A stretch of 64,000 bases of DNA from Marine Group III euryarchaeote CG-Bathy1 (GTDB lineage: Archaea > Thermoplasmatota > Poseidoniia > MGIII > CG-Epi1). The DNA is taken from the NCBI GenBank assembly GCA_001875425.1, contig MIYU01000018.1, forward strand, positions 1-64,000. Reading direction: 5' to 3'. Below, piece after piece: positions 1 through 64,000 of the stretch (its first letter is position 1; each line of letters begins with the position of its first letter). The notes beneath the pieces were generated by a model. The model was not told the origin of the DNA and did not search any database. It saw only the letters and a list, made by a program, of their open reading frames with translations. Made by a program: the position numbers and the translations under genes.

Positions 1-2800
<2,800 letters not shown>

Positions 2801-2978
2801 AGCCGTCGGCTCGACTTTCGTCCAGGAATTTTCTGCGTATGGTTAGACAGTAATTGGCCAACTTATTGCTACACAGAGGCCTATGTCACTTCCCCGATCT
2901 AAAATCTACAGTCCGGGTGCACGGTTGTATGTTCTTATGTCTATATGAGACACAAGAAGTGCTGCGAGGAGGAGAGGC

Positions 2979-2989
2979 TATTTAAAATT
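2979..2989 (-). promoter_or_regulatory. Probable TATA box of the 23S rRNA gene, with leader 2801-2960
   Basis: Read on the minus strand the sequence is AATTTTAAATAG, a good archaeal TATA box. It predicts a start of transcription near 2959, giving a leader of about 160 nt before the mature 23S. The box overlaps the first codons of the divergent nfeD-like gene, so the two units sit back to back. The pairing partner of any processing stem lies beyond the left edge and cannot be checked. Confidence 0.5.
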
Positions 2990-3518
2990 GATTAGAAAAG
3001 ATAAAGATATAATAAAAAGACAAGTTCTTATAAAACCTAGATTTAGTCAAGATGTGGAGTTAAACACTGTGGCAACAGGAATAGCATTAATTGTATTAGG
3101 ATTTTTTCTGCTTTTTGTAGAAGCAACTATGCCTGGATTTCTAATAGCAGTCCCTGCTACAGTTCTACTTGTTTTTGGACTTATATTGATGGTAGATGAG
3201 ACTATAATGGAAGGGCCTGGAGGTGTTGTATTATTATTAGTTGTAGGAATAGCAACACTGGTTGGAACTTTGAAATTTTATCAAAGTTTAGCACCACCTG
3301 TAGATCCTGCCACTGGAGGAATCATTAGTCATATAGGAAAAACGGGGAAAATTGTCAAAGCAGTCAACTCCGATGATTTTTCTGGAAAAGTAAAAATCGG
3401 TGTTGAGAAAGTTAGAGCAATATCCAAAGAAGGAAAAATAAAGGTGGGCACTGAGGTAGAAATAATAGATGCAGAAGGAATTCATGTCACCGTAGTCCCT
3501 ATTAAGGGTAATGAGTAA
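2988..3518 (+). CDS. NfeD-like membrane protein
   Basis: Short NfeD-family protein: two or three hydrophobic helices (about residues 25-100) followed by a C-terminal OB-fold-like beta domain (GKTGKIVKAVNS... GTEVEIIDAEGIHVTVVPI). NfeD proteins work with stomatin/SPFH partners in membrane quality control, and a stomatin gene follows directly, so the pair is a standard module. The start is uncertain. TTG 2988 has a strong purine-rich Shine-Dalgarno (gaggaggagagg) about 11 nt upstream. GTG 3054 or GTG 3069 are alternatives because a TATA-like ttataaaa lies at 3028-3035; these would remove a charged N-terminal stretch of about 22 to 27 residues that NfeD does not need. Family call is firm, start is not. 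Confidence 0.85.
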   Translation: MIRKDKDIIKRQVLIKPRFSQDVELNTVATGIALIVLGFFLLFVEATMPGFLIAVPATVLLVFGLILMVDETIMEGPGGVVLLLVVGIATLVGTLKFYQSLAPPVDPATGGIISHIGKTGKIVKAVNSDDFSGKVKIGVEKVRAISKEGKIKVGTEVEIIDAEGIHVTVVPIKGNE

Positions 3519-3540
3519 TAAGAAAATAAGGAGTAATAAA

Positions 3541-4641
3541 ATGTTTGGAGAATTTCTATTTTTAGTAATAATACTCGGAGTAATATCTGCAGTTATACTG
3601 TGGACTACTGTAGTGCAGATTCAGCAATATGAGGCTGGAGTTCTATTAGTTCTCGGAAAATTGAGTAAAACTAGACCTGTTTTACTACCTGGATGGAACT
3701 TAGTAATACCTCTCGTTTCATCTGTAGCTATAGTCGATTTACGTACACAAGTACTAGATGTTCCTAGACAGGAAGTTATTACAAAAGATAACTCGCCAAC
3801 TATGGTTGACGCAGTTGTTTATTACAGAGTGGCTGACCCATTGAAAGCTATTTTGGAGGTGCAGAATTTTAGATCTGCCACTATCCAACTTTCTCAAACT
3901 ACACTTCGTGCAGTTATTGGAGATATGGAGCTTGACCAAGTGTTGTCCAACAGAGATACGATTAATGCACAATTAAGAGATAGATTGGACGTAGAAACTG
4001 ACAGATGGGGAGTTCAAGTTGAATCTGTAGAAATACGAGAAGTGGATCCAGCACCTAATGTTAAGCAAGCAATGGAAGAACAAACGTCTGCAGAGAGAGA
4101 AAGACGTGCCGCCATTCTAAAAGCAGATGGTGTTAAACGCTCTGCTATTTTAGTAGCTGAGGGAGACAAACAATCTCGTATACTTGAAGCGGAAGGTCAG
4201 AGACAGTCAAGAATACTTGAAGCGGAAGGAGAAAGAACGGGAATTATTCTCGAAAAGCAAGGAGAGGCACAAGGTCTGAGAATAACTGCAGTTGGTGCAG
4301 CACCTCTTGATTCAAAGGCACTTACGGTTCTAAGTCTTGAAGCAGTGAAAAAATTAGGAGAAGGTGAATCGACTAAATTTGTAGTACCGTTTGAAATTAG
4401 TAAATTGATGGAAGGCGTTTCAGACTATGTTGGGTTCTCAAGAAATGCCCCTGATAGAGAAATAGCTGAAGCTAAGGATTTAGAAGCTAATGAAATATTA
4501 GGAGCCATACCAACAGCAGAAGAAATGCAAGACACTATGAAAGAGATTAGAGAAGAAGTGGATGCTGCAGCAGCAGCTGTCGAAAGTGGCCGTAAACAAG
4601 TTTACGAAGAGCCTACTGAACTCGAAGAACCAAAAGAATAG
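3541..4641 (+). CDS. Stomatin/prohibitin-like SPFH protein
   Basis: SPFH (band 7) membrane scaffold of about 366 residues. One N-terminal helix (FLVIILGVISAVILW) is followed by the SPFH core (QQYEAGVLLVLGKL... LPGWNLVIPLV... VDAVVYYRV) and a long charged helical region with the near-repeat RILEAEGQRQSRILEAEGER, typical of oligomerising stomatins. Start placed at ATG 3541, which has AAGGAG 8-12 nt upstream, rather than at 3511, which would overlap the nfeD stop. It is co-transcribed with the NfeD-like gene 22 nt upstream; the two products are expected to form a membrane complex. The acidic tail (EEPTELEEPKE) is ordinary for the lineage. Confidence 0.92.
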   Translation: MFGEFLFLVIILGVISAVILWTTVVQIQQYEAGVLLVLGKLSKTRPVLLPGWNLVIPLVSSVAIVDLRTQVLDVPRQEVITKDNSPTMVDAVVYYRVADPLKAILEVQNFRSATIQLSQTTLRAVIGDMELDQVLSNRDTINAQLRDRLDVETDRWGVQVESVEIREVDPAPNVKQAMEEQTSAERERRAAILKADGVKRSAILVAEGDKQSRILEAEGQRQSRILEAEGERTGIILEKQGEAQGLRITAVGAAPLDSKALTVLSLEAVKKLGEGESTKFVVPFEISKLMEGVSDYVGFSRNAPDREIAEAKDLEANEILGAIPTAEEMQDTMKEIREEVDAAAAAVESGRKQVYEEPTELEEPKE

Positions 4642-4654
4642 AATTGGTTAACAT

Positions 4655-4662
4655 AATATAAA
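4655..4662 (+). promoter_or_regulatory. TATA box for arcS (leaderless)
   Basis: AATATAAA lies 29 to 22 nt before ATG 4684, the spacing expected when transcription starts at the start codon itself. No Shine-Dalgarno is present, which supports a leaderless mRNA. Confidence 0.5.
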
Positions 4663-4683
4663 CTGGTAACGTAATAGCTCTGA

Positions 4684-6258
4684 ATGGAAAAGATAGCGTA
4701 CGAAGGTCTAGGGCGTTTGATGATTGTTGATGGCAGTCTTAAAACTCCTTTAATTTTAAATTGTGAAGAAGGTGCTACTCTCTTACCTACGGAATCTATT
4801 GAAAAAAGAAGTTCGATAAAGATAGGAAATAAAGAATATGAAACTCCAGATTTACCATTAGGTGTAGATTCGGAAACTGCCCCGTATCTTTCCACCTCAG
4901 AGAAAATAGCTGTTATAGACTATGCGAGTGTTAGGAGGCCTGAGAAAATTTTGAATGTTATAGAAAATACACGAAATGAGGTTGGATATAATCGCCTTGT
5001 TTACGCACACTCTGTGGAACCGATAGATATGCCTCTTTTGGTATATTTAGGAGTAGATATTTTTGATAATTTAGCATTGTCGTTTAGAACTGCATCCGGT
5101 TTTGCATTAGAAGAGGGTGAATGGGTTAAAGATGATAGTAAAAACCTAGAAAAAAATAATCAAGAAGCGCTATCTACATGGATAAAGAGAATTAGAAGAT
5201 ATTTGAAAGAAGGAAGACTAAGAGAGATGGTAGAAAAAACATCATTGCATAATCCAAGAAATGCGGAGATTTTACGTAAAGCTACACAGATATTGGAACA
5301 TACAGGGGGAGAACCAAGAAACGAAATAAAAGCCAATACTTTCACTTTGAAACATCCATCCATATTGAGTTTTCAAAAAAAGATGGAGAATTTTTTACCG
5401 CCGACAAATGGAATGGTATTACTTCTACTTCCTTGCTCTGCAAAAAAACCATACCATTGGAGTAAAAGTCATAAAAGGTTTAGATCTGTATTGAGTAAAA
5501 TTTCCAATCACCTTATGTTGCATCAAGTGATTGTAACGTCGCCGTTAGGAGTGGTTCCAAGAGAATTGGAATTATTTCCTCCTGCTGCACATTACGATAT
5601 AGCAGTAACTGGAGACTGGGATGAAGATGAAAAAAAGATGTTGAAAAAACAGATTGAAAGATTGAATATTAAAAAAAATTATAGTAATGTAATCATACAT
5701 GCGGGAGAAATTTCAGAATTTTTAGAGCAGACAATGGATGAAATGGGGATAAAGGCGCAAAATACTGGAGCGAAAAGACCTGCAAGTGATGAAGGGCTCA
5801 AAATTCTTAAGGAAATAGTTGAGAAAAATCTAGAGAATGTTGAAAGATTGACATCAAAAGAGAGAAGTAAAGGAGAAGCTCAATGCGTTGCTAAATTCCA
5901 ATTTGGAGATTACGCAGATAAAATAATGAAGAACAAAGTGAATGGAAAATGGCCTAAATTGAGTATTGAAAATGTTGGATCCGTGTCAACTAGAATCGGA
6001 GGTTTTGCATTGAATTGTAAAGGAGCTGAAATGTTGACAAAAGAATGTATAGGAATCGTAGAGGGGGCTGATTTTGAATTAAAAGGAGATATGTTTGCAG
6101 CCGGCGTAATGGGAACTAAAGGAGATTGGAAAGTTGGAGACCAGGTTGCTATTGAGCAAAAAGGAGAGATTACTGGAGTTGGAATTGCATTCATGAATCC
6201 AAAAGAATGCATGGAAATGGAGAATGGACTTGCAGTGGAGGTTAGAAATCGTGCCTAA
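4684..6258 (+). CDS. arcS: Archaeosine synthase alpha subunit (ArcS), TGT-related with PUA domain
   Basis: ArcS takes part in converting preQ0 at position 15 of archaeal tRNAs to archaeosine. The N-terminal half is a degenerate TGT-like barrel (VYLGVDIFDNLALSFRTASG). The middle carries the ArcS-specific PCSAKKPYHWSKSHKRF motif (about residue 255) and the C-terminus has a PUA domain (IGIVEGADFELKGDMFAAGV). At 524 residues it is the compact euryarchaeal form, without the catalytic TGT residues I would expect in a genuine transglycosylase. The radical-SAM partner overlaps its 3' end, a strong context match. Promoter at 4655 suggests leaderless translation. Confidence 0.88.
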   Translation: MEKIAYEGLGRLMIVDGSLKTPLILNCEEGATLLPTESIEKRSSIKIGNKEYETPDLPLGVDSETAPYLSTSEKIAVIDYASVRRPEKILNVIENTRNEVGYNRLVYAHSVEPIDMPLLVYLGVDIFDNLALSFRTASGFALEEGEWVKDDSKNLEKNNQEALSTWIKRIRRYLKEGRLREMVEKTSLHNPRNAEILRKATQILEHTGGEPRNEIKANTFTLKHPSILSFQKKMENFLPPTNGMVLLLLPCSAKKPYHWSKSHKRFRSVLSKISNHLMLHQVIVTSPLGVVPRELELFPPAAHYDIAVTGDWDEDEKKMLKKQIERLNIKKNYSNVIIHAGEISEFLEQTMDEMGIKAQNTGAKRPASDEGLKILKEIVEKNLENVERLTSKERSKGEAQCVAKFQFGDYADKIMKNKVNGKWPKLSIENVGSVSTRIGGFALNCKGAEMLTKECIGIVEGADFELKGDMFAAGVMGTKGDWKVGDQVAIEQKGEITGVGIAFMNPKECMEMENGLAVEVRNRA

Positions 6259-7291
6259 AGCGAGTAAACAATTATCTGAATTTGTTCAAAGAGTAAAGAA
6301 AGAACCTTTCGAACATGCATTAGATGAGCCTGTAGCCATGTGGACCGAAACGGAAATTTTGAATGGTGAAAAAGTCAAAGCAGCGGTGGCCATTATCAGA
6401 ACCAGAGGGTGTTATTGGTCCATAAAAGAAGGATGTACAATGTGTGGATACTTCAATGATACAGTGCCCGGTGGAGTGGAAACGGAATTTTTAGAGCAAC
6501 AATGGATAGAGATAATTAATCACTTTAGTGATTACAAATATGTAAAAATATATACTTCAGGTTCTTTTCTAGATCCAACAGAAATACCTAAAGATTTTGC
6601 CAATATGATAATGACAGATTTAGTAAATTATGGTGTGGAAAGAGTACTAATTGAATCGTTGCCTGAATTTGTACATGAAAGACATATGCAGTATGATAAA
6701 TCACCAAAGATAGAGGTAGCAATAGGTTTGGAGTCTGCAACCCCTATAGTTTTGGACAAATGTGTAAACAAGAGACTTACGGAAAAGGGATTCAAAAGAG
6801 CTTGTAAAGCAGTACACGAAATTGGTGGAACGGTAAAAGCCTACATATTGTTAAAACCGCCATATCTTAACGAAGGACATGGAATAGAAGATACGATTTA
6901 TTCTGCCAAATTTGCAGCCCCTTATGTTGACAAAATATCGATTAATCCAGTAAATATACAGAAAAATACAGTGGGAGAAAGAATGTGGAGAAATAGAGAA
7001 TGGAGACCTCCATGGTTATGGTCTGTGATCGAGGTGATAGAAAAATGCGAAAAAATAGGCACTAGGATTTATTCAGATCCTACAGGAGGGGGGACTCAAA
7101 GAGGAGCTCATAATTGTGGAAAATGTGATTCGAAAATTCTAGAAAGTTTGAAAGATAATAGAATTACTGGAGCGAAAATCAAAAAACCTAACTGTGAATG
7201 TAGAAAATTATGGAAAAATTTAGTAGAACAAGCAAAATATCGAAGAGATGGTAGTGAACCTGAAGGATACCGTAGAGGTTTTGTAGGATAG
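6251..7291 (+). CDS. Radical SAM enzyme, probable archaeosine synthase beta subunit (RaSEA)
   Basis: Radical-SAM protein of the RaSEA/Elp3-like type. The cluster region is GCYWSIKEGCTMCGYF with spaced cysteines near residue 60, and a C-terminal CGKCDSK... CECRKLW cysteine cluster suggests an extra metal site. In archaea RaSEA partners with ArcS and cleaves the lysine adduct of preQ0 on tRNA to give archaeosine. I place the start at GTG 6251, which has GGAGG about 10 nt upstream inside arcS and overlaps the arcS stop by 8 nt; the ORF-track start (6224) would overlap by 35 nt. Translational coupling fits a two-subunit enzyme. Function rests on motif and gene pairing. Confidence 0.82.
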   Translation: MPKASKQLSEFVQRVKKEPFEHALDEPVAMWTETEILNGEKVKAAVAIIRTRGCYWSIKEGCTMCGYFNDTVPGGVETEFLEQQWIEIINHFSDYKYVKIYTSGSFLDPTEIPKDFANMIMTDLVNYGVERVLIESLPEFVHERHMQYDKSPKIEVAIGLESATPIVLDKCVNKRLTEKGFKRACKAVHEIGGTVKAYILLKPPYLNEGHGIEDTIYSAKFAAPYVDKISINPVNIQKNTVGERMWRNREWRPPWLWSVIEVIEKCEKIGTRIYSDPTGGGTQRGAHNCGKCDSKILESLKDNRITGAKIKKPNCECRKLWKNLVEQAKYRRDGSEPEGYRRGFVG

Positions 7292-7326
7292 ATTGGATAA
7301 TAAAATAATAAGGAGAGAAAGGAAAC

Positions 7327-7680
7327 GTGAAATACAAACTTGTTGTAGCTATGCGAGGTGATTTGAAACTTTCATCTGGAAAGATGTCTGTACAAGTTAG
7401 TCATGCTGCAGTTTCTTGCTCGTTAAAGGCTAAAAGGAATAATGCTAAAGAGTTTCAGGAATGGTATAGAGAAGGACAAAAAAAAGTGGTTGTTAAAGTA
7501 GATAACAAAGAAAATCTAGAAGATTTGAAAGCAATGGCAGATAGTAAAGGAATTACTAATTGTATGATTACTGATGCTGGATTAACTGAAATTCCACCCA
7601 ATACTACCACTTGTTTAGGCATTGGACCTGTAAAAAATGAAGATGTTGATAAAATAACTGGAAAATTGCCTCTTTTATAA
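7327..7680 (+). CDS. pth2: Peptidyl-tRNA hydrolase 2
   Basis: Archaeal/eukaryotic-type Pth2 (117 residues, usual length) that recycles peptidyl-tRNA released by stalled ribosomes. Recognisable stretches are LVVAMRGDLKLSSGKMSVQVSHAA at the N-terminus, including the catalytic-region GKMSVQVSHA, and ITDAGLTEIPPNTTTCLGIGP near the end. It starts with GTG preceded by two purine-rich ribosome binding sites (aggagag and aagga). It follows the RaSEA gene by 35 nt and probably belongs to the same tRNA-related transcription unit. Confidence 0.95.
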   Translation: MKYKLVVAMRGDLKLSSGKMSVQVSHAAVSCSLKAKRNNAKEFQEWYREGQKKVVVKVDNKENLEDLKAMADSKGITNCMITDAGLTEIPPNTTTCLGIGPVKNEDVDKITGKLPLL

Positions 7681-7693
7681 CGTACCAAAATAC

Positions 7694-7700
7694 TTTATTA
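7694..7700 (+). promoter_or_regulatory. TATA box for the zinc-ribbon gene (leaderless)
   Basis: TTTATTA lies 29 to 23 nt before GTG 7723. The ATG at 7720-ish is out of frame, so the leaderless GTG is the best start. Confidence 0.45.
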
Positions 7701-7722
7701 GAAGGATTAACAAGTAGTAAAT

Positions 7723-8265
7723 GTGGCATTATTTAGAAAGGGCGAGGATAAGAAACATTTTTCAAGTAAGGCCAGTTTAGCGTTTTACGAAGTAGATGAA
7801 TATCGAAAAAGGCTAAAAAAACAAATTAAAGAAGAAGAGAGTGAAATTATGTATGCGTGCGATATTTGTGGAAAAAAGGCTGGAAGTCCTTGGGCTAAAT
7901 GTAGTAAATGTGGTGGAGACGTGTCTAGAATGGAACAGGCATCTGACGTATCAGACATCATGGATAAAGATGCAATAGATAGTTTTGGAAAAGAAACGGC
8001 TTTTAGTTCACCTCCTCCGACGCCGACACCTAAAAAACGTAAAGGTAAAGGAGGTCTGATAACTGGACTCAATCACGAAGGTGAAGAGGATGAATTGGAC
8101 TTAGAAGATGTATCGATAAGAATGGTTGAAAGTGAAGATCTTATGGATTTCAAAGAATTGATGAAAAAACCTAAGAAAAAAATAATTAAGAAGAGTTCTA
8201 AGAAAATACCAGCGCCTAAAAAGAAAGTTAATGTAAAGAAACGTGCAAAAGGTGTAAAGAAGTAA
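7723..8265 (+). CDS. Zinc-ribbon protein with basic lysine-rich tail, function unknown
   Basis: 180-residue soluble protein. Residues about 45-65 form a zinc ribbon (CDICGKKAGSPWAKCSKCGG). A proline/lysine linker (SPPPTPTPKKRKGKGG) and an acidic stretch (EGEEDELDLEDVS) follow, and the last 35 residues are almost all Lys, Pro and Ala (KKPKKKIIKKSSKKIP), suggesting contact with nucleic acid or the ribosome. No enzyme motif. It lies between pth2 and signal peptidase. I do not recognise a named family. Confidence 0.75.
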   Translation: MALFRKGEDKKHFSSKASLAFYEVDEYRKRLKKQIKEEESEIMYACDICGKKAGSPWAKCSKCGGDVSRMEQASDVSDIMDKDAIDSFGKETAFSSPPPTPTPKKRKGKGGLITGLNHEGEEDELDLEDVSIRMVESEDLMDFKELMKKPKKKIIKKSSKKIPAPKKKVNVKKRAKGVKK

Positions 8266-8269
8266 AAAC

Positions 8270-9121
8270 ATGGAAGATGAAGAAGATAATATTCTACTTT
8301 CGTTATCTAAAGATGTTGTTTCGGCATTTTTAGTTGTAGGATTAGTATTTGTTTTTGGATTTCTATATACTAGTAATTGGCCGCCGATGGTAGTGATAGA
8401 GTCTGGATCTATGCAACATGATGATAATGCAGATTATCAAGAACCCCCATATCACCATATAGGAACAATAGATACTGGAGATTTAGTACTAGTTAAAGAA
8501 GTAGATAATGAAGATATAGTAACGTATCTAGAAGGAAAAAAGACTGGATATGAAAAATATGGAGATTATGGAGATGTTATCATATATTATAAAAATAATT
8601 TAAGAGAACATGAAGGAGTGCCGACCACGCCAGTCATCCACAGAGTAATGTGTTGGATAGATGTTCTTGAAAATGGAACATATTATGTTAAGGAAACTGA
8701 CCGATATTATGAAGACGATTTAGTAATAGAAGAAATTGGGGTCGATTTTGCTAAACATGGGGAAGGTGACTCACATGGTAGACCTGATTTGAAACGCTCT
8801 GGATATTTAACGAAAGGAGACTCTCAATACAACCCGTCTGTAGATCAAAAAAGTCATTTAGATAGTTCTGGAGCGCGTGTAGAACCCATACTACCTGAAG
8901 AAATAATAGGAAAAGCGAAAGGAGAATTGCCCTGGTTTGGATTAATAAAATTAAAGGTGACTCAAGGAGATAATTATGATAAAGCACCAGAAGAATGTAA
9001 AAAAATGCTAATTATCGGCCTACTAGCAATTTTTGTGGGCCCTTACATTGTGTCTAAAGCTTGGGAAAAATACAATATGAACAATAATGGGCGGGGTAAC
9101 ACCAAAAACAGAGAAGAATAA
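8270..9121 (+). CDS. Signal peptidase I, archaeal/ER type (S26B)
   Basis: Membrane protease that removes Sec signal peptides. After an N-terminal helix (residues about 12-33) comes the box with the catalytic serine, VIESGSMQH. The general base is a histidine in PVIHRVMCW instead of bacterial lysine, which marks the archaeal/ER class. A later aspartate box is LTKGDSQYNPSVDQ. A second helix near the C-terminus (IIGLLAIFVGPYIV) is followed by a basic tail. An insertion of roughly 60 residues between the His and Asp boxes makes it longer than many archaeal homologues. It starts 4 nt after the previous stop, so it is probably co-transcribed. Confidence 0.9.
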   Translation: MEDEEDNILLSLSKDVVSAFLVVGLVFVFGFLYTSNWPPMVVIESGSMQHDDNADYQEPPYHHIGTIDTGDLVLVKEVDNEDIVTYLEGKKTGYEKYGDYGDVIIYYKNNLREHEGVPTTPVIHRVMCWIDVLENGTYYVKETDRYYEDDLVIEEIGVDFAKHGEGDSHGRPDLKRSGYLTKGDSQYNPSVDQKSHLDSSGARVEPILPEEIIGKAKGELPWFGLIKLKVTQGDNYDKAPEECKKMLIIGLLAIFVGPYIVSKAWEKYNMNNNGRGNTKNREE

Positions 9122-10679
9122 TCCTTTAACGACGACTTTAACTTACGAAACTATGCCTGAACATAAAGCAGCCAAGCGAGGGATACCCCCTAAAACTGAT
9201 TTTAACGCATGGTACCCCTTCATAGTTGAAGCTGCAGAATTAGTTGATAAGAGATATCCAATAAAAGGAATGGATGTTTGGATGCCTTATGGTTGGAAGG
9301 CAATGAGATTGATTGATGGAATTACACATAGTGAAATGGAGAGAACTGGACATGGAGAAGTGCGATTTCCGTTATTAATCCCTCATGATTTATTGGATAA
9401 AGAAAATGCTTTGGTATCTAAATTAAAAGCTGCGAGAGAAGCAGGTATTGATCCATCTGAGATGAGAATGGATGAAGTGGTAGAAGGATTCAGTAAGGAA
9501 GTGTATTGGGTAAAAAATGCAGGAGAAAACGAGCTCGATGTACCGATGTTTCTAAGACCTACTAGTGAAACTGCGATGTACACTTTATTCCCTCTATGGA
9601 TAAGATCTCATGCTGATTTACCTCTAAAAACGTACCAAGTTGTAAATACTTTTAGATATGAAACAAAGCAAACGCGTTCATTCATAAGAGTAAGAGAAAT
9701 ACACTTTTTTGAGGCACATACAGCCCATGTTGATGAAAATGATGCAACGAAACAGATAGAAGAAGATTTAGAAATTGTTGACAATTTAATGAATGAATTA
9801 GGATTGACTGTTATTAAAACTCGAAGACCTGTATGGGATACATTTCCTGGAGCTTGGTACACCATTGCCATTGATGTGATTATGCCTGATGGTAGAACAT
9901 TGCAGATAGCTTCTTGTCATCACTATCGAGATCAATGGGCGCAGGCGTTTGATGTGAAATATGAAGACATAAATGGAGAACAGCAGTATGTCCATCAAAC
10001 CACATATGGAATGTCTGAACGATTGATGGGTGCTGTTGTAGGAATTCATGGCGATGATAAAGGGGTTGTTTTTCCACCACAAATAGCGCCAACACAGGCA
10101 GTAATAATACCAATTTTAACTAAAGATAGAAAAAATGAAGTTATGGAAATATCTACAGAAATCAAAGATAGACTTTGGAAATCTGGAATTAGAACGGAAA
10201 TGGATGATAGAGATGTGCGACCTGGGCAAAAATATTATGATTGGGAAATCAAAGGCGTGCCCCTCAGAATAGAGATTGGACCTAGAGATTTAGACAATGA
10301 AACAGTAATGCTTGTTTCTAGAGACGGCATTAAAAATTCTACGGCAATTAAAGAAGTGGAAATGGGTGTAAAAAATGGATTGAATGAATTTGCAAGCCGA
10401 ATCAGTAAAATGGCTAGAGAAGTACATGAAAAAACCATAAAGACACTTCCAAAACTGAATAAGGAAGATAGTGGAGAATGGACATTTGCAGAAGCTATAA
10501 AGGAAGGAATTGTCTATGAAATGGCTTTTGATGGTAGTGATGCACAGGCCCAAGTTATCGAGGATATAAGTGGATTAAGTTTCCTTGGAGAAGCTATGGA
10601 AGAATACCGAACAGAGAAGGATTGTGTAATGACAGGTAAGAGTACTAAAAAGAAGATTTATTTAGCTAAAACATACTGA
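9087..10679 (+). CDS. proS: Prolyl-tRNA synthetase, archaeal/eukaryotic type
   Basis: Class II synthetase that charges tRNA-Pro. Motif 2 region is TFRYETKQTRSFIRVREI and the substrate pocket shows FLRPTSETAMYTLF. The anticodon-binding domain and the extra C-terminal zinc-type domain of the archaeal form follow, ending in the conserved tyrosine (YLAKTY) common in this class. The ORF-track start ATG 9087 overlaps signal peptidase by 35 nt and has no clear ribosome binding site. ATG 9153 (MPEHKAAKRG) is an equally good start, because homology begins only at TDFNAWYPFIV. Identity is firm; the first 22 residues are doubtful. Confidence 0.95.
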   Translation: MGGVTPKTEKNNPLTTTLTYETMPEHKAAKRGIPPKTDFNAWYPFIVEAAELVDKRYPIKGMDVWMPYGWKAMRLIDGITHSEMERTGHGEVRFPLLIPHDLLDKENALVSKLKAAREAGIDPSEMRMDEVVEGFSKEVYWVKNAGENELDVPMFLRPTSETAMYTLFPLWIRSHADLPLKTYQVVNTFRYETKQTRSFIRVREIHFFEAHTAHVDENDATKQIEEDLEIVDNLMNELGLTVIKTRRPVWDTFPGAWYTIAIDVIMPDGRTLQIASCHHYRDQWAQAFDVKYEDINGEQQYVHQTTYGMSERLMGAVVGIHGDDKGVVFPPQIAPTQAVIIPILTKDRKNEVMEISTEIKDRLWKSGIRTEMDDRDVRPGQKYYDWEIKGVPLRIEIGPRDLDNETVMLVSRDGIKNSTAIKEVEMGVKNGLNEFASRISKMAREVHEKTIKTLPKLNKEDSGEWTFAEAIKEGIVYEMAFDGSDAQAQVIEDISGLSFLGEAMEEYRTEKDCVMTGKSTKKKIYLAKTY

Positions 10680-10705
10680 AATACGCCTAATAACGAATTT
10701 GAAAG

Positions 10706-10718
10706 TTTTTAAATATAT
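10706..10718 (+). promoter_or_regulatory. TATA box of the pilin gene
   Basis: TTTTTAAATATAT, the richest TATA element seen in the window, predicts transcription from about 10738. This leaves a leader of about 45 nt with a GGAGG Shine-Dalgarno 8 nt before ATG 10784. The gene therefore has a true leader, unlike the leaderless neighbours, which suits a highly expressed structural protein. Confidence 0.55.
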
Positions 10719-10783
10719 GCACTTCTTTGTGATAGACCTGCGAAATAGTTCTAGGACTGTTTCGTATATTGGAGGACGCAACC

Positions 10784-11239
10784 ATGAAATATGCAATAAG
10801 AAAAGACGAGGAAGGCGTTTCCCCAGTAATAGCGGTCATTTTAATGGTCGCAATTACCGTTGTCTTGGCAGCTGTGCTCTACGTATGGGCAGCAAGCTTC
10901 CTAGATGGCACGGGGGAAAATGCACCGTTCGGCACTTTCCAAACCAAAGTAGTTGGTGACGACAGAGCCGTACGCGTGATCAAGCTGAGCAGCTCAGCCG
11001 ATGCATGCAGCTTCAGCTGGTACCTAAAGGACCAGATGGGCAACACAGCAGTATTCGGTGACACGTGCGCAGACGAAGGCGAAGAGTCAGAATGTGTAAC
11101 ATTCTATGACAACGACAGCGACGGAGATTTGACCGCAGGAGACCAGTATATGGTAGCTGACGGTTGCTTCGGCGATGATTATTCGTTCGATGTTAAGCAC
11201 GACCCAAGCGGTGACATCATTGGATCCGCGAACTTATAG
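10784..11239 (+). CDS. Type IV pilin (archaeal DUF1628/Pilin_N type)
   Basis: 151-residue pilin. After a short basic/acidic leader (MKYAIRKDEE) the class III signal-peptide core GVSPVIAVILMVAITVVLAAV gives the assembly helix; cleavage by an archaeal prepilin peptidase before it is expected. The rest is a compact, acidic, glycine- and aspartate-rich head with four cysteines (DACSFSW, DTCADEG, ESECVTF, DGCFGDD), which could form two disulfides. The ORF track adds five residues upstream; ATG 10784 with its GGAGG is the correct start. Base composition and codon use (GAC, GGC, AAC, TTC) are richer in GC than neighbouring genes, as seen in very highly expressed genes. The pilus machinery is not in this window. 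Confidence 0.85.
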   Translation: MKYAIRKDEEGVSPVIAVILMVAITVVLAAVLYVWAASFLDGTGENAPFGTFQTKVVGDDRAVRVIKLSSSADACSFSWYLKDQMGNTAVFGDTCADEGEESECVTFYDNDSDGDLTAGDQYMVADGCFGDDYSFDVKHDPSGDIIGSANL

Positions 11240-11265
11240 ATTAATTCTGTAAGTTCTGAGCAATT

Positions 11266-11321
11266 AAGTGGTTGAGGGCTTTCGAGCCCCAACCACTTGC
11301 CGGCAAAATTTTATTTTTTTT
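11266..11321 (+). terminator. Hairpin terminator after the pilin gene, UUCG loop plus T-tract
   Basis: Arms aagtggttgagggct and agccccaaccactt pair over about 14 bp with one bulged base and close on a UUCG tetraloop (11281-11284). Two runs of T follow (ttttattttttttg). This looks like a bacterial intrinsic terminator and may also protect the 3' end of the pilin mRNA. Confidence 0.75.
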
Positions 11322-11389
11322 GATTAATTTTATTTTTTGATTAATTATATAGGTTCAACTTTTAAGCCCTTGTTGAATGGCGAAAGTCC

Positions 11390-11593
11390 ATGAAAATTTA
11401 TGTAAACGAAAATGGTTATGAGCTAGAAGTCGGAGATAAAGTAATACAAGTAAGGCAGAATGGTGAATACATTACTAGCTGGGATGTAGAAGCTCCGTTA
11501 TTCAAATTTACAGATGAAGTGAAGAAGAAACGTAATAGATGGTTTAATCCTTTAGGAAGGAAACCTCCTTGGGAAGAAGATGATGACTGTTGA
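11390..11593 (+). CDS. Small hypothetical protein, 67 aa
   Basis: Short acidic/basic soluble protein starting MKIYVNENGYELEVGDKV and ending PPWEEDDDC. The N-terminal half reads like a small beta fold; a basic patch (KKKRNRW) and an acidic C-terminus follow. No signal peptide, no known motif. It lies alone between the pilin terminator and the convergent PGF-CTERM gene, with an AT-rich upstream stretch (ttaattatatagg) that could hold a promoter. I cannot name a family; reality as a gene is supported by its position in otherwise empty sequence and protein-like composition. Confidence 0.5.
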   Translation: MKIYVNENGYELEVGDKVIQVRQNGEYITSWDVEAPLFKFTDEVKKKRNRWFNPLGRKPPWEEDDDC

Positions 11594-11610
11594 ATAAGGC
11601 AATGAATTAG

Positions 11611-12099
11611 CTACTGACGGCGTGATAGGCCGATGGCAACTGTAGCTAGAACTACCACAGAGAGCATGCCGAATCCTGGAACCTGTTCACCAGCCCTAAC
11701 GTCGAATAACCCCGCTTCGAATTCAGTACCGTTTAGATAAGCTGTCCAACCTACTGAGTAGGTGCCGTTCTCTAGCTTAACGGTATTCTCACCTTTGAAA
11801 ATAAAGGTTCGACTATCGCCAGCAGTGTTGATTGTTATTGTCTTCTCGGAACCTGGATAATTCTCGTTTGAAATCCACAAAAATTCATCACGAACATCTA
11901 GTTCGATTGTGTAATTGCCCGTTTCATTGGCAACGATAGAGAACTTTACTTCGAATTCACCCCCCTTGTAGAGTGGGGTTTCTACACCGAACCAAGGGGA
12001 GATTACTGCTGCAGTATCGTTCTGAGCTGAAGAGACACCAGCAAACTGTAGTGCAAAGAGAGCTGAAACTAAAAGAACAATCAAAGATTTTGATTTCAT
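11611..12099 (-). CDS. Secreted protein with PGF-CTERM archaeosortase signal
   Basis: 162-residue exported protein. A Sec signal peptide (LIVLLVSALFALQFAGVSSA) precedes a beta-rich ectodomain with several N-glycosylation sequons (NDT, NET, NYT, NGT). The C-terminus is a textbook PGF-CTERM signal: motif VPGFG, hydrophobic helix (MLSVVVLATVAIGL), basic end (SRRQ). Archaeosortase A cleaves such proteins and a lipid anchor is attached; an ArtA gene lies at 44002-44910. The sequons make it a likely client of the AglB encoded directly upstream on the same strand. The TATA box at 12121-12129 indicates its own leaderless transcript. The ectodomain itself is not recognised. Confidence 0.82.
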   Translation of the reverse strand: MKSKSLIVLLVSALFALQFAGVSSAQNDTAAVISPWFGVETPLYKGGEFEVKFSIVANETGNYTIELDVRDEFLWISNENYPGSEKTITINTAGDSRTFIFKGENTVKLENGTYSVGWTAYLNGTEFEAGLFDVRAGEQVPGFGMLSVVVLATVAIGLSRRQ

Positions 12100-12120
12100 A
12101 AGTCAAAGAGAAAAACACTA

Positions 12121-12129
12121 GTATAATAC
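12121..12129 (-). promoter_or_regulatory. TATA box for the PGF-CTERM gene (leaderless)
   Basis: Minus-strand AGTATTATAC lies 30 to 22 nt before ATG 12099. It sits in the 35-nt gap between the AglB stop and this gene, so the gene can be transcribed independently of aglB. Confidence 0.45.
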
Positions 12130-12134
12130 TGTTT

Positions 12135-15100
12135 TTACTTTCTCAATCTGCGAAGAATGAACATAGACATTACTGAAGCAAAGATTGCTGCGACAACCAG
12201 TTGGGACCAGTTTCTACCAGATTCCTCGACTACGGGAGCGGGTGTTGCAGTAATTGAAAATGTATAATTGTTATTACTTTTATCAGATTCTGTAAATGCG
12301 TTTCCTGGATCTATAGACAATCTGATTTCACTAAATTCAGCTGCTATAGCGATTGTAGTGGAAACTGTACTAAAATTGAAATCATCAAAAGTTGCAGTCT
12401 CGAGTGCGATTGCGGCATCGTTTACATAAAATGCAATTGGAACGTCTAATCTGAGAGAAGTAGACGCGTTATTGAATATCGTAGCAGTGAGTGTTACGTT
12501 TACGAACCCTTCCATATCAATATCAGTCATGTTAACCTGTTCAGGCAACCAAGTAACTTCTGTAATAGAGAAATCGGATATTGGAGGCGGGGAGGCAGTT
12601 ACTCTTAATTCATATTCATAAACACCATGTTCTTGATTTTCAGCAGGAATACCATCCCAAACTATCTCTACTTCTGGGAAGATGAAGGAGCCTGGAGCTA
12701 CTGATAAATCTGGAGTTATTAGAATTTCAACGGCTTCAGTTTGATTAGACATGATGTTAACATGGACTGGATTAATAGTAGAAGACCAGCCAGATTGTGC
12801 TTCATTAGAGAAATAAACATAGATATCATACTCCTCTGAGCTTTCTCCTAAATTCTTCAAATAGAATGTGAAAGAAGCCCCTTCACCAATAAGAGCATAT
12901 GCTTCTAATTCTCCATGAGAAATTTCCAACCCTCTCAATAAAATTGGATCTAAAGATATAGTATTCTGAATAGACCCATCTGCAATAGACAAGTTGATTG
13001 TTTCATCAAGAACGAATATTACGCTTGGAACGTAAGAATGATCTTCTAAGTCTGAAGATATAGTATATTCCCCAGCTGGAAGGATAACGTCTAAAATACC
13101 ATCGGGAGCCAATAAATTTAAGGTGAGTTCTGAGCTTGAAAGCACTATTAGAGATTCACTAAAATTCAGAGGAGTGTTTGTATCTGAATTTAGATATGTG
13201 GCCATGTAATGAATTCCTTGAGATAAGGTGATGTCCACATCATGTGATTGATTTGCAACAATGTTTTCAACAAATACAAAACTATTATCGTTATCACTGA
13301 CGTATGCATATAGTTGCACATTTTGTGGCGATAAAAAGAATTCATAATTTCCTGAACTATCTGGATTAATTGATTGTAAAAGTTTCTCACCTACGTCATC
13401 CCATATTTCGATTGTGGCTTCGGGGAATAGTTCATTTGAATCAGGTATAGCATCGAAATCTCTGTCGTAGAAAAGAGCCCCCCCTATTCTAATTTTCCAA
13501 TCAGCCTCTAATGTAAATTGTTGATTGGATACACCTACTTCTATTTTGAAATTATCATTTAGAGTGTATTTTTGTCCTTCTTTGATATAATCGATATCGA
13601 CGTAATATCGGGCAGGAATTATGTCCTCGAAAGTTGGTAAAGAACCGAATGAATCTGTAAATCCTGTGTAAGTGAAATCCATATAACTATTAGACAAAAC
13701 AACTTCGACATCTGATAAAGGATGTGTAACTCCTTCAGAATCTATGTATGTGAAGGAAATGGATGCTGAAACTCTGTCTGGAATTAAGCGTATATCGAAT
13801 TTACAACCACCATCAGAATAACAATTATCTTCTGAAACGACTAATTCGGATTCGTAAAACTCGTAACCATCTACTTCTAGAGAGACTGTGTAAGTGCCTT
13901 TTGGAATTCCGAAATCATTGTAATCACCTCTAGTTGAAAGAACCATAGTTCCATCAACAGAAGATAGGAATACTTCTACGTCATTATCAAAATCTAAAGA
14001 AAGGCCTGTTGGCTTGGAACGAATTCCTCCGTAAAGGAAAAATTCTTCTTCGAGAATTAAATTGTGCTCTTGAGGATTTTCTATATACATTGTATTCAAG
14101 TATGAATGATGACTGTGAGCGGGTGAGAAAGTAACATAATACATACCTGGCGGCACGTATCCTGAATACCCTTGACCTACAGAACCTATATTGTGAAATG
14201 TGAAAACCGTATCTAAAGAGGATTTACTTCTAAATTCTACATCTCCGACAACTGGGTTTCTAAACTCAGAGGTCTTCCATGCATTACCGTAAATTTGAAC
14301 TAATGTTTCTGTAGTTATAGATCCTAAATCAAAAGTGTCTGTATTCAGATCTATTGTTAAATCGCCCTCTGCACTATATCTAACCCCTTCACCTAAATCT
14401 AAAATTGCTTCATAGGTATAACTATCTGGGAGTATTTCTCCCCCTATCCAACCGTTTGAATCTGTGAATAAAGAGATTGTATTTGAAATTGGATCTGTAA
14501 CCGATGAGAATTTGACTTCCATCCCCTCTAATGGTTGATTATCTCCAATAAATTGCCCTGAGATGTAAGTTGGTATACGGCCAATAAAAACTTCTAGATT
14601 ACTGTTTGGAGTTGTGAATGTGACTGGATCTAGAACCTGATATCCATACTTATCCACTCCAACTGAATAAGACCCGTAAGGTAAAACGAAGTTGAAACCT
14701 TCTCCATCTTCCATATCAGACCATACGGAAACTTTACCATTCTCATTTTCGAATGTGAAAAGACCGGAAGATGGTGGATTGAAAGAGGATAGCTTTTCGA
14801 AAGTTAGGAAATTGAATGATGAAGCAGGATAAAATGGTAAATCGAAATGGTTTTCTGAATTGGTTAAATCATCACCATAAGTAACAGTGATTGTATCTAA
14901 AAGAGCGAATATTTCTTGGGTTTCTGAACCACTATAAACTGAATAAACGTAATATGAATCTGGAGGTAAATATAGACTATAGCGGCCATTACCATCAGAG
15001 TACGCTGTAGTAACGGACTTGGTTGATACTGATTCGAAAAGAAGTACATCTATTACAGTATCTTCACTTGTATCTGAAAGAGATTCATCTGTAGATGAAG

Positions 15101-18100
15101 TAGAATCTAACACCCCGTTACCATTAGAATCTAGATATACATAACCTTCGACAAATACAGCTGATTTTAAATTTATAAAGACGGGAGAATCGTATGTATG
15201 CATATCTACCATCTCTAAGTGAGACCAAACTACATCACCTTCAATGGCTGCGTGTCCGTGACCACTATGATCTATAGTAGAACCGTCTAACGTATCAGAA
15301 GATAATGTGGCCTTTAGATAATATTGCTGTGGAATGACTATATCTGTAAAATAACCGTTAACATCAGTCTTTAACTGAATAATAGAACTACCGTCTACGG
15401 CGTGTAATGCCACGGATGCATCACCTTCAGGTACGCCAGCTAGAAGGACAGAGCCTTCTATTCTTTTACCATGAGAAATTGTTATATTTTCGGGTTCGAA
15501 ATTGTTAGTTAATTGAATATCTAAAGTGTTGTTAATCCAATCAGTAGCCATGTCTTCTGAAAGTAAGCGTAAAGTGTAATTGCCAGGCAATAGGTGATCG
15601 AATTGATAAAGAGAATCGAAATCTGAAACTGTGGTTAAATCATTAGTGTGATCGAGTAAGGAGAAGGTGGCTGATTTTTGTTCGGTTTGCGAATCGAAAG
15701 TAATGGCCCCGAAAATATCTAATGGAGCCCAAGCACCGTCAACGGAATCTAAAGATTGGCCTGCTTTTATGGCAGATTGACCTCTATATGATTGAATGAT
15801 CATTTCATGATTTTGATGATATCCTGTTAAGACATATTCACCTGGAGCTATATTAGAAAAAGAATAATTTCCATTCTCATCAGATAAGACAGAACTTGTT
15901 TCTTCAGTGAAAAGATTCTCTAAAACAACTGTAACATTAGATAAAGATTCATCTTGTTCATCATAAGAAAAATCGGAATTTTCATCCCAGTAAATTTTAC
16001 CAGAAATGCTAGAAGAATCTAAAATAATATCTTTTTCTATAGTCCAGTCACCTTGTCTAGTAGCTTCTGCCTCAGTAATAGAAAGAATAACGTCATCTGA
16101 AAGAATAGTGTTAGAAACTTTGAGAGCTTTTTCCTGTTTGGTATTTGGTTCTCCGAGTGAAACAACTAAATTGATTTCGCCTGCAGGTACGAGAATCGAA
16201 TAGTCGCCTTGACTATCGGTTTGAACTGTAGCGTGTGGTATTCTATATTCATCAAATGCAGTAATTCTTGCACCGGCAATAGGTTCACCTGAAGATGTTT
16301 TAATTGAGCCAGTCACATTAGCACCTTCATAATATTTTAAAATACGAAGACCAGAATTAGATTCCACTAGCTTAAAGTGTGTTAGATTCCATCCTGGAGC
16401 TATTCCGCTGTAACCAGAGATGCTAGGGAACCAACTGTAAGCTTCATTTGCTAAATCTCCCATAACTGCAGGTATACCATCGTCTGCTGAACCGCCGACA
16501 TCTAAACCAGACCAACCAATGAAAGCTCTGTAAAACATTGAATTCAAGAATTTATCTTTGTAAACTAGAGATTCGGAATTAGGTGGAATTTGGAATGAAG
16601 GATCTGCCATAATCCTCTCTTCTACTTCTGGAATTGTTAATCTCTCGCCATCTGGCATATCTATAACGACTTCGATATAATCACTAACATTGTAATCTGC
16701 TAAAGTTATTGGAGCATACAGGATACCGGTATTTTGATAGCTGAATGGCATCATACGACGATCGGCTGCAAAATAACGTATAGAATTACCCGTTTCTTCT
16801 TCAACCTTCCAAAGAACTTCATTAATTTTATCGATAGAGAGACTCATTAGTATCGGTGTGGCTGCTCTTATTGCAGCATTTTCTTTATTGATGTCTTCAT
16901 TTTCAGGAATATACTCTTTGGGATTTGAAATAATGTGTTCTAAAGATGAAATATCAGAATCGGAATAATATGATTGTAAAACTTGTTTTGTACCAATAGA
17001 CATAGATTCAGTGCCGTGTCTATCAACTTCTGCTTCAAGTAACCTGTATAACATTAATGATAAGGCTTCTTTTTCAGATTGTGCGGCGAGGAAATTACCG
17101 GCGATTTGATAACCAAACTGGAAATTATCTGCTACTGTAGGATGTTCAGCAATATCTATTGACCAGAAACCGTAATCCCACCATGCAAGAAAAGCCGGCC
17201 TTTCAGTCGGATCAGTATATGCATCTTGTTCGGAAAGCCATTCTAAACCTTCAATCCAATAATCGGATGGGAAAGAGGCCCCTGTAGTTCCTAAATACCA
17301 TAAATCGTTTGTTGTTTTATTATACATACCAGAAACTCCTTCTGGATATTTACTGTAGTTAACACCACCAGATTGGTAATGATCTGAATCATATTCCCAT
17401 TCATCGGGCCTTAGGAAATCTAATGTTAATAAATCATAAACGCCTACGTCGTGTTCTTTTTTAGTTTCATATGGTATTGCAGCATCATAACCATGGAATG
17501 CATTTGGAAGAATTAAAAATGCAGTTATCATGAAAGCCATAAAAGGTTGTTTCAAGTGGAAGGCTTTTCTGAGACCTCCTAAACGATCGCGGAATTTGAG
17601 TTGGGAATTCCAAGATTCTCGGCCCCAATAGATTCGTAAAGTTTTCAGTGTGTGATCGAAATTAGACCAAGTCACAATAGATGCAGTAATCCATCCAGAA
17701 AGAATAACCATTATTGGTGTTGCATTGAATATAAAACGTACAGCTGATTGAGCCATGAAGATTGAAACTGCTGCCCACGTTATTAGGAAAAAGTGATCTT
17801 TCTTCCAGCTTTTATCGTTAAATAATTTCCAAGATAACCAGAAGAGACCGAAAATGGCTAGCCAGGCTGTAACAATACCAAAAGAGAAGATAAAGTTAGA
17901 AAATGAAGGCGGTTGAGCCTCAGCGATTGTATCGGAAAGATTTGTTCTAATGAAATAACCTTGACCACCTAAGAGTAAGAAACCTAATTCAGTAAATACA
18001 TATTGAAGTAATAAGAAACCGACCAAACCTGCAGTTATGGTTGAAGACCAAACCAATAACCAAGGTAAATCTCGTGTCGGAACAAAAATTAAAGAAGCAC

Positions 18101-19097
18101 CTAAAACACCTAGTAAAATATATGCTGGAGCTTCCCACCAAGTGCTAAGAGAACCCATAGTGTAATAATAGGGAAATGAAAGGATAATTGGTACAGAAAG
18201 TGCAATAATACCGACCATAGCAACCGAGAAACTATCTACCTTTTTTACCGAATTAATTAACATTTGAAGAACTAGATAGATAGCTACGATCGCCATAAGA
18301 TATGGGAACCCCTTCCAAGATAATGCAACAATCAAAAGAGATGTCCCGGCCAACCCTGCATAACCTATCGATAATAGTTCATTTGAAAAGAAAGATGAAA
18401 ATCCTTCTTTAATAGAATCGATATCTTTCCAATTAGAAACCCAACGTTTATCTTCAGAAGAAGATAGTGACTTCATAAAGAAATAGAAACAAATCGTAGT
18501 AAGTAAGATAATGAACGAATCGTGATCAGCTAGAGCTAACGTTGAATGCCCTATATGGCTCGCACTAACTGAGATGAAAAAGGCTGAGAAAAGAGCAGCT
18601 TTGGAGCCGAAATAAGTCCTGCCCATTGCATAGATGGGGAAAACCAATAGAGCACCATATACTGCAGGCATAATCTCAGTAGCCCACCAAATAGCATCAG
18701 CCTGATTACCGACAATTGGGGAAATTAATAATCCTGCGATTACGATTGACCAGTCGAATAAAGGAGGTCTAACATTGTTCGCCCCTAGAGGGTAATTTAA
18801 CATCGGATCGCTGATAAGATGTTTACCTGTTTCGTGAACATAATCTATAACGTGTTTATGATAATACGGATCACTACCTCCAGTAAGTTGAAAGCCATCC
18901 TCGGTTGCTGGTTCTAAATTCCAAGCAGTTCTAAGATACAGCGCGAAAAGAAAAATAGCAATTACAATAGCGACCTTAGACCAATTTATTTGACTGAAAG
19001 ATTGTGTTTGTTTTACAGAAGTGGAGACTGGAGTCTGCTGTGAAGCAAACGGAGTGCTAATACGCTTCTGTTTTTGTCTCCTTCTAGATCTAGCCAT
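12135..19097 (-). CDS. aglB: Oligosaccharyltransferase AglB/STT3 fused to a 1,400-residue extracellular repeat tail
   Basis: 2320-residue membrane protein. Residues about 40-550 hold the multispan STT3 core with first acidic motif GGSDPYYHKH (73-82) and second motif ALADHDSF (188-195). The periplasmic-side domain contains the hallmark WWDYGFW (about 640) and a DK/MI-like DRRMMPFS. It transfers the lipid-linked glycan to Asn in sequons outside the cell. Ordinary AglB proteins end near 900-1000 residues. Here, from about 930 (NVTGSIKTSSGEPIAGARI), there follow many carboxypeptidase-regulatory/Cna-B/SdrD-like beta modules (GKIYWDENSDFSYDEQDESL, DENGNYSFSNIAPGEYVLTG, VYLDSNGNGVLDS) and CARDB-like modules. 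The protein ends in a second membrane anchor and RRLRK. TATA box at 19149-19158. Confidence 0.9.
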   Translation of the reverse strand: MARSRRRQKQKRISTPFASQQTPVSTSVKQTQSFSQINWSKVAIVIAIFLFALYLRTAWNLEPATEDGFQLTGGSDPYYHKHVIDYVHETGKHLISDPMLNYPLGANNVRPPLFDWSIVIAGLLISPIVGNQADAIWWATEIMPAVYGALLVFPIYAMGRTYFGSKAALFSAFFISVSASHIGHSTLALADHDSFIILLTTICFYFFMKSLSSSEDKRWVSNWKDIDSIKEGFSSFFSNELLSIGYAGLAGTSLLIVALSWKGFPYLMAIVAIYLVLQMLINSVKKVDSFSVAMVGIIALSVPIILSFPYYYTMGSLSTWWEAPAYILLGVLGASLIFVPTRDLPWLLVWSSTITAGLVGFLLLQYVFTELGFLLLGGQGYFIRTNLSDTIAEAQPPSFSNFIFSFGIVTAWLAIFGLFWLSWKLFNDKSWKKDHFFLITWAAVSIFMAQSAVRFIFNATPIMVILSGWITASIVTWSNFDHTLKTLRIYWGRESWNSQLKFRDRLGGLRKAFHLKQPFMAFMITAFLILPNAFHGYDAAIPYETKKEHDVGVYDLLTLDFLRPDEWEYDSDHYQSGGVNYSKYPEGVSGMYNKTTNDLWYLGTTGASFPSDYWIEGLEWLSEQDAYTDPTERPAFLAWWDYGFWSIDIAEHPTVADNFQFGYQIAGNFLAAQSEKEALSLMLYRLLEAEVDRHGTESMSIGTKQVLQSYYSDSDISSLEHIISNPKEYIPENEDINKENAAIRAATPILMSLSIDKINEVLWKVEEETGNSIRYFAADRRMMPFSYQNTGILYAPITLADYNVSDYIEVVIDMPDGERLTIPEVEERIMADPSFQIPPNSESLVYKDKFLNSMFYRAFIGWSGLDVGGSADDGIPAVMGDLANEAYSWFPSISGYSGIAPGWNLTHFKLVESNSGLRILKYYEGANVTGSIKTSSGEPIAGARITAFDEYRIPHATVQTDSQGDYSILVPAGEINLVVSLGEPNTKQEKALKVSNTILSDDVILSITEAEATRQGDWTIEKDIILDSSSISGKIYWDENSDFSYDEQDESLSNVTVVLENLFTEETSSVLSDENGNYSFSNIAPGEYVLTGYHQNHEMIIQSYRGQSAIKAGQSLDSVDGAWAPLDIFGAITFDSQTEQKSATFSLLDHTNDLTTVSDFDSLYQFDHLLPGNYTLRLLSEDMATDWINNTLDIQLTNNFEPENITISHGKRIEGSVLLAGVPEGDASVALHAVDGSSIIQLKTDVNGYFTDIVIPQQYYLKATLSSDTLDGSTIDHSGHGHAAIEGDVVWSHLEMVDMHTYDSPVFINLKSAVFVEGYVYLDSNGNGVLDSTSSTDESLSDTSEDTVIDVLLFESVSTKSVTTAYSDGNGRYSLYLPPDSYYVYSVYSGSETQEIFALLDTITVTYGDDLTNSENHFDLPFYPASSFNFLTFEKLSSFNPPSSGLFTFENENGKVSVWSDMEDGEGFNFVLPYGSYSVGVDKYGYQVLDPVTFTTPNSNLEVFIGRIPTYISGQFIGDNQPLEGMEVKFSSVTDPISNTISLFTDSNGWIGGEILPDSYTYEAILDLGEGVRYSAEGDLTIDLNTDTFDLGSITTETLVQIYGNAWKTSEFRNPVVGDVEFRSKSSLDTVFTFHNIGSVGQGYSGYVPPGMYYVTFSPAHSHHSYLNTMYIENPQEHNLILEEEFFLYGGIRSKPTGLSLDFDNDVEVFLSSVDGTMVLSTRGDYNDFGIPKGTYTVSLEVDGYEFYESELVVSEDNCYSDGGCKFDIRLIPDRVSASISFTYIDSEGVTHPLSDVEVVLSNSYMDFTYTGFTDSFGSLPTFEDIIPARYYVDIDYIKEGQKYTLNDNFKIEVGVSNQQFTLEADWKIRIGGALFYDRDFDAIPDSNELFPEATIEIWDDVGEKLLQSINPDSSGNYEFFLSPQNVQLYAYVSDNDNSFVFVENIVANQSHDVDITLSQGIHYMATYLNSDTNTPLNFSESLIVLSSSELTLNLLAPDGILDVILPAGEYTISSDLEDHSYVPSVIFVLDETINLSIADGSIQNTISLDPILLRGLEISHGELEAYALIGEGASFTFYLKNLGESSEEYDIYVYFSNEAQSGWSSTINPVHVNIMSNQTEAVEILITPDLSVAPGSFIFPEVEIVWDGIPAENQEHGVYEYELRVTASPPPISDFSITEVTWLPEQVNMTDIDMEGFVNVTLTATIFNNASTSLRLDVPIAFYVNDAAIALETATFDDFNFSTVSTTIAIAAEFSEIRLSIDPGNAFTESDKSNNNYTFSITATPAPVVEESGRNWSQLVVAAIFASVMSMFILRRLRK

Positions 19098-19148
19098 GGT
19101 TAAATCCTATGAATCCCCTACGCGAAGGAGGTGTCGCCACTCGAGAGG

Positions 19149-19158
19149 TTATATAAAG
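19149..19158 (-). promoter_or_regulatory. TATA box for aglB
   Basis: Minus-strand CTTTATATAA lies about 55 nt before ATG 19097 and just after the fumarylacetoacetase stop. It implies that aglB starts its own transcript with a leader of about 30 nt. Confidence 0.5.
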
Positions 19159-19165
19159 TAAACTA

Positions 19166-20443
19166 TCACTCGTCAGATGGCGTAATTTGACCGGAAACTG
19201 CACCGAATCCTACACGATAACTATCGTTCTGACACCACCCAGTTATAGAAATAGAATCGTAATCATCTAAGAACGTTCTTTTTTCATTGTTTGATAAATT
19301 GATTGGTTTAGTGCCGTTCCAAGAAAGTTCAAGAAGACTGCCATAACTATCAGAAGAGGGACCACTGATAGTTCCTGACGCTAGTAAATCTCCTGTTCTA
19401 AGATTACAACCATTAACAGTATGATGAGCTAATTGTTGTGTCATACTCCAATAAAGATGTTTAAAGTTGGTATTACAGATAACATCCGTATTATCTGAAT
19501 TGGCTGTTTGTAATGATACTTCTAGATTTATGTCGTAGCTGTTTTTACCAGATGTATTAAGATAGGGTAATGGTTTGGGATCTTGTTTTGGCCCTGAACA
19601 GCGAAATGGTTCTAGTGCTTCGAGAGTGATGACCCAAGGGGAGATAGATGTAGCAAAACTCTTTCCAAGGAAGGGGCCTAATGGTTGATACTCCCATTTC
19701 TGAATATCGCGTGCACTCCAATCATTTACCAAAACTAGGCCGAAAATATGATTTTCTGCTTCTTGAGTTGAAATTGTGTTACCGAGAGTATTGCCTGGGC
19801 CGACTAAAGCACCCATTTCGAGTTCAAAATCAAGTCTGTTTGAGGAACCAAAAGATGGAGTGGAATCTTTAGTCAGCATTTGCCCACTGGGTCTTTTGAT
19901 ATCTGTTCCTGAAACAACTATAGAAGAAGAGCGACCGTGATATGCTACTGGTAAATGAAGCCAATTTGGCATTAGTGCATTTTCTTCACCTCTAAACATC
20001 TTACCTACATTAGTTGCGTGCTCTTTTGATGAATAAAAATCAGTATAATCTCCAACATCGACGGGTAAAACCATTTCGACATCTGAAATATGAAATAAGA
20101 CGTCTCCTCTAATTTTAGAATCTCTAAGCTCTGAATTATCCTCTGAAAAAAGATTACTTAATATTAATCTGGTTTCTTTCCAAGATGCCCTTCCAAGGCT
20201 CATAAAAGCATTTAATGTTGGTTCATCGAAAACGAGTGTATCTTGTAAATTTGAATTTGAGAAAAATCCATTGGAATCTAAAATGGATAAATCAATTACA
20301 AAGTCTCCAATTATGGTACAAACGTGTAAATCGCCACCACTTATTGGACGAAAAACACCGAAAGGTAGATTTTGAATTGGAAAATGAGAATCTGAATTAA
20401 CTTCGATCCAAGATTTCAAATCGGGGTTGTGAGTTTCATCCAT
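19166..20443 (-). CDS. fahA: Fumarylacetoacetase
   Basis: Last enzyme of tyrosine breakdown: hydrolyses fumarylacetoacetate to fumarate and acetoacetate. 425 residues, the full family length, with an N-terminal SH3-like domain (LPFGVFRPISGGDLHVCTIIGD) and the FAH catalytic domain. Metal and active-site regions seen are DFYSSKEHATNVGKMFRG, LPVAYHGRSSSIVVSG, LDFELEMGALVGPGN and LVNDWSARDIQKWEYQPLGP. It is the last gene of a minus-strand cluster HPPD, HGD, unknown, FAH, separated from the unknown gene by one base, which points to a single operon. Confidence 0.94.
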   Translation of the reverse strand: MDETHNPDLKSWIEVNSDSHFPIQNLPFGVFRPISGGDLHVCTIIGDFVIDLSILDSNGFFSNSNLQDTLVFDEPTLNAFMSLGRASWKETRLILSNLFSEDNSELRDSKIRGDVLFHISDVEMVLPVDVGDYTDFYSSKEHATNVGKMFRGEENALMPNWLHLPVAYHGRSSSIVVSGTDIKRPSGQMLTKDSTPSFGSSNRLDFELEMGALVGPGNTLGNTISTQEAENHIFGLVLVNDWSARDIQKWEYQPLGPFLGKSFATSISPWVITLEALEPFRCSGPKQDPKPLPYLNTSGKNSYDINLEVSLQTANSDNTDVICNTNFKHLYWSMTQQLAHHTVNGCNLRTGDLLASGTISGPSSDSYGSLLELSWNGTKPINLSNNEKRTFLDDYDSISITGWCQNDSYRVGFGAVSGQITPSDE

Positions 20444-20444
20444 A

Positions 20445-21365
20445 TTACATCCATCCTAAGTCTTTGAGGTCGTCCCTTGGTTCATTGAATGAACAACTAC
20501 CATAAGAGAGCAACGCCTCCTCTCTTAAATCAACTATCGCATTTACTGGTAAACTATTGTTTTTCCAAGAAAAAGAGGTGTTTTTGAATGCGAAATTATG
20601 AGGATTTTCATCTTCCAATGCTTCGATTAAATTAGTTTCATCTATTATGCCTGTATAAAATAAAAGAGCTGAGCCGAAAACGTTGACAAACCCATGCATT
20701 TTAGTGCCGATTTCTTCATCAAAATGACGGATTGGGTGGTGGAGCCCTGCAGTAAATTTTAGTTTTACATTATTTTTTTTACAGAATGATAACGCTGAAG
20801 CTATTGTTTTAGAAGAGGGGAAAGCCTCTGGAACAATGCCCCCACATCTTAATTTAAGTTGTATATTTTTAATATTTGATGTGGAAATTTGATTAGAGAT
20901 AGTTGAAAAATCTGTAATTATAGGCTCTAAGAAAATTTCGACAGAGTTATCAAGAGATTTGATTGAAGTACTCAAAATGTTTAAAATGTCGTTTAAATTG
21001 TTATTTTGAGTATCTATTTTAGCTTCTAAAGACTTGATTTTACAAACATCACCATATTGATCTTCAAAGGTTTTAATGGTACTTAATTCCTCGTGAAATT
21101 TATTTATATATGTATCGTCTTGAAAATTGCCAGTAAGTAAGACTGAAAGATGGAGAGGCTTTTCAGCTGTAAAATCGGATAAATGAGGTAATAAATTATT
21201 CAATTTTGAGATTGGGCAAATAAAACGATTTAATATCCATGAATCGGAAGAAGAAAAATATAATTTATAATTAGAAATTGCATCGTCAAAGGGCAGTTCA
21301 GAGGGAGGGAACAGACCTGCATAGTCAATTAGAGATTCCATGAAGGAATGAAGGCTATTATTCAT
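20445..21365 (-). CDS. Conserved-looking protein of unknown function in the tyrosine-degradation operon
   Basis: 306 residues, soluble, no signal peptide. Recognisable stretches are ESLIDYAGLFPPSELPFDDA at the N-terminus, LKLRCGGIVPEAFPSSKTIA and KLKFTAGLHHPIRHFDEE in the second half, and NEPRDDLKDLGWM at the end. The alternating beta/alpha pattern with a basic/acidic C-terminal segment suggests a TIM-barrel-like enzyme, but I cannot name the family. It sits tightly between homogentisate dioxygenase and fumarylacetoacetase, exactly where many clusters carry maleylacetoacetate isomerase, which is absent here. A role in that isomerisation or in pathway control is inference from position only. 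It has no glutathione-transferase-like MaiA sequence (no SSCS-type motif). Confidence 0.8.
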   Translation of the reverse strand: MNNSLHSFMESLIDYAGLFPPSELPFDDAISNYKLYFSSSDSWILNRFICPISKLNNLLPHLSDFTAEKPLHLSVLLTGNFQDDTYINKFHEELSTIKTFEDQYGDVCKIKSLEAKIDTQNNNLNDILNILSTSIKSLDNSVEIFLEPIITDFSTISNQISTSNIKNIQLKLRCGGIVPEAFPSSKTIASALSFCKKNNVKLKFTAGLHHPIRHFDEEIGTKMHGFVNVFGSALLFYTGIIDETNLIEALEDENPHNFAFKNTSFSWKNNSLPVNAIVDLREEALLSYGSCSFNEPRDDLKDLGWM

Positions 21366-21374
21366 TCTATTCAG

Positions 21375-22559
21375 CTACTCACCCAGTGAATCGCTATATT
21401 CATCTCCGGCCAACCACGAAGAACCGTAATTTTCATCCTCTATGACTAAAGAATTCTTAGCGACTAATAATGGATAATAGGTATCCACCATAACTGCCAA
21501 TTCATCTGTCCATTTCTGACCAATAGATGCTTCATATTTACCAGGATGAGGGCCATGTGTTAAACCGTCAGGATGTAAAGTTAGGGATCCGAATTCTACG
21601 CCCTTTCGGGACATAAATTCATCCTTAGCATAATAAATTACCTCATCAGACATGACGTTTGAATGATTATAGGGGGCTGGTATCGAATTTTCATCGAAAT
21701 CGAATGGACGAGGGCAGAACGAACAAACAACAAAATTCAGTCCTTGAAAAGTTTGGTGAACAGGAGGTGGTTCGTGTATACGGCCAACTATTGGTTCGAA
21801 ATCATTTATATTGAAAGCATATGGATAGTAATATCCATCCCAACCAACTACGTCACAAGGATGGTGTCCTAAGGTTACTTCAGTAAGGAGGTCTCTTTGT
21901 TTGACTAATACTTTGTATTCTCCTTTTTCATCATATGTTTTTAATTCCTCAGGAGCTCTGAAATCACGCTCTGAATATGGACTTCGTTCGATTAATTGAC
22001 CATATTCATTTCGATATCTTTTCGGAGTATTAATCTCTCCCGACCCCTCTATAATCAACAGTGAATGTAATTCTGATTTCATATTATATTTGTGTAGAAT
22101 TCCTCTAGGTATGATCAAGTAGTCTCCTTGACCGTAATTTATATCGCCGTATGCCGTTTCCAAAACGCCATTTCCTTTACCAACATAAACAACTTCATCT
22201 GCTTGTGCATTTCTATAATAAAAATCATCATTTTTGTCTGGATGAGATGTGGAAATAATAACATCTTTGTTGAATAAGAGTGGCGTACGGTCGGTTACTG
22301 GACTTCCACCTTTTGGTAATCTTTCAGTGTAGAAATGGCGCATTCTCAGCGCTGCATCTGGATCTTCTTCTAAAGTAAAAGTATCGATTACTTTAGTAGA
22401 TACTACTTCTGTTGGAGGGTGTACATGATATAGGAGAGCTGAAGGGCCGTCGAAACCTTTGTTTCCCTTTAATTCTTCATGATATATGTTTCCTTCTTTA
22501 CTTCTAAAAACGGTATGCCGTTTTCGTGGTATTTTACCTAGTTTGTGATATCTGTGCAT
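21375..22559 (-). CDS. hmgA: Homogentisate 1,2-dioxygenase
   Basis: Opens the ring of homogentisate to maleylacetoacetate using Fe(II) and oxygen. 394 residues, the shorter prokaryotic form. Cupin-type features include DYLIIPRGILHKYNM, the conserved GHHPCDVVGWDGYYYPYAFN block, GRIHEPPPVHQTFQG with iron-ligand histidines, and SLTLHPDGLTHGPHPG near the C-terminus. Its ATG overlaps the HPPD stop by one base (TAATG), so the two are translationally coupled. With neighbours it completes most of the tyrosine to fumarate route. Confidence 0.94.
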   Translation of the reverse strand: MHRYHKLGKIPRKRHTVFRSKEGNIYHEELKGNKGFDGPSALLYHVHPPTEVVSTKVIDTFTLEEDPDAALRMRHFYTERLPKGGSPVTDRTPLLFNKDVIISTSHPDKNDDFYYRNAQADEVVYVGKGNGVLETAYGDINYGQGDYLIIPRGILHKYNMKSELHSLLIIEGSGEINTPKRYRNEYGQLIERSPYSERDFRAPEELKTYDEKGEYKVLVKQRDLLTEVTLGHHPCDVVGWDGYYYPYAFNINDFEPIVGRIHEPPPVHQTFQGLNFVVCSFCPRPFDFDENSIPAPYNHSNVMSDEVIYYAKDEFMSRKGVEFGSLTLHPDGLTHGPHPGKYEASIGQKWTDELAVMVDTYYPLLVAKNSLVIEDENYGSSWLAGDEYSDSLGE

Positions 22560-23647
22560 TATAGATTTCCTCTCTCTGATTGGTGCCTTTCTATAGCTTC
22601 GAAAAGTGCTTTGAAATTTCCGAAACCGAACCCCCTACTTCCTTTTCTTTGAATTATTTCGTAAAAAAGAGTTGGTCTGTCTTGAACCGGTTTTGTAAAT
22701 AGTTGAAGAAGATACCCTTCATCATCTCTATCTACTAAAATTCTTAATTTTTTTAATGTATCAAAATCTTCATCTATTTCACCAACTCTATTTAGGAGAT
22801 TGTCATAATACGTGTCGGGAACTTCTAAAAATTCAACCCCGTTCGCCCTTAATTTAGTGATAGCTCCAATAATATTATCAGTCAAAAGAGCCATGTGTTG
22901 AACTCCGGGGCCGTTATAGAAATCTAAATATTCTTCGATTTGTGATTTTTTCTTCCCTTCTGCTGGTTCATTTAATGGAAATTTAATTCTACCCCTACCA
23001 CCTTCCATTACTTTAGACATAAGAGCTGAATATTCTGTAGAGATGTCATCATCGGTAAAGTGCTGCATCTGTGTAAAACCTAAAACATTGGCATAATAAT
23101 CTGCCCAAACATTCATTTTGCCTAGTTCGACATTGCCGACAATGTGATCTACAAATCTCAAACCGACTGGTTCTTCTTCGATAATATCAGCTCTGTATCC
23201 TGGAAGAAAGGGGCCTGAATAATTAGAAGTAGAAATGAAAGAATGGATAGTATCGCCATATGTACGAATTGAAGCATACCTTATTGTTCCGTGTTCATCA
23301 GAAATATCTTTTGGCTCAGTGACGGATTGAGCACCTCGTGCAACCGTATCGTTGAAGCAAGAATCTACATCATCGACGTGAAAGGAGATATCTTTTGCTC
23401 CATCACCATGATTCTTAAGATGATTATTCATTTCATCATTACCATTAAGAGGTGATGAAAGAACCAACCTTATCTGTCCTTGTTGTAAAACGTATGAGGC
23501 TTTTTCTCTAGTACCTGTTTCTAATCCAGAATAAGCAATTTGTGAATAGCCGTATGCTTTACGGTAATAGTAAGCTGCCTGTTTAGCATTACCTACCCAC
23601 AGCTCAACGTGGTGTATATTCTTCAAAGGAAGGGGGTCATCACTCAT
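22559..23647 (-). CDS. hppD: 4-Hydroxyphenylpyruvate dioxygenase
   Basis: Converts 4-hydroxyphenylpyruvate (from tyrosine transamination) to homogentisate, iron- and oxygen-dependent. 362 residues with two vicinal-oxygen-chelate modules: NIHHVELWVGNAKQAAYYYR at the start and FVDHIVGNVELGKM midway. Metal ligands are His in DHIVGNV, His in GVQHMALLTDNI and Glu in FYEIIQRKGS; the C-terminal GFGFGNFKALFEAIERHQ helix that gates the active site is intact. First gene of the tyrosine operon. An AT-rich TATA-like ttaatatt about 30 nt upstream (minus strand) may be the operon promoter, close to leaderless. Confidence 0.95.
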   Translation of the reverse strand: MSDDPLPLKNIHHVELWVGNAKQAAYYYRKAYGYSQIAYSGLETGTREKASYVLQQGQIRLVLSSPLNGNDEMNNHLKNHGDGAKDISFHVDDVDSCFNDTVARGAQSVTEPKDISDEHGTIRYASIRTYGDTIHSFISTSNYSGPFLPGYRADIIEEEPVGLRFVDHIVGNVELGKMNVWADYYANVLGFTQMQHFTDDDISTEYSALMSKVMEGGRGRIKFPLNEPAEGKKKSQIEEYLDFYNGPGVQHMALLTDNIIGAITKLRANGVEFLEVPDTYYDNLLNRVGEIDEDFDTLKKLRILVDRDDEGYLLQLFTKPVQDRPTLFYEIIQRKGSRGFGFGNFKALFEAIERHQSERGNL

Positions 23648-23693
23648 TGGACAAAATCAATAATGTTTGAGGGTTAATATTGTTATTTGATGC

Positions 23694-25763
23694 CTAAGAA
23701 TCGGCTTGGTAATCAATATTCCAATCTAGATTGTAACTAAAAGAACCTGGAGCTGCGCATGGTCCGCCCGTTGCAGAATTAGCGTGCCTCATACGAACGT
23801 CCCAAGTACCGTTCAATAAATCTTCATACTCAAAAGCAGCATTATTTGCTTCAACTGTTTCTAACACCCCATCCGGATTGATAACGCTAATTTCCATGTA
23901 ACATAGGCCTTGCGTATTGGGAGGATTGGTTTCAACGTTTATACTTGAAAAAATAGCATGATTTTTTATTTCAACTGAAACCACTTCATTGTTGTTGCTT
24001 TGCCCTGAAGCAGTAATGACATCATCTATAGAAACTACTATGAATGTTCGAGCAGATAAGCGAGTTTCGTCCACGACAGTGAGAGATACTGCGTAAACTC
24101 CCCCTGAAACGTATGCATGCGAAACTGAAATGCCTATTGAAACATTACTACCATCACCAAAGTCCCACAAATAATTGATTAAATCTCCTCTTGAATTAGA
24201 AGCTGAAAAAGATAGATTTTCTCCTGCGAGGCCATCATTTGAATCTACCGTGATTACTGCTTCTAAATCTATAGGTTCAGTTCCGAATAATTTTGGACCG
24301 GTGACTTGGAATATAACTAAAGAAACCACTAAGAGTGTAAAAAAGGTAGATGATTTTTCTACTATAATCTCTCTTTCTTTTGCTGAAAGGCCTTTCTTTT
24401 TCCTTTCCATAAGTGCAGAAAGACCATCTCCGAAAATGAAACCGCCATCCAAAGGTATAGCTGGTAAAACGTTTGTCATACCGACCATTAGATTAAGCCA
24501 AAAAATCCAATAAAAACTATTAGCAATTATCCAGAATAAACTGTCTGGAAGAATAGAAGTGAATCCTTCGGGAGTGAATAATGATGTAAAATGATCTGGG
24601 AAAGGTTGTAAATTGGCAAATGGCAAAGTCATGTAAGCCAGAAGACCGGCACCGCCGCCTGAATCGATTGGATGGGCGAGTAAATCGGTGATAACTTCTG
24701 GATTTGTTGTTGCAACGCCTAGAAAACCTTTTCCAGAAATTGAACTATTGTATTGATCCGGATAATATTCTAGAAAATAATCACCTTTATCGGATAGTGT
24801 AGCTGTGAATGATTCTAAAATTCCTTTAGAATAGGCTTCAATTGTAATGTTCTGACCAGCAGTAGTGTTATCCATTATTATTGAAAACGACTCTGCGTCT
24901 GTAACTGTTTGATTATCTATAGAAGTTATCAGCATCCAACTTTCTAAACCGGCGTCATCTGCACTATAATCCTGTACTACGCCACTTATTAGAGCTCCAT
25001 TATCTATTGGCTGTAACGAACCGACCATAACCCAAGAAAATAAAATTGAAAAAATAAGTGCGAGGGCAATATTACTAGATGGACCTGCCGCATAGAGACG
25101 CATTCGTTCTCTTCTGGGCATATTCATCATCTCTTCTTCATCGGGCTCTACAAAGGCACCGATTGGGAATATGAAAAATAGGAGACCAAGTGCTTTTAGT
25201 TTTATTTTAGCGACTCTCCCTAAAATTCCATGTGAGAATTCATGTATTACAACTGCAATTGAAAGAGATAAGACTCCATAACCTATAGGAATAACGGGAT
25301 TTAATCCTGGTAAACCTATTAGCATTTTTGGAGAAACTGCAGCAGATTTTGGTATTTGTGATACTAAAGTTGCTTGCCAAATTAATAAGATAAGCATTAA
25401 GGCCATAATGAAAAAAACAACGACAAGCCCAACGTCGGCAAAAAGGTTCCAAAATTTCTTATATTTTGAAAGTTTTTCTATTATATCTTTACCTCTTTCA
25501 GTTCTCCACATTAAGAATGAATCGCCCCAGATTAGATCTAAATCATATTTTTCTAAGGTACCTGCTTCATGGAGTTTTCTGATAGAGATGACCCATACTA
25601 CTAAAAAAAGTGCAAAAACAGTGAACCCAGAACTAGGATTGAAGCCTCCTAATAATAAAAGAAAAAGGACTAGGAGAATTAATCTCCAATGATTGTTGAA
25701 AACTGTTTCTAAAGTGGAACGATTAGTCTCCTGCAATTCTTCAAACTCTTGGTCTGATGACAC
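23694..25763 (-). CDS. Site-2 protease (M50 metalloprotease) with PDZ and C-terminal PKD domain
   Basis: 689-residue intramembrane zinc protease. Active site HEFSHG lies in VVIHEFSHGILGRVAKI (about residue 175) and the second conserved motif is NVLPAIPLDGG (about 425). Between them is a PDZ-like domain (GALISGVVQDYSADDAGLES), the RseP/S2P arrangement for cutting membrane-bound regulators. After the last helix come a PKD domain (LINYLWDFGDGSNVSIG) and a second beta module rich in Asn, both predicted outside the cell. That tail is unusual for the family and could bind the substrate or surface polymers. Start GTG 25763 shares a promoter region with the divergent gene at 25811. Confidence 0.9.
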   Translation of the reverse strand: MSSDQEFEELQETNRSTLETVFNNHWRLILLVLFLLLLGGFNPSSGFTVFALFLVVWVISIRKLHEAGTLEKYDLDLIWGDSFLMWRTERGKDIIEKLSKYKKFWNLFADVGLVVVFFIMALMLILLIWQATLVSQIPKSAAVSPKMLIGLPGLNPVIPIGYGVLSLSIAVVIHEFSHGILGRVAKIKLKALGLLFFIFPIGAFVEPDEEEMMNMPRRERMRLYAAGPSSNIALALIFSILFSWVMVGSLQPIDNGALISGVVQDYSADDAGLESWMLITSIDNQTVTDAESFSIIMDNTTAGQNITIEAYSKGILESFTATLSDKGDYFLEYYPDQYNSSISGKGFLGVATTNPEVITDLLAHPIDSGGGAGLLAYMTLPFANLQPFPDHFTSLFTPEGFTSILPDSLFWIIANSFYWIFWLNLMVGMTNVLPAIPLDGGFIFGDGLSALMERKKKGLSAKEREIIVEKSSTFFTLLVVSLVIFQVTGPKLFGTEPIDLEAVITVDSNDGLAGENLSFSASNSRGDLINYLWDFGDGSNVSIGISVSHAYVSGGVYAVSLTVVDETRLSARTFIVVSIDDVITASGQSNNNEVVSVEIKNHAIFSSINVETNPPNTQGLCYMEISVINPDGVLETVEANNAAFEYEDLLNGTWDVRMRHANSATGGPCAAPGSFSYNLDWNIDYQADS

Positions 25764-25782
25764 ATGGACGCGACAGGGTGGG

Positions 25783-25789
25783 TTTATTT
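25783..25789. promoter_or_regulatory. Possible bidirectional TATA element between site-2 protease and the divergent membrane protein
   Basis: TTTATTT on plus (AAATAAA on minus) lies exactly midway between the two divergent GTG starts at 25763 and 25811, about 24 nt from each. Either gene alone would be a normal leaderless case; here one element seems to serve both. Confidence 0.45.
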
Positions 25790-25810
25790 GTGCGTATCTA
25801 TACTGAGTTT

Positions 25811-26500
25811 GTGGCCAAAAAGAAGAAAAAGGAAGAACCCGTATTTGAATTTTCAGAATTCAATAAAGAAGAATACATAAAGAATGATTTTAGAGATTCA
25901 AAAGTGGCCTTTGTAGCCATTCCATTTGGTATATTGATAGCTGTAATTACACACTATATGCTCTCTTCTGGAATAAGTACTAGAATAGCGATGATGGTTG
26001 GATTTACTTCACCGATATTGTTGATTAAAATTGTACCTTTTGTAGTTAAAATGGATGAGTTTCCAATAAAAAAAATGTTTGCACCCGCTATAACATCTAT
26101 CTTTACTTGGCTTGGAGCCTTCATATTGCTTTCAAACCCACCATTTTTAGATATCGCTAGCCCTGTAATTGAAGAATTTGAGATATATGAATATGATGGA
26201 AATACATGGAATGAAATGAATAAAGAAAATGATGAATATCTTGTTCCTGAAAATAGTGAATTTACGATTACTGTTTTAGTTTTAGATAATGATGAAGTAG
26301 AAGATGTGCAATTTACAATACATAGTGATAATGGGGAATTCATACCGGTAGAGATGGATGATGAGTTTCCAAATGGATATGAAAATAGATGGCAATATCA
26401 ACATGATGGTTTGAATGCTGGTGAATACACGATAAAAATAACAGCGACAGATGCTGAAGATAATGTAGAAGAAATAACGAAGAAATTTACTGTGTCATAA
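25811..26500 (+). CDS. Membrane protein with extracellular beta domain, function unknown
   Basis: 229 residues from GTG 25811. The N-terminus is strongly basic (AKKKKKEEP). Three or more hydrophobic helices follow (VAFVAIPFGILIAVITHYML, IAMMVGFTSPILLIKIVPFV, AITSIFTWLGAFILLS). The C-terminal 110 residues form an acidic Ig/PKD-like beta domain (ENSEFTITVLVLDNDEVEDVQF... GEYTIKITATDAEDNVEEI). The ORF track's extra 18 residues upstream contain the shared TATA element and overlap the divergent gene, so the shorter start is preferred. Divergent pairing with the site-2 protease, which carries a similar beta module, suggests a shared surface task. Family not recognised. Confidence 0.75.
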   Translation: MAKKKKKEEPVFEFSEFNKEEYIKNDFRDSKVAFVAIPFGILIAVITHYMLSSGISTRIAMMVGFTSPILLIKIVPFVVKMDEFPIKKMFAPAITSIFTWLGAFILLSNPPFLDIASPVIEEFEIYEYDGNTWNEMNKENDEYLVPENSEFTITVLVLDNDEVEDVQFTIHSDNGEFIPVEMDDEFPNGYENRWQYQHDGLNAGEYTIKITATDAEDNVEEITKKFTVS

Positions 26501-26514
26501 TACTTAAGAAAATA

Positions 26515-27345
26515 TTAAATTGATGAATTAGCGATTTTCAAAGCGCCAGTAACTCCTGTATAATCGCCTAGTTTTGGAGGAGATATTTGTGGCAAGGGAA
26601 CGAAACAATTTAGAAGTTTGGAAGTTTCTGTTTTAATCATATCGAGTAGTTGTGTTTGTTTCATAACACCCCCACCTATGACAATTATTTCAGGGGATAA
26701 GAGATAGATGATAGAAGAGAGGCCTCTGGCTAGATATTTTGCTTCTAAATTCCAAGCTTCGTGATCTGAAGGCAAATCCTGAGGAGATATTTTCCATCTT
26801 TTTTCAATGGCGGGGCCGCTAGCTAGTCCTTCTAGACAATTGGTATGAATTCGACAGATTCCTTCTTCCTCATCATCAATGATGATGTGGCCCATTTCTG
26901 GGTGTAAATTACCATGCAACGGTTGACCGTTGATTATGGCACCCCCACCTATGCCCGTGCCTACAGTTAGATAGACTAGAGAATTGAATTTTTTTCCTGA
27001 ACCGTATTCGAATTCAGCAATAGCTGAGGCATTTACATCCGTATCTACGGTTATAGGAAATGAATATTGTTGCTTGAAAAATGAAAGAACATTAGCACCT
27101 AACCAATCTTCTTTAGTGTCGGAAAGAATTGTACCGTATTTTTCTGAAGATGAATCTAAACAGACGGGACCGAAGGTGGCAATTCCTAAACTTTTTAATT
27201 CGTAGCTTCTAAAAAAATCGAAGATATCAGATAATGTTTTTTCTGGAGTAGATGTTGGTATTCGTATAGTATCTATAATTGAATTTGGTTTTTCAGCAAT
27301 AGCAGCAATACATTTAGTTCCACCTAATTCGATTCCACCAATCAT
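26515..27345 (-). CDS. ROK-family sugar kinase, probably fructokinase
   Basis: 276 residues. ATP-binding start MIGGIELGGTKCIAAIAE, catalytic DVNASAIAEFEYGSG, phosphate motif LTVGTGIGGGAIINGQ and the ROK metal-binding region HPEMGHIIIDDEEEGICRIHTNCLEGLASGPA. The H...C...H...C ligand pattern and EGLASGPAIEKRW resemble bacterial fructokinases more than glucokinases. Phosphorylates a hexose in the cytoplasm. Its ATG overlaps the tatC stop by 4 nt, so it is in the same operon although the roles appear unrelated. Confidence 0.85.
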   Translation of the reverse strand: MIGGIELGGTKCIAAIAEKPNSIIDTIRIPTSTPEKTLSDIFDFFRSYELKSLGIATFGPVCLDSSSEKYGTILSDTKEDWLGANVLSFFKQQYSFPITVDTDVNASAIAEFEYGSGKKFNSLVYLTVGTGIGGGAIINGQPLHGNLHPEMGHIIIDDEEEGICRIHTNCLEGLASGPAIEKRWKISPQDLPSDHEAWNLEAKYLARGLSSIIYLLSPEIIVIGGGVMKQTQLLDMIKTETSKLLNCFVPLPQISPPKLGDYTGVTGALKIANSSI

Positions 27346-28049
27346 TCTAAGAACCTAACTATGAAGAGAGATAGTTCGTATAAAATGATTAATGGTATTG
27401 CCAATAAAAATTGAGATATTACATCAGGAGGTGTGATTAATGCTGAAAACAGAAAGAAAGATACTATCAAATGTGGCCTGTACGATTTTAATGTCTCAAC
27501 CGTAGCCAAATTAGCTTTGACTATTACAAACATAATAAGTGGTAATTGGAACGTTAACCCTAAAGCAAAGGTCAAAATCATAATGAAGGAATAAAATTCA
27601 GATAAACTATACGTAGAATCTATACCGGCGCTAAGGGCATCATTGTGAAGATAATTCAAAACTAGAGGTAGAGTAATGAATAATGCGTAATAGCAACCTG
27701 CAAGAAAAAGTGTTAAAGAAAAAGTAAAGAAAGAACTAAGACGTAGAACGCTCATTTGGAAATTGTCATTGATTGATTTTAATGAAAATAAACCATGAAG
27801 GCCGGTTGTAAAAACGAAGGATATGATGGCAGAGTAACCGGCAAATTTTATTCTGATCATCAGATATTCTGCTGGACGAATATAGATTAGAGTGGCATTA
27901 TCAGGAAGTAAGAGATCTTCTAGAATAGAGAGGATTTTTGAGGAATATTCGAAAGCTAAGATGAAAAAAAGACATGCAAAAAAGATATGAAATAGTAATC
28001 TATTTCTGATTTTAGAAAAGATTCTAGACATATTATTCAAATCAGGCAT
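27342..28049 (-). CDS. tatC: Twin-arginine translocase subunit TatC
   Basis: 235 residues with six predicted helices. Conserved family segments are the N-terminal LFHIFFACLFFILAF helix, FALGLTFQLPLIMFVIV and SALITPPDVISQFLLAIPLIILYE. The usual glutamate-rich receptor loop is less acidic than in bacteria. TatC recognises twin-arginine signal peptides and recruits TatA; TatA lies divergently 77 nt away. ATG 28049 is used; ATG 28031 (MSRIFSKIR) is possible. Folded redox or metal proteins of the respiratory chain in this window are plausible clients, though I saw no RR motif among them. Confidence 0.9.
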   Translation of the reverse strand: MPDLNNMSRIFSKIRNRLLFHIFFACLFFILAFEYSSKILSILEDLLLPDNATLIYIRPAEYLMIRIKFAGYSAIISFVFTTGLHGLFSLKSINDNFQMSVLRLSSFFTFSLTLFLAGCYYALFITLPLVLNYLHNDALSAGIDSTYSLSEFYSFIMILTFALGLTFQLPLIMFVIVKANLATVETLKSYRPHLIVSFFLFSALITPPDVISQFLLAIPLIILYELSLFIVRFLE

Positions 28050-28126
28050 GAGTCTGAAAAAGGATGACAGTAAATGTCTTTTTGTATGCCGAAACAGTCA
28101 TTAATGGCAGGGATAGTAATAGAATA

Positions 28127-28450
28127 ATGCTTAGCACATATGAATTACTAATAATTCTGGCTTTGGTTTTACTCTTTTTTGGAAAAGATAAGATTCCAGA
28201 ACTTTTTAGAGGGGCTGGACAGGCCAAAAAAGCGTTTAATGAAGGGATGAACGAATCGTTGCCTGAAGACTCTAGTGAAGATAAAGTTGAAGGGCCTATG
28301 GAAGAAGATGGTAAAGGTGACATCGATGGTGATGGAATACCAGATTCTGAGGACGAAGAACCGAGAGTATCAGATTCTAAAGATGAAGAAGAACCATCAG
28401 AAGGAGGAGACGATAGCGTACATTCCAACTTCGGGGGCGGCTTCGGATAA
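28127..28450 (+). CDS. tatA: TatA-type translocase protein with acidic calcium-binding-like tail
   Basis: 107 residues. MLSTYELLIILALVLLFFGKDKIPEL is a TatA/E helix with the FGKDKIPELFRGAGQAKKAF amphipathic hinge. The ORF track begins 21 codons too early; ATG 28127 gives the standard N-terminus. The tail is very acidic and contains one thrombospondin-type-3-like calcium repeat (DIDGDGIPDSEDEEP) before a glycine-rich end (NFGGGFG). That repeat is unexpected on the cytoplasmic side. Divergent from tatC, together forming a minimal Tat system. Confidence 0.88.
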   Translation: MLSTYELLIILALVLLFFGKDKIPELFRGAGQAKKAFNEGMNESLPEDSSEDKVEGPMEEDGKGDIDGDGIPDSEDEEPRVSDSKDEEEPSEGGDDSVHSNFGGGFG

Positions 28451-28458
28451 AGAAAGCT

Positions 28459-28899
28459 ATGGCACGTTGGTTATTCAAAACGGAACCGAGTAATTATTCT
28501 TGGGATATGATGGTCAAGGATAGGAATATTCGATGGACAGATATAGGCAATAATTGGGCACTAAAATTTCTTAGACAGTGTGAACCTGGTGATAATGCAT
28601 TCTTCTATCATACTGGCAACGATAGGTGTATCATGGGAATAGTGGAAGTGACTAGTATGCCATACCCCCACTATGAAGCTGGATGCGATTGTGGTGTAGA
28701 TAAGGAAGAAAAGTATGCAGTAGTAGATGTAAAAATTAAAGAGAAGATAAATTCTCCAGTAACTCTTAAAGAGATAAAAGCCGATTCATTCTTCGAAGAT
28801 TTTCACCTTCCTAAATATGGAAGATTGAGTGTTATGCCTGTATCTAAAGAGATTTGGGAGAAATTAATAGAGATGGGCGAAGGAACTACTTCAGTTTGA
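28459..28899 (+). CDS. EVE-domain protein
   Basis: 146 residues, a single EVE domain (PUA-like fold) of the Thy28 type. Landmarks are WLFKTEPSNYSWDMMVKD at the start, NWALKFLRQCEPGDNAFFYHT and the GIVEVTS strand. EVE domains bind modified bases in RNA or DNA. 8 nt downstream of tatA and on the same strand; overlaps the convergent PH-domain gene by 9 nt at its end. Substrate unknown. Confidence 0.88.
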   Translation: MARWLFKTEPSNYSWDMMVKDRNIRWTDIGNNWALKFLRQCEPGDNAFFYHTGNDRCIMGIVEVTSMPYPHYEAGCDCGVDKEEKYAVVDVKIKEKINSPVTLKEIKADSFFEDFHLPKYGRLSVMPVSKEIWEKLIEMGEGTTSV

Positions 28900-29457
28900 T
28901 TTAGATGCGATAAATTTGATAGATGCATCGTTAAATTTAGACCTAAAAACAGAAGGATTTGAAATACTTTGAAATTCGTGGCGTGACCCCCCTACTCCCA
29001 TTATAATTAAATCGCCGTAACCGAACATAGAACCTCCAAAGGATTTACGGACTGTGACGCTTTCAACTTTATCTAAATCGAATTCGATGGTTTCTGTGCT
29101 TAAACCACTAGATCTGATTACTAATCTAGAATTTGTTAGAATTATTTCCTTACTTCCTGAATCTAATAGCTGGCTAGAAAGTTTAAACAACATATACAAT
29201 AAGACGAATATGAAATATAGAATGAGTAAAGAAGTGCTAGAAGGTAAAGAACCACTTGGAAGAAAAAAGGAAGGGATAGGTGGGAGATTGCTTAGAAATA
29301 ATGATGAAATTTGAAATAATAATAGTCCTAAAAATAAATAAATGAACATTTCGAGTATCGGGAAGAGCCAGAGAATACGATGTGCGTTTGGTGAATCGAT
29401 AATCTGTTCATTTTTACGTGAATTGCTTTGTATGTATTCAGAAAGATTGGAAGACAT
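28891..29457 (-). CDS. Membrane protein with bacterial PH-like domain
   Basis: 188 residues. Two helices (ILEMFIYLFLGLLLFQIS and SLLILYFIFVLLYMLFKL) are followed by a YdbS/bPH-type beta domain: ILTNSRLVIRSSGLSTETIEFDLDKVESVTVRK, then SMFGYGDLIIMGVGGSRHEF. This is the standard layout of bPH_2 membrane proteins, of unknown function. It starts one base before the end of the HIT gene stop region, so it is the last member of the cupredoxin-glycerate-HIT unit. Confidence 0.75.
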   Translation of the reverse strand: MSSNLSEYIQSNSRKNEQIIDSPNAHRILWLFPILEMFIYLFLGLLLFQISSLFLSNLPPIPSFFLPSGSLPSSTSLLILYFIFVLLYMLFKLSSQLLDSGSKEIILTNSRLVIRSSGLSTETIEFDLDKVESVTVRKSFGGSMFGYGDLIIMGVGGSRHEFQSISNPSVFRSKFNDASIKFIASKSN

Positions 29458-29458
29458 A

Positions 29459-29803
29459 CTAACCTGGGGGCCAATCTAAATTACGTCCGCCGAGAAGGTG
29501 TAAATGAATATGAAATACTGTTTGACCAGCTGCATCATTGCAATTGAAAACTGTACGATATCCCGATTCGGAAAGATTGTGTTCACCAGCAATCTGTTGT
29601 GCTACCATATGCATTTCGCCAACTAATTCTCGATCTTCTGACTTGAGATCATTGAGCGTTGCTATATGTTTACGTGGAATAACTAGTACGTGTGTCGGTG
29701 CCTGTGGATTGATATCGTTAAATGCTAAAACAGAATCGCTTTCATAAACAATATCGCCAGAGATTTCGCCATTGCTAATTTTGCAGAAAAGACAATCGTT
29801 CAT
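29459..29803 (-). CDS. HIT-family nucleotide hydrolase (HINT-like)
   Basis: 114 residues. N-terminal CLFCKISNGEISGDIVYE, the DINPQAPTHVLVIPRKHI block and the histidine triad HIHLHLLGG near the C-terminus. The two N-terminal cysteines can bind zinc with later histidines. Hydrolyses nucleoside phosphoramidates or similar nucleotides in the cytoplasm. ATGA overlap (4 nt) with the dehydrogenase gene upstream shows operon membership. Confidence 0.93.
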   Translation of the reverse strand: MNDCLFCKISNGEISGDIVYESDSVLAFNDINPQAPTHVLVIPRKHIATLNDLKSEDRELVGEMHMVAQQIAGEHNLSESGYRTVFNCNDAAGQTVFHIHLHLLGGRNLDWPPG

Positions 29804-30768
29804 AGAACCTCTGGATTAACACAACTTGGTAAATCGGAATTGTTGATTTTAGCCAATATATTTTCAACAGCTATATTTCCCATTGCAGTCCTGGTATCCA
29901 GTGTTGCACTACCTATGTGCGGAACAATAATTACATTATCGAGATCTGTAAGGCCCGGTTCCATATCTGGTTCATTTTCGAAAACATCGAGTGCAGCTCC
30001 AGTTATTTCTCTATTTGATAAAGCGTTGACTAATGCTTTTTCATCTATTACAGGACCTCTACTAACATTTATCAAATAAGAAGTTGGCTTCATGACTTTC
30101 AGTTCACGTTCACTTATTAAATGATGAGATTTTTCATCGTAAAAGGGGTGTAAAGAAACAAAATCTGATTGTTTAAGAAGTGAATACATATCAGTATATT
30201 TTGCACCGACTTCTGAAGCGAAGGATTTTTCTTCGACATCACTATAAAGAATATTCATTCCGAAGCCTTGCGCCCTTTTTGCCAAAGCGAATCCTATTCT
30301 TCCAAACCCGATAATTCCTAATGTTTTACTATGAACGTCCGAACCCATTAGTAATGTTGGAGACCATGCTTCGTATTTTCCAGAACGCATGAAGTCATCT
30401 GCTTCTACTATTCTACGTGAAATGGCCATTAAGAGCGCCCAAGTCAAATCTGCAGTTGTTTCAGTTAAGACCCCGGGAGTGTTAGTTACTGGTATCTTTT
30501 TTTCAGTAGCCGCTGCAACATCTATGTTGTTAAAACCAACGGCATAATTTGCTATTAATTTTAAATCTGGATTAATATTCATTAAAGAGGAATCTATCGA
30601 GTCCACTAATTGTGATAAAATAATGTCACACCACCCAACTCCGTCTTCTAATTCTTTCCTAGTCAATGGGCGATCTTCCCTGTTAACACGGAGTTCAGAA
30701 ATCTCTTTGGAGAGTTCCAATCTACCCATCACAGTATCGGGCAAAAGTCTTGTTACGAAAACTTTCAT
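29800..30768 (-). CDS. D-2-hydroxyacid dehydrogenase, probable glyoxylate/hydroxypyruvate reductase
   Basis: 322 residues from ATG 30768 (MKVFVTRLLPDTVM), preceded by a GAGG ribosome site; the ORF-track start 30783 overlaps the kinase stop. NAD(P) fold GIIGFGRIGFALAKRA, substrate region NYAVGFNNIDV, catalytic Arg in NVSRGPVIDE, Glu in DVFENEPD and His in PHIGSAT. Reduces glyoxylate or hydroxypyruvate. The glycerate kinase encoded directly upstream makes the pair a serine/hydroxypyruvate to 2-phosphoglycerate route. Confidence 0.9.
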   Translation of the reverse strand: MKVFVTRLLPDTVMGRLELSKEISELRVNREDRPLTRKELEDGVGWCDIILSQLVDSIDSSLMNINPDLKLIANYAVGFNNIDVAAATEKKIPVTNTPGVLTETTADLTWALLMAISRRIVEADDFMRSGKYEAWSPTLLMGSDVHSKTLGIIGFGRIGFALAKRAQGFGMNILYSDVEEKSFASEVGAKYTDMYSLLKQSDFVSLHPFYDEKSHHLISERELKVMKPTSYLINVSRGPVIDEKALVNALSNREITGAALDVFENEPDMEPGLTDLDNVIIVPHIGSATLDTRTAMGNIAVENILAKINNSDLPSCVNPEVL

Positions 30769-30782
30769 GCTTGAACCTCTCA

Positions 30783-32099
30783 TCAGGGGGTTATAAGTAA
30801 AATTTGCAGGTCCGTAATATTGGTGCCAGTTAGGCCTGGTGAGAAGATGTCGTTCAGTTTCACGAAGAAATTGTAAGAATCGTTATCTTCCAAATGACTG
30901 TTAAAATCCAAACCTAAAGATTTTGCTCTTTCTATTGTACGGCCGTCAGCAAATGCGCCGGCAGCATCGGTAGGACCGTCTTGACCATCTGAGCCGGCAC
31001 TCAATAGTACGACATTATTCAAACCTTGAAGTTCTGAAGCGGCGGCCAAGCTAAGTTCTTGACTACGCCCTCCTAATCCTTTTCCTTTGACGACCACAGT
31101 CGTCTCTCCTGAACCTAAAATACACACCCGTTTTTGGATTCCTTCTTGTATCTTCATTTTGGCTAAATCTGCATATTCAAGACCAACATCTCTAGCTAGT
31201 CCTGAAATGTTAGAAGAATGGACAAAAACATCGTAACCTAATAATTCGGCTTGCTTCTTGGCTGAATCTAACGCATCTTGATTTGATCCTAAGATGAATG
31301 TATCTGTATTATCGCAAGATTTTGGAGTTTCTTCTAATTCACCTAAAGAACCTTGAATTAGGCGATTCATAACAGAATCTGGTACTTTATTTTCAAGAGA
31401 TAAATCATGTATTACTTTGAGTGCATCGCCGAAAGTAGAAGAATCTTGAACAGTGGGACCTGAAGCAATGATATCTAAACTATCACCTAACACGTCTGAA
31501 ATAACTAAAGACAAAATAGTGGCCGGTGAGGCGAGATGGGAAAGTTGCCCTCCTTTAACTGCAGATATGTGTTTTCTAACTGTGTTCAACTGAGTAATGT
31601 CGCCGCCATTTTGGCTGATGAGTTTAATTGTTTGGAGTTTATCTGAAGAAGGTATTCCTTCTGCCGGCATTGATAAAAGCGAAGACCCCCCGCCTGAAAT
31701 TAAAACTAAAATGAGATCATCTTTACTTGAGTTTTTCACCATCTGACAGATTAACTTAGTAGTTTTTTCGGAATTGCTATCCGGTAAGTTGCCATCAGCC
31801 CCCTCTCTTAGAATTATTTTTTCATTAGAATAATTAAAATGATTTAAAATTCCGTTAGGAACGCTAGAGATTCCTTCTGTTATGTGATCACCGATAAGAT
31901 TTTCGATAGATTTGCTGAAATCTACAGAAGCCTTACCGAATGCTACGACTTTTACATTTCTATTGAGAATGTATTTTTTATTGTTGATAATTAGAGAATC
32001 TCCGATTCTTTGTATTTTTTTGTTGATTAAAGATGAAGGCATAGCGGATGAAACTGCAGAATCGAATATTGATGTTGCATCGTTGCGTAAGTCTGTCAT
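30783..32099 (-). CDS. Glycerate 2-kinase, DUF4147/MOFRL family
   Basis: 438 residues, full length. N-terminal DUF4147 domain with KVVAFGKASVDFSKS and the phosphate-binding LVLISGGGSSLLSMPAEG; LNTVRKHISAVKGGQL follows. The C-terminal MOFRL domain shows VCILGSGETTVVVKG and GLGGRSQELSLAAAS. Phosphorylates D-glycerate to 2-phosphoglycerate, which enters lower glycolysis. Next in the minus-strand unit after the cupredoxin gene (26-nt gap) and coupled to the reductase downstream. Confidence 0.93.
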   Translation of the reverse strand: MTDLRNDATSIFDSAVSSAMPSSLINKKIQRIGDSLIINNKKYILNRNVKVVAFGKASVDFSKSIENLIGDHITEGISSVPNGILNHFNYSNEKIILREGADGNLPDSNSEKTTKLICQMVKNSSKDDLILVLISGGGSSLLSMPAEGIPSSDKLQTIKLISQNGGDITQLNTVRKHISAVKGGQLSHLASPATILSLVISDVLGDSLDIIASGPTVQDSSTFGDALKVIHDLSLENKVPDSVMNRLIQGSLGELEETPKSCDNTDTFILGSNQDALDSAKKQAELLGYDVFVHSSNISGLARDVGLEYADLAKMKIQEGIQKRVCILGSGETTVVVKGKGLGGRSQELSLAAASELQGLNNVVLLSAGSDGQDGPTDAAGAFADGRTIERAKSLGLDFNSHLEDNDSYNFFVKLNDIFSPGLTGTNITDLQILLITP

Positions 32100-32125
32100 T
32101 GAGATGGTAATGATTGGGGCTTAAA

Positions 32126-32608
32126 TCAATTTGAGTGTTGTCTTCTAAAATGAGAAACGAGACCCAAAATACTCAAAATACTCAAAAAAGGGAGAGTGGG
32201 AATTGTAGTAGAAGAATTATCTACAGGTTCGGAAGACCCGGCTCCGACTATAATTTTTCCTCTCATTGAATCCATAGAATAATGAGGTTCGCAGATGTAA
32301 AACAAAGTAATATCTGAAGTAGTATGTTCTTCTGGTAAGGTCCAATTATAGGTTCCTGAAATTGGTTCACCAGAGTAGAAGCCACCTTCTAAACGACCCT
32401 CATCTTCTTCGTTTTCTATTTGAGCTACATTGTGAGTATCTGTTGAATTCCATTGAAAGATTATAGTATCTCCTATAGAAATTTCTATATCAGTAGAACC
32501 GTCAGGAGTCTCAAAAGCATAATCTACTACGTAAATTGTGTGGACTTCGGCAGCAAATGAAGGAAGTAAAAAAATCATAACTAACATAGAAAGAAGGGTA
32601 AAACGCAA
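32126..32608 (-). CDS. Secreted cupredoxin (plastocyanin/halocyanin-like) with membrane-anchor tail
   Basis: 160 residues if started at TTG 32608 (RFTLLSMLVMIFLLPSFAAEV), which gives a clean signal peptide; the longer track start has an odd charged N-terminus. Type I copper ligands are visible: His in TDTHNVAQIE and the C-terminal CEPHYSMDSMRG with Cys, His and Met. The tail TLPFLSILSILGLVSHFRRQ is short motif, helix, basic end, resembling an archaeosortase-type or simple anchor. A small blue copper protein beside heme A synthase and the oxidase genes is the likely electron carrier to cytochrome oxidase; that is inference. It shares its upstream region with ctaA. Confidence 0.82.
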   Translation of the reverse strand: MRFTLLSMLVMIFLLPSFAAEVHTIYVVDYAFETPDGSTDIEISIGDTIIFQWNSTDTHNVAQIENEEDEGRLEGGFYSGEPISGTYNWTLPEEHTTSDITLFYICEPHYSMDSMRGKIIVGAGSSEPVDNSSTTIPTLPFLSILSILGLVSHFRRQHSN

Positions 32609-32643
32609 AATGAAACCTCGATATTTTATGAGGAAATGATGTC

Positions 32644-32651
32644 TATATATG
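32644..32651. promoter_or_regulatory. TATA box between cupredoxin and ctaA, possibly shared
   Basis: TATATATG lies 29 to 22 nt before the ctaA ATG at 32673, a leaderless arrangement. The core is self-complementary, so on the minus strand it could also start the cupredoxin mRNA near 32622 with a leader of about 14 nt. Confidence 0.5.
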
Positions 32652-32672
32652 TATTCTTCTACATTGCATATT

Positions 32673-33701
32673 ATGAAAGTGCTTGGCAAAGACGTTCATG
32701 CACATCACATACCTTTCATTGTAGCTATGATGGTACTTCTAATCGTAGTCACAGGAGGGTGGGTCAGAATAAGTGATGCTGGTGAAAGTTGCCCCGATTG
32801 GCCTACCTGTTTTGGTGAGCTCGGTTTTAATATTTCCAGTGAAAAACAAATGGAATGGTGGGGTGAAAATCCAGATGAGGCAGATTCTAGGCACGAAAAT
32901 GATCCTACATTTACATACACTACGTATCAAATATTTACAGAATGGTTACATCGATTTTTAGTGGGGATTATAGGAATTATTTTACTATATAGTCAAATCT
33001 TAGTATGGAATAAAAGAGAAGAGATAGGAGATAGACCTTACAAGATACATATGGTGGCGATGCTATTGTTAATATCACAAGCAATTATTGGAATGATAAC
33101 TGTTAGATATGATAATGTTCCTTGGAGTGTGTCGATACATTTAGCTGCTGCTATGTTGTTTATTACAACTTTGTTGTGGTCTGGTATTGTATGGATGAAA
33201 TGTGAAAAGGCGTTACCGAATAATTTTAAGGTAGAAACAAAAGAGACAGTAGGGAAATTGCTTCTAATGATGACAGTAGTCGCTTTGATTATGGGGATGG
33301 TTGGTGGATACATATCCTCTGGAAAATATGCAGATGATTGTAGTACAGGAATAGTGAATGGATGGCCCCTATGTAATGGAGAGATAATACCTGCTCATGA
33401 AAATTTTGGTGCTAATGTTACATTTCTACACAGAATATTGGCTTTAATGACAGGAGGATTGCTATTCTGGGGGGGACAATGGATGAGAGAAAATGATGGG
33501 AAAAATATTCTGACGACGTATGTTGATATAGCTTTAGGATTATTTGTTATGAATATAATAGTTGGAGCGTTGCATTTAGTAATGATGGATGAAAATGGAT
33601 TTCCAGGTTGGTTATCACTGATGCACCTTATACTGGCAACATTGATGTTTATTGCTTTAGCTTTTGCAACAGTAATAGCGCACGAGGCACTGAAAGAATG
33701 A
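32673..33701 (+). CDS. ctaA: Heme A synthase (CtaA/COX15)
   Basis: 342 residues, eight helices. Conserved histidines occur in TEWLHRFLVG, VSIHLAAAM, VTFLHRILALMTGG and LSLMHLILA, the four heme/substrate ligands of the family. WVRISDAGESCPDWPTCFG and DDCSTGIVNGWPLCNGEIIP are the two cysteine-containing outer loops. Oxidises the methyl group of heme O to heme A for cytochrome oxidase. Start moved from 32649 to ATG 32673 because of the TATA spacing. Coupled to ctaB by an ATGA overlap. Confidence 0.95.
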   Translation: MKVLGKDVHAHHIPFIVAMMVLLIVVTGGWVRISDAGESCPDWPTCFGELGFNISSEKQMEWWGENPDEADSRHENDPTFTYTTYQIFTEWLHRFLVGIIGIILLYSQILVWNKREEIGDRPYKIHMVAMLLLISQAIIGMITVRYDNVPWSVSIHLAAAMLFITTLLWSGIVWMKCEKALPNNFKVETKETVGKLLLMMTVVALIMGMVGGYISSGKYADDCSTGIVNGWPLCNGEIIPAHENFGANVTFLHRILALMTGGLLFWGGQWMRENDGKNILTTYVDIALGLFVMNIIVGALHLVMMDENGFPGWLSLMHLILATLMFIALAFATVIAHEALKE

Positions 33702-34609
33702 ATCAAGAGAATGAGATGCCGTCACTATTACTAGTGTATTGGAGACTACTGAAACCTAGAGTTGTTATGCTGCTACAGATAACTGCTGTTTGTGGAGTTG
33801 TGATATATAATTTAATGAATGAAACTGTAACTGACAAAGATGACATTATTAGAATACTTAATCAAAGTTTAGTAGTTCTCATTGGCGGAACTTTAACGGG
33901 AGGAGGTGCAGGTACAATCAATATGTGGTATGAAAGAGATATTGATAATGAGATGGATAGAACAGATAAAAGACCGATACCGATGGGGCACATATCTCCC
34001 GAGCACGCTTTGATGTTCGGTATTTCTTGCGTCTTATTGGGAGCGTTGATACTTTGGAATTACGGATCTTTAGAAGCCAGTATTGTTGCAGTGTTGAGTG
34101 CGATTTTTTATGTTTTGATTTATACAGTATGGTTAAAACCTAGAACTGCGCAGAACATAGTGATAGGGGGTGCTGCCGGCTCAACGCCTCCGTTGATAGG
34201 GTGGGCTGTAGCTGGAGGAAATATAACTGAAACCATCCCGTGGTTGATGTTTGTTATTATTTTTCTTTGGACTCCGCCGCATTTTTGGGCGTTGTCTTTG
34301 CTTAAAGTTGAAGAATATCGAAAAGTTGGTTTACCGATGCTGCCTGTAGTAAAGGGGAAAAAATACACTAGAAATAGTATAGTGGCGTACGCAGCTATTT
34401 TGTTACTATCTAGTTTAGTTTTAGGATATCAGGGGGGATTGGGGCGGATGTATATGGTTGTAGCTACCGTCCTTGGTGGATATTTTTTGTACCTAAGTGA
34501 GATATTGAGAACGGCACCAACCACTGAAAATACTATGCGTGTATTTCGTTATTCGATAAATTACCTAGCTTTGATTTTTTCTACGATTGTTATTGATATA
34601 TACATCTAA
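33698..34609 (+). CDS. ctaB: Protoheme IX farnesyltransferase (heme O synthase)
   Basis: 303 residues. UbiA-type prenyltransferase motifs NMWYERDIDNEMDRTDKRPI and LKPRTAQNIVIGGAAGSTPPLIGW are complete, as is LWTPPHFWALSLL of the CtaB subfamily. Attaches the farnesyl group to heme B, giving heme O, the substrate of CtaA. Start ATG 33698 overlaps the ctaA stop (ATGA); the track's 30 upstream codons lie in ctaA. Nine or so helices. Confidence 0.96.
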   Translation: MNQENEMPSLLLVYWRLLKPRVVMLLQITAVCGVVIYNLMNETVTDKDDIIRILNQSLVVLIGGTLTGGGAGTINMWYERDIDNEMDRTDKRPIPMGHISPEHALMFGISCVLLGALILWNYGSLEASIVAVLSAIFYVLIYTVWLKPRTAQNIVIGGAAGSTPPLIGWAVAGGNITETIPWLMFVIIFLWTPPHFWALSLLKVEEYRKVGLPMLPVVKGKKYTRNSIVAYAAILLLSSLVLGYQGGLGRMYMVVATVLGGYFLYLSEILRTAPTTENTMRVFRYSINYLALIFSTIVIDIYI

Positions 34610-34697
34610 AAGAGACTCCAATATTATTTTATATACCAATGTTGATTTTGCTTTAACTGCGCTACAGTGTGTAGTTTTCTTGGAGAAGAACAAACCT

Positions 34698-35336
34698 ATG
34701 TCCGTTCTAAAAGATTCATTGATACCGTACATCCCTCAGGGATGGCAAACTGACTTGTTTGAACCTGTTGTAACTCAATTCCTAATATGGTCGGCAATAG
34801 TTGGAGTATTGGTGCTTGGATGGATGTTTTATGCATTTTTCAGATATACGGATGATGGAGAAATACCAGAAGACGCCCCTCAAGCGGGAGTTTTTCCTGC
34901 AGAAAGAGGAAGTAATCGAGTAGAGCTTATTTGGACTGTAGGGCCATTGATATTGGTTACTTGGTTAACTTATATCTCATTAGCCCCTCTAGATTATTAT
35001 TGGGACATTCCAGATGATGATGACACAATAGTTGTACAAGTTACTGCTCAGCAATGGTTTTGGACTTTTACTTATGAAGATGGAACTTCAACGATAAATG
35101 AATTATATGTTCCAGCAAATACGGAAGTTGTTTTAGAGTTTAAAGCCTTAGATGTAATACATAGTTTTTACATTATAGAATTAGGGGTTAAGGAAGATAT
35201 ACCGCCTAATGTAGACACTGAAGCTTGGTTTGATAGTGGGTTACTTGAACCTGGAAATTATCTTATTCAATGTACAGAATATTGTGGTGAAGATCATTCC
35301 AATATGCTGGCCACTCTGATAGTTGCGGAGGAATAA
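34698..35336 (+). CDS. coxB: Cytochrome c oxidase subunit II
   Basis: 212 residues from ATG 34698 (MSVLKDSLIPYIPQGW). Two N-terminal helices, then a cupredoxin domain with the CuA site: His in DVIHSFYI and CTEYCGEDHSNM (C, C, H, M). The aromatic patch AQQWFWTFTYEDG used in electron entry is present. There is no fused cytochrome c domain, so the donor is a separate protein, plausibly the cupredoxin at 32126. The track start 37 codons earlier lacks support. A TATA-like TTTATATA near 34629 may give an extra promoter. Confidence 0.96.
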   Translation: MSVLKDSLIPYIPQGWQTDLFEPVVTQFLIWSAIVGVLVLGWMFYAFFRYTDDGEIPEDAPQAGVFPAERGSNRVELIWTVGPLILVTWLTYISLAPLDYYWDIPDDDDTIVVQVTAQQWFWTFTYEDGTSTINELYVPANTEVVLEFKALDVIHSFYIIELGVKEDIPPNVDTEAWFDSGLLEPGNYLIQCTEYCGEDHSNMLATLIVAEE

Positions 35337-35340
35337 ACAT

Positions 35341-37581
35341 ATGCAACGAATGAGTGGGAAAATATTTGGCGTTTTGTTTGTTGCGATAATTGCAGTAATT
35401 GCAATGATATCAATTCCTAGTGGCGATTCTCTACCTGGTGGCGTTGATACAAACACAGCAGCAGCAGGATGTTCATGTCATGGTGTTGATCCGACCGCAG
35501 GAGTGATGGTGACAATTGCTTCTCCTGAAAATTTTACAGCTGGTGAATCATATAACATTACAATTTCTATATCTGGCGGACCGAATGATGAGATTACAGA
35601 AGGAATGAATGCAACGGGTGGTTTTAGTTTAAGAGTAAATAGTGGAACACTGGAGAGCAGTGGTAATGATACACAACTATGGGATGATGGTACAGTATCT
35701 CATACAGAAAGTGGTAACGATCAACGAGAGTGGACGGTAGGATGGATAGCTTCTGATGATGATTCTAAAACTGTAACGTTTACTGCTTATGGAAATTCTG
35801 TTAATGGAGATTCGGGAAATGGATTAGGCAATTCTGGAGATTATTGGAATTCTGCATCTAAACAAGTTCCTGGAATAAATGTAATTATTGATGATGGAAA
35901 AATTACATTCGCACAAAAAATAATCTATGCCGTATTACTGTTTGGAGTAACTATTGGTGCAGTTGGTTTTGGATATCGTATTGTGAATACTGAAAAATCT
36001 GTTGAAGAAGTATTTGGAAAATATTGGGATTATACAATGGAATGGATTGTAACTACGGATCACAAAAAGATTGGAATTTTATATTTTGTAACTGGATTTT
36101 TCTTCTTGATAATGGGAGGAATTTTAGCTTTAGCAATGAGAGTCCAATTAATGTATGCAGATAATGACTTTATGACCAATCAAGAATACAATTCTGCATT
36201 CACTATGCATGGAACAACTATGGTATTTCTTTCTGCAATGCCTATGATAGCGGCTTTTGCGAATTATTTAATTCCATTGCAAATTGGAGCGAGAGATTTA
36301 GCATTTCCGAGATTGAATGCTTTGAGTTATTGGTTGCTTCCTGCTGGTGGGATAACGATCTACGCAGGATATTTAGCAGGCGGTGCAGGAGATGTTGGTT
36401 GGACAGGATATGCACCTTATTCTTCTGGAGATGCAGCAACTGCCCCCGGTACTGATCTATGGGTATCTGGTCAGATACTGCTTGGAGCCTCTTCGACTAT
36501 AACTGGAATAAATTTCATGACCACCATTCTACTGATGAGAGCACCTGGCGTCACTTTAATGAGAATGCCGCTGTTTACATGGTCTATAGCCGTTTCAGTC
36601 TTCCTTATGTTATTGGCAATGCCAGTATTCACCGTAGCTCTAATATTATTATTTGCAGACCGAACCTTTGGAACTTTGTACTTTGATGTGGCAGCGGGTG
36701 GAGACCCTATATTATGGCAACATCTTTTCTGGTATTTTGGACATCCAGAAGTTTACATACTTGTGATGCCTGCGTTCGGAATTATATCAGAAGTGGTTGC
36801 TACTTTCTCAAAGAGACCCGTCTACGGATATAATGCAATGGTAATAGCGATTGCTTCCATAGGTATAATTTCATTCATAGTATGGGGACATCATATGTTT
36901 ACATCAGGAGGCGATCCACTATTCCGATTCATTGTAATGTTAACCACCATGTTAGTTGCCATACCGACTGGTGTGAAAATATTCAATTGGTTGGCCACGA
37001 TAACTAGAGGAAAAATAAGTAGGAAAACAGCAATGTTATTCTCACTAGGTGCAATTGCTACATTTACAATAGGGGGGATTACTGGAATTATCTTAGCATC
37101 CATTCCATTAGACTTAGCCCTGCATGATACTTATTTCGTAGTAGCGCACTTTCACTACGTAATTATTGGAGGAATATTGTTTGGATTTTACTCTGGAGTG
37201 TATTATTGGTATCCGAAAGTTACAGGTAGAATGATGAATGAAAAACTGGGTGTTGCGCATTTCGTAACTTCTATGATTTTCTTTAACCTTGCATTTTATC
37301 CAATGCACAATATAGGTTTGATGGGTATGCCTAGAAGATATGCCACATACAGTGAAAGTTTAGGAATAGAAGAATTAAATTATTACGTAAGTATATTTGC
37401 GATTCTATTTGGTTTGAGTCAACTTTTCATAGTAGCTAACATAATTTATTCTTACAAAAAAGGAGAAAAGGCTGGAGATAATCCATGGAATGGTTGGAGT
37501 TTAGAATGGGTAACTTCTTCACCGCCACCTCACAATAGTTTCACAGAAATCCCTACTTTGGAGGTTAAAGAAGATGAGTGA
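35341..37581 (+). CDS. coxA: Cytochrome c oxidase subunit I with N-terminal Reeler-like (choice-of-anchor V) domain
   Basis: 746 residues; ATG 35341 has GGAGG 10 nt upstream. A signal anchor (IFGVLFVAIIAVIAMI) is followed by GCSCHG (residues 43-48) and a 130-residue secreted beta domain (ENFTAGESYNITISISGG... WTVGWIASDDDSKTVTFTAYGN). A helix at about 195-215 leads into the heme-copper core. All core ligands are present: His in AFTMHGTTMVF, GHPEVYILVMP (about 465, with the cross-linked His-Tyr pair and A1-type Glu), VWGHHMFTSG (about 515) and VVAHFHYVI (about 603). The core is a proton-pumping, oxygen-reducing subunit. The N-terminal fusion is not part of standard CoxA. The motif is C-x-C-H rather than CxxCH, so covalent heme is doubtful. 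Confidence 0.93.
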   Translation: MQRMSGKIFGVLFVAIIAVIAMISIPSGDSLPGGVDTNTAAAGCSCHGVDPTAGVMVTIASPENFTAGESYNITISISGGPNDEITEGMNATGGFSLRVNSGTLESSGNDTQLWDDGTVSHTESGNDQREWTVGWIASDDDSKTVTFTAYGNSVNGDSGNGLGNSGDYWNSASKQVPGINVIIDDGKITFAQKIIYAVLLFGVTIGAVGFGYRIVNTEKSVEEVFGKYWDYTMEWIVTTDHKKIGILYFVTGFFFLIMGGILALAMRVQLMYADNDFMTNQEYNSAFTMHGTTMVFLSAMPMIAAFANYLIPLQIGARDLAFPRLNALSYWLLPAGGITIYAGYLAGGAGDVGWTGYAPYSSGDAATAPGTDLWVSGQILLGASSTITGINFMTTILLMRAPGVTLMRMPLFTWSIAVSVFLMLLAMPVFTVALILLFADRTFGTLYFDVAAGGDPILWQHLFWYFGHPEVYILVMPAFGIISEVVATFSKRPVYGYNAMVIAIASIGIISFIVWGHHMFTSGGDPLFRFIVMLTTMLVAIPTGVKIFNWLATITRGKISRKTAMLFSLGAIATFTIGGITGIILASIPLDLALHDTYFVVAHFHYVIIGGILFGFYSGVYYWYPKVTGRMMNEKLGVAHFVTSMIFFNLAFYPMHNIGLMGMPRRYATYSESLGIEELNYYVSIFAILFGLSQLFIVANIIYSYKKGEKAGDNPWNGWSLEWVTSSPPPHNSFTEIPTLEVKEDE

Positions 37582-38383
37582 AGAACATATCCACACATCG
37601 GCCCCATTTGTTGCTAGTATGGGGAGTATGTTCATATTGATAGGATTGGCTTTAGCAACGAACGGATATCCTGCATTTTGGTTTGTTTGTTTAGCCGGTA
37701 TTGCAATATTGATAGCTGGATTTATTTCGTGGCTATCTGAATATTCGCCACAATATGAAGAGGTTGACATTGAGAGATATCATTCATATTGGGATACAAT
37801 CCCTATACGAAAATTTGGTACGTGGTTGTTCCTGCTTAGTGAAATGATGGTTTTTGGTACCTTATTGAGTACCTATCTTAGATATCGTGCAGCTGCAGGA
37901 GAAGATTGGGCACCGGCTGCTGAACTGATAAGAGAGCACCTAATATTTGGTGTGCTTAACACGTTCGCTCTACTATTGAGTAGTTTGACTGTGGTTCTAG
38001 CACTATATGCTGCAAAAAGAGGAGATACGAAACGAACGACACGTTATTTGATTTGTACTCTTATTTTAGGCACTCTTTTCATAGTTCTAAAACTGTATGA
38101 ATGGTTTGAAATGATGCATCATGACTTTTCACATATAGATCCAAAATATGAACATGGATTCTGGGTAGACACGAGTATGGAAGGGTCTACTTTCTACTTG
38201 ACTACTGGAACGCATGGAGCGCACGTATTTGTTGGTCTAATTGCATTGTGTTACTTAATATATAAATCGAATAAAGGAGGATACACGGAAGAATATCATG
38301 ACACCCTGGAGTACTTCGGTCTCTATTGGCACTATGTCGATATAGTGTGGGTGTTCGTATTTCCATTCTTCTATCTATATTGA
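37574..38383 (+). CDS. coxC: Cytochrome c oxidase subunit III
   Basis: 269 residues, seven helices. Conserved KFGTWLFLLSEMMVFG, the Glu of helix III, GVLNTFALLLSSLTVVLA, YLTTGTHGAHVFVGLIAL and the terminal FGLYWHYVDIVWVFVFPFFYLY are present. Overlaps the coxA stop by 8 nt. Fourth gene of the ctaA-ctaB-coxBACD unit. Confidence 0.97.
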   Translation: MSEEHIHTSAPFVASMGSMFILIGLALATNGYPAFWFVCLAGIAILIAGFISWLSEYSPQYEEVDIERYHSYWDTIPIRKFGTWLFLLSEMMVFGTLLSTYLRYRAAAGEDWAPAAELIREHLIFGVLNTFALLLSSLTVVLALYAAKRGDTKRTTRYLICTLILGTLFIVLKLYEWFEMMHHDFSHIDPKYEHGFWVDTSMEGSTFYLTTGTHGAHVFVGLIALCYLIYKSNKGGYTEEYHDTLEYFGLYWHYVDIVWVFVFPFFYLY

Positions 38384-38388
38384 TAAAC

Positions 38389-38757
38389 ATGAGTGAAGAA
38401 GAAATTGAAAAAGAAGAGGTTGAGGAAACTACTGAGCCGGTAGAAGAAGAGCATCATGAAGAGCACGGTGTTCCGCTCTTTATCAGAGTGTTTGCTTGGC
38501 TTGTATTTTATACATTAATAGAGGTTGGAGCCATACTACAAGAATTCTCTTTTTGGACGACTATGTTCATACTATTCAGTATAGCATTCGTCAAAGTTTG
38601 GTATATCGCAGCATACTTCATGCACCTTAAATGGGATCCACCATTAGCGAAACATACCAGTGTAGTTCCAGTTCTGTTCTTAGCCATTATGTTTCTAGGT
38701 ATTGGATTAACCAACCCTGGTGCAGTTGACGATTTCAGATCTCTATGTGGTTTCTAA
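38389..38757 (+). CDS. coxD: Cytochrome c oxidase subunit IV (small, prokaryotic type)
   Basis: 122 residues. An acidic, His-rich N-terminus (EEEHHEEHG) precedes three helices with the family signature VWYIAAYFMHLKWDPPLAKHTS. Start ATG 38389 lies 5 nt after the coxC stop; the longer track ORF overlaps coxC in another frame. Stabilises the oxidase complex. Ends in overlap with the convergent DoxX gene. Confidence 0.88.
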   Translation: MSEEEIEKEEVEETTEPVEEEHHEEHGVPLFIRVFAWLVFYTLIEVGAILQEFSFWTTMFILFSIAFVKVWYIAAYFMHLKWDPPLAKHTSVVPVLFLAIMFLGIGLTNPGAVDDFRSLCGF

Positions 38758-39197
38758 AGAGTGTAAAAATAGAAACCTAAACTTGAAAGTATAAAATAAG
38801 GAACCAATGAGGCTGCGCCTTCATAGTTTTTACTTATTCTTTGACCAAACATCAAGATACAGAGAGAGAAAGAACAGAACATGGCGCCGAGTAGGCCAAC
38901 TGAATGACCATCTCTAAACAGAATCCATAGAATTCCTAATGCAGACAGCCCTCCTCCGAGTATTTCTAAGATAGTTACCACAAACAGACCAATCTGTAAA
39001 CTACTGGCTAAAGGTGTGTTTTCAAATTGTTTAGACATCCAGTCGAGTTCAGAATTCCAATTTAGAATTTTATCTAACCCAGATTGAAGAAAAATAGTTG
39101 CTAGAAAGGTAGAGATTGTCATACGTAAAATATCTAAATAAAGAATATTTTTGTCAAAAAATATTAAACCATCTGAAAGAAATTCAAGCGAAGCCAT
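38754..39197 (-). CDS. DoxX-like membrane protein
   Basis: 147 residues, four helices. DoxX-type features are FLATIFLQSGLDKILNWNSEL in the first helix and VTILEILGGGLSALGILW in the second. The family is linked to quinol or thiol oxidation and to surface stress responses, but no catalytic role is settled. It ends against coxD and lies 28 nt downstream of SCO1 on the same strand, so it may act in oxidase maturation or electron supply. Family assignment is moderate. Confidence 0.65.
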   Translation of the reverse strand: MASLEFLSDGLIFFDKNILYLDILRMTISTFLATIFLQSGLDKILNWNSELDWMSKQFENTPLASSLQIGLFVVTILEILGGGLSALGILWILFRDGHSVGLLGAMFCSFSLCILMFGQRISKNYEGAASLVPYFILSSLGFYFYTL

Positions 39198-39225
39198 GAA
39201 AGTAAATAAAAAAAGAGATACTTAA

Positions 39226-39843
39226 CTATTCTTGAAGTATGATTTCGATATCGTGAATAAGATAAGCTGGAGACCAATCAACACCTGTAAAGAGTGATCT
39301 TTTTCTTAAATCTTTGTCTAAAATAAAGACAGAGGGGTTGTGTAAAACGCTGTAATTTTCATCAGAATTGGTATTGTTATTCGATTCAGAATTTTGAGGT
39401 ACGACCCAAATGCCAAAATCATCCCAGACGGGTTTCAAAGATGCCCAAGTGCCTGTAAGATGGGTCCAAGTGATATTATTCTGTGAAGTGAAATTAGTGA
39501 GTACTTCTGGTGTATCTCTGAATGGGTCGACAGAAATAGAAATGAGAGAGATGTTAGATTCTAAATCAGGAGTTAACGACATGCTCAGATTTTTGAGTAA
39601 CTGAGTTGTTGGAAGGCAAGTATCACTACAATGAGTGAAAATAAATGATATGATCACAACATTGCCTTGGAAAGAGGTGAGATTAAATGATTCATTATGT
39701 TGATTAGTTAATTGAAAATTTGGAGTTGGGGCTGGTGGGCTTAGCTCGGTACCCCAAAACCCGGAATTTTGACTCTCATCTAAGCAGCCAGACAATATGA
39801 CTAATGATGTGATTAAAAAAATAGATAAATGAGACGTCTGCAC
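39226..39843 (-). CDS. SCO1/SenC copper chaperone lipoprotein
   Basis: 205 residues starting at GTG 39843. The signal peptide ends in a lipobox, VILSGC, so the protein is probably lipid-anchored outside the cell. Thioredoxin-like fold with the copper-binding FTHCSDTCLPTT (CxxxC) and the distal ligand His in SVLHNPSVFILD. Delivers copper to the CuA centre of subunit II. An Asn-rich insertion (NSESNNNTNSDEN) sits before the His. Location beside the cox operon supports the role. Confidence 0.93.
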   Translation of the reverse strand: MQTSHLSIFLITSLVILSGCLDESQNSGFWGTELSPPAPTPNFQLTNQHNESFNLTSFQGNVVIISFIFTHCSDTCLPTTQLLKNLSMSLTPDLESNISLISISVDPFRDTPEVLTNFTSQNNITWTHLTGTWASLKPVWDDFGIWVVPQNSESNNNTNSDENYSVLHNPSVFILDKDLRKRSLFTGVDWSPAYLIHDIEIILQE

Positions 39844-39937
39844 AAATAGTGAAATCGGTACTGGTAAAAATGAATTTGCTAATTTGAGCCGAGCGCTATG
39901 CTTTTGTGTTCTTTCTACAATAGGGGATTGGTATAGA

Positions 39938-40924
39938 ATGCACGAAGAGTTCGCTGATGTTGGAGAAGGTGTAAGTGAAGATACTAATGAAGCTAATTCG
40001 GCAGTCAGAATAGAAGGTGGTAATGTTTTTGTAGAATTGGATCCAGATCACCCTGGTTTCAAAGATAAAGAGTATCGTGAACGAAGAAATGAAATTGCTA
40101 AAATTGCAATTGAATGGAATGAAATGTCTATGCAGGAAAGAAGAACTAAGAAAATTCCTGAGGCCCCGTATAGTGATGCCGAACATGACGTTTGGAAAGC
40201 GATTATGGAACGGATGGAGCCTGCCCAAGAAAAATATGCGTGTAAAGAATATTTAGAATATGCACGTAAACTTAAGCTACCGAAGGATAGGATACCTCAA
40301 CTTCAAGAAGTTAGTGAAAAGTTAGAAGACATTACTGGTTTTAGACAAGAACCGGTAGGGGGGCTAGTCCACCCTAAAACATTTCATACTGCATTAGCAA
40401 ATAAAGTCTTTTTGTCTACTCAATACATAAGACATTCATCAAATCCATTCTACACGCCAGAGCCCGATGTTGTACATGAATTGGTAGGGCATACTGCAAT
40501 GCTAGCTGTGGAAAAATGGGCCGAATTAAATATGCTATTTGGAGAAGCAGACATGCGAACTGAGAGTGAAGAAGCAATTAAGAGATTAGGGACAGTTTAC
40601 TGGTTTACAATGGAATTTGGAGTATGTAAAGAAGGAAACGATGTCAAAGCAGTTGGACCTGGATTATTATCTTCTTATGGTGAAATGGAGCATGCATGTA
40701 CAGGTGGTGCGTTTTGTGGTAAAGAAAGTGCTTGTGTGTGTGAACCGAACTTAGAATATCGAAAATATAATTTTGAGGAAATGGAAACCAGACCATATGA
40801 TGTTACAAAATATCAGCCAGTATTGTATTTGGCAGATTCATTTGAACGGATGTATGAAGATATTTCAGAATTTGTTACTATATGGGGAACGGATGAAGAT
40901 CCTAGAAAAGAATTGCATCAATAA
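39938..40924 (+). CDS. phhA: Aromatic amino acid hydroxylase, probably phenylalanine 4-hydroxylase
   Basis: 328 residues from ATG 39938. Iron ligands are His-His in EPDVVHELVGHTAML and Glu in VYWFTMEFGVCKE, the pterin-dependent hydroxylase facial triad. TGFRQEPVGGLVHPKTFHTALA is the substrate-region signature. There is no N-terminal ACT domain, as in bacterial PhhA. Makes tyrosine from phenylalanine and so feeds the HPPD-HGD-FAH cluster at 19-24 kb. The pterin cofactor and its recycling dehydratase are not encoded in the window. A CxC cluster (HACTGGAFCGKESACVCE) in the second half is unusual. Confidence 0.93.
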   Translation: MHEEFADVGEGVSEDTNEANSAVRIEGGNVFVELDPDHPGFKDKEYRERRNEIAKIAIEWNEMSMQERRTKKIPEAPYSDAEHDVWKAIMERMEPAQEKYACKEYLEYARKLKLPKDRIPQLQEVSEKLEDITGFRQEPVGGLVHPKTFHTALANKVFLSTQYIRHSSNPFYTPEPDVVHELVGHTAMLAVEKWAELNMLFGEADMRTESEEAIKRLGTVYWFTMEFGVCKEGNDVKAVGPGLLSSYGEMEHACTGGAFCGKESACVCEPNLEYRKYNFEEMETRPYDVTKYQPVLYLADSFERMYEDISEFVTIWGTDEDPRKELHQ

Positions 40925-40925
40925 A

Positions 40926-41780
40926 ATGAGAGTTGGAATATTAGTTCTTATTCTTACATTGTGTATACCGTCTTCTAGTCTAGCAGAACCTAGTCCTATG
41001 AGATATGAGTATCAGGACGATCCGATAATTTCTATCAATATGACTTACAATTCTGGACCGGGTGGTGGAGATTCGTTTGAAGGAGAGATAGTTTTAGAGT
41101 TATTCATACAATGGGCACCGATAACTGTAAACAATTTCCTAGAATTGATAAATCAATCTTTTTTTGATGGGATATTTTACCATAGAATAATAGATGATTT
41201 TGTAATACAGAGTGGAGATGATAGTTGTGTAGAAGTGGGAGCATATCCTGTAACAAATCCAGATTGTGGTGAAGGAGGGTCTGAACAAAATATACCTTTT
41301 GAATCGCATGAAAATCTAACACATATAGATGGAGCGATTGGTATGGCGCGAGGAGTAGAAGCCGATTCGGCAACTAGTCAATTCTATATTTGCGATGGAC
41401 CTCAACATGGGCTTGATAATGGAAATCGGACTTTGGAAGATGATCCTGGATATGCAGTCTTTGGTGTTGTACGAGAAGGGATGGAATTGGTACAGATGGC
41501 AGCAGCGGTACCAACTACTAATGATCCAGATGGAGATGGAAGTGCACCAAGAGCTAGTGGTGGCCCAGATAGACCGTTGTATGAAGTTCATATAAATTCA
41601 ATAACGATAATTGGCTTTGTTGGGGATAATATAACTGTAGAAATAGAGGATGAAAAAACGATATCCGCTATATTTATTTTACAGATTACAACGATATCGA
41701 TTGTCACGTGTGTAGCAATATGCGTGCTTCTAAACAAATGGTTTGGAATTAATATAATGCACTATATTATGTATAAGTAA
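40926..41780 (+). CDS. Exported, membrane-anchored cyclophilin-type peptidyl-prolyl isomerase
   Basis: 284 residues. Signal peptide (VGILVLILTLCIPSSSLAEP), cyclophilin domain with ELFIQWAPITVNNFLELI, FYHRIIDDFVIQSGD, GMARGVEADSATSQFYICDG and YAVFGVVREGMELV, then a C-terminal helix (IFILQITTISIVTCVAICVLL). Speeds proline isomerisation in proteins folding outside the cell. Inserted acidic cysteine loop (DDSCVEVG... NPDCGEGGS) may carry a disulfide. Start one base after the phhA stop region (TAAAATG). Confidence 0.92.
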   Translation: MRVGILVLILTLCIPSSSLAEPSPMRYEYQDDPIISINMTYNSGPGGGDSFEGEIVLELFIQWAPITVNNFLELINQSFFDGIFYHRIIDDFVIQSGDDSCVEVGAYPVTNPDCGEGGSEQNIPFESHENLTHIDGAIGMARGVEADSATSQFYICDGPQHGLDNGNRTLEDDPGYAVFGVVREGMELVQMAAAVPTTNDPDGDGSAPRASGGPDRPLYEVHINSITIIGFVGDNITVEIEDEKTISAIFILQITTISIVTCVAICVLLNKWFGINIMHYIMYK

Positions 41781-41781
41781 G

Positions 41782-42459
41782 ATGTTAGAATACCTAATCA
41801 AAGCTAATGTGTTGGGAATGATTTTATTTTTTATTCCAGCGTTTTACATATTTATTAGAAATAATACTCCGGTAGAAAATGAACTGGTTGAAAGAAAACT
41901 TTACTTAGCTTGTGGCGCAGGGGCTATCTTTGGCTCTATAGCAGAAGCGATGATTTTGGCAGGGGGGTTGAAAAGTTATAGTGAAAATATTGGTTTCAGT
42001 TCTTTAATTTTTGTGACGCCTTTGATAACGATGACGTTTCTTTACTTAAGTGTTAATTTCAAAACGTTTAGAAAAGATGATTATGCAGGATATTATGCAG
42101 CTGGAGTAGGATTATTCTATGGAGCTTCAAAGGAATTTTGGAACCTGTGGGTATTGGAAACCAATATAGGTGAATTAAGTATTGGAGCCAATCTAGTGGA
42201 TCTTTTGATGGGGACTTCGTTTGTAATTTTACTAGGTGGGTGTGGGTTATGGATGGGGGAAGCTTGTAGAGTTGAAAAGAATAAATTTAGAATGTTTGGA
42301 AGGCTAACTTTAATTTGTATGTTTATGAATTTTTTATTGGTAAGCTCCATAGAAATGACATCTATGTTGATTGACTACATAGCCATAGTTACTGTAGCTG
42401 TTGTGGGAGCATCTCTATTGCATAGAGGTCAAATGAAATTACTAAAAACTAAGAGATAG
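41782..42459 (+). CDS. Polytopic membrane protein, function unknown
   Basis: 225 residues with about seven predicted helices (IKANVLGMILFFIPAFYIFI, GAGAIFGSIAEAMILAGG, SLIFVTPLITMTFLYLSV, YAAGVGLFYGASKEFWNLW, LLMGTSFVILLGGCGLWMGE, LTLICMFMNFLLVSS, YIAIVTVAVVGASLL). The acidic FGSIAEA and SKEFWNL motifs in helices recall intramembrane proteases of the PrsW sort, but the match is too weak for a call. Starts one base after the cyclophilin gene stop; likely co-transcribed. Confidence 0.7.
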   Translation: MLEYLIKANVLGMILFFIPAFYIFIRNNTPVENELVERKLYLACGAGAIFGSIAEAMILAGGLKSYSENIGFSSLIFVTPLITMTFLYLSVNFKTFRKDDYAGYYAAGVGLFYGASKEFWNLWVLETNIGELSIGANLVDLLMGTSFVILLGGCGLWMGEACRVEKNKFRMFGRLTLICMFMNFLLVSSIEMTSMLIDYIAIVTVAVVGASLLHRGQMKLLKTKR

Positions 42460-42577
42460 TTAAATCTTTTACATTATAACTATCGGAGTTTTTGTCAATG
42501 TATTCTATTAAGTCTGAAACGTGTGGAGATTCCAATAATATTTCTCCAGTATCGTGGTCAACAATCCTAAAAGGCAT
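42449..42577 (-). CDS. Possible 42-aa small protein
   Basis: Short ORF MPFRIVDHDTGEILLESPHV... ending YNVKDLTIS, with a well-formed beta-hairpin look and acidic composition. A TATA box (42601-42608) lies 31 to 24 nt upstream of ATG 42577, the leaderless spacing. The longer track ORF adds 19 residues that overlap that box, so it is rejected. The 3' end overlaps the convergent membrane-protein gene by 11 nt. Not recognised. Confidence 0.4.
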   Translation of the reverse strand: MPFRIVDHDTGEILLESPHVSDLIEYIDKNSDSYNVKDLTIS

Positions 42578-42600
42578 TCTTACAGACAGACGACATGTGA

Positions 42601-42608
42601 ATATATAG
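42601..42608. promoter_or_regulatory. TATA box between the 42-aa ORF and thyA
   Basis: ATATATAG, near-palindromic. Spacing suits the minus-strand 42-aa ORF. In the plus direction it would start thyA mRNA near 42630, about 31 nt before GTG 42661, with AGGT as a weak ribosome site. A second AT-rich stretch (cattaattt, 42632) is an alternative leaderless promoter for thyA. Confidence 0.4.
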
Positions 42609-42660
42609 TTTGCGCGAAATTTGGACGAAAGCATTAATTTACCATCACCATTTAGGTAAT

Positions 42661-43539
42661 GTGAAAGTCTACATTGATACTGTTAAAGAAGTTTTGAAAA
42701 GAGGAGTTAGAAAAGAAAATAGAACGGGTGTAGACACTATTTCTGCATTCAATATAAACTACGCAATAGACATGGATGATGGCTTTCCATTGTTAACTAC
42801 TAAAGAGATATCTTGGAAAAATATTGTTGTTGAAAATCTGTGGTTTTTGTCAGGTGACCGTAACATAAGATTACTACAAAAACATGGATGTAAATTTTGG
42901 GACCCTTGGGCAGATGAAGAAGGTTATGTGCCGAGCGCTTATGGGAATTTTTGGAGAGAATATCCAATACATGACGATGGTGAAGTTTCTTTCAATGATC
43001 AAATAAAATATGTAATAGAACAATTGAAAACTAATCCTATGAGTAGGAGAATGGTAGTTAGTGCGTGGGCCCCTGGAAATGCGCAAACAAGTGCCCTACC
43101 TCCTTGTCATTTATTATTCATATTCAATGTTCAAAAAGATGTGAATGGCGAGTCTAGACTGTGTATTCACCTAACTCAAAGAAGTTGTGATGTAGCTTTA
43201 GGCGTGCCTTACAACATAGCTGGATATTCATTTCTTTTGCATCTTTTTTCAAAATTAACTGGAATAAAACCTGGAACCTTTGGACACACGTTGGTCGATG
43301 CCCACATATACACATCTAAGCCCGATGGAAGTATGGCGGAATACGATCATATAGTTGGACTCGAGGAACAAATAAAACGCATTCCTAAAAAATTGCCAAC
43401 CCTAAAAATAGATGATGAAATAAAAACATTGGAAGATGTAATGGAGCTTTTGGAAGCAGACACCGACACATTATTATCTAAATTTAAACTAGAGAACTAT
43501 AAACCAGACCCGGGAATAAAATTCAAGGTTGCTGTATAA
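42661..43539 (+). CDS. thyA: Thymidylate synthase ThyA
   Basis: 292 residues from GTG 42661; the track start 17 codons earlier is not conserved. Folate-dependent ThyA: RKENRTGVDTISAFNINYAI, GFPLLTTKEISWKNIVVENLWFLSG, catalytic cysteine in ALPPCHLLFIF, CIHLTQRSCDVALGVPYNIAGYSFL and VDAHIYTSKPDG. Methylates dUMP to dTMP, oxidising methylene-tetrahydrofolate to dihydrofolate. That needs the DHFR encoded next, whose ATG overlaps the stop (TAATG). Indicates bacterial-type folate C1 chemistry. Confidence 0.96.
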   Translation: MKVYIDTVKEVLKRGVRKENRTGVDTISAFNINYAIDMDDGFPLLTTKEISWKNIVVENLWFLSGDRNIRLLQKHGCKFWDPWADEEGYVPSAYGNFWREYPIHDDGEVSFNDQIKYVIEQLKTNPMSRRMVVSAWAPGNAQTSALPPCHLLFIFNVQKDVNGESRLCIHLTQRSCDVALGVPYNIAGYSFLLHLFSKLTGIKPGTFGHTLVDAHIYTSKPDGSMAEYDHIVGLEEQIKRIPKKLPTLKIDDEIKTLEDVMELLEADTDTLLSKFKLENYKPDPGIKFKVAV

Positions 43540-44009
43540 TGAAGGGAATAATTGTAGCAGTTAATCCAAATAGAGTAATAGGATGTAAAGGAGACATTCC
43601 TTGGCATTATTCAGAGGATTTGAAAAGATTTAAAAAATTAACAATAGGCAACACTGTGATAATGGGAAGAAAAACTTGGGAATCTTTACCAATAAAACCA
43701 CTCCCTGAAAGACGAAACATTGTGATTACAAGTCGAAAGATAGAAGGGGTTGAATGTTTTAAACAGATAAAGAAAGCATTAGCAGGAACGGTGGGCGATG
43801 TGTGGTTCATAGGTGGTGCAGGGATATACGAAGAAGCGTTGAAATATGCAGATAGAATAGATATGACTTTAGTTCCCGACATAGTTAATGAAGATGATGA
43901 ATGTGTATATTTTCCCGAGATACAGAAAGATGAATGGAGAGAGAGTTCGTCGAATAAAAATGAAGAGAATCCTGAATTAATGCAAAAAATATTTATTAGA
44001 ATTACTTAA
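43539..44009 (+). CDS. folA: Dihydrofolate reductase
   Basis: 156 residues, standard length. IIVAVNPNRVIGCKGDIPWHYSEDLKRFKKLT holds the substrate loop and the catalytic acid (Asp of SEDLK). NADPH motifs are VIMGRKTWESLP, ERRNIVITSRK and DVWFIGGAGIYEEAL. Reduces dihydrofolate made by ThyA. Translationally coupled to thyA; overlaps the convergent archaeosortase gene by 8 nt. Confidence 0.96.
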   Translation: MKGIIVAVNPNRVIGCKGDIPWHYSEDLKRFKKLTIGNTVIMGRKTWESLPIKPLPERRNIVITSRKIEGVECFKQIKKALAGTVGDVWFIGGAGIYEEALKYADRIDMTLVPDIVNEDDECVYFPEIQKDEWRESSSNKNEENPELMQKIFIRIT

Positions 44010-44910
44010 TGTTATCTGGTTTTTTTCTCTTTGTTAAATCAATCAAATCTAAAATATTATTTTGCATTTCAGGCATATAATGAAATAGTGCGACCGCTAA
44101 GAAAATTAAAGCGAAAAGGCTGCCTCCTTTTCCTATCAAAGAATGAGCGTAATAGAAAGTTTCATCCCCCCAAACATGTGAATATGTTAAATAAATTATA
44201 GAAACGTTTCGAACGAGATTTAGAAAATATATTACAGGTACTGTAGCAAGGAATGCGTAGATACGTCGTTTAAAATCAGCTTTTGTACAAAGAACGCCAC
44301 CTACAAAAATAATCATTGATTGTAAAGCTGTACAAGCTAAAATTATATTGACGCTAGGGGCCATTGGATCTTTCCAATCTGCAGAGACGCCGACTGTAAC
44401 TTCTTGATAAGAAGAACCTGGACGATACCACGTAGAACCGGTGCCATAATCAATTGGTTGTAAAGTTACACCGTGATTAAAAACTTCTAAAAGAAATGCT
44501 GAATGATGTGCAACAATATTGATAAACCATCCTGCTAAAAGAGGAACTCTTTCCACGAAAAAATATATTCCACCTGCGACGACAGTCATCGCCCCAAGCC
44601 ATGCTAAGGCAGGGTATGGAGTTTTCCAAGCAATATTGAGATATTCGTGGTAAGCAAGATAACTGAAAAAAGGAAGGCCTAGTAAACAAAGGAATGCATT
44701 TACTGGATCACGTATCATCATATAGTGTTCTATCTGTAAAAACCAAAAGCCGCCCATGAAAAGCCAGCCCACTATATTCAATTCGAAACCTGCTTTTTGT
44801 GGTATAGAAAAATTAGAAAATGTAAATTTATTTGAAGATATTAAATTTCCTAATGCTAATAAAATCAAAGAACCTATGGCAAAAGCTTCTGCGATGATTT
44901 CTAATTTCAT
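44002..44910 (-). CDS. artA: Archaeosortase A
   Basis: 302 residues, about eight helices. Catalytic cysteine in ILACTALQSMIIFVGG, arginine in FLNLVRNVSIIYLTY and histidine in FYYAHSLIGKGGSL, in the exosortase/archaeosortase order. The N-terminal helices and the WGDETFYYAHS segment fit the ArtA subfamily that processes PGF-CTERM proteins. Removes the C-terminal helix of substrates and couples lipid attachment at the outer membrane face. A matching substrate is at 11611-12099. Overlaps the nucleotidyltransferase gene by 4 nt (ATGA). Confidence 0.9.
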   Translation of the reverse strand: MKLEIIAEAFAIGSLILLALGNLISSNKFTFSNFSIPQKAGFELNIVGWLFMGGFWFLQIEHYMMIRDPVNAFLCLLGLPFFSYLAYHEYLNIAWKTPYPALAWLGAMTVVAGGIYFFVERVPLLAGWFINIVAHHSAFLLEVFNHGVTLQPIDYGTGSTWYRPGSSYQEVTVGVSADWKDPMAPSVNIILACTALQSMIIFVGGVLCTKADFKRRIYAFLATVPVIYFLNLVRNVSIIYLTYSHVWGDETFYYAHSLIGKGGSLFALIFLAVALFHYMPEMQNNILDLIDLTKRKKPDNIK

Positions 44911-45650
44911 ATTAAAGTGTCCTCGGAATTAGCCCATTCTTTTGCAGCTTGATAAGATTCTGGGCTACCTATATCGAACCAAGAATTATTGTAAACTATA
45001 CCATCCACGTGTTCGTGTTTACAATGGTAGGACATGAACGCCCCCATACTATCTTTTTCAACGCCTAAATCTAAATAATTGAGTAAAGATTGTTGACCGG
45101 ATGATGAAAGAAGCCAAAGAGCTGTTGAGGCGAGAGTGCTAGAAGGGGTTGAAGGTTTTTCTTTTAGATTTGTTATTTTACAGCCATCTAAAGTTACTAT
45201 CCCATAAAGCTTAGCAAGTGAATAATCTTTAACATCGTACAAAGCTAGTGTATCGTTTTGATTGCTTTCATAGTGTCTTACCATTTTACTTAAATCGAAA
45301 TTAGAGACATTGTCACCACCTGCAACAAAAAGTGGACCTTTTGGTTTTTTATTTACAATAATATCTCCAATTGAACTCAACGCTCCTTTTTTTTCAGATT
45401 CATCTAAGGCTTGTTCTTCTATTAATTCTAAACTGAGAGGCCCGTTGTAATTTTTTATAAAATCTTCAAGATGATTGACGAATTTACTATTAGTAGAGAT
45501 AAAGGTTTGAGTTGGGTTTAATGATTCAATCGATTTCAAAACGTAATCTATAATCGTTTGATTGCCTAAAGGTAAAAGTTGTTTTGGTATATCTTGAGTT
45601 ATTGGACCCATGCGCGTTGCAAACCCACCAGCTAAAACGATGACATCCAT
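44907..45650 (-). CDS. Sugar-phosphate nucleotidyltransferase
   Basis: 247 residues. Signature LAGGFATRMGPITQDIPKQLLPLGNQTIIDYVL is the NTP-binding start; GPLFVAGGDNVSNFDLS holds the metal Asp, and IVTLDGCKITNLKEKP and YNNSWFDIGSPESYQAA complete the family. Makes a nucleotide sugar from sugar-1-phosphate; which sugar is not clear. No C-terminal acetyltransferase repeat. Coupled to artA, suggesting its product is used on the cell surface. Confidence 0.9.
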   Translation of the reverse strand: MDVIVLAGGFATRMGPITQDIPKQLLPLGNQTIIDYVLKSIESLNPTQTFISTNSKFVNHLEDFIKNYNGPLSLELIEEQALDESEKKGALSSIGDIIVNKKPKGPLFVAGGDNVSNFDLSKMVRHYESNQNDTLALYDVKDYSLAKLYGIVTLDGCKITNLKEKPSTPSSTLASTALWLLSSSGQQSLLNYLDLGVEKDSMGAFMSYHCKHEHVDGIVYNNSWFDIGSPESYQAAKEWANSEDTLI

Positions 45651-45651
45651 C

Positions 45652-46536
45652 TTAAAGATCTATTTTACCACCAGTGAGAAGCATGCCTAGTGTTTCTTCA
45701 GCTATCTTGTCTAGTTTTTTCTGATTGTGTAATTTATTTTCGATCTCTTTACTATGATCTTTCAAAACTTTTCTCGCCTTCTTTCTTTCTAAGAAAGCCT
45801 CCTGACGTTTACCCTTTAATTTTTGACGCATCTCAACGGCTCTTTTATGTTGATGATCTGCTTTTTGTCTTATTTTTAAAAATTCGTGATGTTTTTTATC
45901 CGCTTCGGTTGATAGATGTGTTGCTTCAGTAATCAACTCTTTCATAGAATTATACAATTTCTGATTTTCTTTTGCAAATTTGATAACTTCTTTGTGATGT
46001 TTATCCGCTTGTTTAAATTCAGCATCTATTTTTTCATCTATTTCGCTGATTTCAGCATAAAGAGTTTCTTCCTTTGTGAGTGTTGTTTGAGCGTCGCCCA
46101 AACTTCGTCTAAGTATTGATATTTTTTCAACGAGAACTCTCTCCTTTGATATTTCCATTTCTGTTGTTTCTAATCTATTTTCTAAATTAATTATTTCATT
46201 CATCAAATGTTGAACTGTGTCTCTTGGTGATGTTTTTTCGTTACTTTTATCTTTATTTCGAGATTGTTTTAACGCGATTAATTGCTTAGCTTTATCCTGT
46301 GCTGAAGTTTTCATCTGAATAAATTTCTTTTTTTTATTAACATTTTCGCGCATTTGATCGCGTAATTTGAGAATATCTGCAGTCATTTTGGATCTTTGTT
46401 TATTCAGTGCATCTCTCTCATCGCGCGTTTGTCTGCCTTTTTCATTATATTCGTCCCTTTTGGTTATAAAACCTTGAAATCTTAGCTCTGCTTTTTGAGT
46501 TTCGGATTTCTCTTTCGATGGTTTTTTATGAGGCAT
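45652..46536 (-). CDS. Long coiled-coil protein (COG1340-like)
   Basis: 294 residues, nearly all charged coiled coil (RDERDALNKQRSKMTADILK, NEIINLENRLETTEMEISKE, EYAEISEIDEKID-type heptads) with a terminal LGMLLTGGKIDL. Resembles the archaeal coiled-coil family COG1340/DUF7121, function unknown. First gene of the unit with the nucleotidyltransferase and artA. A TATA-like CTTTATATTG (46606-46615, minus) plus GGAG near the ATG gives a leadered transcript. Family by composition; moderate. Confidence 0.75.
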   Translation of the reverse strand: MPHKKPSKEKSETQKAELRFQGFITKRDEYNEKGRQTRDERDALNKQRSKMTADILKLRDQMRENVNKKKKFIQMKTSAQDKAKQLIALKQSRNKDKSNEKTSPRDTVQHLMNEIINLENRLETTEMEISKERVLVEKISILRRSLGDAQTTLTKEETLYAEISEIDEKIDAEFKQADKHHKEVIKFAKENQKLYNSMKELITEATHLSTEADKKHHEFLKIRQKADHQHKRAVEMRQKLKGKRQEAFLERKKARKVLKDHSKEIENKLHNQKKLDKIAEETLGMLLTGGKIDL

Positions 46537-46605
46537 TTCTCAACTCCGCTATTTGTAGATTCGAAACGATATCGACTTCTGATTCGGATTTTTTACCTTG
46601 TACGA

Positions 46606-46615
46606 CAATATAAAG
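46606..46615 (-). promoter_or_regulatory. TATA box of the coiled-coil/nucleotidyltransferase/artA unit
   Basis: Minus-strand CTTTATATTG, about 75 nt before ATG 46536, predicts a leader of around 45 nt, with a GGAG ribosome site close to the start codon. Confidence 0.4.
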
Positions 46616-46630
46616 ATAATGTTTTAGAAT

Positions 46631-47599
46631 TTAGAAGGTATCAAAGGGGTCGACGACGGATTTTATTGAGTCGAATGTAGAGCCTACATCTAATTTCAAA
46701 GGTTCTCCTATGAACTTTTCAGCAAGTGTAATATATTTTTCAGCTATGTCGATACGTATCTTGTCAGTAAGTTTTGGTGCATCTCCATCTCCTGTAAAAC
46801 CTTGATTAGCAAGCCATTCGCGAAGGAATTCTTTATCCAGCTTGATTGGTTCTTTTCCTTGTTCAAAAAGTTCCGGATAGCTTTCGGCAATCCAATAACG
46901 ACTTGAATCTGGTGTGTTGACCTCATCCATTAACATAATTTTTCCATTATAGATGCCGAACTCATACTTTGTATCTACAAAAATCATACCCTTTTCTGCA
47001 GCAAGTTCTACACCTCTGTTGTAAAGTCTGAGAGAATAATTAGCCAATAGTTCATATAAATCTGGATCTATAATTTCGCGCTTAAATAATTCTTCAGGAG
47101 AAACTGATTCGTCGTGTGCACCCTGTTCTGCTTTAGTTGAAGGGGTGATTATTGGTTCATCGAATGCTTGATTTTTAATCATTCCATCAGGAAGTTCATT
47201 ACCACAGAAATTTCGGTCGCCTTTTTCGTATGCAGACCATGCAGAAGTTGAAGTAACGCCTGTCAAATACCCCCTAACAACCATTTCTACAGGAATTGGA
47301 TCGCATTTGCGAACTTCCCATACGTTTGGATGCGGTCGTGATTTTACGTGATTAGCTATGATATCTGCTGTTTCACCAAACCACCAATTAGCGATTTCAA
47401 CTAGGCATTGCCCTTTGAAGGGGATTGTCCCCAATACTCTGTCAAATGCAGAAATTCTATCAGAAGTAACCATCATTATAGTATCGTCTTCACGAATATA
47501 ATTATCTCTAACTTTTCCTTTGTAAAGTTCTCCTTGATTTTGAAAATTAGTACTTTCAAGTGTGTGTTTCAATTGAGAACGAAGTAGTTTTCGGTCCAT
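46631..47599 (-). CDS. purC: Phosphoribosylaminoimidazole-succinocarboxamide synthase
   Basis: 322 residues, the longer bacterial/eukaryotic-like form. YKGKVRDNYIREDDTIMMVTSDRISAFD is the ATP-binding start; PHPNVWEVRKCDPIPVEMVVRGYLTG and FVDTKYEFGIYNGKIMLMDEVNTPDSSRYW are the substrate motifs. Joins aspartate to CAIR in purine synthesis. PurS and PurL are 1.7 kb away on the other strand. An ACTTTTAGC stretch about 26 nt before the ATG may be a leaderless promoter. Confidence 0.96.
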   Translation of the reverse strand: MDRKLLRSQLKHTLESTNFQNQGELYKGKVRDNYIREDDTIMMVTSDRISAFDRVLGTIPFKGQCLVEIANWWFGETADIIANHVKSRPHPNVWEVRKCDPIPVEMVVRGYLTGVTSTSAWSAYEKGDRNFCGNELPDGMIKNQAFDEPIITPSTKAEQGAHDESVSPEELFKREIIDPDLYELLANYSLRLYNRGVELAAEKGMIFVDTKYEFGIYNGKIMLMDEVNTPDSSRYWIAESYPELFEQGKEPIKLDKEFLREWLANQGFTGDGDAPKLTDKIRIDIAEKYITLAEKFIGEPLKLDVGSTFDSIKSVVDPFDTF

Positions 47600-47699
47600 T
47601 AGATAGTGAGTGGAAGAGGGGCTAAAAGTAATTAGGTATGATTTTCAAGTAAACGATACGCTAATTTAGTCATCTACACCATATAGAAACAGACGAAAT

Positions 47700-48329
47700 A
47701 TGCTCAGTAATTTTAAAGATTTGAGTGACAAGACCCTCATGCCTATTGCAAAAACGGTTGGTAAACTCGGTTTTAGACCTAATCAACTGACGCTTCTTGG
47801 ATTGATTTTAATGGCTGGTTCAGGATATATGATAGCTTATGACAATATATTAGAGGGGATTATTCTCCTTATGTTCGGTGGATTTTGTGATATGATGGAT
47901 GGACTTCTGGCCAGATCTATGGGTATTGAGAGTAAAATGGGTGGTTTCTTGGATGCATTTACAGATAGGTATGCAGATACGTTTGTAATAGGTGGTATGC
48001 TACTTCTTAATGATTTAGAAAATCAAAATCTATATGGTGTTTCTGGACACGCGTGGGCTATCGGAGCATTAACTGGAGCATTATTGACATCATATGCAAG
48101 AGCGGCTGCTGAAAGATCTGGCGTGAGTCAACAGGGAGTTGGAATGATAGAACGGCCTGAACGACTCGTTCTGATAATGATATTCCTCTCTATTGGAGAA
48201 TTTACAGGAATTATGGAAGTGGCCAAGGCTGCTGTATATGTTCTTGCAATCTTAACTATATTAGGACATCTAACTGTTTTGCAGAGATTGGTACATTTCT
48301 TACAAAATTCGGAAAAAAATGAAGAATAA
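47700..48329 (+). CDS. CDP-alcohol phosphatidyltransferase (archaetidyl-glycerol or -inositol phosphate synthase)
   Basis: 209 residues with six helices. The catalytic motif is complete: DMMDGLLARSMGIESKMGGFLDAFTDR (D-x2-D-G-x2-A-R-x8-G-x3-D-x3-D, here split over two short quotes: DMMDGLLARSMG and GGFLDAFTDR). Transfers a polar head group to CDP-archaeol or CDP-diacylglycerol at the membrane. The PgpA-type phosphatase downstream (overlap 11 nt) argues for a phosphorylated product such as archaetidylglycerol phosphate or archaetidylinositol phosphate. The exact alcohol cannot be told from sequence. Confidence 0.88.
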   Translation: MLSNFKDLSDKTLMPIAKTVGKLGFRPNQLTLLGLILMAGSGYMIAYDNILEGIILLMFGGFCDMMDGLLARSMGIESKMGGFLDAFTDRYADTFVIGGMLLLNDLENQNLYGVSGHAWAIGALTGALLTSYARAAAERSGVSQQGVGMIERPERLVLIMIFLSIGEFTGIMEVAKAAVYVLAILTILGHLTVLQRLVHFLQNSEKNEE

Positions 48330-48798
48330 TACATCGCTAAAATGGGAAGAGATAGTAGCTTCTTTCTTCTATCTTGGACGTTCTCCGATTGCACCTGGAA
48401 CTGTGGGTACTTTAGCTGCGATGATTATTCTTATCTACCTAAAAATCGACAATGTAATTCACTTTGCTATGATGATAAGTTTGTGCTACCTAGGTGGCCT
48501 GAAAGCTGCGCCGTGGTGTGAAAAAGAATTTGGAAAAGACCCTTCTGTTTTTGTAATAGATGAAGTTATTGGTTATTGGATTTCAGTACTCATTTTCTGG
48601 ATTGGGATAGAATCGTATTCTGTTCCTTCTTTGATTGTTCTATTTGTCTTATTTAGATTTTTCGATATTGTGAAATTCGGTCCGGTTAAAAAAATGGAAG
48701 AGATTGAAGGTGGACATGGAATATTGCTAGATGATGTAGTAGCAGGAGTATTTGCAGGGATGGTGGCTCTGGTAATATTCTCTACGGGTTTGATTTAA
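48319..48798 (+). CDS. pgpA: PgpA-type phosphatidylglycerophosphatase
   Basis: 159 residues, four helices. PgpA signatures GRSPIAPGTVGTLAA, FVIDEVIGYWISV, FRFFDIVKFGPVKKME and GGHGILLDDVVAG are all present. Dephosphorylates a phosphatidyl- or archaetidyl-glycerol phosphate on the cytoplasmic face. Pairing with the phosphotransferase gives the last two steps of head-group synthesis. PgpA is bacterial in origin; presence in an archaeon suggests acquired lipid head-group chemistry. Confidence 0.92.
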   Translation: MKNNTSLKWEEIVASFFYLGRSPIAPGTVGTLAAMIILIYLKIDNVIHFAMMISLCYLGGLKAAPWCEKEFGKDPSVFVIDEVIGYWISVLIFWIGIESYSVPSLIVLFVLFRFFDIVKFGPVKKMEEIEGGHGILLDDVVAGVFAGMVALVIFSTGLI

Positions 48799-48801
48799 AA
48801 G

Positions 48802-49224
48802 GTGGATGAATCTCCGATAAATATGACGAATGAACCTATAGATATGTCGAAAATAACTTTCCAATACGGAGGCTTTCTGATAATCTTAGGAGTTTTATGT
48901 TACATAATATCAGACTCAGAGAAAAAGGAAACCGCATTGATACCTGCCATATTTGGAATGATTTTTCTAGTTGGGAATTATATAGCAGAAAATGAAAAAT
49001 GGAAAATGCATGTAATGCACGTGTTAGTTTTGCTAGCTTTAGTGGGAGTTATTTCCGGACTTGTGGATCAAGACGGGATGACTGGCCTGTTGGCCATCCT
49101 AACAGGAGGGGATACTGGACTTGCGAATATAGAAAAAGCGGCAATGTCAATAGCGTCTGCTGTTTACATGTATTTTTGCATTCAATCCTTTAAACAAGCG
49201 AGGCTTTCTAGTAAAGAAGATTAA
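48802..49224 (+). CDS. Small four-helix membrane protein, function unknown
   Basis: 140 residues starting at GTG 48802, 4 nt after pgpA. Helices are near FGGFLIILGVLCYIIS-like (YGGFLIILGVLCYIIS), ALIPAIFGMIFLVGNYIA, HVMHVLVLLALVGVISGLV and AAMSIASAVYMYFCI. The layout resembles TMEM14-like small membrane proteins, but the match is only by pattern. Likely in the lipid operon. Confidence 0.7.
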   Translation: MDESPINMTNEPIDMSKITFQYGGFLIILGVLCYIISDSEKKETALIPAIFGMIFLVGNYIAENEKWKMHVMHVLVLLALVGVISGLVDQDGMTGLLAILTGGDTGLANIEKAAMSIASAVYMYFCIQSFKQARLSSKED

Positions 49225-49253
49225 TACCCTATTACAATACAGATACAACAACT

Positions 49254-49499
49254 ATGGTTACTGAGCTTGAGATTAGAGTTGGTTTGAAAGAAGGGGTTGC
49301 AGACCCTGAAGGCGGTAATGTTGAAAAGGCATTAGAATTGTTAGGATTTTCACAGATAGAAGGAGTCAAGTCTGCAAAATGTTATAGAATAACAATGGAT
49401 TGTGATTTGGATACAGCGGAAAAAGAGGCGGAAAAAATGTGTCAGCGCCTTCTAGCGAATCCGGTGGTGCATGATTATTCAATAACGGTGATAAATTAA
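49254..49499 (+). CDS. purS: Phosphoribosylformylglycinamidine synthase subunit PurS
   Basis: 81 residues, the usual size. TELEIRVGLKEGVADPEGGNVEKALELLGF and the closing NPVVHDYSITV identify the ferredoxin-like PurS. Bridges PurL and PurQ in FGAM synthase. Its TAATG stop-start overlap couples it to purL. PurQ, the glutaminase subunit, is not adjacent and is not in the window. Confidence 0.95.
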   Translation: MVTELEIRVGLKEGVADPEGGNVEKALELLGFSQIEGVKSAKCYRITMDCDLDTAEKEAEKMCQRLLANPVVHDYSITVIN

Positions 49500-51790
49500 T
49501 GTTTGAATCGTTAGCGGAAAAGGTCTACATTGTAGATGTTGATCAAGATCCTAAAAAAGCATCAAAAGAATTAGGATTGGGTTTGTCTAGTTCGGAAATG
49601 GAAAAGGTATCTGAATATTTTAAGAAAAAGAATAGATTGCCAACAGATATTGAATTACAGGCTATCGATCAAGCTTGGTCTGAACATTGTTGCTATAAAT
49701 CATCAAAAGTAGTACTAGAAGAGACTCTTTTCAATGTTAAAAGTGATAGTAATGTTATTGCTAGAGAAGATGCAGGAGTTATGGAATTTGATGATGAAAA
49801 TTATTATGTTGTAGGTTTGGAATCACATAACCACCCTTCAGCAATCGATCCTTATGGAGGGGCTGCGACTGGAATAGGAGGTATACTGCGTGATGTTGTG
49901 TGTATGGGTGCTCAGCCGATAGCCCTTACTGATTCATTGTTTTTTGGAGATTTGGATATTGATGTGAATGAGTTGCCAGCAGGAGTTAAACATCCTAGAT
50001 ACTTGATGGGAGGTGTTGTTGCTGGAATTAGAGATTATGGAAATAGAGTAGGAATACCAACAGTAGCTGGACAGGTCAATTTTCATCAAGGTTATACTGG
50101 AAATCCATTAGTTGTAGGAGGGTGTATCGGCATTTTACCGAAGAAAGAATTGATACATAGTCGTGTTGGTGGAATTGGAGATATTTTTATTTTAGCCGGA
50201 GGAAGAACTGGTCGTGATGGAATACATGGAGTAACGTTTGCATCTGCTGAATTACATGCAGATTCTGAAGGAGAAGATATTGGTGCAGTTCAATTGGGAG
50301 ATCCTATTACGAAGGAACCGTTGATGCACCTATGTTTAGAATTAAATCGAAAGCAACTTCTTACCGGAATGAAGGACCTTGGTGGTGGTGGTTTGAGTTG
50401 TGTTGTTGGAGAAATGGCATTAGAAGGTGGTTTTGGAGCTACAGTGGAAATGGAAAAAATACCATTGAAAGCCCCAGATTTAGCGCCGTGGGAAATATGG
50501 GTGTCTGAATCGCAAGAACGAATGATGTTTACTGTAACGCCTGAAAACGTCGAGATTGTTCTAGAGCATTGTAAAGATTGGGATGTAGAAGCATCAGTAA
50601 TAGGAAAAGTTATAGAAGATAAAAGAGTGGAAATCAACTATGAAAATAAAAAAATACTAGATTTAGACTTGGAATTTACAACTGCAGGACCGATATATCG
50701 AAGAGAATATAATGAAATAAATAATGATATAGAAATTGAAGAAGAATTGCCGACACCGAAGAAGAAAATTAGTGAAAATATACTAGGCATGTTATCTGAA
50801 ACCAATACAGCATCTAAATCATGGGTAATCAGACAATACGACCACGAGGTAAGGGGGAATACTGTCATCAAACCGCTTCAAGGAAAGATTGGGCACGAAG
50901 GGGCTGGAGATTCAACTGTAATGAAACCTGTAAGAGATAGTTGGAAAGGTTTAGCGATTACAACGGATGTGAATTCGCATCTAATGGAAAAACATGCATA
51001 TCATGGATCGATGGCAGCGGTAGAAGAGATATGTAGGAATCTTGTATCTGTGGGGGCACGCCCGGACTCTTTAGCGGACTGTCTGTGTTTTGGAAATCCG
51101 GAAAAACCGGACAGAATGGGAGAATTTAGAGCAGCTTGTGAAGGTTTAGCTAGAGCGGGGTCTGAATTTGGAATTCCATATGTATCGGGAAATGTTAGTT
51201 TCTATAATGAAACAGCAGAATACGCAGTACCCCCTACGCCTGCATTATTGGGCGTCGGCATTATAGAAGATGTAAGAAAATGTATAACTAGTGATTTGAA
51301 AGCTGAAGGAGAATTGTGGATAATTGGTGAAACTAAACAAGAGATGGGAGGAAGTCTTTACTATAGAGAAAATGGATGGGATAGTGATATTGTACCTCAA
51401 AGTGATGTGAAAAGATTTGTAAAAGATATGAACGCGCTACTTGATTCTATAGAATCTGGAGAAATTGTAGCTTGTCATGATTGTTCAGCAGGTGGAATGG
51501 CTATTGCTGTTGTAGAAATGTGTATAGGAGGGGCAAGAGGAGCTGAGATAACAATACCTACGGAATTAAGAAAAGATGTGGCCTTATTCAGTGAATCTAA
51601 TGGAAGATGGATAGTGCAAGTAGCTCCTGGATTAGAAAAGGAATTCGCTGCACGTTTTGAATGTGCAACTAAAATTGGAATTCCGAGTGAAAAAATAACG
51701 TTTTGTAAAAATGAAGAAAAAAAGGCTGAGCTTACTGTTGCCCAAGTAAGAGAAGCGTGGGAAATGCCCATTTGGAATAGATTAGCTTAA
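49499..51790 (+). CDS. purL: Phosphoribosylformylglycinamidine synthase subunit PurL
   Basis: 763 residues, small PurL type. LQAIDQAWSEHCCYKSSK, the ATP/metal block GLESHNHPSAIDPYGGAATG, GRTGRDGIHGVTFASAEL and the second-half HDCSAGGMAIAVVEM mark the two PurM-like halves. Converts FGAR to FGAM using ammonia from PurQ. A two-half internal similarity is normal for the family. Coupled to purS. Confidence 0.97.
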   Translation: MFESLAEKVYIVDVDQDPKKASKELGLGLSSSEMEKVSEYFKKKNRLPTDIELQAIDQAWSEHCCYKSSKVVLEETLFNVKSDSNVIAREDAGVMEFDDENYYVVGLESHNHPSAIDPYGGAATGIGGILRDVVCMGAQPIALTDSLFFGDLDIDVNELPAGVKHPRYLMGGVVAGIRDYGNRVGIPTVAGQVNFHQGYTGNPLVVGGCIGILPKKELIHSRVGGIGDIFILAGGRTGRDGIHGVTFASAELHADSEGEDIGAVQLGDPITKEPLMHLCLELNRKQLLTGMKDLGGGGLSCVVGEMALEGGFGATVEMEKIPLKAPDLAPWEIWVSESQERMMFTVTPENVEIVLEHCKDWDVEASVIGKVIEDKRVEINYENKKILDLDLEFTTAGPIYRREYNEINNDIEIEEELPTPKKKISENILGMLSETNTASKSWVIRQYDHEVRGNTVIKPLQGKIGHEGAGDSTVMKPVRDSWKGLAITTDVNSHLMEKHAYHGSMAAVEEICRNLVSVGARPDSLADCLCFGNPEKPDRMGEFRAACEGLARAGSEFGIPYVSGNVSFYNETAEYAVPPTPALLGVGIIEDVRKCITSDLKAEGELWIIGETKQEMGGSLYYRENGWDSDIVPQSDVKRFVKDMNALLDSIESGEIVACHDCSAGGMAIAVVEMCIGGARGAEITIPTELRKDVALFSESNGRWIVQVAPGLEKEFAARFECATKIGIPSEKITFCKNEEKKAELTVAQVREAWEMPIWNRLA

Positions 51791-51797
51791 AAATAAA
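51787..51797 (+). promoter_or_regulatory. TATA box of the permease gene (leaderless)
   Basis: TTAAAAATAAA spans 29 to 19 nt before ATG 51816, overlapping the purL stop codon. No ribosome site precedes the ATG. Confidence 0.5.
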
Positions 51798-51815
51798 CCT
51801 GTATCTGGTGACTAG

Positions 51816-53141
51816 ATGTTAGAAGATATTGCAGGCCCTTTGATCATATTGGTCTTCCTAGGGACTTTTGCACTCATATTAGCAGAAGTAACCCATAGAA
51901 CTCTTGTCGCATGGGTTGGAGCTACTATTGTCTGTCTAATTGGTAAAGTTACAGGATCTTTTGATGAAGCGGAATTAGCTCATGCCGTTGACTTCGATGT
52001 TCTTGGCCTATTGTTAGGAATGATGGTCATTGCGAGTAATCTTGAGATGTGTGGATTTTTTGAATATATAGCCATTAAAGGAACTAAAATGGCCAAAGGA
52101 GACCCTTGGAGATTAGTGGTAATTCTTGGAACATTTACAACGGCCATATCATTAGTGATTGACAATGTAACTGCGATAATTATTATCGCCCCTATAACAG
52201 TAAGAATATGCAATAAAATGGAAATAAATCCGATACCTCTTTTGATGTGTGAAGCTATCCTTGCAAATACAGGAGGAGTTGCAACGTTGGTTGGGGATCC
52301 TCCAAATGTAATGATTGCGGCTGAAATGAAATACACATTTATCAGTTTTATGAAACATCTTTTCATAATGTCTTTTATGGCTTGGGTGGCCACCTTAGCA
52401 TACATAAGATGGTACTATAGAGACTGGATAAATGTTAAGCCAAAACATGTAGAAGATATAATGAAAGAAGATGAATGGGCTGCTGTAAAAAATAGAGGTA
52501 TGATGAATAGGACCTTAATCGCCTTAGGAATAACTATTGTTTTCTTCTCTTCTGTTGAAATTTTACATTTACATATACATATTGCAACCATATCATTGAT
52601 GGGTGCAGGATTAACTTTAGCCTTGAATAATCCAGACATAGAGAAAGTTGTTAAACATGTAGAATGGACTGCTCTATTGTTCTTCGTAGGTCTATTTGTA
52701 TTAGTTGGTTCACTAGAAGCAATGGGATATCTGGAAGAATTTGGATTGTGGATATACCGTGTAAGTGGTGAAGGAGAACATCCAATTTTACTAGCTGTAA
52801 TGGTATTATGGGTAGCAGCTATCGCTTCTGCGATAGTAGACAATATACCATTCACAGCAGCAATGATACCTACTTTGAAAGGATTGGCTGTGCATGGAAT
52901 CAATATACATCCATTGATGTGGGCATTAGCGATGGGTGCAGGATTCGGAGGAAATGCAACCCCTATAGGTTCATCTGCAAATGTGGTGACTGTTGCAATA
53001 AGTGAAAGAAGTGGCAAACCGATTAGTGCTGTGGAATGGATGCGTGTAGGACTACCTGTGATGTTGATAACTTGTACCGTTGCAACCGTATTTTTAGTCG
53101 TAGATCTTTACTTTTTAAAGCTATTATATCCATATCCATGA
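51816..53141 (+). CDS. ArsB/NhaD-type ion transporter
   Basis: 441 residues, 11-12 helices, ion-transporter superfamily. Two inverted halves each show a re-entrant motif: VIDNVTAIIIIAPITVRI with NTGGVATLVGDPPNVMIA, and IVDNIPFTAAMIPTLKGL with FGGNATPIGSSANVVTVA. The DNVTA and DNIPFTA motifs and GDPPN/GSSAN loops are typical of NhaD Na+/H+ antiporters, ArsB and P-protein relatives. A sodium role is the likely one for a marine cell, but substrate is not proven. It has its own promoter and is coupled to lipB by ATGA overlap. Confidence 0.88.
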   Translation: MLEDIAGPLIILVFLGTFALILAEVTHRTLVAWVGATIVCLIGKVTGSFDEAELAHAVDFDVLGLLLGMMVIASNLEMCGFFEYIAIKGTKMAKGDPWRLVVILGTFTTAISLVIDNVTAIIIIAPITVRICNKMEINPIPLLMCEAILANTGGVATLVGDPPNVMIAAEMKYTFISFMKHLFIMSFMAWVATLAYIRWYYRDWINVKPKHVEDIMKEDEWAAVKNRGMMNRTLIALGITIVFFSSVEILHLHIHIATISLMGAGLTLALNNPDIEKVVKHVEWTALLFFVGLFVLVGSLEAMGYLEEFGLWIYRVSGEGEHPILLAVMVLWVAAIASAIVDNIPFTAAMIPTLKGLAVHGINIHPLMWALAMGAGFGGNATPIGSSANVVTVAISERSGKPISAVEWMRVGLPVMLITCTVATVFLVVDLYFLKLLYPYP

Positions 53142-53800
53142 TGATGAAATCTAAAATTAAAAAAGTTGAAATTTTAGATTTAGGACTGATGGAATATAGT
53201 GAATGTCTAAACAAGATGTATGAGATACGTGATCAAAGAAAAATTGGAAAAGGAAAAGATATACTCATCCTAGTTGAACACCCCCCTGTAGCAACATTAG
53301 GAAGAAGGGGAGAACGGAATGAAATAATAGATGATAAATTACCCGTCTATGAAATTGAAAGAGGTGGTAAATCAACATACCATGCACCGGGACAACTAGT
53401 CCTCTATCCTGTGATGTATATGGGTGAAGGAAATAGAGATGTCAGGGGGTGGGTAAGACATCTGGAAGGATTTGTAATTGATTTATTGAATGATTTTGGA
53501 ATTGAAACTTCTGTAAAACCGGATTTACCTGGTGTTTGGGTAGATAAAACAGATAAAAAAATAGCATCGATAGGGATATCGATTGAAGGGTGGGTTTCTT
53601 TTCATGGCGTATCAATAAATGTAACAATAGATCCTGATGAATTTAACAGAATCAATCCATGTGGTTTAGGTGCTGAAGTAATGACAAATATGCTTCAAGA
53701 AGGTAGTAACTGTTCAATTAAAGATATTAAAAAATGGATTGAACTAAATGCAGATAGAATCCATCCATCAAAAGCTGTGCCGGCACCTAATCGTCTTTAG
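53138..53800 (+). CDS. lipB: Octanoyl-[acyl carrier/GcvH] transferase LipB
   Basis: 220 residues. EHPPVATLGRRGERNEI, RGGKSTYHAPGQLVLYPV, the catalytic Lys in KKIASIGISIEG and catalytic Cys in RINPCGLGAEV are all in place. Attaches the octanoyl group to lipoate-dependent proteins such as glycine cleavage H or 2-oxoacid dehydrogenase E2. Three consecutive ATGs (53138, 53141, 53144) overlap or abut the permease stop; the first is used. The bacterial de novo lipoate route in an archaeon suggests horizontal origin. Overlaps the convergent rhomboid gene by 14 nt. Confidence 0.95.
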   Translation: MMMKSKIKKVEILDLGLMEYSECLNKMYEIRDQRKIGKGKDILILVEHPPVATLGRRGERNEIIDDKLPVYEIERGGKSTYHAPGQLVLYPVMYMGEGNRDVRGWVRHLEGFVIDLLNDFGIETSVKPDLPGVWVDKTDKKIASIGISIEGWVSFHGVSINVTIDPDEFNRINPCGLGAEVMTNMLQEGSNCSIKDIKKWIELNADRIHPSKAVPAPNRL

Positions 53801-54635
53801 TTTTTTTATTAATTTCTTCGTGAAATTTTTCAATCCAGGCACCTCGTACATCGAGTTCATCGGCGTTTTTAGCTTTCTCGAGAATTTTTTGTAATGTATC
53901 GGTTGTAGCTAACTTATCTAAGTGATCTAAAGTGGAAAGTGAAGTAGGTGTTATTGAAGATAATAGATATGGTGCAAAAAGTGCCCCAATAACTAATGAA
54001 ATAAGATGTGTATCGTGCCCTATATTATCTGTGGAAGAAGCAACGACGAAAGCAGTCTCTGCTCCTGCAAATACGACTGCAGCAATGAAAACAGGAACTC
54101 TATGAAGAAATATGAACCCTAATAACATTGGAATTTCATCTTTTGGATAGAGATAAGCAAAAGCACCCATTATACCGAAAACTGCACCCGATGCACCTAT
54201 GTGATAACTGTCTGCTTCCCCCGTGCCCAAATGTATCGCTGAAAGCCCTGTTAAGAGAGAGCCCAGTATACCGCTAATCAAATATATTTTTACAAATGCA
54301 CGACTACCTACCCGCTCTTCGAAAGGTAGACCCATCAGGATAAGAATTAACATATTCATAAGTAGATGAAGTGGTCCTGAATGGATGAACATTGAACTGA
54401 ACAATGTAAGAATATTTAGATTGAAAGAATACTTTAATGTCAATAAGGGATTGAATCCCAATTCTCTCCAAGTAATATGTCCATCATAATCGAAAATTAA
54501 TACGGCAATCCACCATATAAAAAATATAATAAAATTAGTCATAACCAACGATAAAGATATTGGTATCTTTTGATTATAACAATAAAAAATAGTTGAGAAG
54601 CCTGCTATCATTAAAAAAACGGAAAATATATCCAT
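53787..54635 (-). CDS. Rhomboid intramembrane serine protease
   Basis: 282 residues from ATG 54635. Six or more helices. Loop-2 motif FIHSGPLHLLMNMLILILMG, nucleophile in HIGASGAVFGIMGAFAYLYP and partner His in NIGHDTHLISLVIGA. The C-terminal cytoplasmic tail (TTDTLQKILEKAKNADELDVRGAWIEKFH) is a helical extension. Cuts single-pass membrane proteins within the lipid bilayer. The minus-strand ctttatct and AGGAG upstream may form its promoter and ribosome site. Its neighbour, the giant anchored protein, is a possible but unproved substrate. Confidence 0.9.
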   Translation of the reverse strand: MDIFSVFLMIAGFSTIFYCYNQKIPISLSLVMTNFIIFFIWWIAVLIFDYDGHITWRELGFNPLLTLKYSFNLNILTLFSSMFIHSGPLHLLMNMLILILMGLPFEERVGSRAFVKIYLISGILGSLLTGLSAIHLGTGEADSYHIGASGAVFGIMGAFAYLYPKDEIPMLLGFIFLHRVPVFIAAVVFAGAETAFVVASSTDNIGHDTHLISLVIGALFAPYLLSSITPTSLSTLDHLDKLATTDTLQKILEKAKNADELDVRGAWIEKFHEEINKKTKDD

Positions 54636-54679
54636 CAATCAATTAACTCCTAGATAAAGATACAGAGCTAACGCTATAC

Positions 54680-54726
54680 AAAAGAAAGACCGTAGGAGAT
54701 TGCTGGGCAGAAATGCCCAGCTCTCC
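54680..54726 (-). terminator. Hairpin terminator after the giant surface protein gene
   Basis: On the minus strand GCTGGGCA-TTTC-TGCCCAGC is a perfect 8-bp stem, extended by GGAGA/TCTCC with a two-base bulge. It starts about 18 nt after the stop codon and is followed by a T-rich run (TCTTTCTTTT). It resembles the pilin terminator in design. Confidence 0.7.
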
Positions 54727-54743
54727 ATGTTTGTTTGTTTTGC

Positions 54744-57700
54744 TTACTCTTCGTCTCGAGTGTTGATTCTAGCAACACCGAAAGCACTGACAAATCCTGA
54801 GATAATCAGACCTAGCATTCCGATAGCGAACGATGGTGTTGCCATCTTGGCTGCTAGAACAGTTACCTGTCCTGAACCGGAATTGTCACCCCTCTCATCG
54901 AAGAACTCATCATTCATTACATGACCTGCAGCAATGTCCTGAGATTCAAGTACAGGATTGATTACAGCGTACATAGTGATGTCCGCATAATCTCTGGTTG
55001 AACCTGCTGGCATTGTTACTTCGAGCCAGTTGAAGCTAGCCTGATAAGTCATTCCTGAAACTGAGTAAGGTTCCATTCTGTCGATACTTGTTTCGCCTAC
55101 TCTGGTAGTTCTGACCACACCAACACCTGGAATATCACGAGCATCTCCGTCTGGATCAGCTACATAGAAAGTAACCAATACATCGGAAGCGTAGTTTCCG
55201 TGATTAACTGCGTTAGCTGTTATCATTAGAGAGTGTGGTTCGTGACCGAAGGAATCTTCGGAGTGTTTGTGACCGACACCTGCATCGATTACCTGCCATC
55301 TGTTGAATTCTAGGTCTCCCACGATTTCAAACTGTGATGGTGGTATGTAGAACGAAGCTATGTCCGGTTCCGGTAGATCCTGTCCTAGAGCGACTTGGAA
55401 TGCATTAGCATGCAGAGATACTTCGCGACCACCGGCTGGTTCGCCAGTGTCCCAGTCGTATGCTGGAGCCGTTATTTCGAAGTTAGCTGTAGCCATGAAG
55501 ATACCTGACTGATCGCCAATTGGTTGCAAGTTGTATGGCAACCAAGGAGCAGTACAGCCCAAATATGGTGGTGAAACACAGTTGTAGTATTCTGCTGCGT
55601 AACTACCATCCCAAATTCCGTCGTCAGTTCCATCAAAGTCACGTGGCCATAGACATGCTTCCCATGGGAATCCGAAAATCATAGCGAAAGTACCACAATC
55701 GACACCGTTCACCATGTTTGCCCATGCAGAGATACCCCATCCAGAAGTATCGTAGTCAGGGTCACCTGAAACCAATTCTGGGTTGATGAATACTTGATCT
55801 GGATATACACCAGTGTTAGCACTGAAGTACTCTACACTCTGTGTTTCGCCAGGCAAGATTTCATACCTTCTCTGGTCGAAGTCTACCTTCTCGATAAAGA
55901 TACCATATTCTCTGACATTGACTATTTCAATACCACCGATACCAACAGTACCTGAACTACCTTCTACTCTAATTCCAAAGGAGTAGAAATTCTGATACTT
56001 CATACCGCCGAACTCTAAGTTGACCTCGTTTTCATTGTATACTGGATCACTATCCAAGTGTACGTAGACCGGAGTCCAACCACACTTTCCTGCTCCTGCA
56101 GTATAGAATGCATCCATACCAGTCCAATCGTTCTCAACTGTACAGACATCGCCGTATGAAGAGCCTGTCAATGCATCACCTAGTTGACCGTGGTCATCAC
56201 CAGCGCGCATATCGAAACCGTTCATTTCAGTTAGACCGATAGAAGTTGTACCACCAAATAATGTGTTTATGTGGTGAGCCCAGACAGATATTTCTGTATC
56301 CACTGAAACATCAGTATGTAGCCAGAATACAAGATATGAGTCTTCACTCCATAGTGGAACGAATGGTGTTCTCAATTCCTCAGCTTCACCGTTTAGATCC
56401 AAGTAGTTGTACGATTGACCGAATTGGTTCATACAACCAGAATATGTGAAGTCATTCATTGGTCCACAGCCTGTTTCCCAAGCGGAGCTCATAGACATTT
56501 CTGTGTTACAAGTCTGGTCGAAGTTTGGATCTAGTGGTGATAGACAGCCTCCTTGACCGTAATCATACCAGACACCGAAACCTGCATTCATACCTACTAG
56601 AAGCATGTGACTCCATGATTTCTTACCGAATGCATCAGCGAATTGTTCGCCGTTACTATCGAGTAATCTTACACCTATTGTGTACATACCTGGAGTATTC
56701 AATGCATCTGTTTGGAATTGCATTAGACCTGTGTTAAGACCGAAGGCCAAATCAGAAATTGTTTGTGTACTAGACCAAACTGCTTCGCCTCTATCTGTAT
56801 CAATATATGCTTCGACAGTTAGTGCTTCAATTTCGTCACCTATGTCTCCCTCACCAACGTTAGCGAAGGCCGCTGAGATGGTTGCGGATGAACCGACACC
56901 TGCTCTGTATGACATATAGCTATCGACCATTTCTACTGCAGCTCCTCTAGTCAACATCTTAATGTTGTCTATGAACCACCAGTTGTAGTAGTAGAGTCCA
57001 TAGTTCATGTATCTCTCGTATCCTGGGTCGTCGGCATTGTCTCCACCGAACATAAAGGATATGAGTACTTCCTGACCAACATAGTTATTGATTGTAGATT
57101 CTGAGTAATACCAATCATCATTGTCGTAATAACCAGTACCTAGACCTGCGAATGCGTTGGTACCATATGGTAATGGATTGTCGCCACTACCGTCAACAGT
57201 TCCACTGTATCCGTGACCAGCTGTTATAGATAATCTCTCCCATGTATCTCCACCATCGGTACTTATCTCAATAACTCCACCACCGTCACCGGCTGCGAAA
57301 TTGTATTGATGTTCGAAAGTTAAGATAGCGTGGGTCGCACCGGTTAAGTCCATTGGTGCTGAAACTAATCTTACATTATCTGCGCCTGCTCCGTCATCAG
57401 TTAAGAACCAAGACATATCTCCATCACTGGATCTGTATGAGCTAGGTTCGAAAGCTGCTTCTCCTGAAACAGTCTCTGAAGTCCAACCTGTGTTGTAAGT
57501 CATTACTGTTGTTGAAGCTTCAACTACATCTGTAAGGTCGTAAGTGCCTTCCCAGTAACCCCAATAATCGGAACAGAAGGTAACATCATAGGTGCCTCCA
57601 ACGACGTTGAAGTAAACCTCTTGAAGTGTACCAGATGGGAAAGTGCCTGAAGCGACTACGTTACCGGACGAGTCAACAACTTCGACTCCACCAACGAAAC

Positions 57701-60700
57701 CGTAGTAGTTCCAACCATCACCATAACTGTCCATCAATTTAGCTACATATTGGCCTGCGTCCAGTTGAACGTCCTCGAAGGTTCGGCCCCAGTAGTAGTA
57801 GCCCGCCGAAGGTGGACCCCAGCTACAAGATATAGCGTTTCCAAAGTTACTATCTGTTGGATAAGTGAATCCGTGTGGACCACCAATCTGAGAGACGGCG
57901 TTAGCGCCCTGAGAGAATGTCGATTCGCTCTCTTCTTCAGCACCATTCATGGTGTGTACGAAGTAAGAATCGAAAGTCGTATCTGCTCTACTATCGGAAA
58001 GATAGTCATCACAGTCAGCAGCGTCTACTAGACAAGCTTCTGTTCTAGCTATCCAATCACCTGGCATTACAGTCCATGCGTTACTGAATGTTGCTTCTTC
58101 TGCTCTTGCCAAGTCAGGAACGTCCAAACTTATTGGATAACCTGGACTTGCTACAAGTGATGTTGCTACGACTGCGAAGTCGTCAATCATCCACTGAACA
58201 TTGTCACTAACCCAAACGTATTGATCGATACCAGCATAGAATCTGATATGAACAGTCTGACCGAGATAATCACTTAGATCGAAGGTATCTTCAATCCAGA
58301 GACCACCACAGCTGTCGCCACAGTCACCGCTCTGGTGAATGAAAGCATCCGTATCACAAACATTTGGATCTGAACTACCTTGGTAAGCGCCGTTACATTG
58401 ACCGTCGTAGCCACGAACTGGTTCTAATGGAACCCAGTTTGGTGCCTGTGCTACAGTCACTATATCGTAGGAAGCCTCGTAAGGTGCATAATTGTCACCG
58501 CAGAGTCTGAGATCTATTTCTCCACTACCTGAGTAACTGAATGCAGTTTCCATGTAACCGCCGTTGGCACTTGGGAATGATGCTGAAACGATTTCTGCTC
58601 CAGTAGCACTGTCGTAAACAGTTACACTACCTACAGTTGAACCGCCCCACATTGTGTCATCCCAACCATCGCCGTAACTATCCCACATCTTTAGGAGATA
58701 ATCACTTTCGGCTGCAGGTATACCATAATCCATTGAACAGCCAGCGGCTGCACTTGGAACTCCGCGCTGTACACCACCAAATAAGGACACAGGTCCTGCA
58801 CTTGGATCGTCAGTGGTCACTTGTACTTGACCGCCTGCGTATGCGTAAGCGTTGTTGTATGCTCCATTGTACCATGAGAACTGATACTTGTGGTGTATGT
58901 TCATCTTAGGTGATGACATATCAGTCAGTTCGAATGTTCCTGCATTTAGAATATGAGTGCCTGGACCGAATCCGCTACTGCCACCAGCAGATGGACCCCA
59001 TCCAGAAAGAACACTGCCATCATCATCTCTACCTGGATAAGTCCAGCCGTTACCTGCGTTATTAACGTCCCAGCCTTCCCATCCTGTGGTATCGTATTTG
59101 ACGTTCTCATCTACTGTACCTAATGTAAGAGATGCATCAATGTTTGAACCTGATTGATCCATTAAACCGTGGTTTCTTACTGTAGATACGAAGTTCGAAG
59201 TTTCACCAACTAGATATCTTTCAGTATCTGCGTCAATACCTGCCCTCATGTTATTATCATGAGCAGAGTAATCGATAGATATATCATCGAGTAGATAGTA
59301 CTCAGCAAGACGTGGACCTGGACCCCATTGGTTAGTGAATCTCAATTGAGATTCTTCGCCACCAACGAAATCTGAAAGATCCATTGAGACCTGTACATAA
59401 CCATCAGAGCCACACCAACCTATTCCACATGAACCTGATTCACCGACTAGATCCCAAGTTAGACCTCCATCGGTTGTTATCTCAACAAGTGTTGGATTCA
59501 TCTGATTTAGATAAGTTGTGCCGTATGCGTAGTAGCTCTCCCTGTAGGTCAAGGTTGCTTCATAAGCTACATCCAGATTGAAAACTGGAGAAATAACCCA
59601 TGGGAAACCGTGTCCCTGGAATGGTGTATCTTGGCCTTCACCGTGAGCGTTTGCGTGAGTTCCGAAATTGATACAATCCGTACCACTGTATGCGAAACCA
59701 GCACAGCTGAAATCGTTCTGAAGATCTGGATTAGATCTGTATTCCTGAGATCCTAAATCCCAGTCATCTTTACCAGAGTAATCAAAGTTGTAGAACGTAT
59801 CATGTGAAGGTCCTACTGTGTGATAAGAGACTGCGAAGTTGTTGCTTGGATCTTCATCATCAGCTGAATTGCCGTAAATTGCGGTTGCCTTGAAGTAGAA
59901 ATCATCTCCTTCTGCAAGACCGTGGTCTGTTGGCAAGAATGCCGGTAGAGTAAATCCACCCATTCCTCCTTGACCAGATATAGTTCCTGCATTGGAGCTC
60001 AACGTAACAAATGGATCGTCCAATACTTCCTGAGAAATAATTACGTTGTCTAATCTGTACCAACCATTGAAGTCAGCGTCCTGTAAAGCACTCCAACCGA
60101 GTGTCCATTTCATTTGTACTGTAGTACCCGCGTAGGATGTTAAGTCAATTGAAACTGATTCGTATTCGCCTTCAGAAGCGCCTGCATCATTTGGTCCTGG
60201 GCCTGTCCAACCAGCTGCACCAGCGATTGGGCTGTCTGAAATAACTCCAGGATAGCCTCCATCTGGGGCAATTGATGACCAAGTCTCTCCACCATCGTTT
60301 GTTATTTCTAAGTATGCACCATCGTATGTCTCATAGAATTGATATGAGTGATCGAAGGTCATAATTACTTCACCTACTGCATCAGATAAATCTGCTGCTG
60401 GTGACATCAAATAACTTTGTGAAGGTGGTGCTAGACCATATTCTGCTGTGAATGCTCCACCATAGGAACATCCGTCACATTCTATTGAACCTCTCTGTCC
60501 ACCGTCTCCATAGCTGTCACGAATGACCATGCCGTGAGAACCGGCTGGAAGGTCACTTATGTCGTGTGTATTGATATCATAACCACTCTGGAAAGTCTGG
60601 AAACCTGAGAAGTAATAACTACCATCTTCTAAGAGAATATTGTAGCTACCTTCACCATACCAGTAATCCACTTCAGCAGTCAATGTTAGACCTGGAGCAG

Positions 60701-63700
60701 TTCCTGCATAGGTGAATTCGAATGTTCTTTCGTTTGCACCCATTGCATTACATGATGGAATTCCATAGTTGTAATTCGACCAGCAATAATCTAGAACCTC
60801 TCCATCAGATACTGCATATGCACCGATTTCATATTCTACGACTTTGAGTTCCTCGTTTGAGTAATCGCTGTCGCTGAAGTAACCTGTAGATACGAGTACA
60901 CGACTGTCGCTAACTGAAATTGCTCCAGTTACTGAGTGAGCTGCGTCTCCGCCGCTACCACCCCATTCGTGCATTAGACTCCAATCTTCACCGGAATCTG
61001 ATCCTATAGCCATTCTGAATAAGTCACAACTGCCACTGACTCCGTTGTCATCACAAGCGTCATCACCGTATGAAACAGATGAAGTGTATGCTTCTGCTGA
61101 GTAGAGGTAACCATTGTGCGCATCTATAGCTGTAGCACCCCATGTATCACAAGTACCGCACGCGTACGAGTACTCGTGGTAATCTGAATCGATTTCATCA
61201 GTGTAATAGTATCCACTTGCATCTCTGTTGTATGATCGTACTACTACGTAGTCATCATCAGCCATTGAAGCGTGTACATTACCAGCGTCATCCACGACTA
61301 AGTCGCCGAAGGATGTCATAGTAGTTCCAGTAGTATCTGCATTTACGCCGAGTCCTGCAATGTCATCGATAACAGATGTGCCATCGTGTTGTAGGATTTG
61401 GTGTATTGCATTATTACCGCTGTCACCGACGAAAGCTTCTGTGTGGCCTTCATCATATGCATAGTTGATTACGAAGTGTGTTCCGTCATCTACTGAAGTT
61501 CTTGGCATGGTAATATCACACCAAAGCATGTAGAAACCTTCTGAAGCGTTAGATATTCTGAACCAGACCGCACTGTCGTAGTAGTCGATAGTTCCATCGC
61601 CATCTGCGTCAGTTGGGACAGGGTCTCCTAATTCTAAGTATCCCCAGTCGCCGTGATCTTCAATCTTGAACATCCAATCATATCCGTAACTACCCTGGGC
61701 TGAGGTGTAAGCAGATGCCCAAGTTCCACCGTCGCCGCTGTCATCTCTAAAGTGCATGACATAGTCGCCCTGTTGTAGAACTGTGTAGTAGTAATACGAG
61801 TAGAAATCTGCAGAACCATCACCGTTACAATCGAAGTTTCCGTATGGATTGTGTGTGAACCCGTATCTGTATTGTGAGTCGTCCATTGCTGAGATTCCAT
61901 AAGAATCTAATGAACTACCTAGCCAATCATAATTTCCTTGATCTGTAGAACCAGTCAAGTCTGCATTGTAGTAATGCGTAACTTCACTGTAAGTACTGCC
62001 ATCAGAAGTTAGAGTTGTGACGTGGCACATCTCATCTGCATCGTGTTGATAGTGTGAACCTTCTGCTTCATCACCAGTACCACCGTATGTGGTTGTGGTA
62101 GCAGATACGTCCATTAATCCACCAATCGCGAAACTGGTTGGTTGACTCATTTCACTTCCGGAAGTCCATCTGTATAATGTTTCACCAACATAGTCGACTG
62201 CCCAGGTGTAACCGCAGCCTTCAGCTATTCTGGTGTTACCATCGAATAGATTTCCTGAAACATATGTGTCTTTCAAACCTGAATCCATTATAGTTCCACC
62301 CCATCCTGGACCAGCTGCCCAGTGATCGAATTCACCTACGACTGTATCGTGTGACCAGTCATCTGTGCTTGAAACTAATTCAAAGGCTGAGAAAGTACCT
62401 TCATTACCATACCAATCGCTGTCGAATCTCATTGTAACAGGCGGCAAGGTGTCAGCCGCAACTGAGAAATCAACATAACATTCTGAAGACCAACCGGAGT
62501 TCCATGGTGTATCACCACAGCCGGATGCCATTTCATTTCCAGCGCCATCTAGAACGGTTATGGTGTGTCCACCGTCACCGTATGCATCTTCTGCAAGAGC
62601 TCTGAAATCGCCTGGTATTGCTGTTGCTACTGTATGATCAATGGTCAAACATACTTCGTACCACCAGCTATCTCCTGAAGCGGTAACCTCAACAGGTGTT
62701 GCTGTGCTACCGTCAATAGTGAAAGTAAATGATGCTTCTGAACTATAGTCGTAAGGACCGATGTGACCCAATGAATTGCCGTTTGCGTCTGTTGCATCGA
62801 CAGTTCCACCGCCGTCACCGTATGCATCAGTAACAGTTACGAGATACATACCCATTTCAGTATAAGATTCTGAAACGCCGTAGTATATGTCATAATTGTA
62901 TGAACACTGACTGTATCCTGGACCATAATAACCGCCCTTGTAAACCTGAGTTGTTACAGAGTCTGAAGGTAATTCTAGAGTTACTGAGCTGCAAGAAGCC
63001 ATATCCCAATAACAGTCGAATGTTCCATCAGAAGATCCGTATGAACCAGATTCTGGACCAGCAATTAAAGAAGTGTCTGCGTCCATAGGCTCATTCAAAG
63101 CATCTTCGAAAACAGTGTTGTGGAATGTCCCTTCGAGAACTACATTCTCCTCATCGTTCAATCCCATGTTCTTTATTACTCCACCAAATTGAGAATCGAA
63201 ATTTTCTGGAATTTCTGCGCCGCCTATTAGAGTCTGGTCCATGACCAAGTCATGTAGAGCCCATGAAGGTGGTGCGAACATAACAGCGAAATCGCCTCCA
63301 GCTAAGTCGCCGTTACAAGAAGAGCCACAGTTGACTGTTCTGTAATCTAGACCGTTTGAACCGTCACCTTGTGAAAGGCCGATTACTGGGTCATCTTGAC
63401 GAATTGTGCTGCTAGAAGTAGCACCAGCACCCCAGTCAGAATACATGGCAACTATAGTTCCATCTGCAAATAATGCAGCTGAGAATGTAAAGTCCCCATA
63501 CATTTGGCAAGCCGAATATCCGTACATACATTTATCAGTCCACTGTACGAAATATCCATCACCGTGATCTGGGTGAGATGTTTCTGTGTGGTCAATGTAC
63601 GTACCATACGACAAACTACCATCATTATTCGAGTAATAATACCAATCATCGTGCGCTACATCCATCTTCGGAGTTCCTGAATTGGAAGTCGAAGGAGATG

Positions 63701-64000
63701 TGTCGTAATAGCTACAACTTGGAGATCCACCGAAACCTAAACATCCATTATTGTTAACAGATATTGAGTCGTAGTCGGTAAAGTAGTACTTTACACTATA
63801 CGGTAGACTTATCGTTACAGTTCCATCGTCGTAAATATACGAGCTGGTACAGTCGTTGCTGCTATCTGAATCGGACGCTAGAGCGCCACAATCCACAAAA
63901 TAATCGCTATACAGATTTTCATTGCCTGCCTCGTCAGAGTCGGTCCAGGAATAACCCTGTGAATCCGGTCCTCCGGTCGAAGCCTCAGCGTATGAAAATA
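54744..64000 (-). CDS. Giant multidomain surface protein (5' end beyond the window)
   Basis: At least 3084 residues. The track starts at GTG 63896, but the frame stays open to the window edge, adding for example GYSWTDSDEAGNENLYSDYF, so the true start is outside. Modules seen: an N-terminal beta domain (SISVNNNGCLGFGG); five or six DxYGDG repeats with following D-rich strands (DAYGDGGGTVD, DSYGDGWNYYG); four MAM/immune-inhibitor-like jelly rolls with TDGG.TW signatures; several CARDB-like modules (DADTERYLVGETSNFVSTV). The last 30 residues are a membrane helix (FAIGMLGLIISGFVSAFGVA) and a charged end. Asp, Gly, Tyr and Cys are very common, and GC-richer codon use marks high expression. Probably a calcium-stabilised cell-envelope or adhesion protein; function is inferred. 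Confidence 0.9.
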   Translation of the reverse strand, partial: FSYAEASTGGPDSQGYSWTDSDEAGNENLYSDYFVDCGALASDSDSSNDCTSSYIYDDGTVTISLPYSVKYYFTDYDSISVNNNGCLGFGGSPSCSYYDTSPSTSNSGTPKMDVAHDDWYYYSNNDGSLSYGTYIDHTETSHPDHGDGYFVQWTDKCMYGYSACQMYGDFTFSAALFADGTIVAMYSDWGAGATSSSTIRQDDPVIGLSQGDGSNGLDYRTVNCGSSCNGDLAGGDFAVMFAPPSWALHDLVMDQTLIGGAEIPENFDSQFGGVIKNMGLNDEENVVLEGTFHNTVFEDALNEPMDADTSLIAGPESGSYGSSDGTFDCYWDMASCSSVTLELPSDSVTTQVYKGGYYGPGYSQCSYNYDIYYGVSESYTEMGMYLVTVTDAYGDGGGTVDATDANGNSLGHIGPYDYSSEASFTFTIDGSTATPVEVTASGDSWWYEVCLTIDHTVATAIPGDFRALAEDAYGDGGHTITVLDGAGNEMASGCGDTPWNSGWSSECYVDFSVAADTLPPVTMRFDSDWYGNEGTFSAFELVSSTDDWSHDTVVGEFDHWAAGPGWGGTIMDSGLKDTYVSGNLFDGNTRIAEGCGYTWAVDYVGETLYRWTSGSEMSQPTSFAIGGLMDVSATTTTYGGTGDEAEGSHYQHDADEMCHVTTLTSDGSTYSEVTHYYNADLTGSTDQGNYDWLGSSLDSYGISAMDDSQYRYGFTHNPYGNFDCNGDGSADFYSYYYYTVLQQGDYVMHFRDDSGDGGTWASAYTSAQGSYGYDWMFKIEDHGDWGYLELGDPVPTDADGDGTIDYYDSAVWFRISNASEGFYMLWCDITMPRTSVDDGTHFVINYAYDEGHTEAFVGDSGNNAIHQILQHDGTSVIDDIAGLGVNADTTGTTMTSFGDLVVDDAGNVHASMADDDYVVVRSYNRDASGYYYTDEIDSDYHEYSYACGTCDTWGATAIDAHNGYLYSAEAYTSSVSYGDDACDDNGVSGSCDLFRMAIGSDSGEDWSLMHEWGGSGGDAAHSVTGAISVSDSRVLVSTGYFSDSDYSNEELKVVEYEIGAYAVSDGEVLDYCWSNYNYGIPSCNAMGANERTFEFTYAGTAPGLTLTAEVDYWYGEGSYNILLEDGSYYFSGFQTFQSGYDINTHDISDLPAGSHGMVIRDSYGDGGQRGSIECDGCSYGGAFTAEYGLAPPSQSYLMSPAADLSDAVGEVIMTFDHSYQFYETYDGAYLEITNDGGETWSSIAPDGGYPGVISDSPIAGAAGWTGPGPNDAGASEGEYESVSIDLTSYAGTTVQMKWTLGWSALQDADFNGWYRLDNVIISQEVLDDPFVTLSSNAGTISGQGGMGGFTLPAFLPTDHGLAEGDDFYFKATAIYGNSADDEDPSNNFAVSYHTVGPSHDTFYNFDYSGKDDWDLGSQEYRSNPDLQNDFSCAGFAYSGTDCINFGTHANAHGEGQDTPFQGHGFPWVISPVFNLDVAYEATLTYRESYYAYGTTYLNQMNPTLVEITTDGGLTWDLVGESGSCGIGWCGSDGYVQVSMDLSDFVGGEESQLRFTNQWGPGPRLAEYYLLDDISIDYSAHDNNMRAGIDADTERYLVGETSNFVSTVRNHGLMDQSGSNIDASLTLGTVDENVKYDTTGWEGWDVNNAGNGWTYPGRDDDGSVLSGWGPSAGGSSGFGPGTHILNAGTFELTDMSSPKMNIHHKYQFSWYNGAYNNAYAYAGGQVQVTTDDPSAGPVSLFGGVQRGVPSAAAGCSMDYGIPAAESDYLLKMWDSYGDGWDDTMWGGSTVGSVTVYDSATGAEIVSASFPSANGGYMETAFSYSGSGEIDLRLCGDNYAPYEASYDIVTVAQAPNWVPLEPVRGYDGQCNGAYQGSSDPNVCDTDAFIHQSGDCGDSCGGLWIEDTFDLSDYLGQTVHIRFYAGIDQYVWVSDNVQWMIDDFAVVATSLVASPGYPISLDVPDLARAEEATFSNAWTVMPGDWIARTEACLVDAADCDDYLSDSRADTTFDSYFVHTMNGAEEESESTFSQGANAVSQIGGPHGFTYPTDSNFGNAISCSWGPPSAGYYYWGRTFEDVQLDAGQYVAKLMDSYGDGWNYYGFVGGVEVVDSSGNVVASGTFPSGTLQEVYFNVVGGTYDVTFCSDYWGYWEGTYDLTDVVEASTTVMTYNTGWTSETVSGEAAFEPSSYRSSDGDMSWFLTDDGAGADNVRLVSAPMDLTGATHAILTFEHQYNFAAGDGGGVIEISTDGGDTWERLSITAGHGYSGTVDGSGDNPLPYGTNAFAGLGTGYYDNDDWYYSESTINNYVGQEVLISFMFGGDNADDPGYERYMNYGLYYYNWWFIDNIKMLTRGAAVEMVDSYMSYRAGVGSSATISAAFANVGEGDIGDEIEALTVEAYIDTDRGEAVWSSTQTISDLAFGLNTGLMQFQTDALNTPGMYTIGVRLLDSNGEQFADAFGKKSWSHMLLVGMNAGFGVWYDYGQGGCLSPLDPNFDQTCNTEMSMSSAWETGCGPMNDFTYSGCMNQFGQSYNYLDLNGEAEELRTPFVPLWSEDSYLVFWLHTDVSVDTEISVWAHHINTLFGGTTSIGLTEMNGFDMRAGDDHGQLGDALTGSSYGDVCTVENDWTGMDAFYTAGAGKCGWTPVYVHLDSDPVYNENEVNLEFGGMKYQNFYSFGIRVEGSSGTVGIGGIEIVNVREYGIFIEKVDFDQRRYEILPGETQSVEYFSANTGVYPDQVFINPELVSGDPDYDTSGWGISAWANMVNGVDCGTFAMIFGFPWEACLWPRDFDGTDDGIWDGSYAAEYYNCVSPPYLGCTAPWLPYNLQPIGDQSGIFMATANFEITAPAYDWDTGEPAGGREVSLHANAFQVALGQDLPEPDIASFYIPPSQFEIVGDLEFNRWQVIDAGVGHKHSEDSFGHEPHSLMITANAVNHGNYASDVLVTFYVADPDGDARDIPGVGVVRTTRVGETSIDRMEPYSVSGMTYQASFNWLEVTMPAGSTRDYADITMYAVINPVLESQDIAAGHVMNDEFFDERGDNSGSGQVTVLAAKMATPSFAIGMLGLIISGFVSAFGVARINTRDEE

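Follow-up and report, generated by a model that had tools for sequence, protein, structure and literature searches.

We propose that an unnamed protein of the Marine Group III euryarchaeote CG-Bathy1, here called X, is likely to be a maleylacetoacetate isomerase that works without glutathione and fills the position of MaiA between homogentisate 1,2-dioxygenase (HGD) and fumarylacetoacetase (FAH); the reaction is inferred, and there are no activity data. In such a pathway, HGD would open homogentisate to maleylacetoacetate, the cis isomer, X would turn this into the trans isomer fumarylacetoacetate, and FAH would split the latter into fumarate and acetoacetate. The isomerase role of X is well supported by its genomic context, while the mechanism is conjecture.

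X is the third of four consecutive minus-strand genes, in the order HPPD-HGD-X-FAH (HPPD, 4-hydroxyphenylpyruvate dioxygenase), within the window, that is, the whole stretch of 64,000 nucleotides analysed here (Table 1). The initial annotation had delimited the open reading frame of X, which proved exact, and had described the same gene order with tight spacing; indeed, HPPD and HGD overlap by 1 base, and the gaps are 9 bases between HGD and X and 1 base between X and FAH. HPPD and FAH score above the NCBI equivalog cut-offs, and HGD was found by the Pfam model HgmA_N. Against TIGR01015, the HGD of the window reaches 60 bits, far under the cut-off of 510.75, and we therefore assign it to a divergent short HGD branch; the plasmid-borne HGDs that adjoin X are similarly short (384–401 aa) and resemble it. 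X itself gave zero matches at E ≤ 1 against Pfam and NCBIfam (GST domains, TIGR01262 and DeoC included) and a single chance-level match (E 0.72) against PDB sequences, and no search of these three collections, whether with a single sequence or with a profile, placed it in a family. Two giant minus-strand open reading frames were also seen in the window, one at 12135–19097 (2320 aa, with a membrane part and then a long tail of repeat-like domains) and the other at 54744–63896 (3050 aa).

Table 1. Coordinates of the X operon, of conserved motifs within X, and of a flavin-reductase-domain protein found near FAH elsewhere (positions refer to the window unless a locus is given).
Feature	Position	Strand	Remarks
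X, unnamed conserved family, predicted (beta/alpha)8 barrel	20445..21365	-	ORF, 306 aa, ATG start
FAH, full-length two-domain type	19166..20443	-	TIGR01266 587.6 bits, cut-off 375.3
HGD, divergent short branch, 394 aa	21375..22559	-	HgmA_N 39.1 bits, cut-off 20.2
HPPD	22559..23647	-	TIGR01263 460.6 bits, cut-off 277
X strand 6, KxRxGG motif, residues 171-176	20838..20855	-	K171 and R173 invariant
X strand 7, KxTAGLHH, residues 203-210	20736..20759	-	K203, T205, G207, L208 and H209 invariant
X strand 8 end, G289-S290-C291-S292	20490..20501	-	C291 in 70/71 relatives and 11/11 of the A1 set
PF01613 protein near FAH	L118:6722-7540; L128:6889-7746; L130:9313-10161		directly beside FAH in two

The operon arrangement is not a product of chance, since the same layout recurs across phyla and in sampled genomes. 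We searched 106 X loci with the proteins of the window; the loci had been selected for similarity to the query, a choice biased towards close architectures. FAH was present in 98 of them, in every case downstream of X and in the same orientation (98/98), and in 96 of the 98 it lay at most 350 bp away. Six of the eight loci without FAH end at a contig edge, leaving L094 and L102 as true exceptions, where FAH is lacking within the stretch. The cluster frequently includes HGD and HPPD too, HGD being nearby in fewer loci than FAH. The constancy of FAH bears on the alternative that X is a cis-specific maleylacetoacetate hydrolase, giving maleate and acetoacetate directly. This had already been raised in the initial annotation, which left the choice between a thiol-independent isomerase and a lyase/hydrolase, and such an activity has been reported for some Bacillus (Crawford, 1976, as cited in PMC4457819). 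A cis-hydrolase would, however, render FAH superfluous, and FAH adjoins X in practically every locus; moreover, X is predicted to fold as a barrel and has no match to a hydrolase family. We regard a hydrolase as very unlikely and, because full-length FAH practically always accompanies X, favour the isomerase, for which there is support from context and no biochemical proof.

Phylogenetic profiles pointed in the same direction. Among 248 Bacteroidota genomes, FAH occurred in 91 and X in 36, and all 36 X genomes contained FAH (Fisher p 1e-18). Among 297 Actinomycetota genomes, FAH occurred in 41 and X in 19, with FAH in 18 of the 19 (Fisher p 1e-16); the sole X without FAH is a gene fragment lying where a contig ends. 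Across 60 archaeal relatives, the two genes go together in a single family, where 17 of 17 X genomes have FAH (p 5e-14), and neither gene was present in 40 archaeal sister-family genomes. None of these p-values is corrected for genome relatedness. X and FAH are adjacent in 23/36 of the sampled Bacteroidota genomes with both genes and in 17/18 of the Actinomycetota, and they still co-occur in the remainder. Distances in the X and FAH trees are correlated as well (Mantel r 0.78, permutation maximum 0.19), a correlation for which shared host descent accounts in part. The initial annotation had proposed this profile, expecting X together with HGD and FAH in genomes that lack MaiA, and had named a family common in genomes without homogentisate genes as grounds for refutation. 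The profile came out as expected, with X occurring alongside FAH and without MaiA across phyla, and we saw the reverse of the refuting outcome. X thus fulfils the genomic criterion for its proposed functional class, co-occurrence with HGD and FAH in the absence of MaiA.

As to MaiA, its reported absence from the window holds for the entire assembly (1.04 Mb, a 79% complete MAG), in which the MaiA model TIGR01262 found nothing even at E ≤ 10. With the same model, no hit above the cut-off was obtained in 50 X genomes from across phyla, in 25 X-bearing Bacteroidota or in further X genomes (Actinomycetota, archaea and others), about 130 X genomes in all; in a positive control, it scored above the cut-off in 1 of 14 well-known genomes. 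The initial annotation had also named a MaiA gene at another place in the same genome as grounds for refutation; none was encountered in the window's own assembly, nor above the cut-off in the other X genomes. A missing MaiA is by itself weak evidence, and it is the specific linkage between X and FAH that carries the case.

MaiA (GSTZ1, the zeta-class glutathione transferase described by TIGR01262) performs the same reaction as we propose for X and occupies a similar operon position, with HGD and FAH and beside a CoA-transferase. This correspondence is seen most directly on plasmids, where a Streptomyces operon reads HGD-X-FAH-CoA-transferase, an Acinetobacter operon FAH-maiA-CoA-transferase and a Sphingobium operon HPPD-HGD-FAH-maiA, such that a shared operon frame carries X in Gram-positives and maiA in Pseudomonadota. 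It could still be argued that X, instead of being a cis-trans isomerase, assists FAH or HGD as a keto-enol tautomerase, as a partner in channelling or repair, or by regulating FAH, given that its linkage is tightest to FAH, which acts after the isomerase step, and that some FAH genomes are devoid of X. Two Bacteroidota loci are much alike around FAH, yet X is found in one (L135) and not in the other (L121), a difference that possibly reflects a recent loss of X. Nevertheless, X replaces maiA in otherwise similar operons, no X genome tested has MaiA, and X has many invariant polar residues at the ends of its barrel strands, as is typical of an enzyme active site. An accessory function is thus unlikely in our judgement, and the isomerase remains the preferred reading.

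We predicted structures of X with AlphaFold for the window protein (alignment of 71 relatives) and for a Paenibacillus member (57 relatives), and obtained mean pLDDT values of 95.1 and 96.1, respectively. The order of elements in the model corresponds to eight beta-alpha units, i.e., a (beta/alpha)8 barrel, with strands at residues 13–15, 45–51, 71–80, 108–117, 143–148, 168–173, 202–205 and 285–290. Residues D14, Y15, G17, P20, P21, L24, E114, K171, R173, G175, G176, P183, K203, T205, G207, L208, H209, G225, G289 and P296 are invariant (71/71), and C291 and E147 are nearly so (70/71 each). The conserved residues are placed at strands 1, 4, 5, 6, 7 and 8 or shortly after them, and in barrel enzymes it is at strand ends that active sites are located. 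By contrast, MaiA has a glutathione transferase fold, and the two sequences are unrelated.

At E ≤ 1e-3, the model of the window protein matched nothing in Foldseek searches of the PDB; deoxyribose-phosphate aldolase (DERA, or DeoC) and other class I (Schiff-base) aldolases dominated the top matches of the Paenibacillus model (E 8e-5 to 1e-3). These are the nearest solved folds to the bacterial X model, with marginal Foldseek scores and a TM of 0.42–0.52 to DERA by query length. The functional lysines of DERA are K167 on strand 6 and K201 on strand 7, and X resembles it in carrying K171 and K203 on the same two strands, covalent chemistry in X being an inference. The two proteins differ in that they share about 10% identity, belong to different pathways and show no significant profile match (hhalign probability for X against DeoC below 1%). 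Since the profiles show no significant similarity, we take the likeness of X to class I aldolases as resemblance and not as membership, and X as a DeoC homologue was rejected on the hhalign result and the lack of a Pfam DeoC match. A search of a viral structure library with X returned nothing relevant.

How X might act without glutathione can be outlined only tentatively. The C4 ketone of maleylacetoacetate is in conjugation with the cis double bond C2=C3. We envisage that X would supply its own chemistry, with Lys171 or Lys203 forming a Schiff base with the C4 ketone and thereby activating C2=C3, whereupon a nucleophile (Cys291, a histidine or water) would add reversibly at C2, and bond rotation followed by elimination would yield the trans product. 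Cys291 is the obvious candidate for the nucleophile, in which case the thiol would have been placed inside the protein. An absolute need for Cys291 is argued against by the homologue at L101, which carries Ala at this position; alternatives would be a purely dienamine route that needs no nucleophile, or one with His209 as a base. The Schiff-base/addition scheme is thus a possibility that we do not hold with confidence.

Several hosts of X make bacillithiol or mycothiol, which raises the question of whether X might use another low-molecular-weight thiol (bacillithiol, mycothiol or coenzyme A) in the way that MaiA uses glutathione. A precedent exists in the gentisate pathway, where the mycothiol-dependent maleylpyruvate isomerase MDMPI, a protein of the DinB fold, isomerises a closely similar substrate from cis to trans without glutathione (PMC6498646). 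However, the hosts of X span phyla with different thiols, X has its own conserved cysteine, and neither the DinB nor the GST families resemble it, no MDMPI_N/DinB Pfam domain being present in 11 diverse X members. We give dependence on such a thiol hardly any credence and retain an isomerase that needs none.

A collection with one genome per species yielded at least 565 stretches with relatives of X, and the best 80 of these loci span 20 named phyla, both bacterial and archaeal; database records label the proteins “hypothetical protein”, beside fahA. In the archaeal family to which the window belongs, 16 of 20 sampled genomes have X. Plasmid-borne copies occur in Priestia, Streptomyces, Rhodococcus, Pseudonocardia, Nonomuraea, Tsukamurella and the cyanobacterium Kovacikia. 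A further copy, on a contig labelled as a MAG of the cyanobacterium Moorena (L027), is near-identical in the tree to a Priestia plasmid copy; this contig is probably misbinned, and the cyanobacterial occurrence therefore rests on Kovacikia. Within related genera of one archaeal family (L002–L019), X is 31–42% identical to the X of the window (L001), and the FAH proteins of the same loci are much closer to the FAH of the window; X clearly evolves faster than FAH here. The X tree splits eight archaeal rows, with the single-clade alternative not rejected by the AU test (p 0.36), and we thus do not claim a horizontal swap of X inside the archaeal family with FAH staying in place.

An activity of the kind predicted for X may have been seen before. 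In 1985, Hagedorn and Chapman reportedly detected a glutathione-independent maleylacetoacetate isomerase activity in Gram-positive extracts, with no gene attached. The Gram-positive hosts of X include Priestia, Paenibacillus, Rhodococcus and Streptomyces, and we treat the connection as a lead, not a test. In Bacillus anthracis, no maleylacetoacetate isomerase gene could be identified (PMC4457819), and two papers on the Bacillus cereus group describe hppD-fah-hmgA with no isomerase gene recognised there. We found no paper naming the X gene in the open-access literature; since subscription journals were outside the scope of our search, prior publication cannot be excluded. The reaction is already known, and it is the X family and its assignment that appear to be new. 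Whether X founds a new family of Schiff-base or cysteine (beta/alpha)8-barrel cis-trans isomerases, with a class I aldolase-like fold and no need for a small thiol, completing tyrosine breakdown in many phyla, archaea among them, is in our view evenly balanced.

Many FAH-bearing genomes have neither X nor MaiA (55/91 in Bacteroidota and 23/41 in Actinomycetota), so the absence of MaiA alone does not require X, and X is one solution and not the sole one. A divergent X hidden in these genomes was considered and rejected, a relaxed search of the 55 Bacteroidota having found none. In Nocardia farcinica (L140:3793-6167), HGD and FAH overlap with no gene between them, and tblastn found no X elsewhere in the 2.66-Mb record. 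Near FAH in 3 of 14 inspected Bacteroidota loci without X or MaiA, we noted a flavin-reductase-domain protein (PF01613, 273–286 aa; Table 1), which may likewise substitute for the isomerase. Genomes free of both X and MaiA may thus rely on other enzymes or on non-enzymatic isomerisation.

Many bacteria and archaea that degrade tyrosine and phenylalanine have no identified gene for converting maleylacetoacetate into fumarylacetoacetate, and X is a concrete and widely conserved candidate for the missing isomerase. If the assignment is true, the gap could be tested with one protein and one spectrophotometric assay, the pathway annotation of many genomes would be corrected, and X would represent a second invention of maleylacetoacetate isomerisation, one that does without glutathione.
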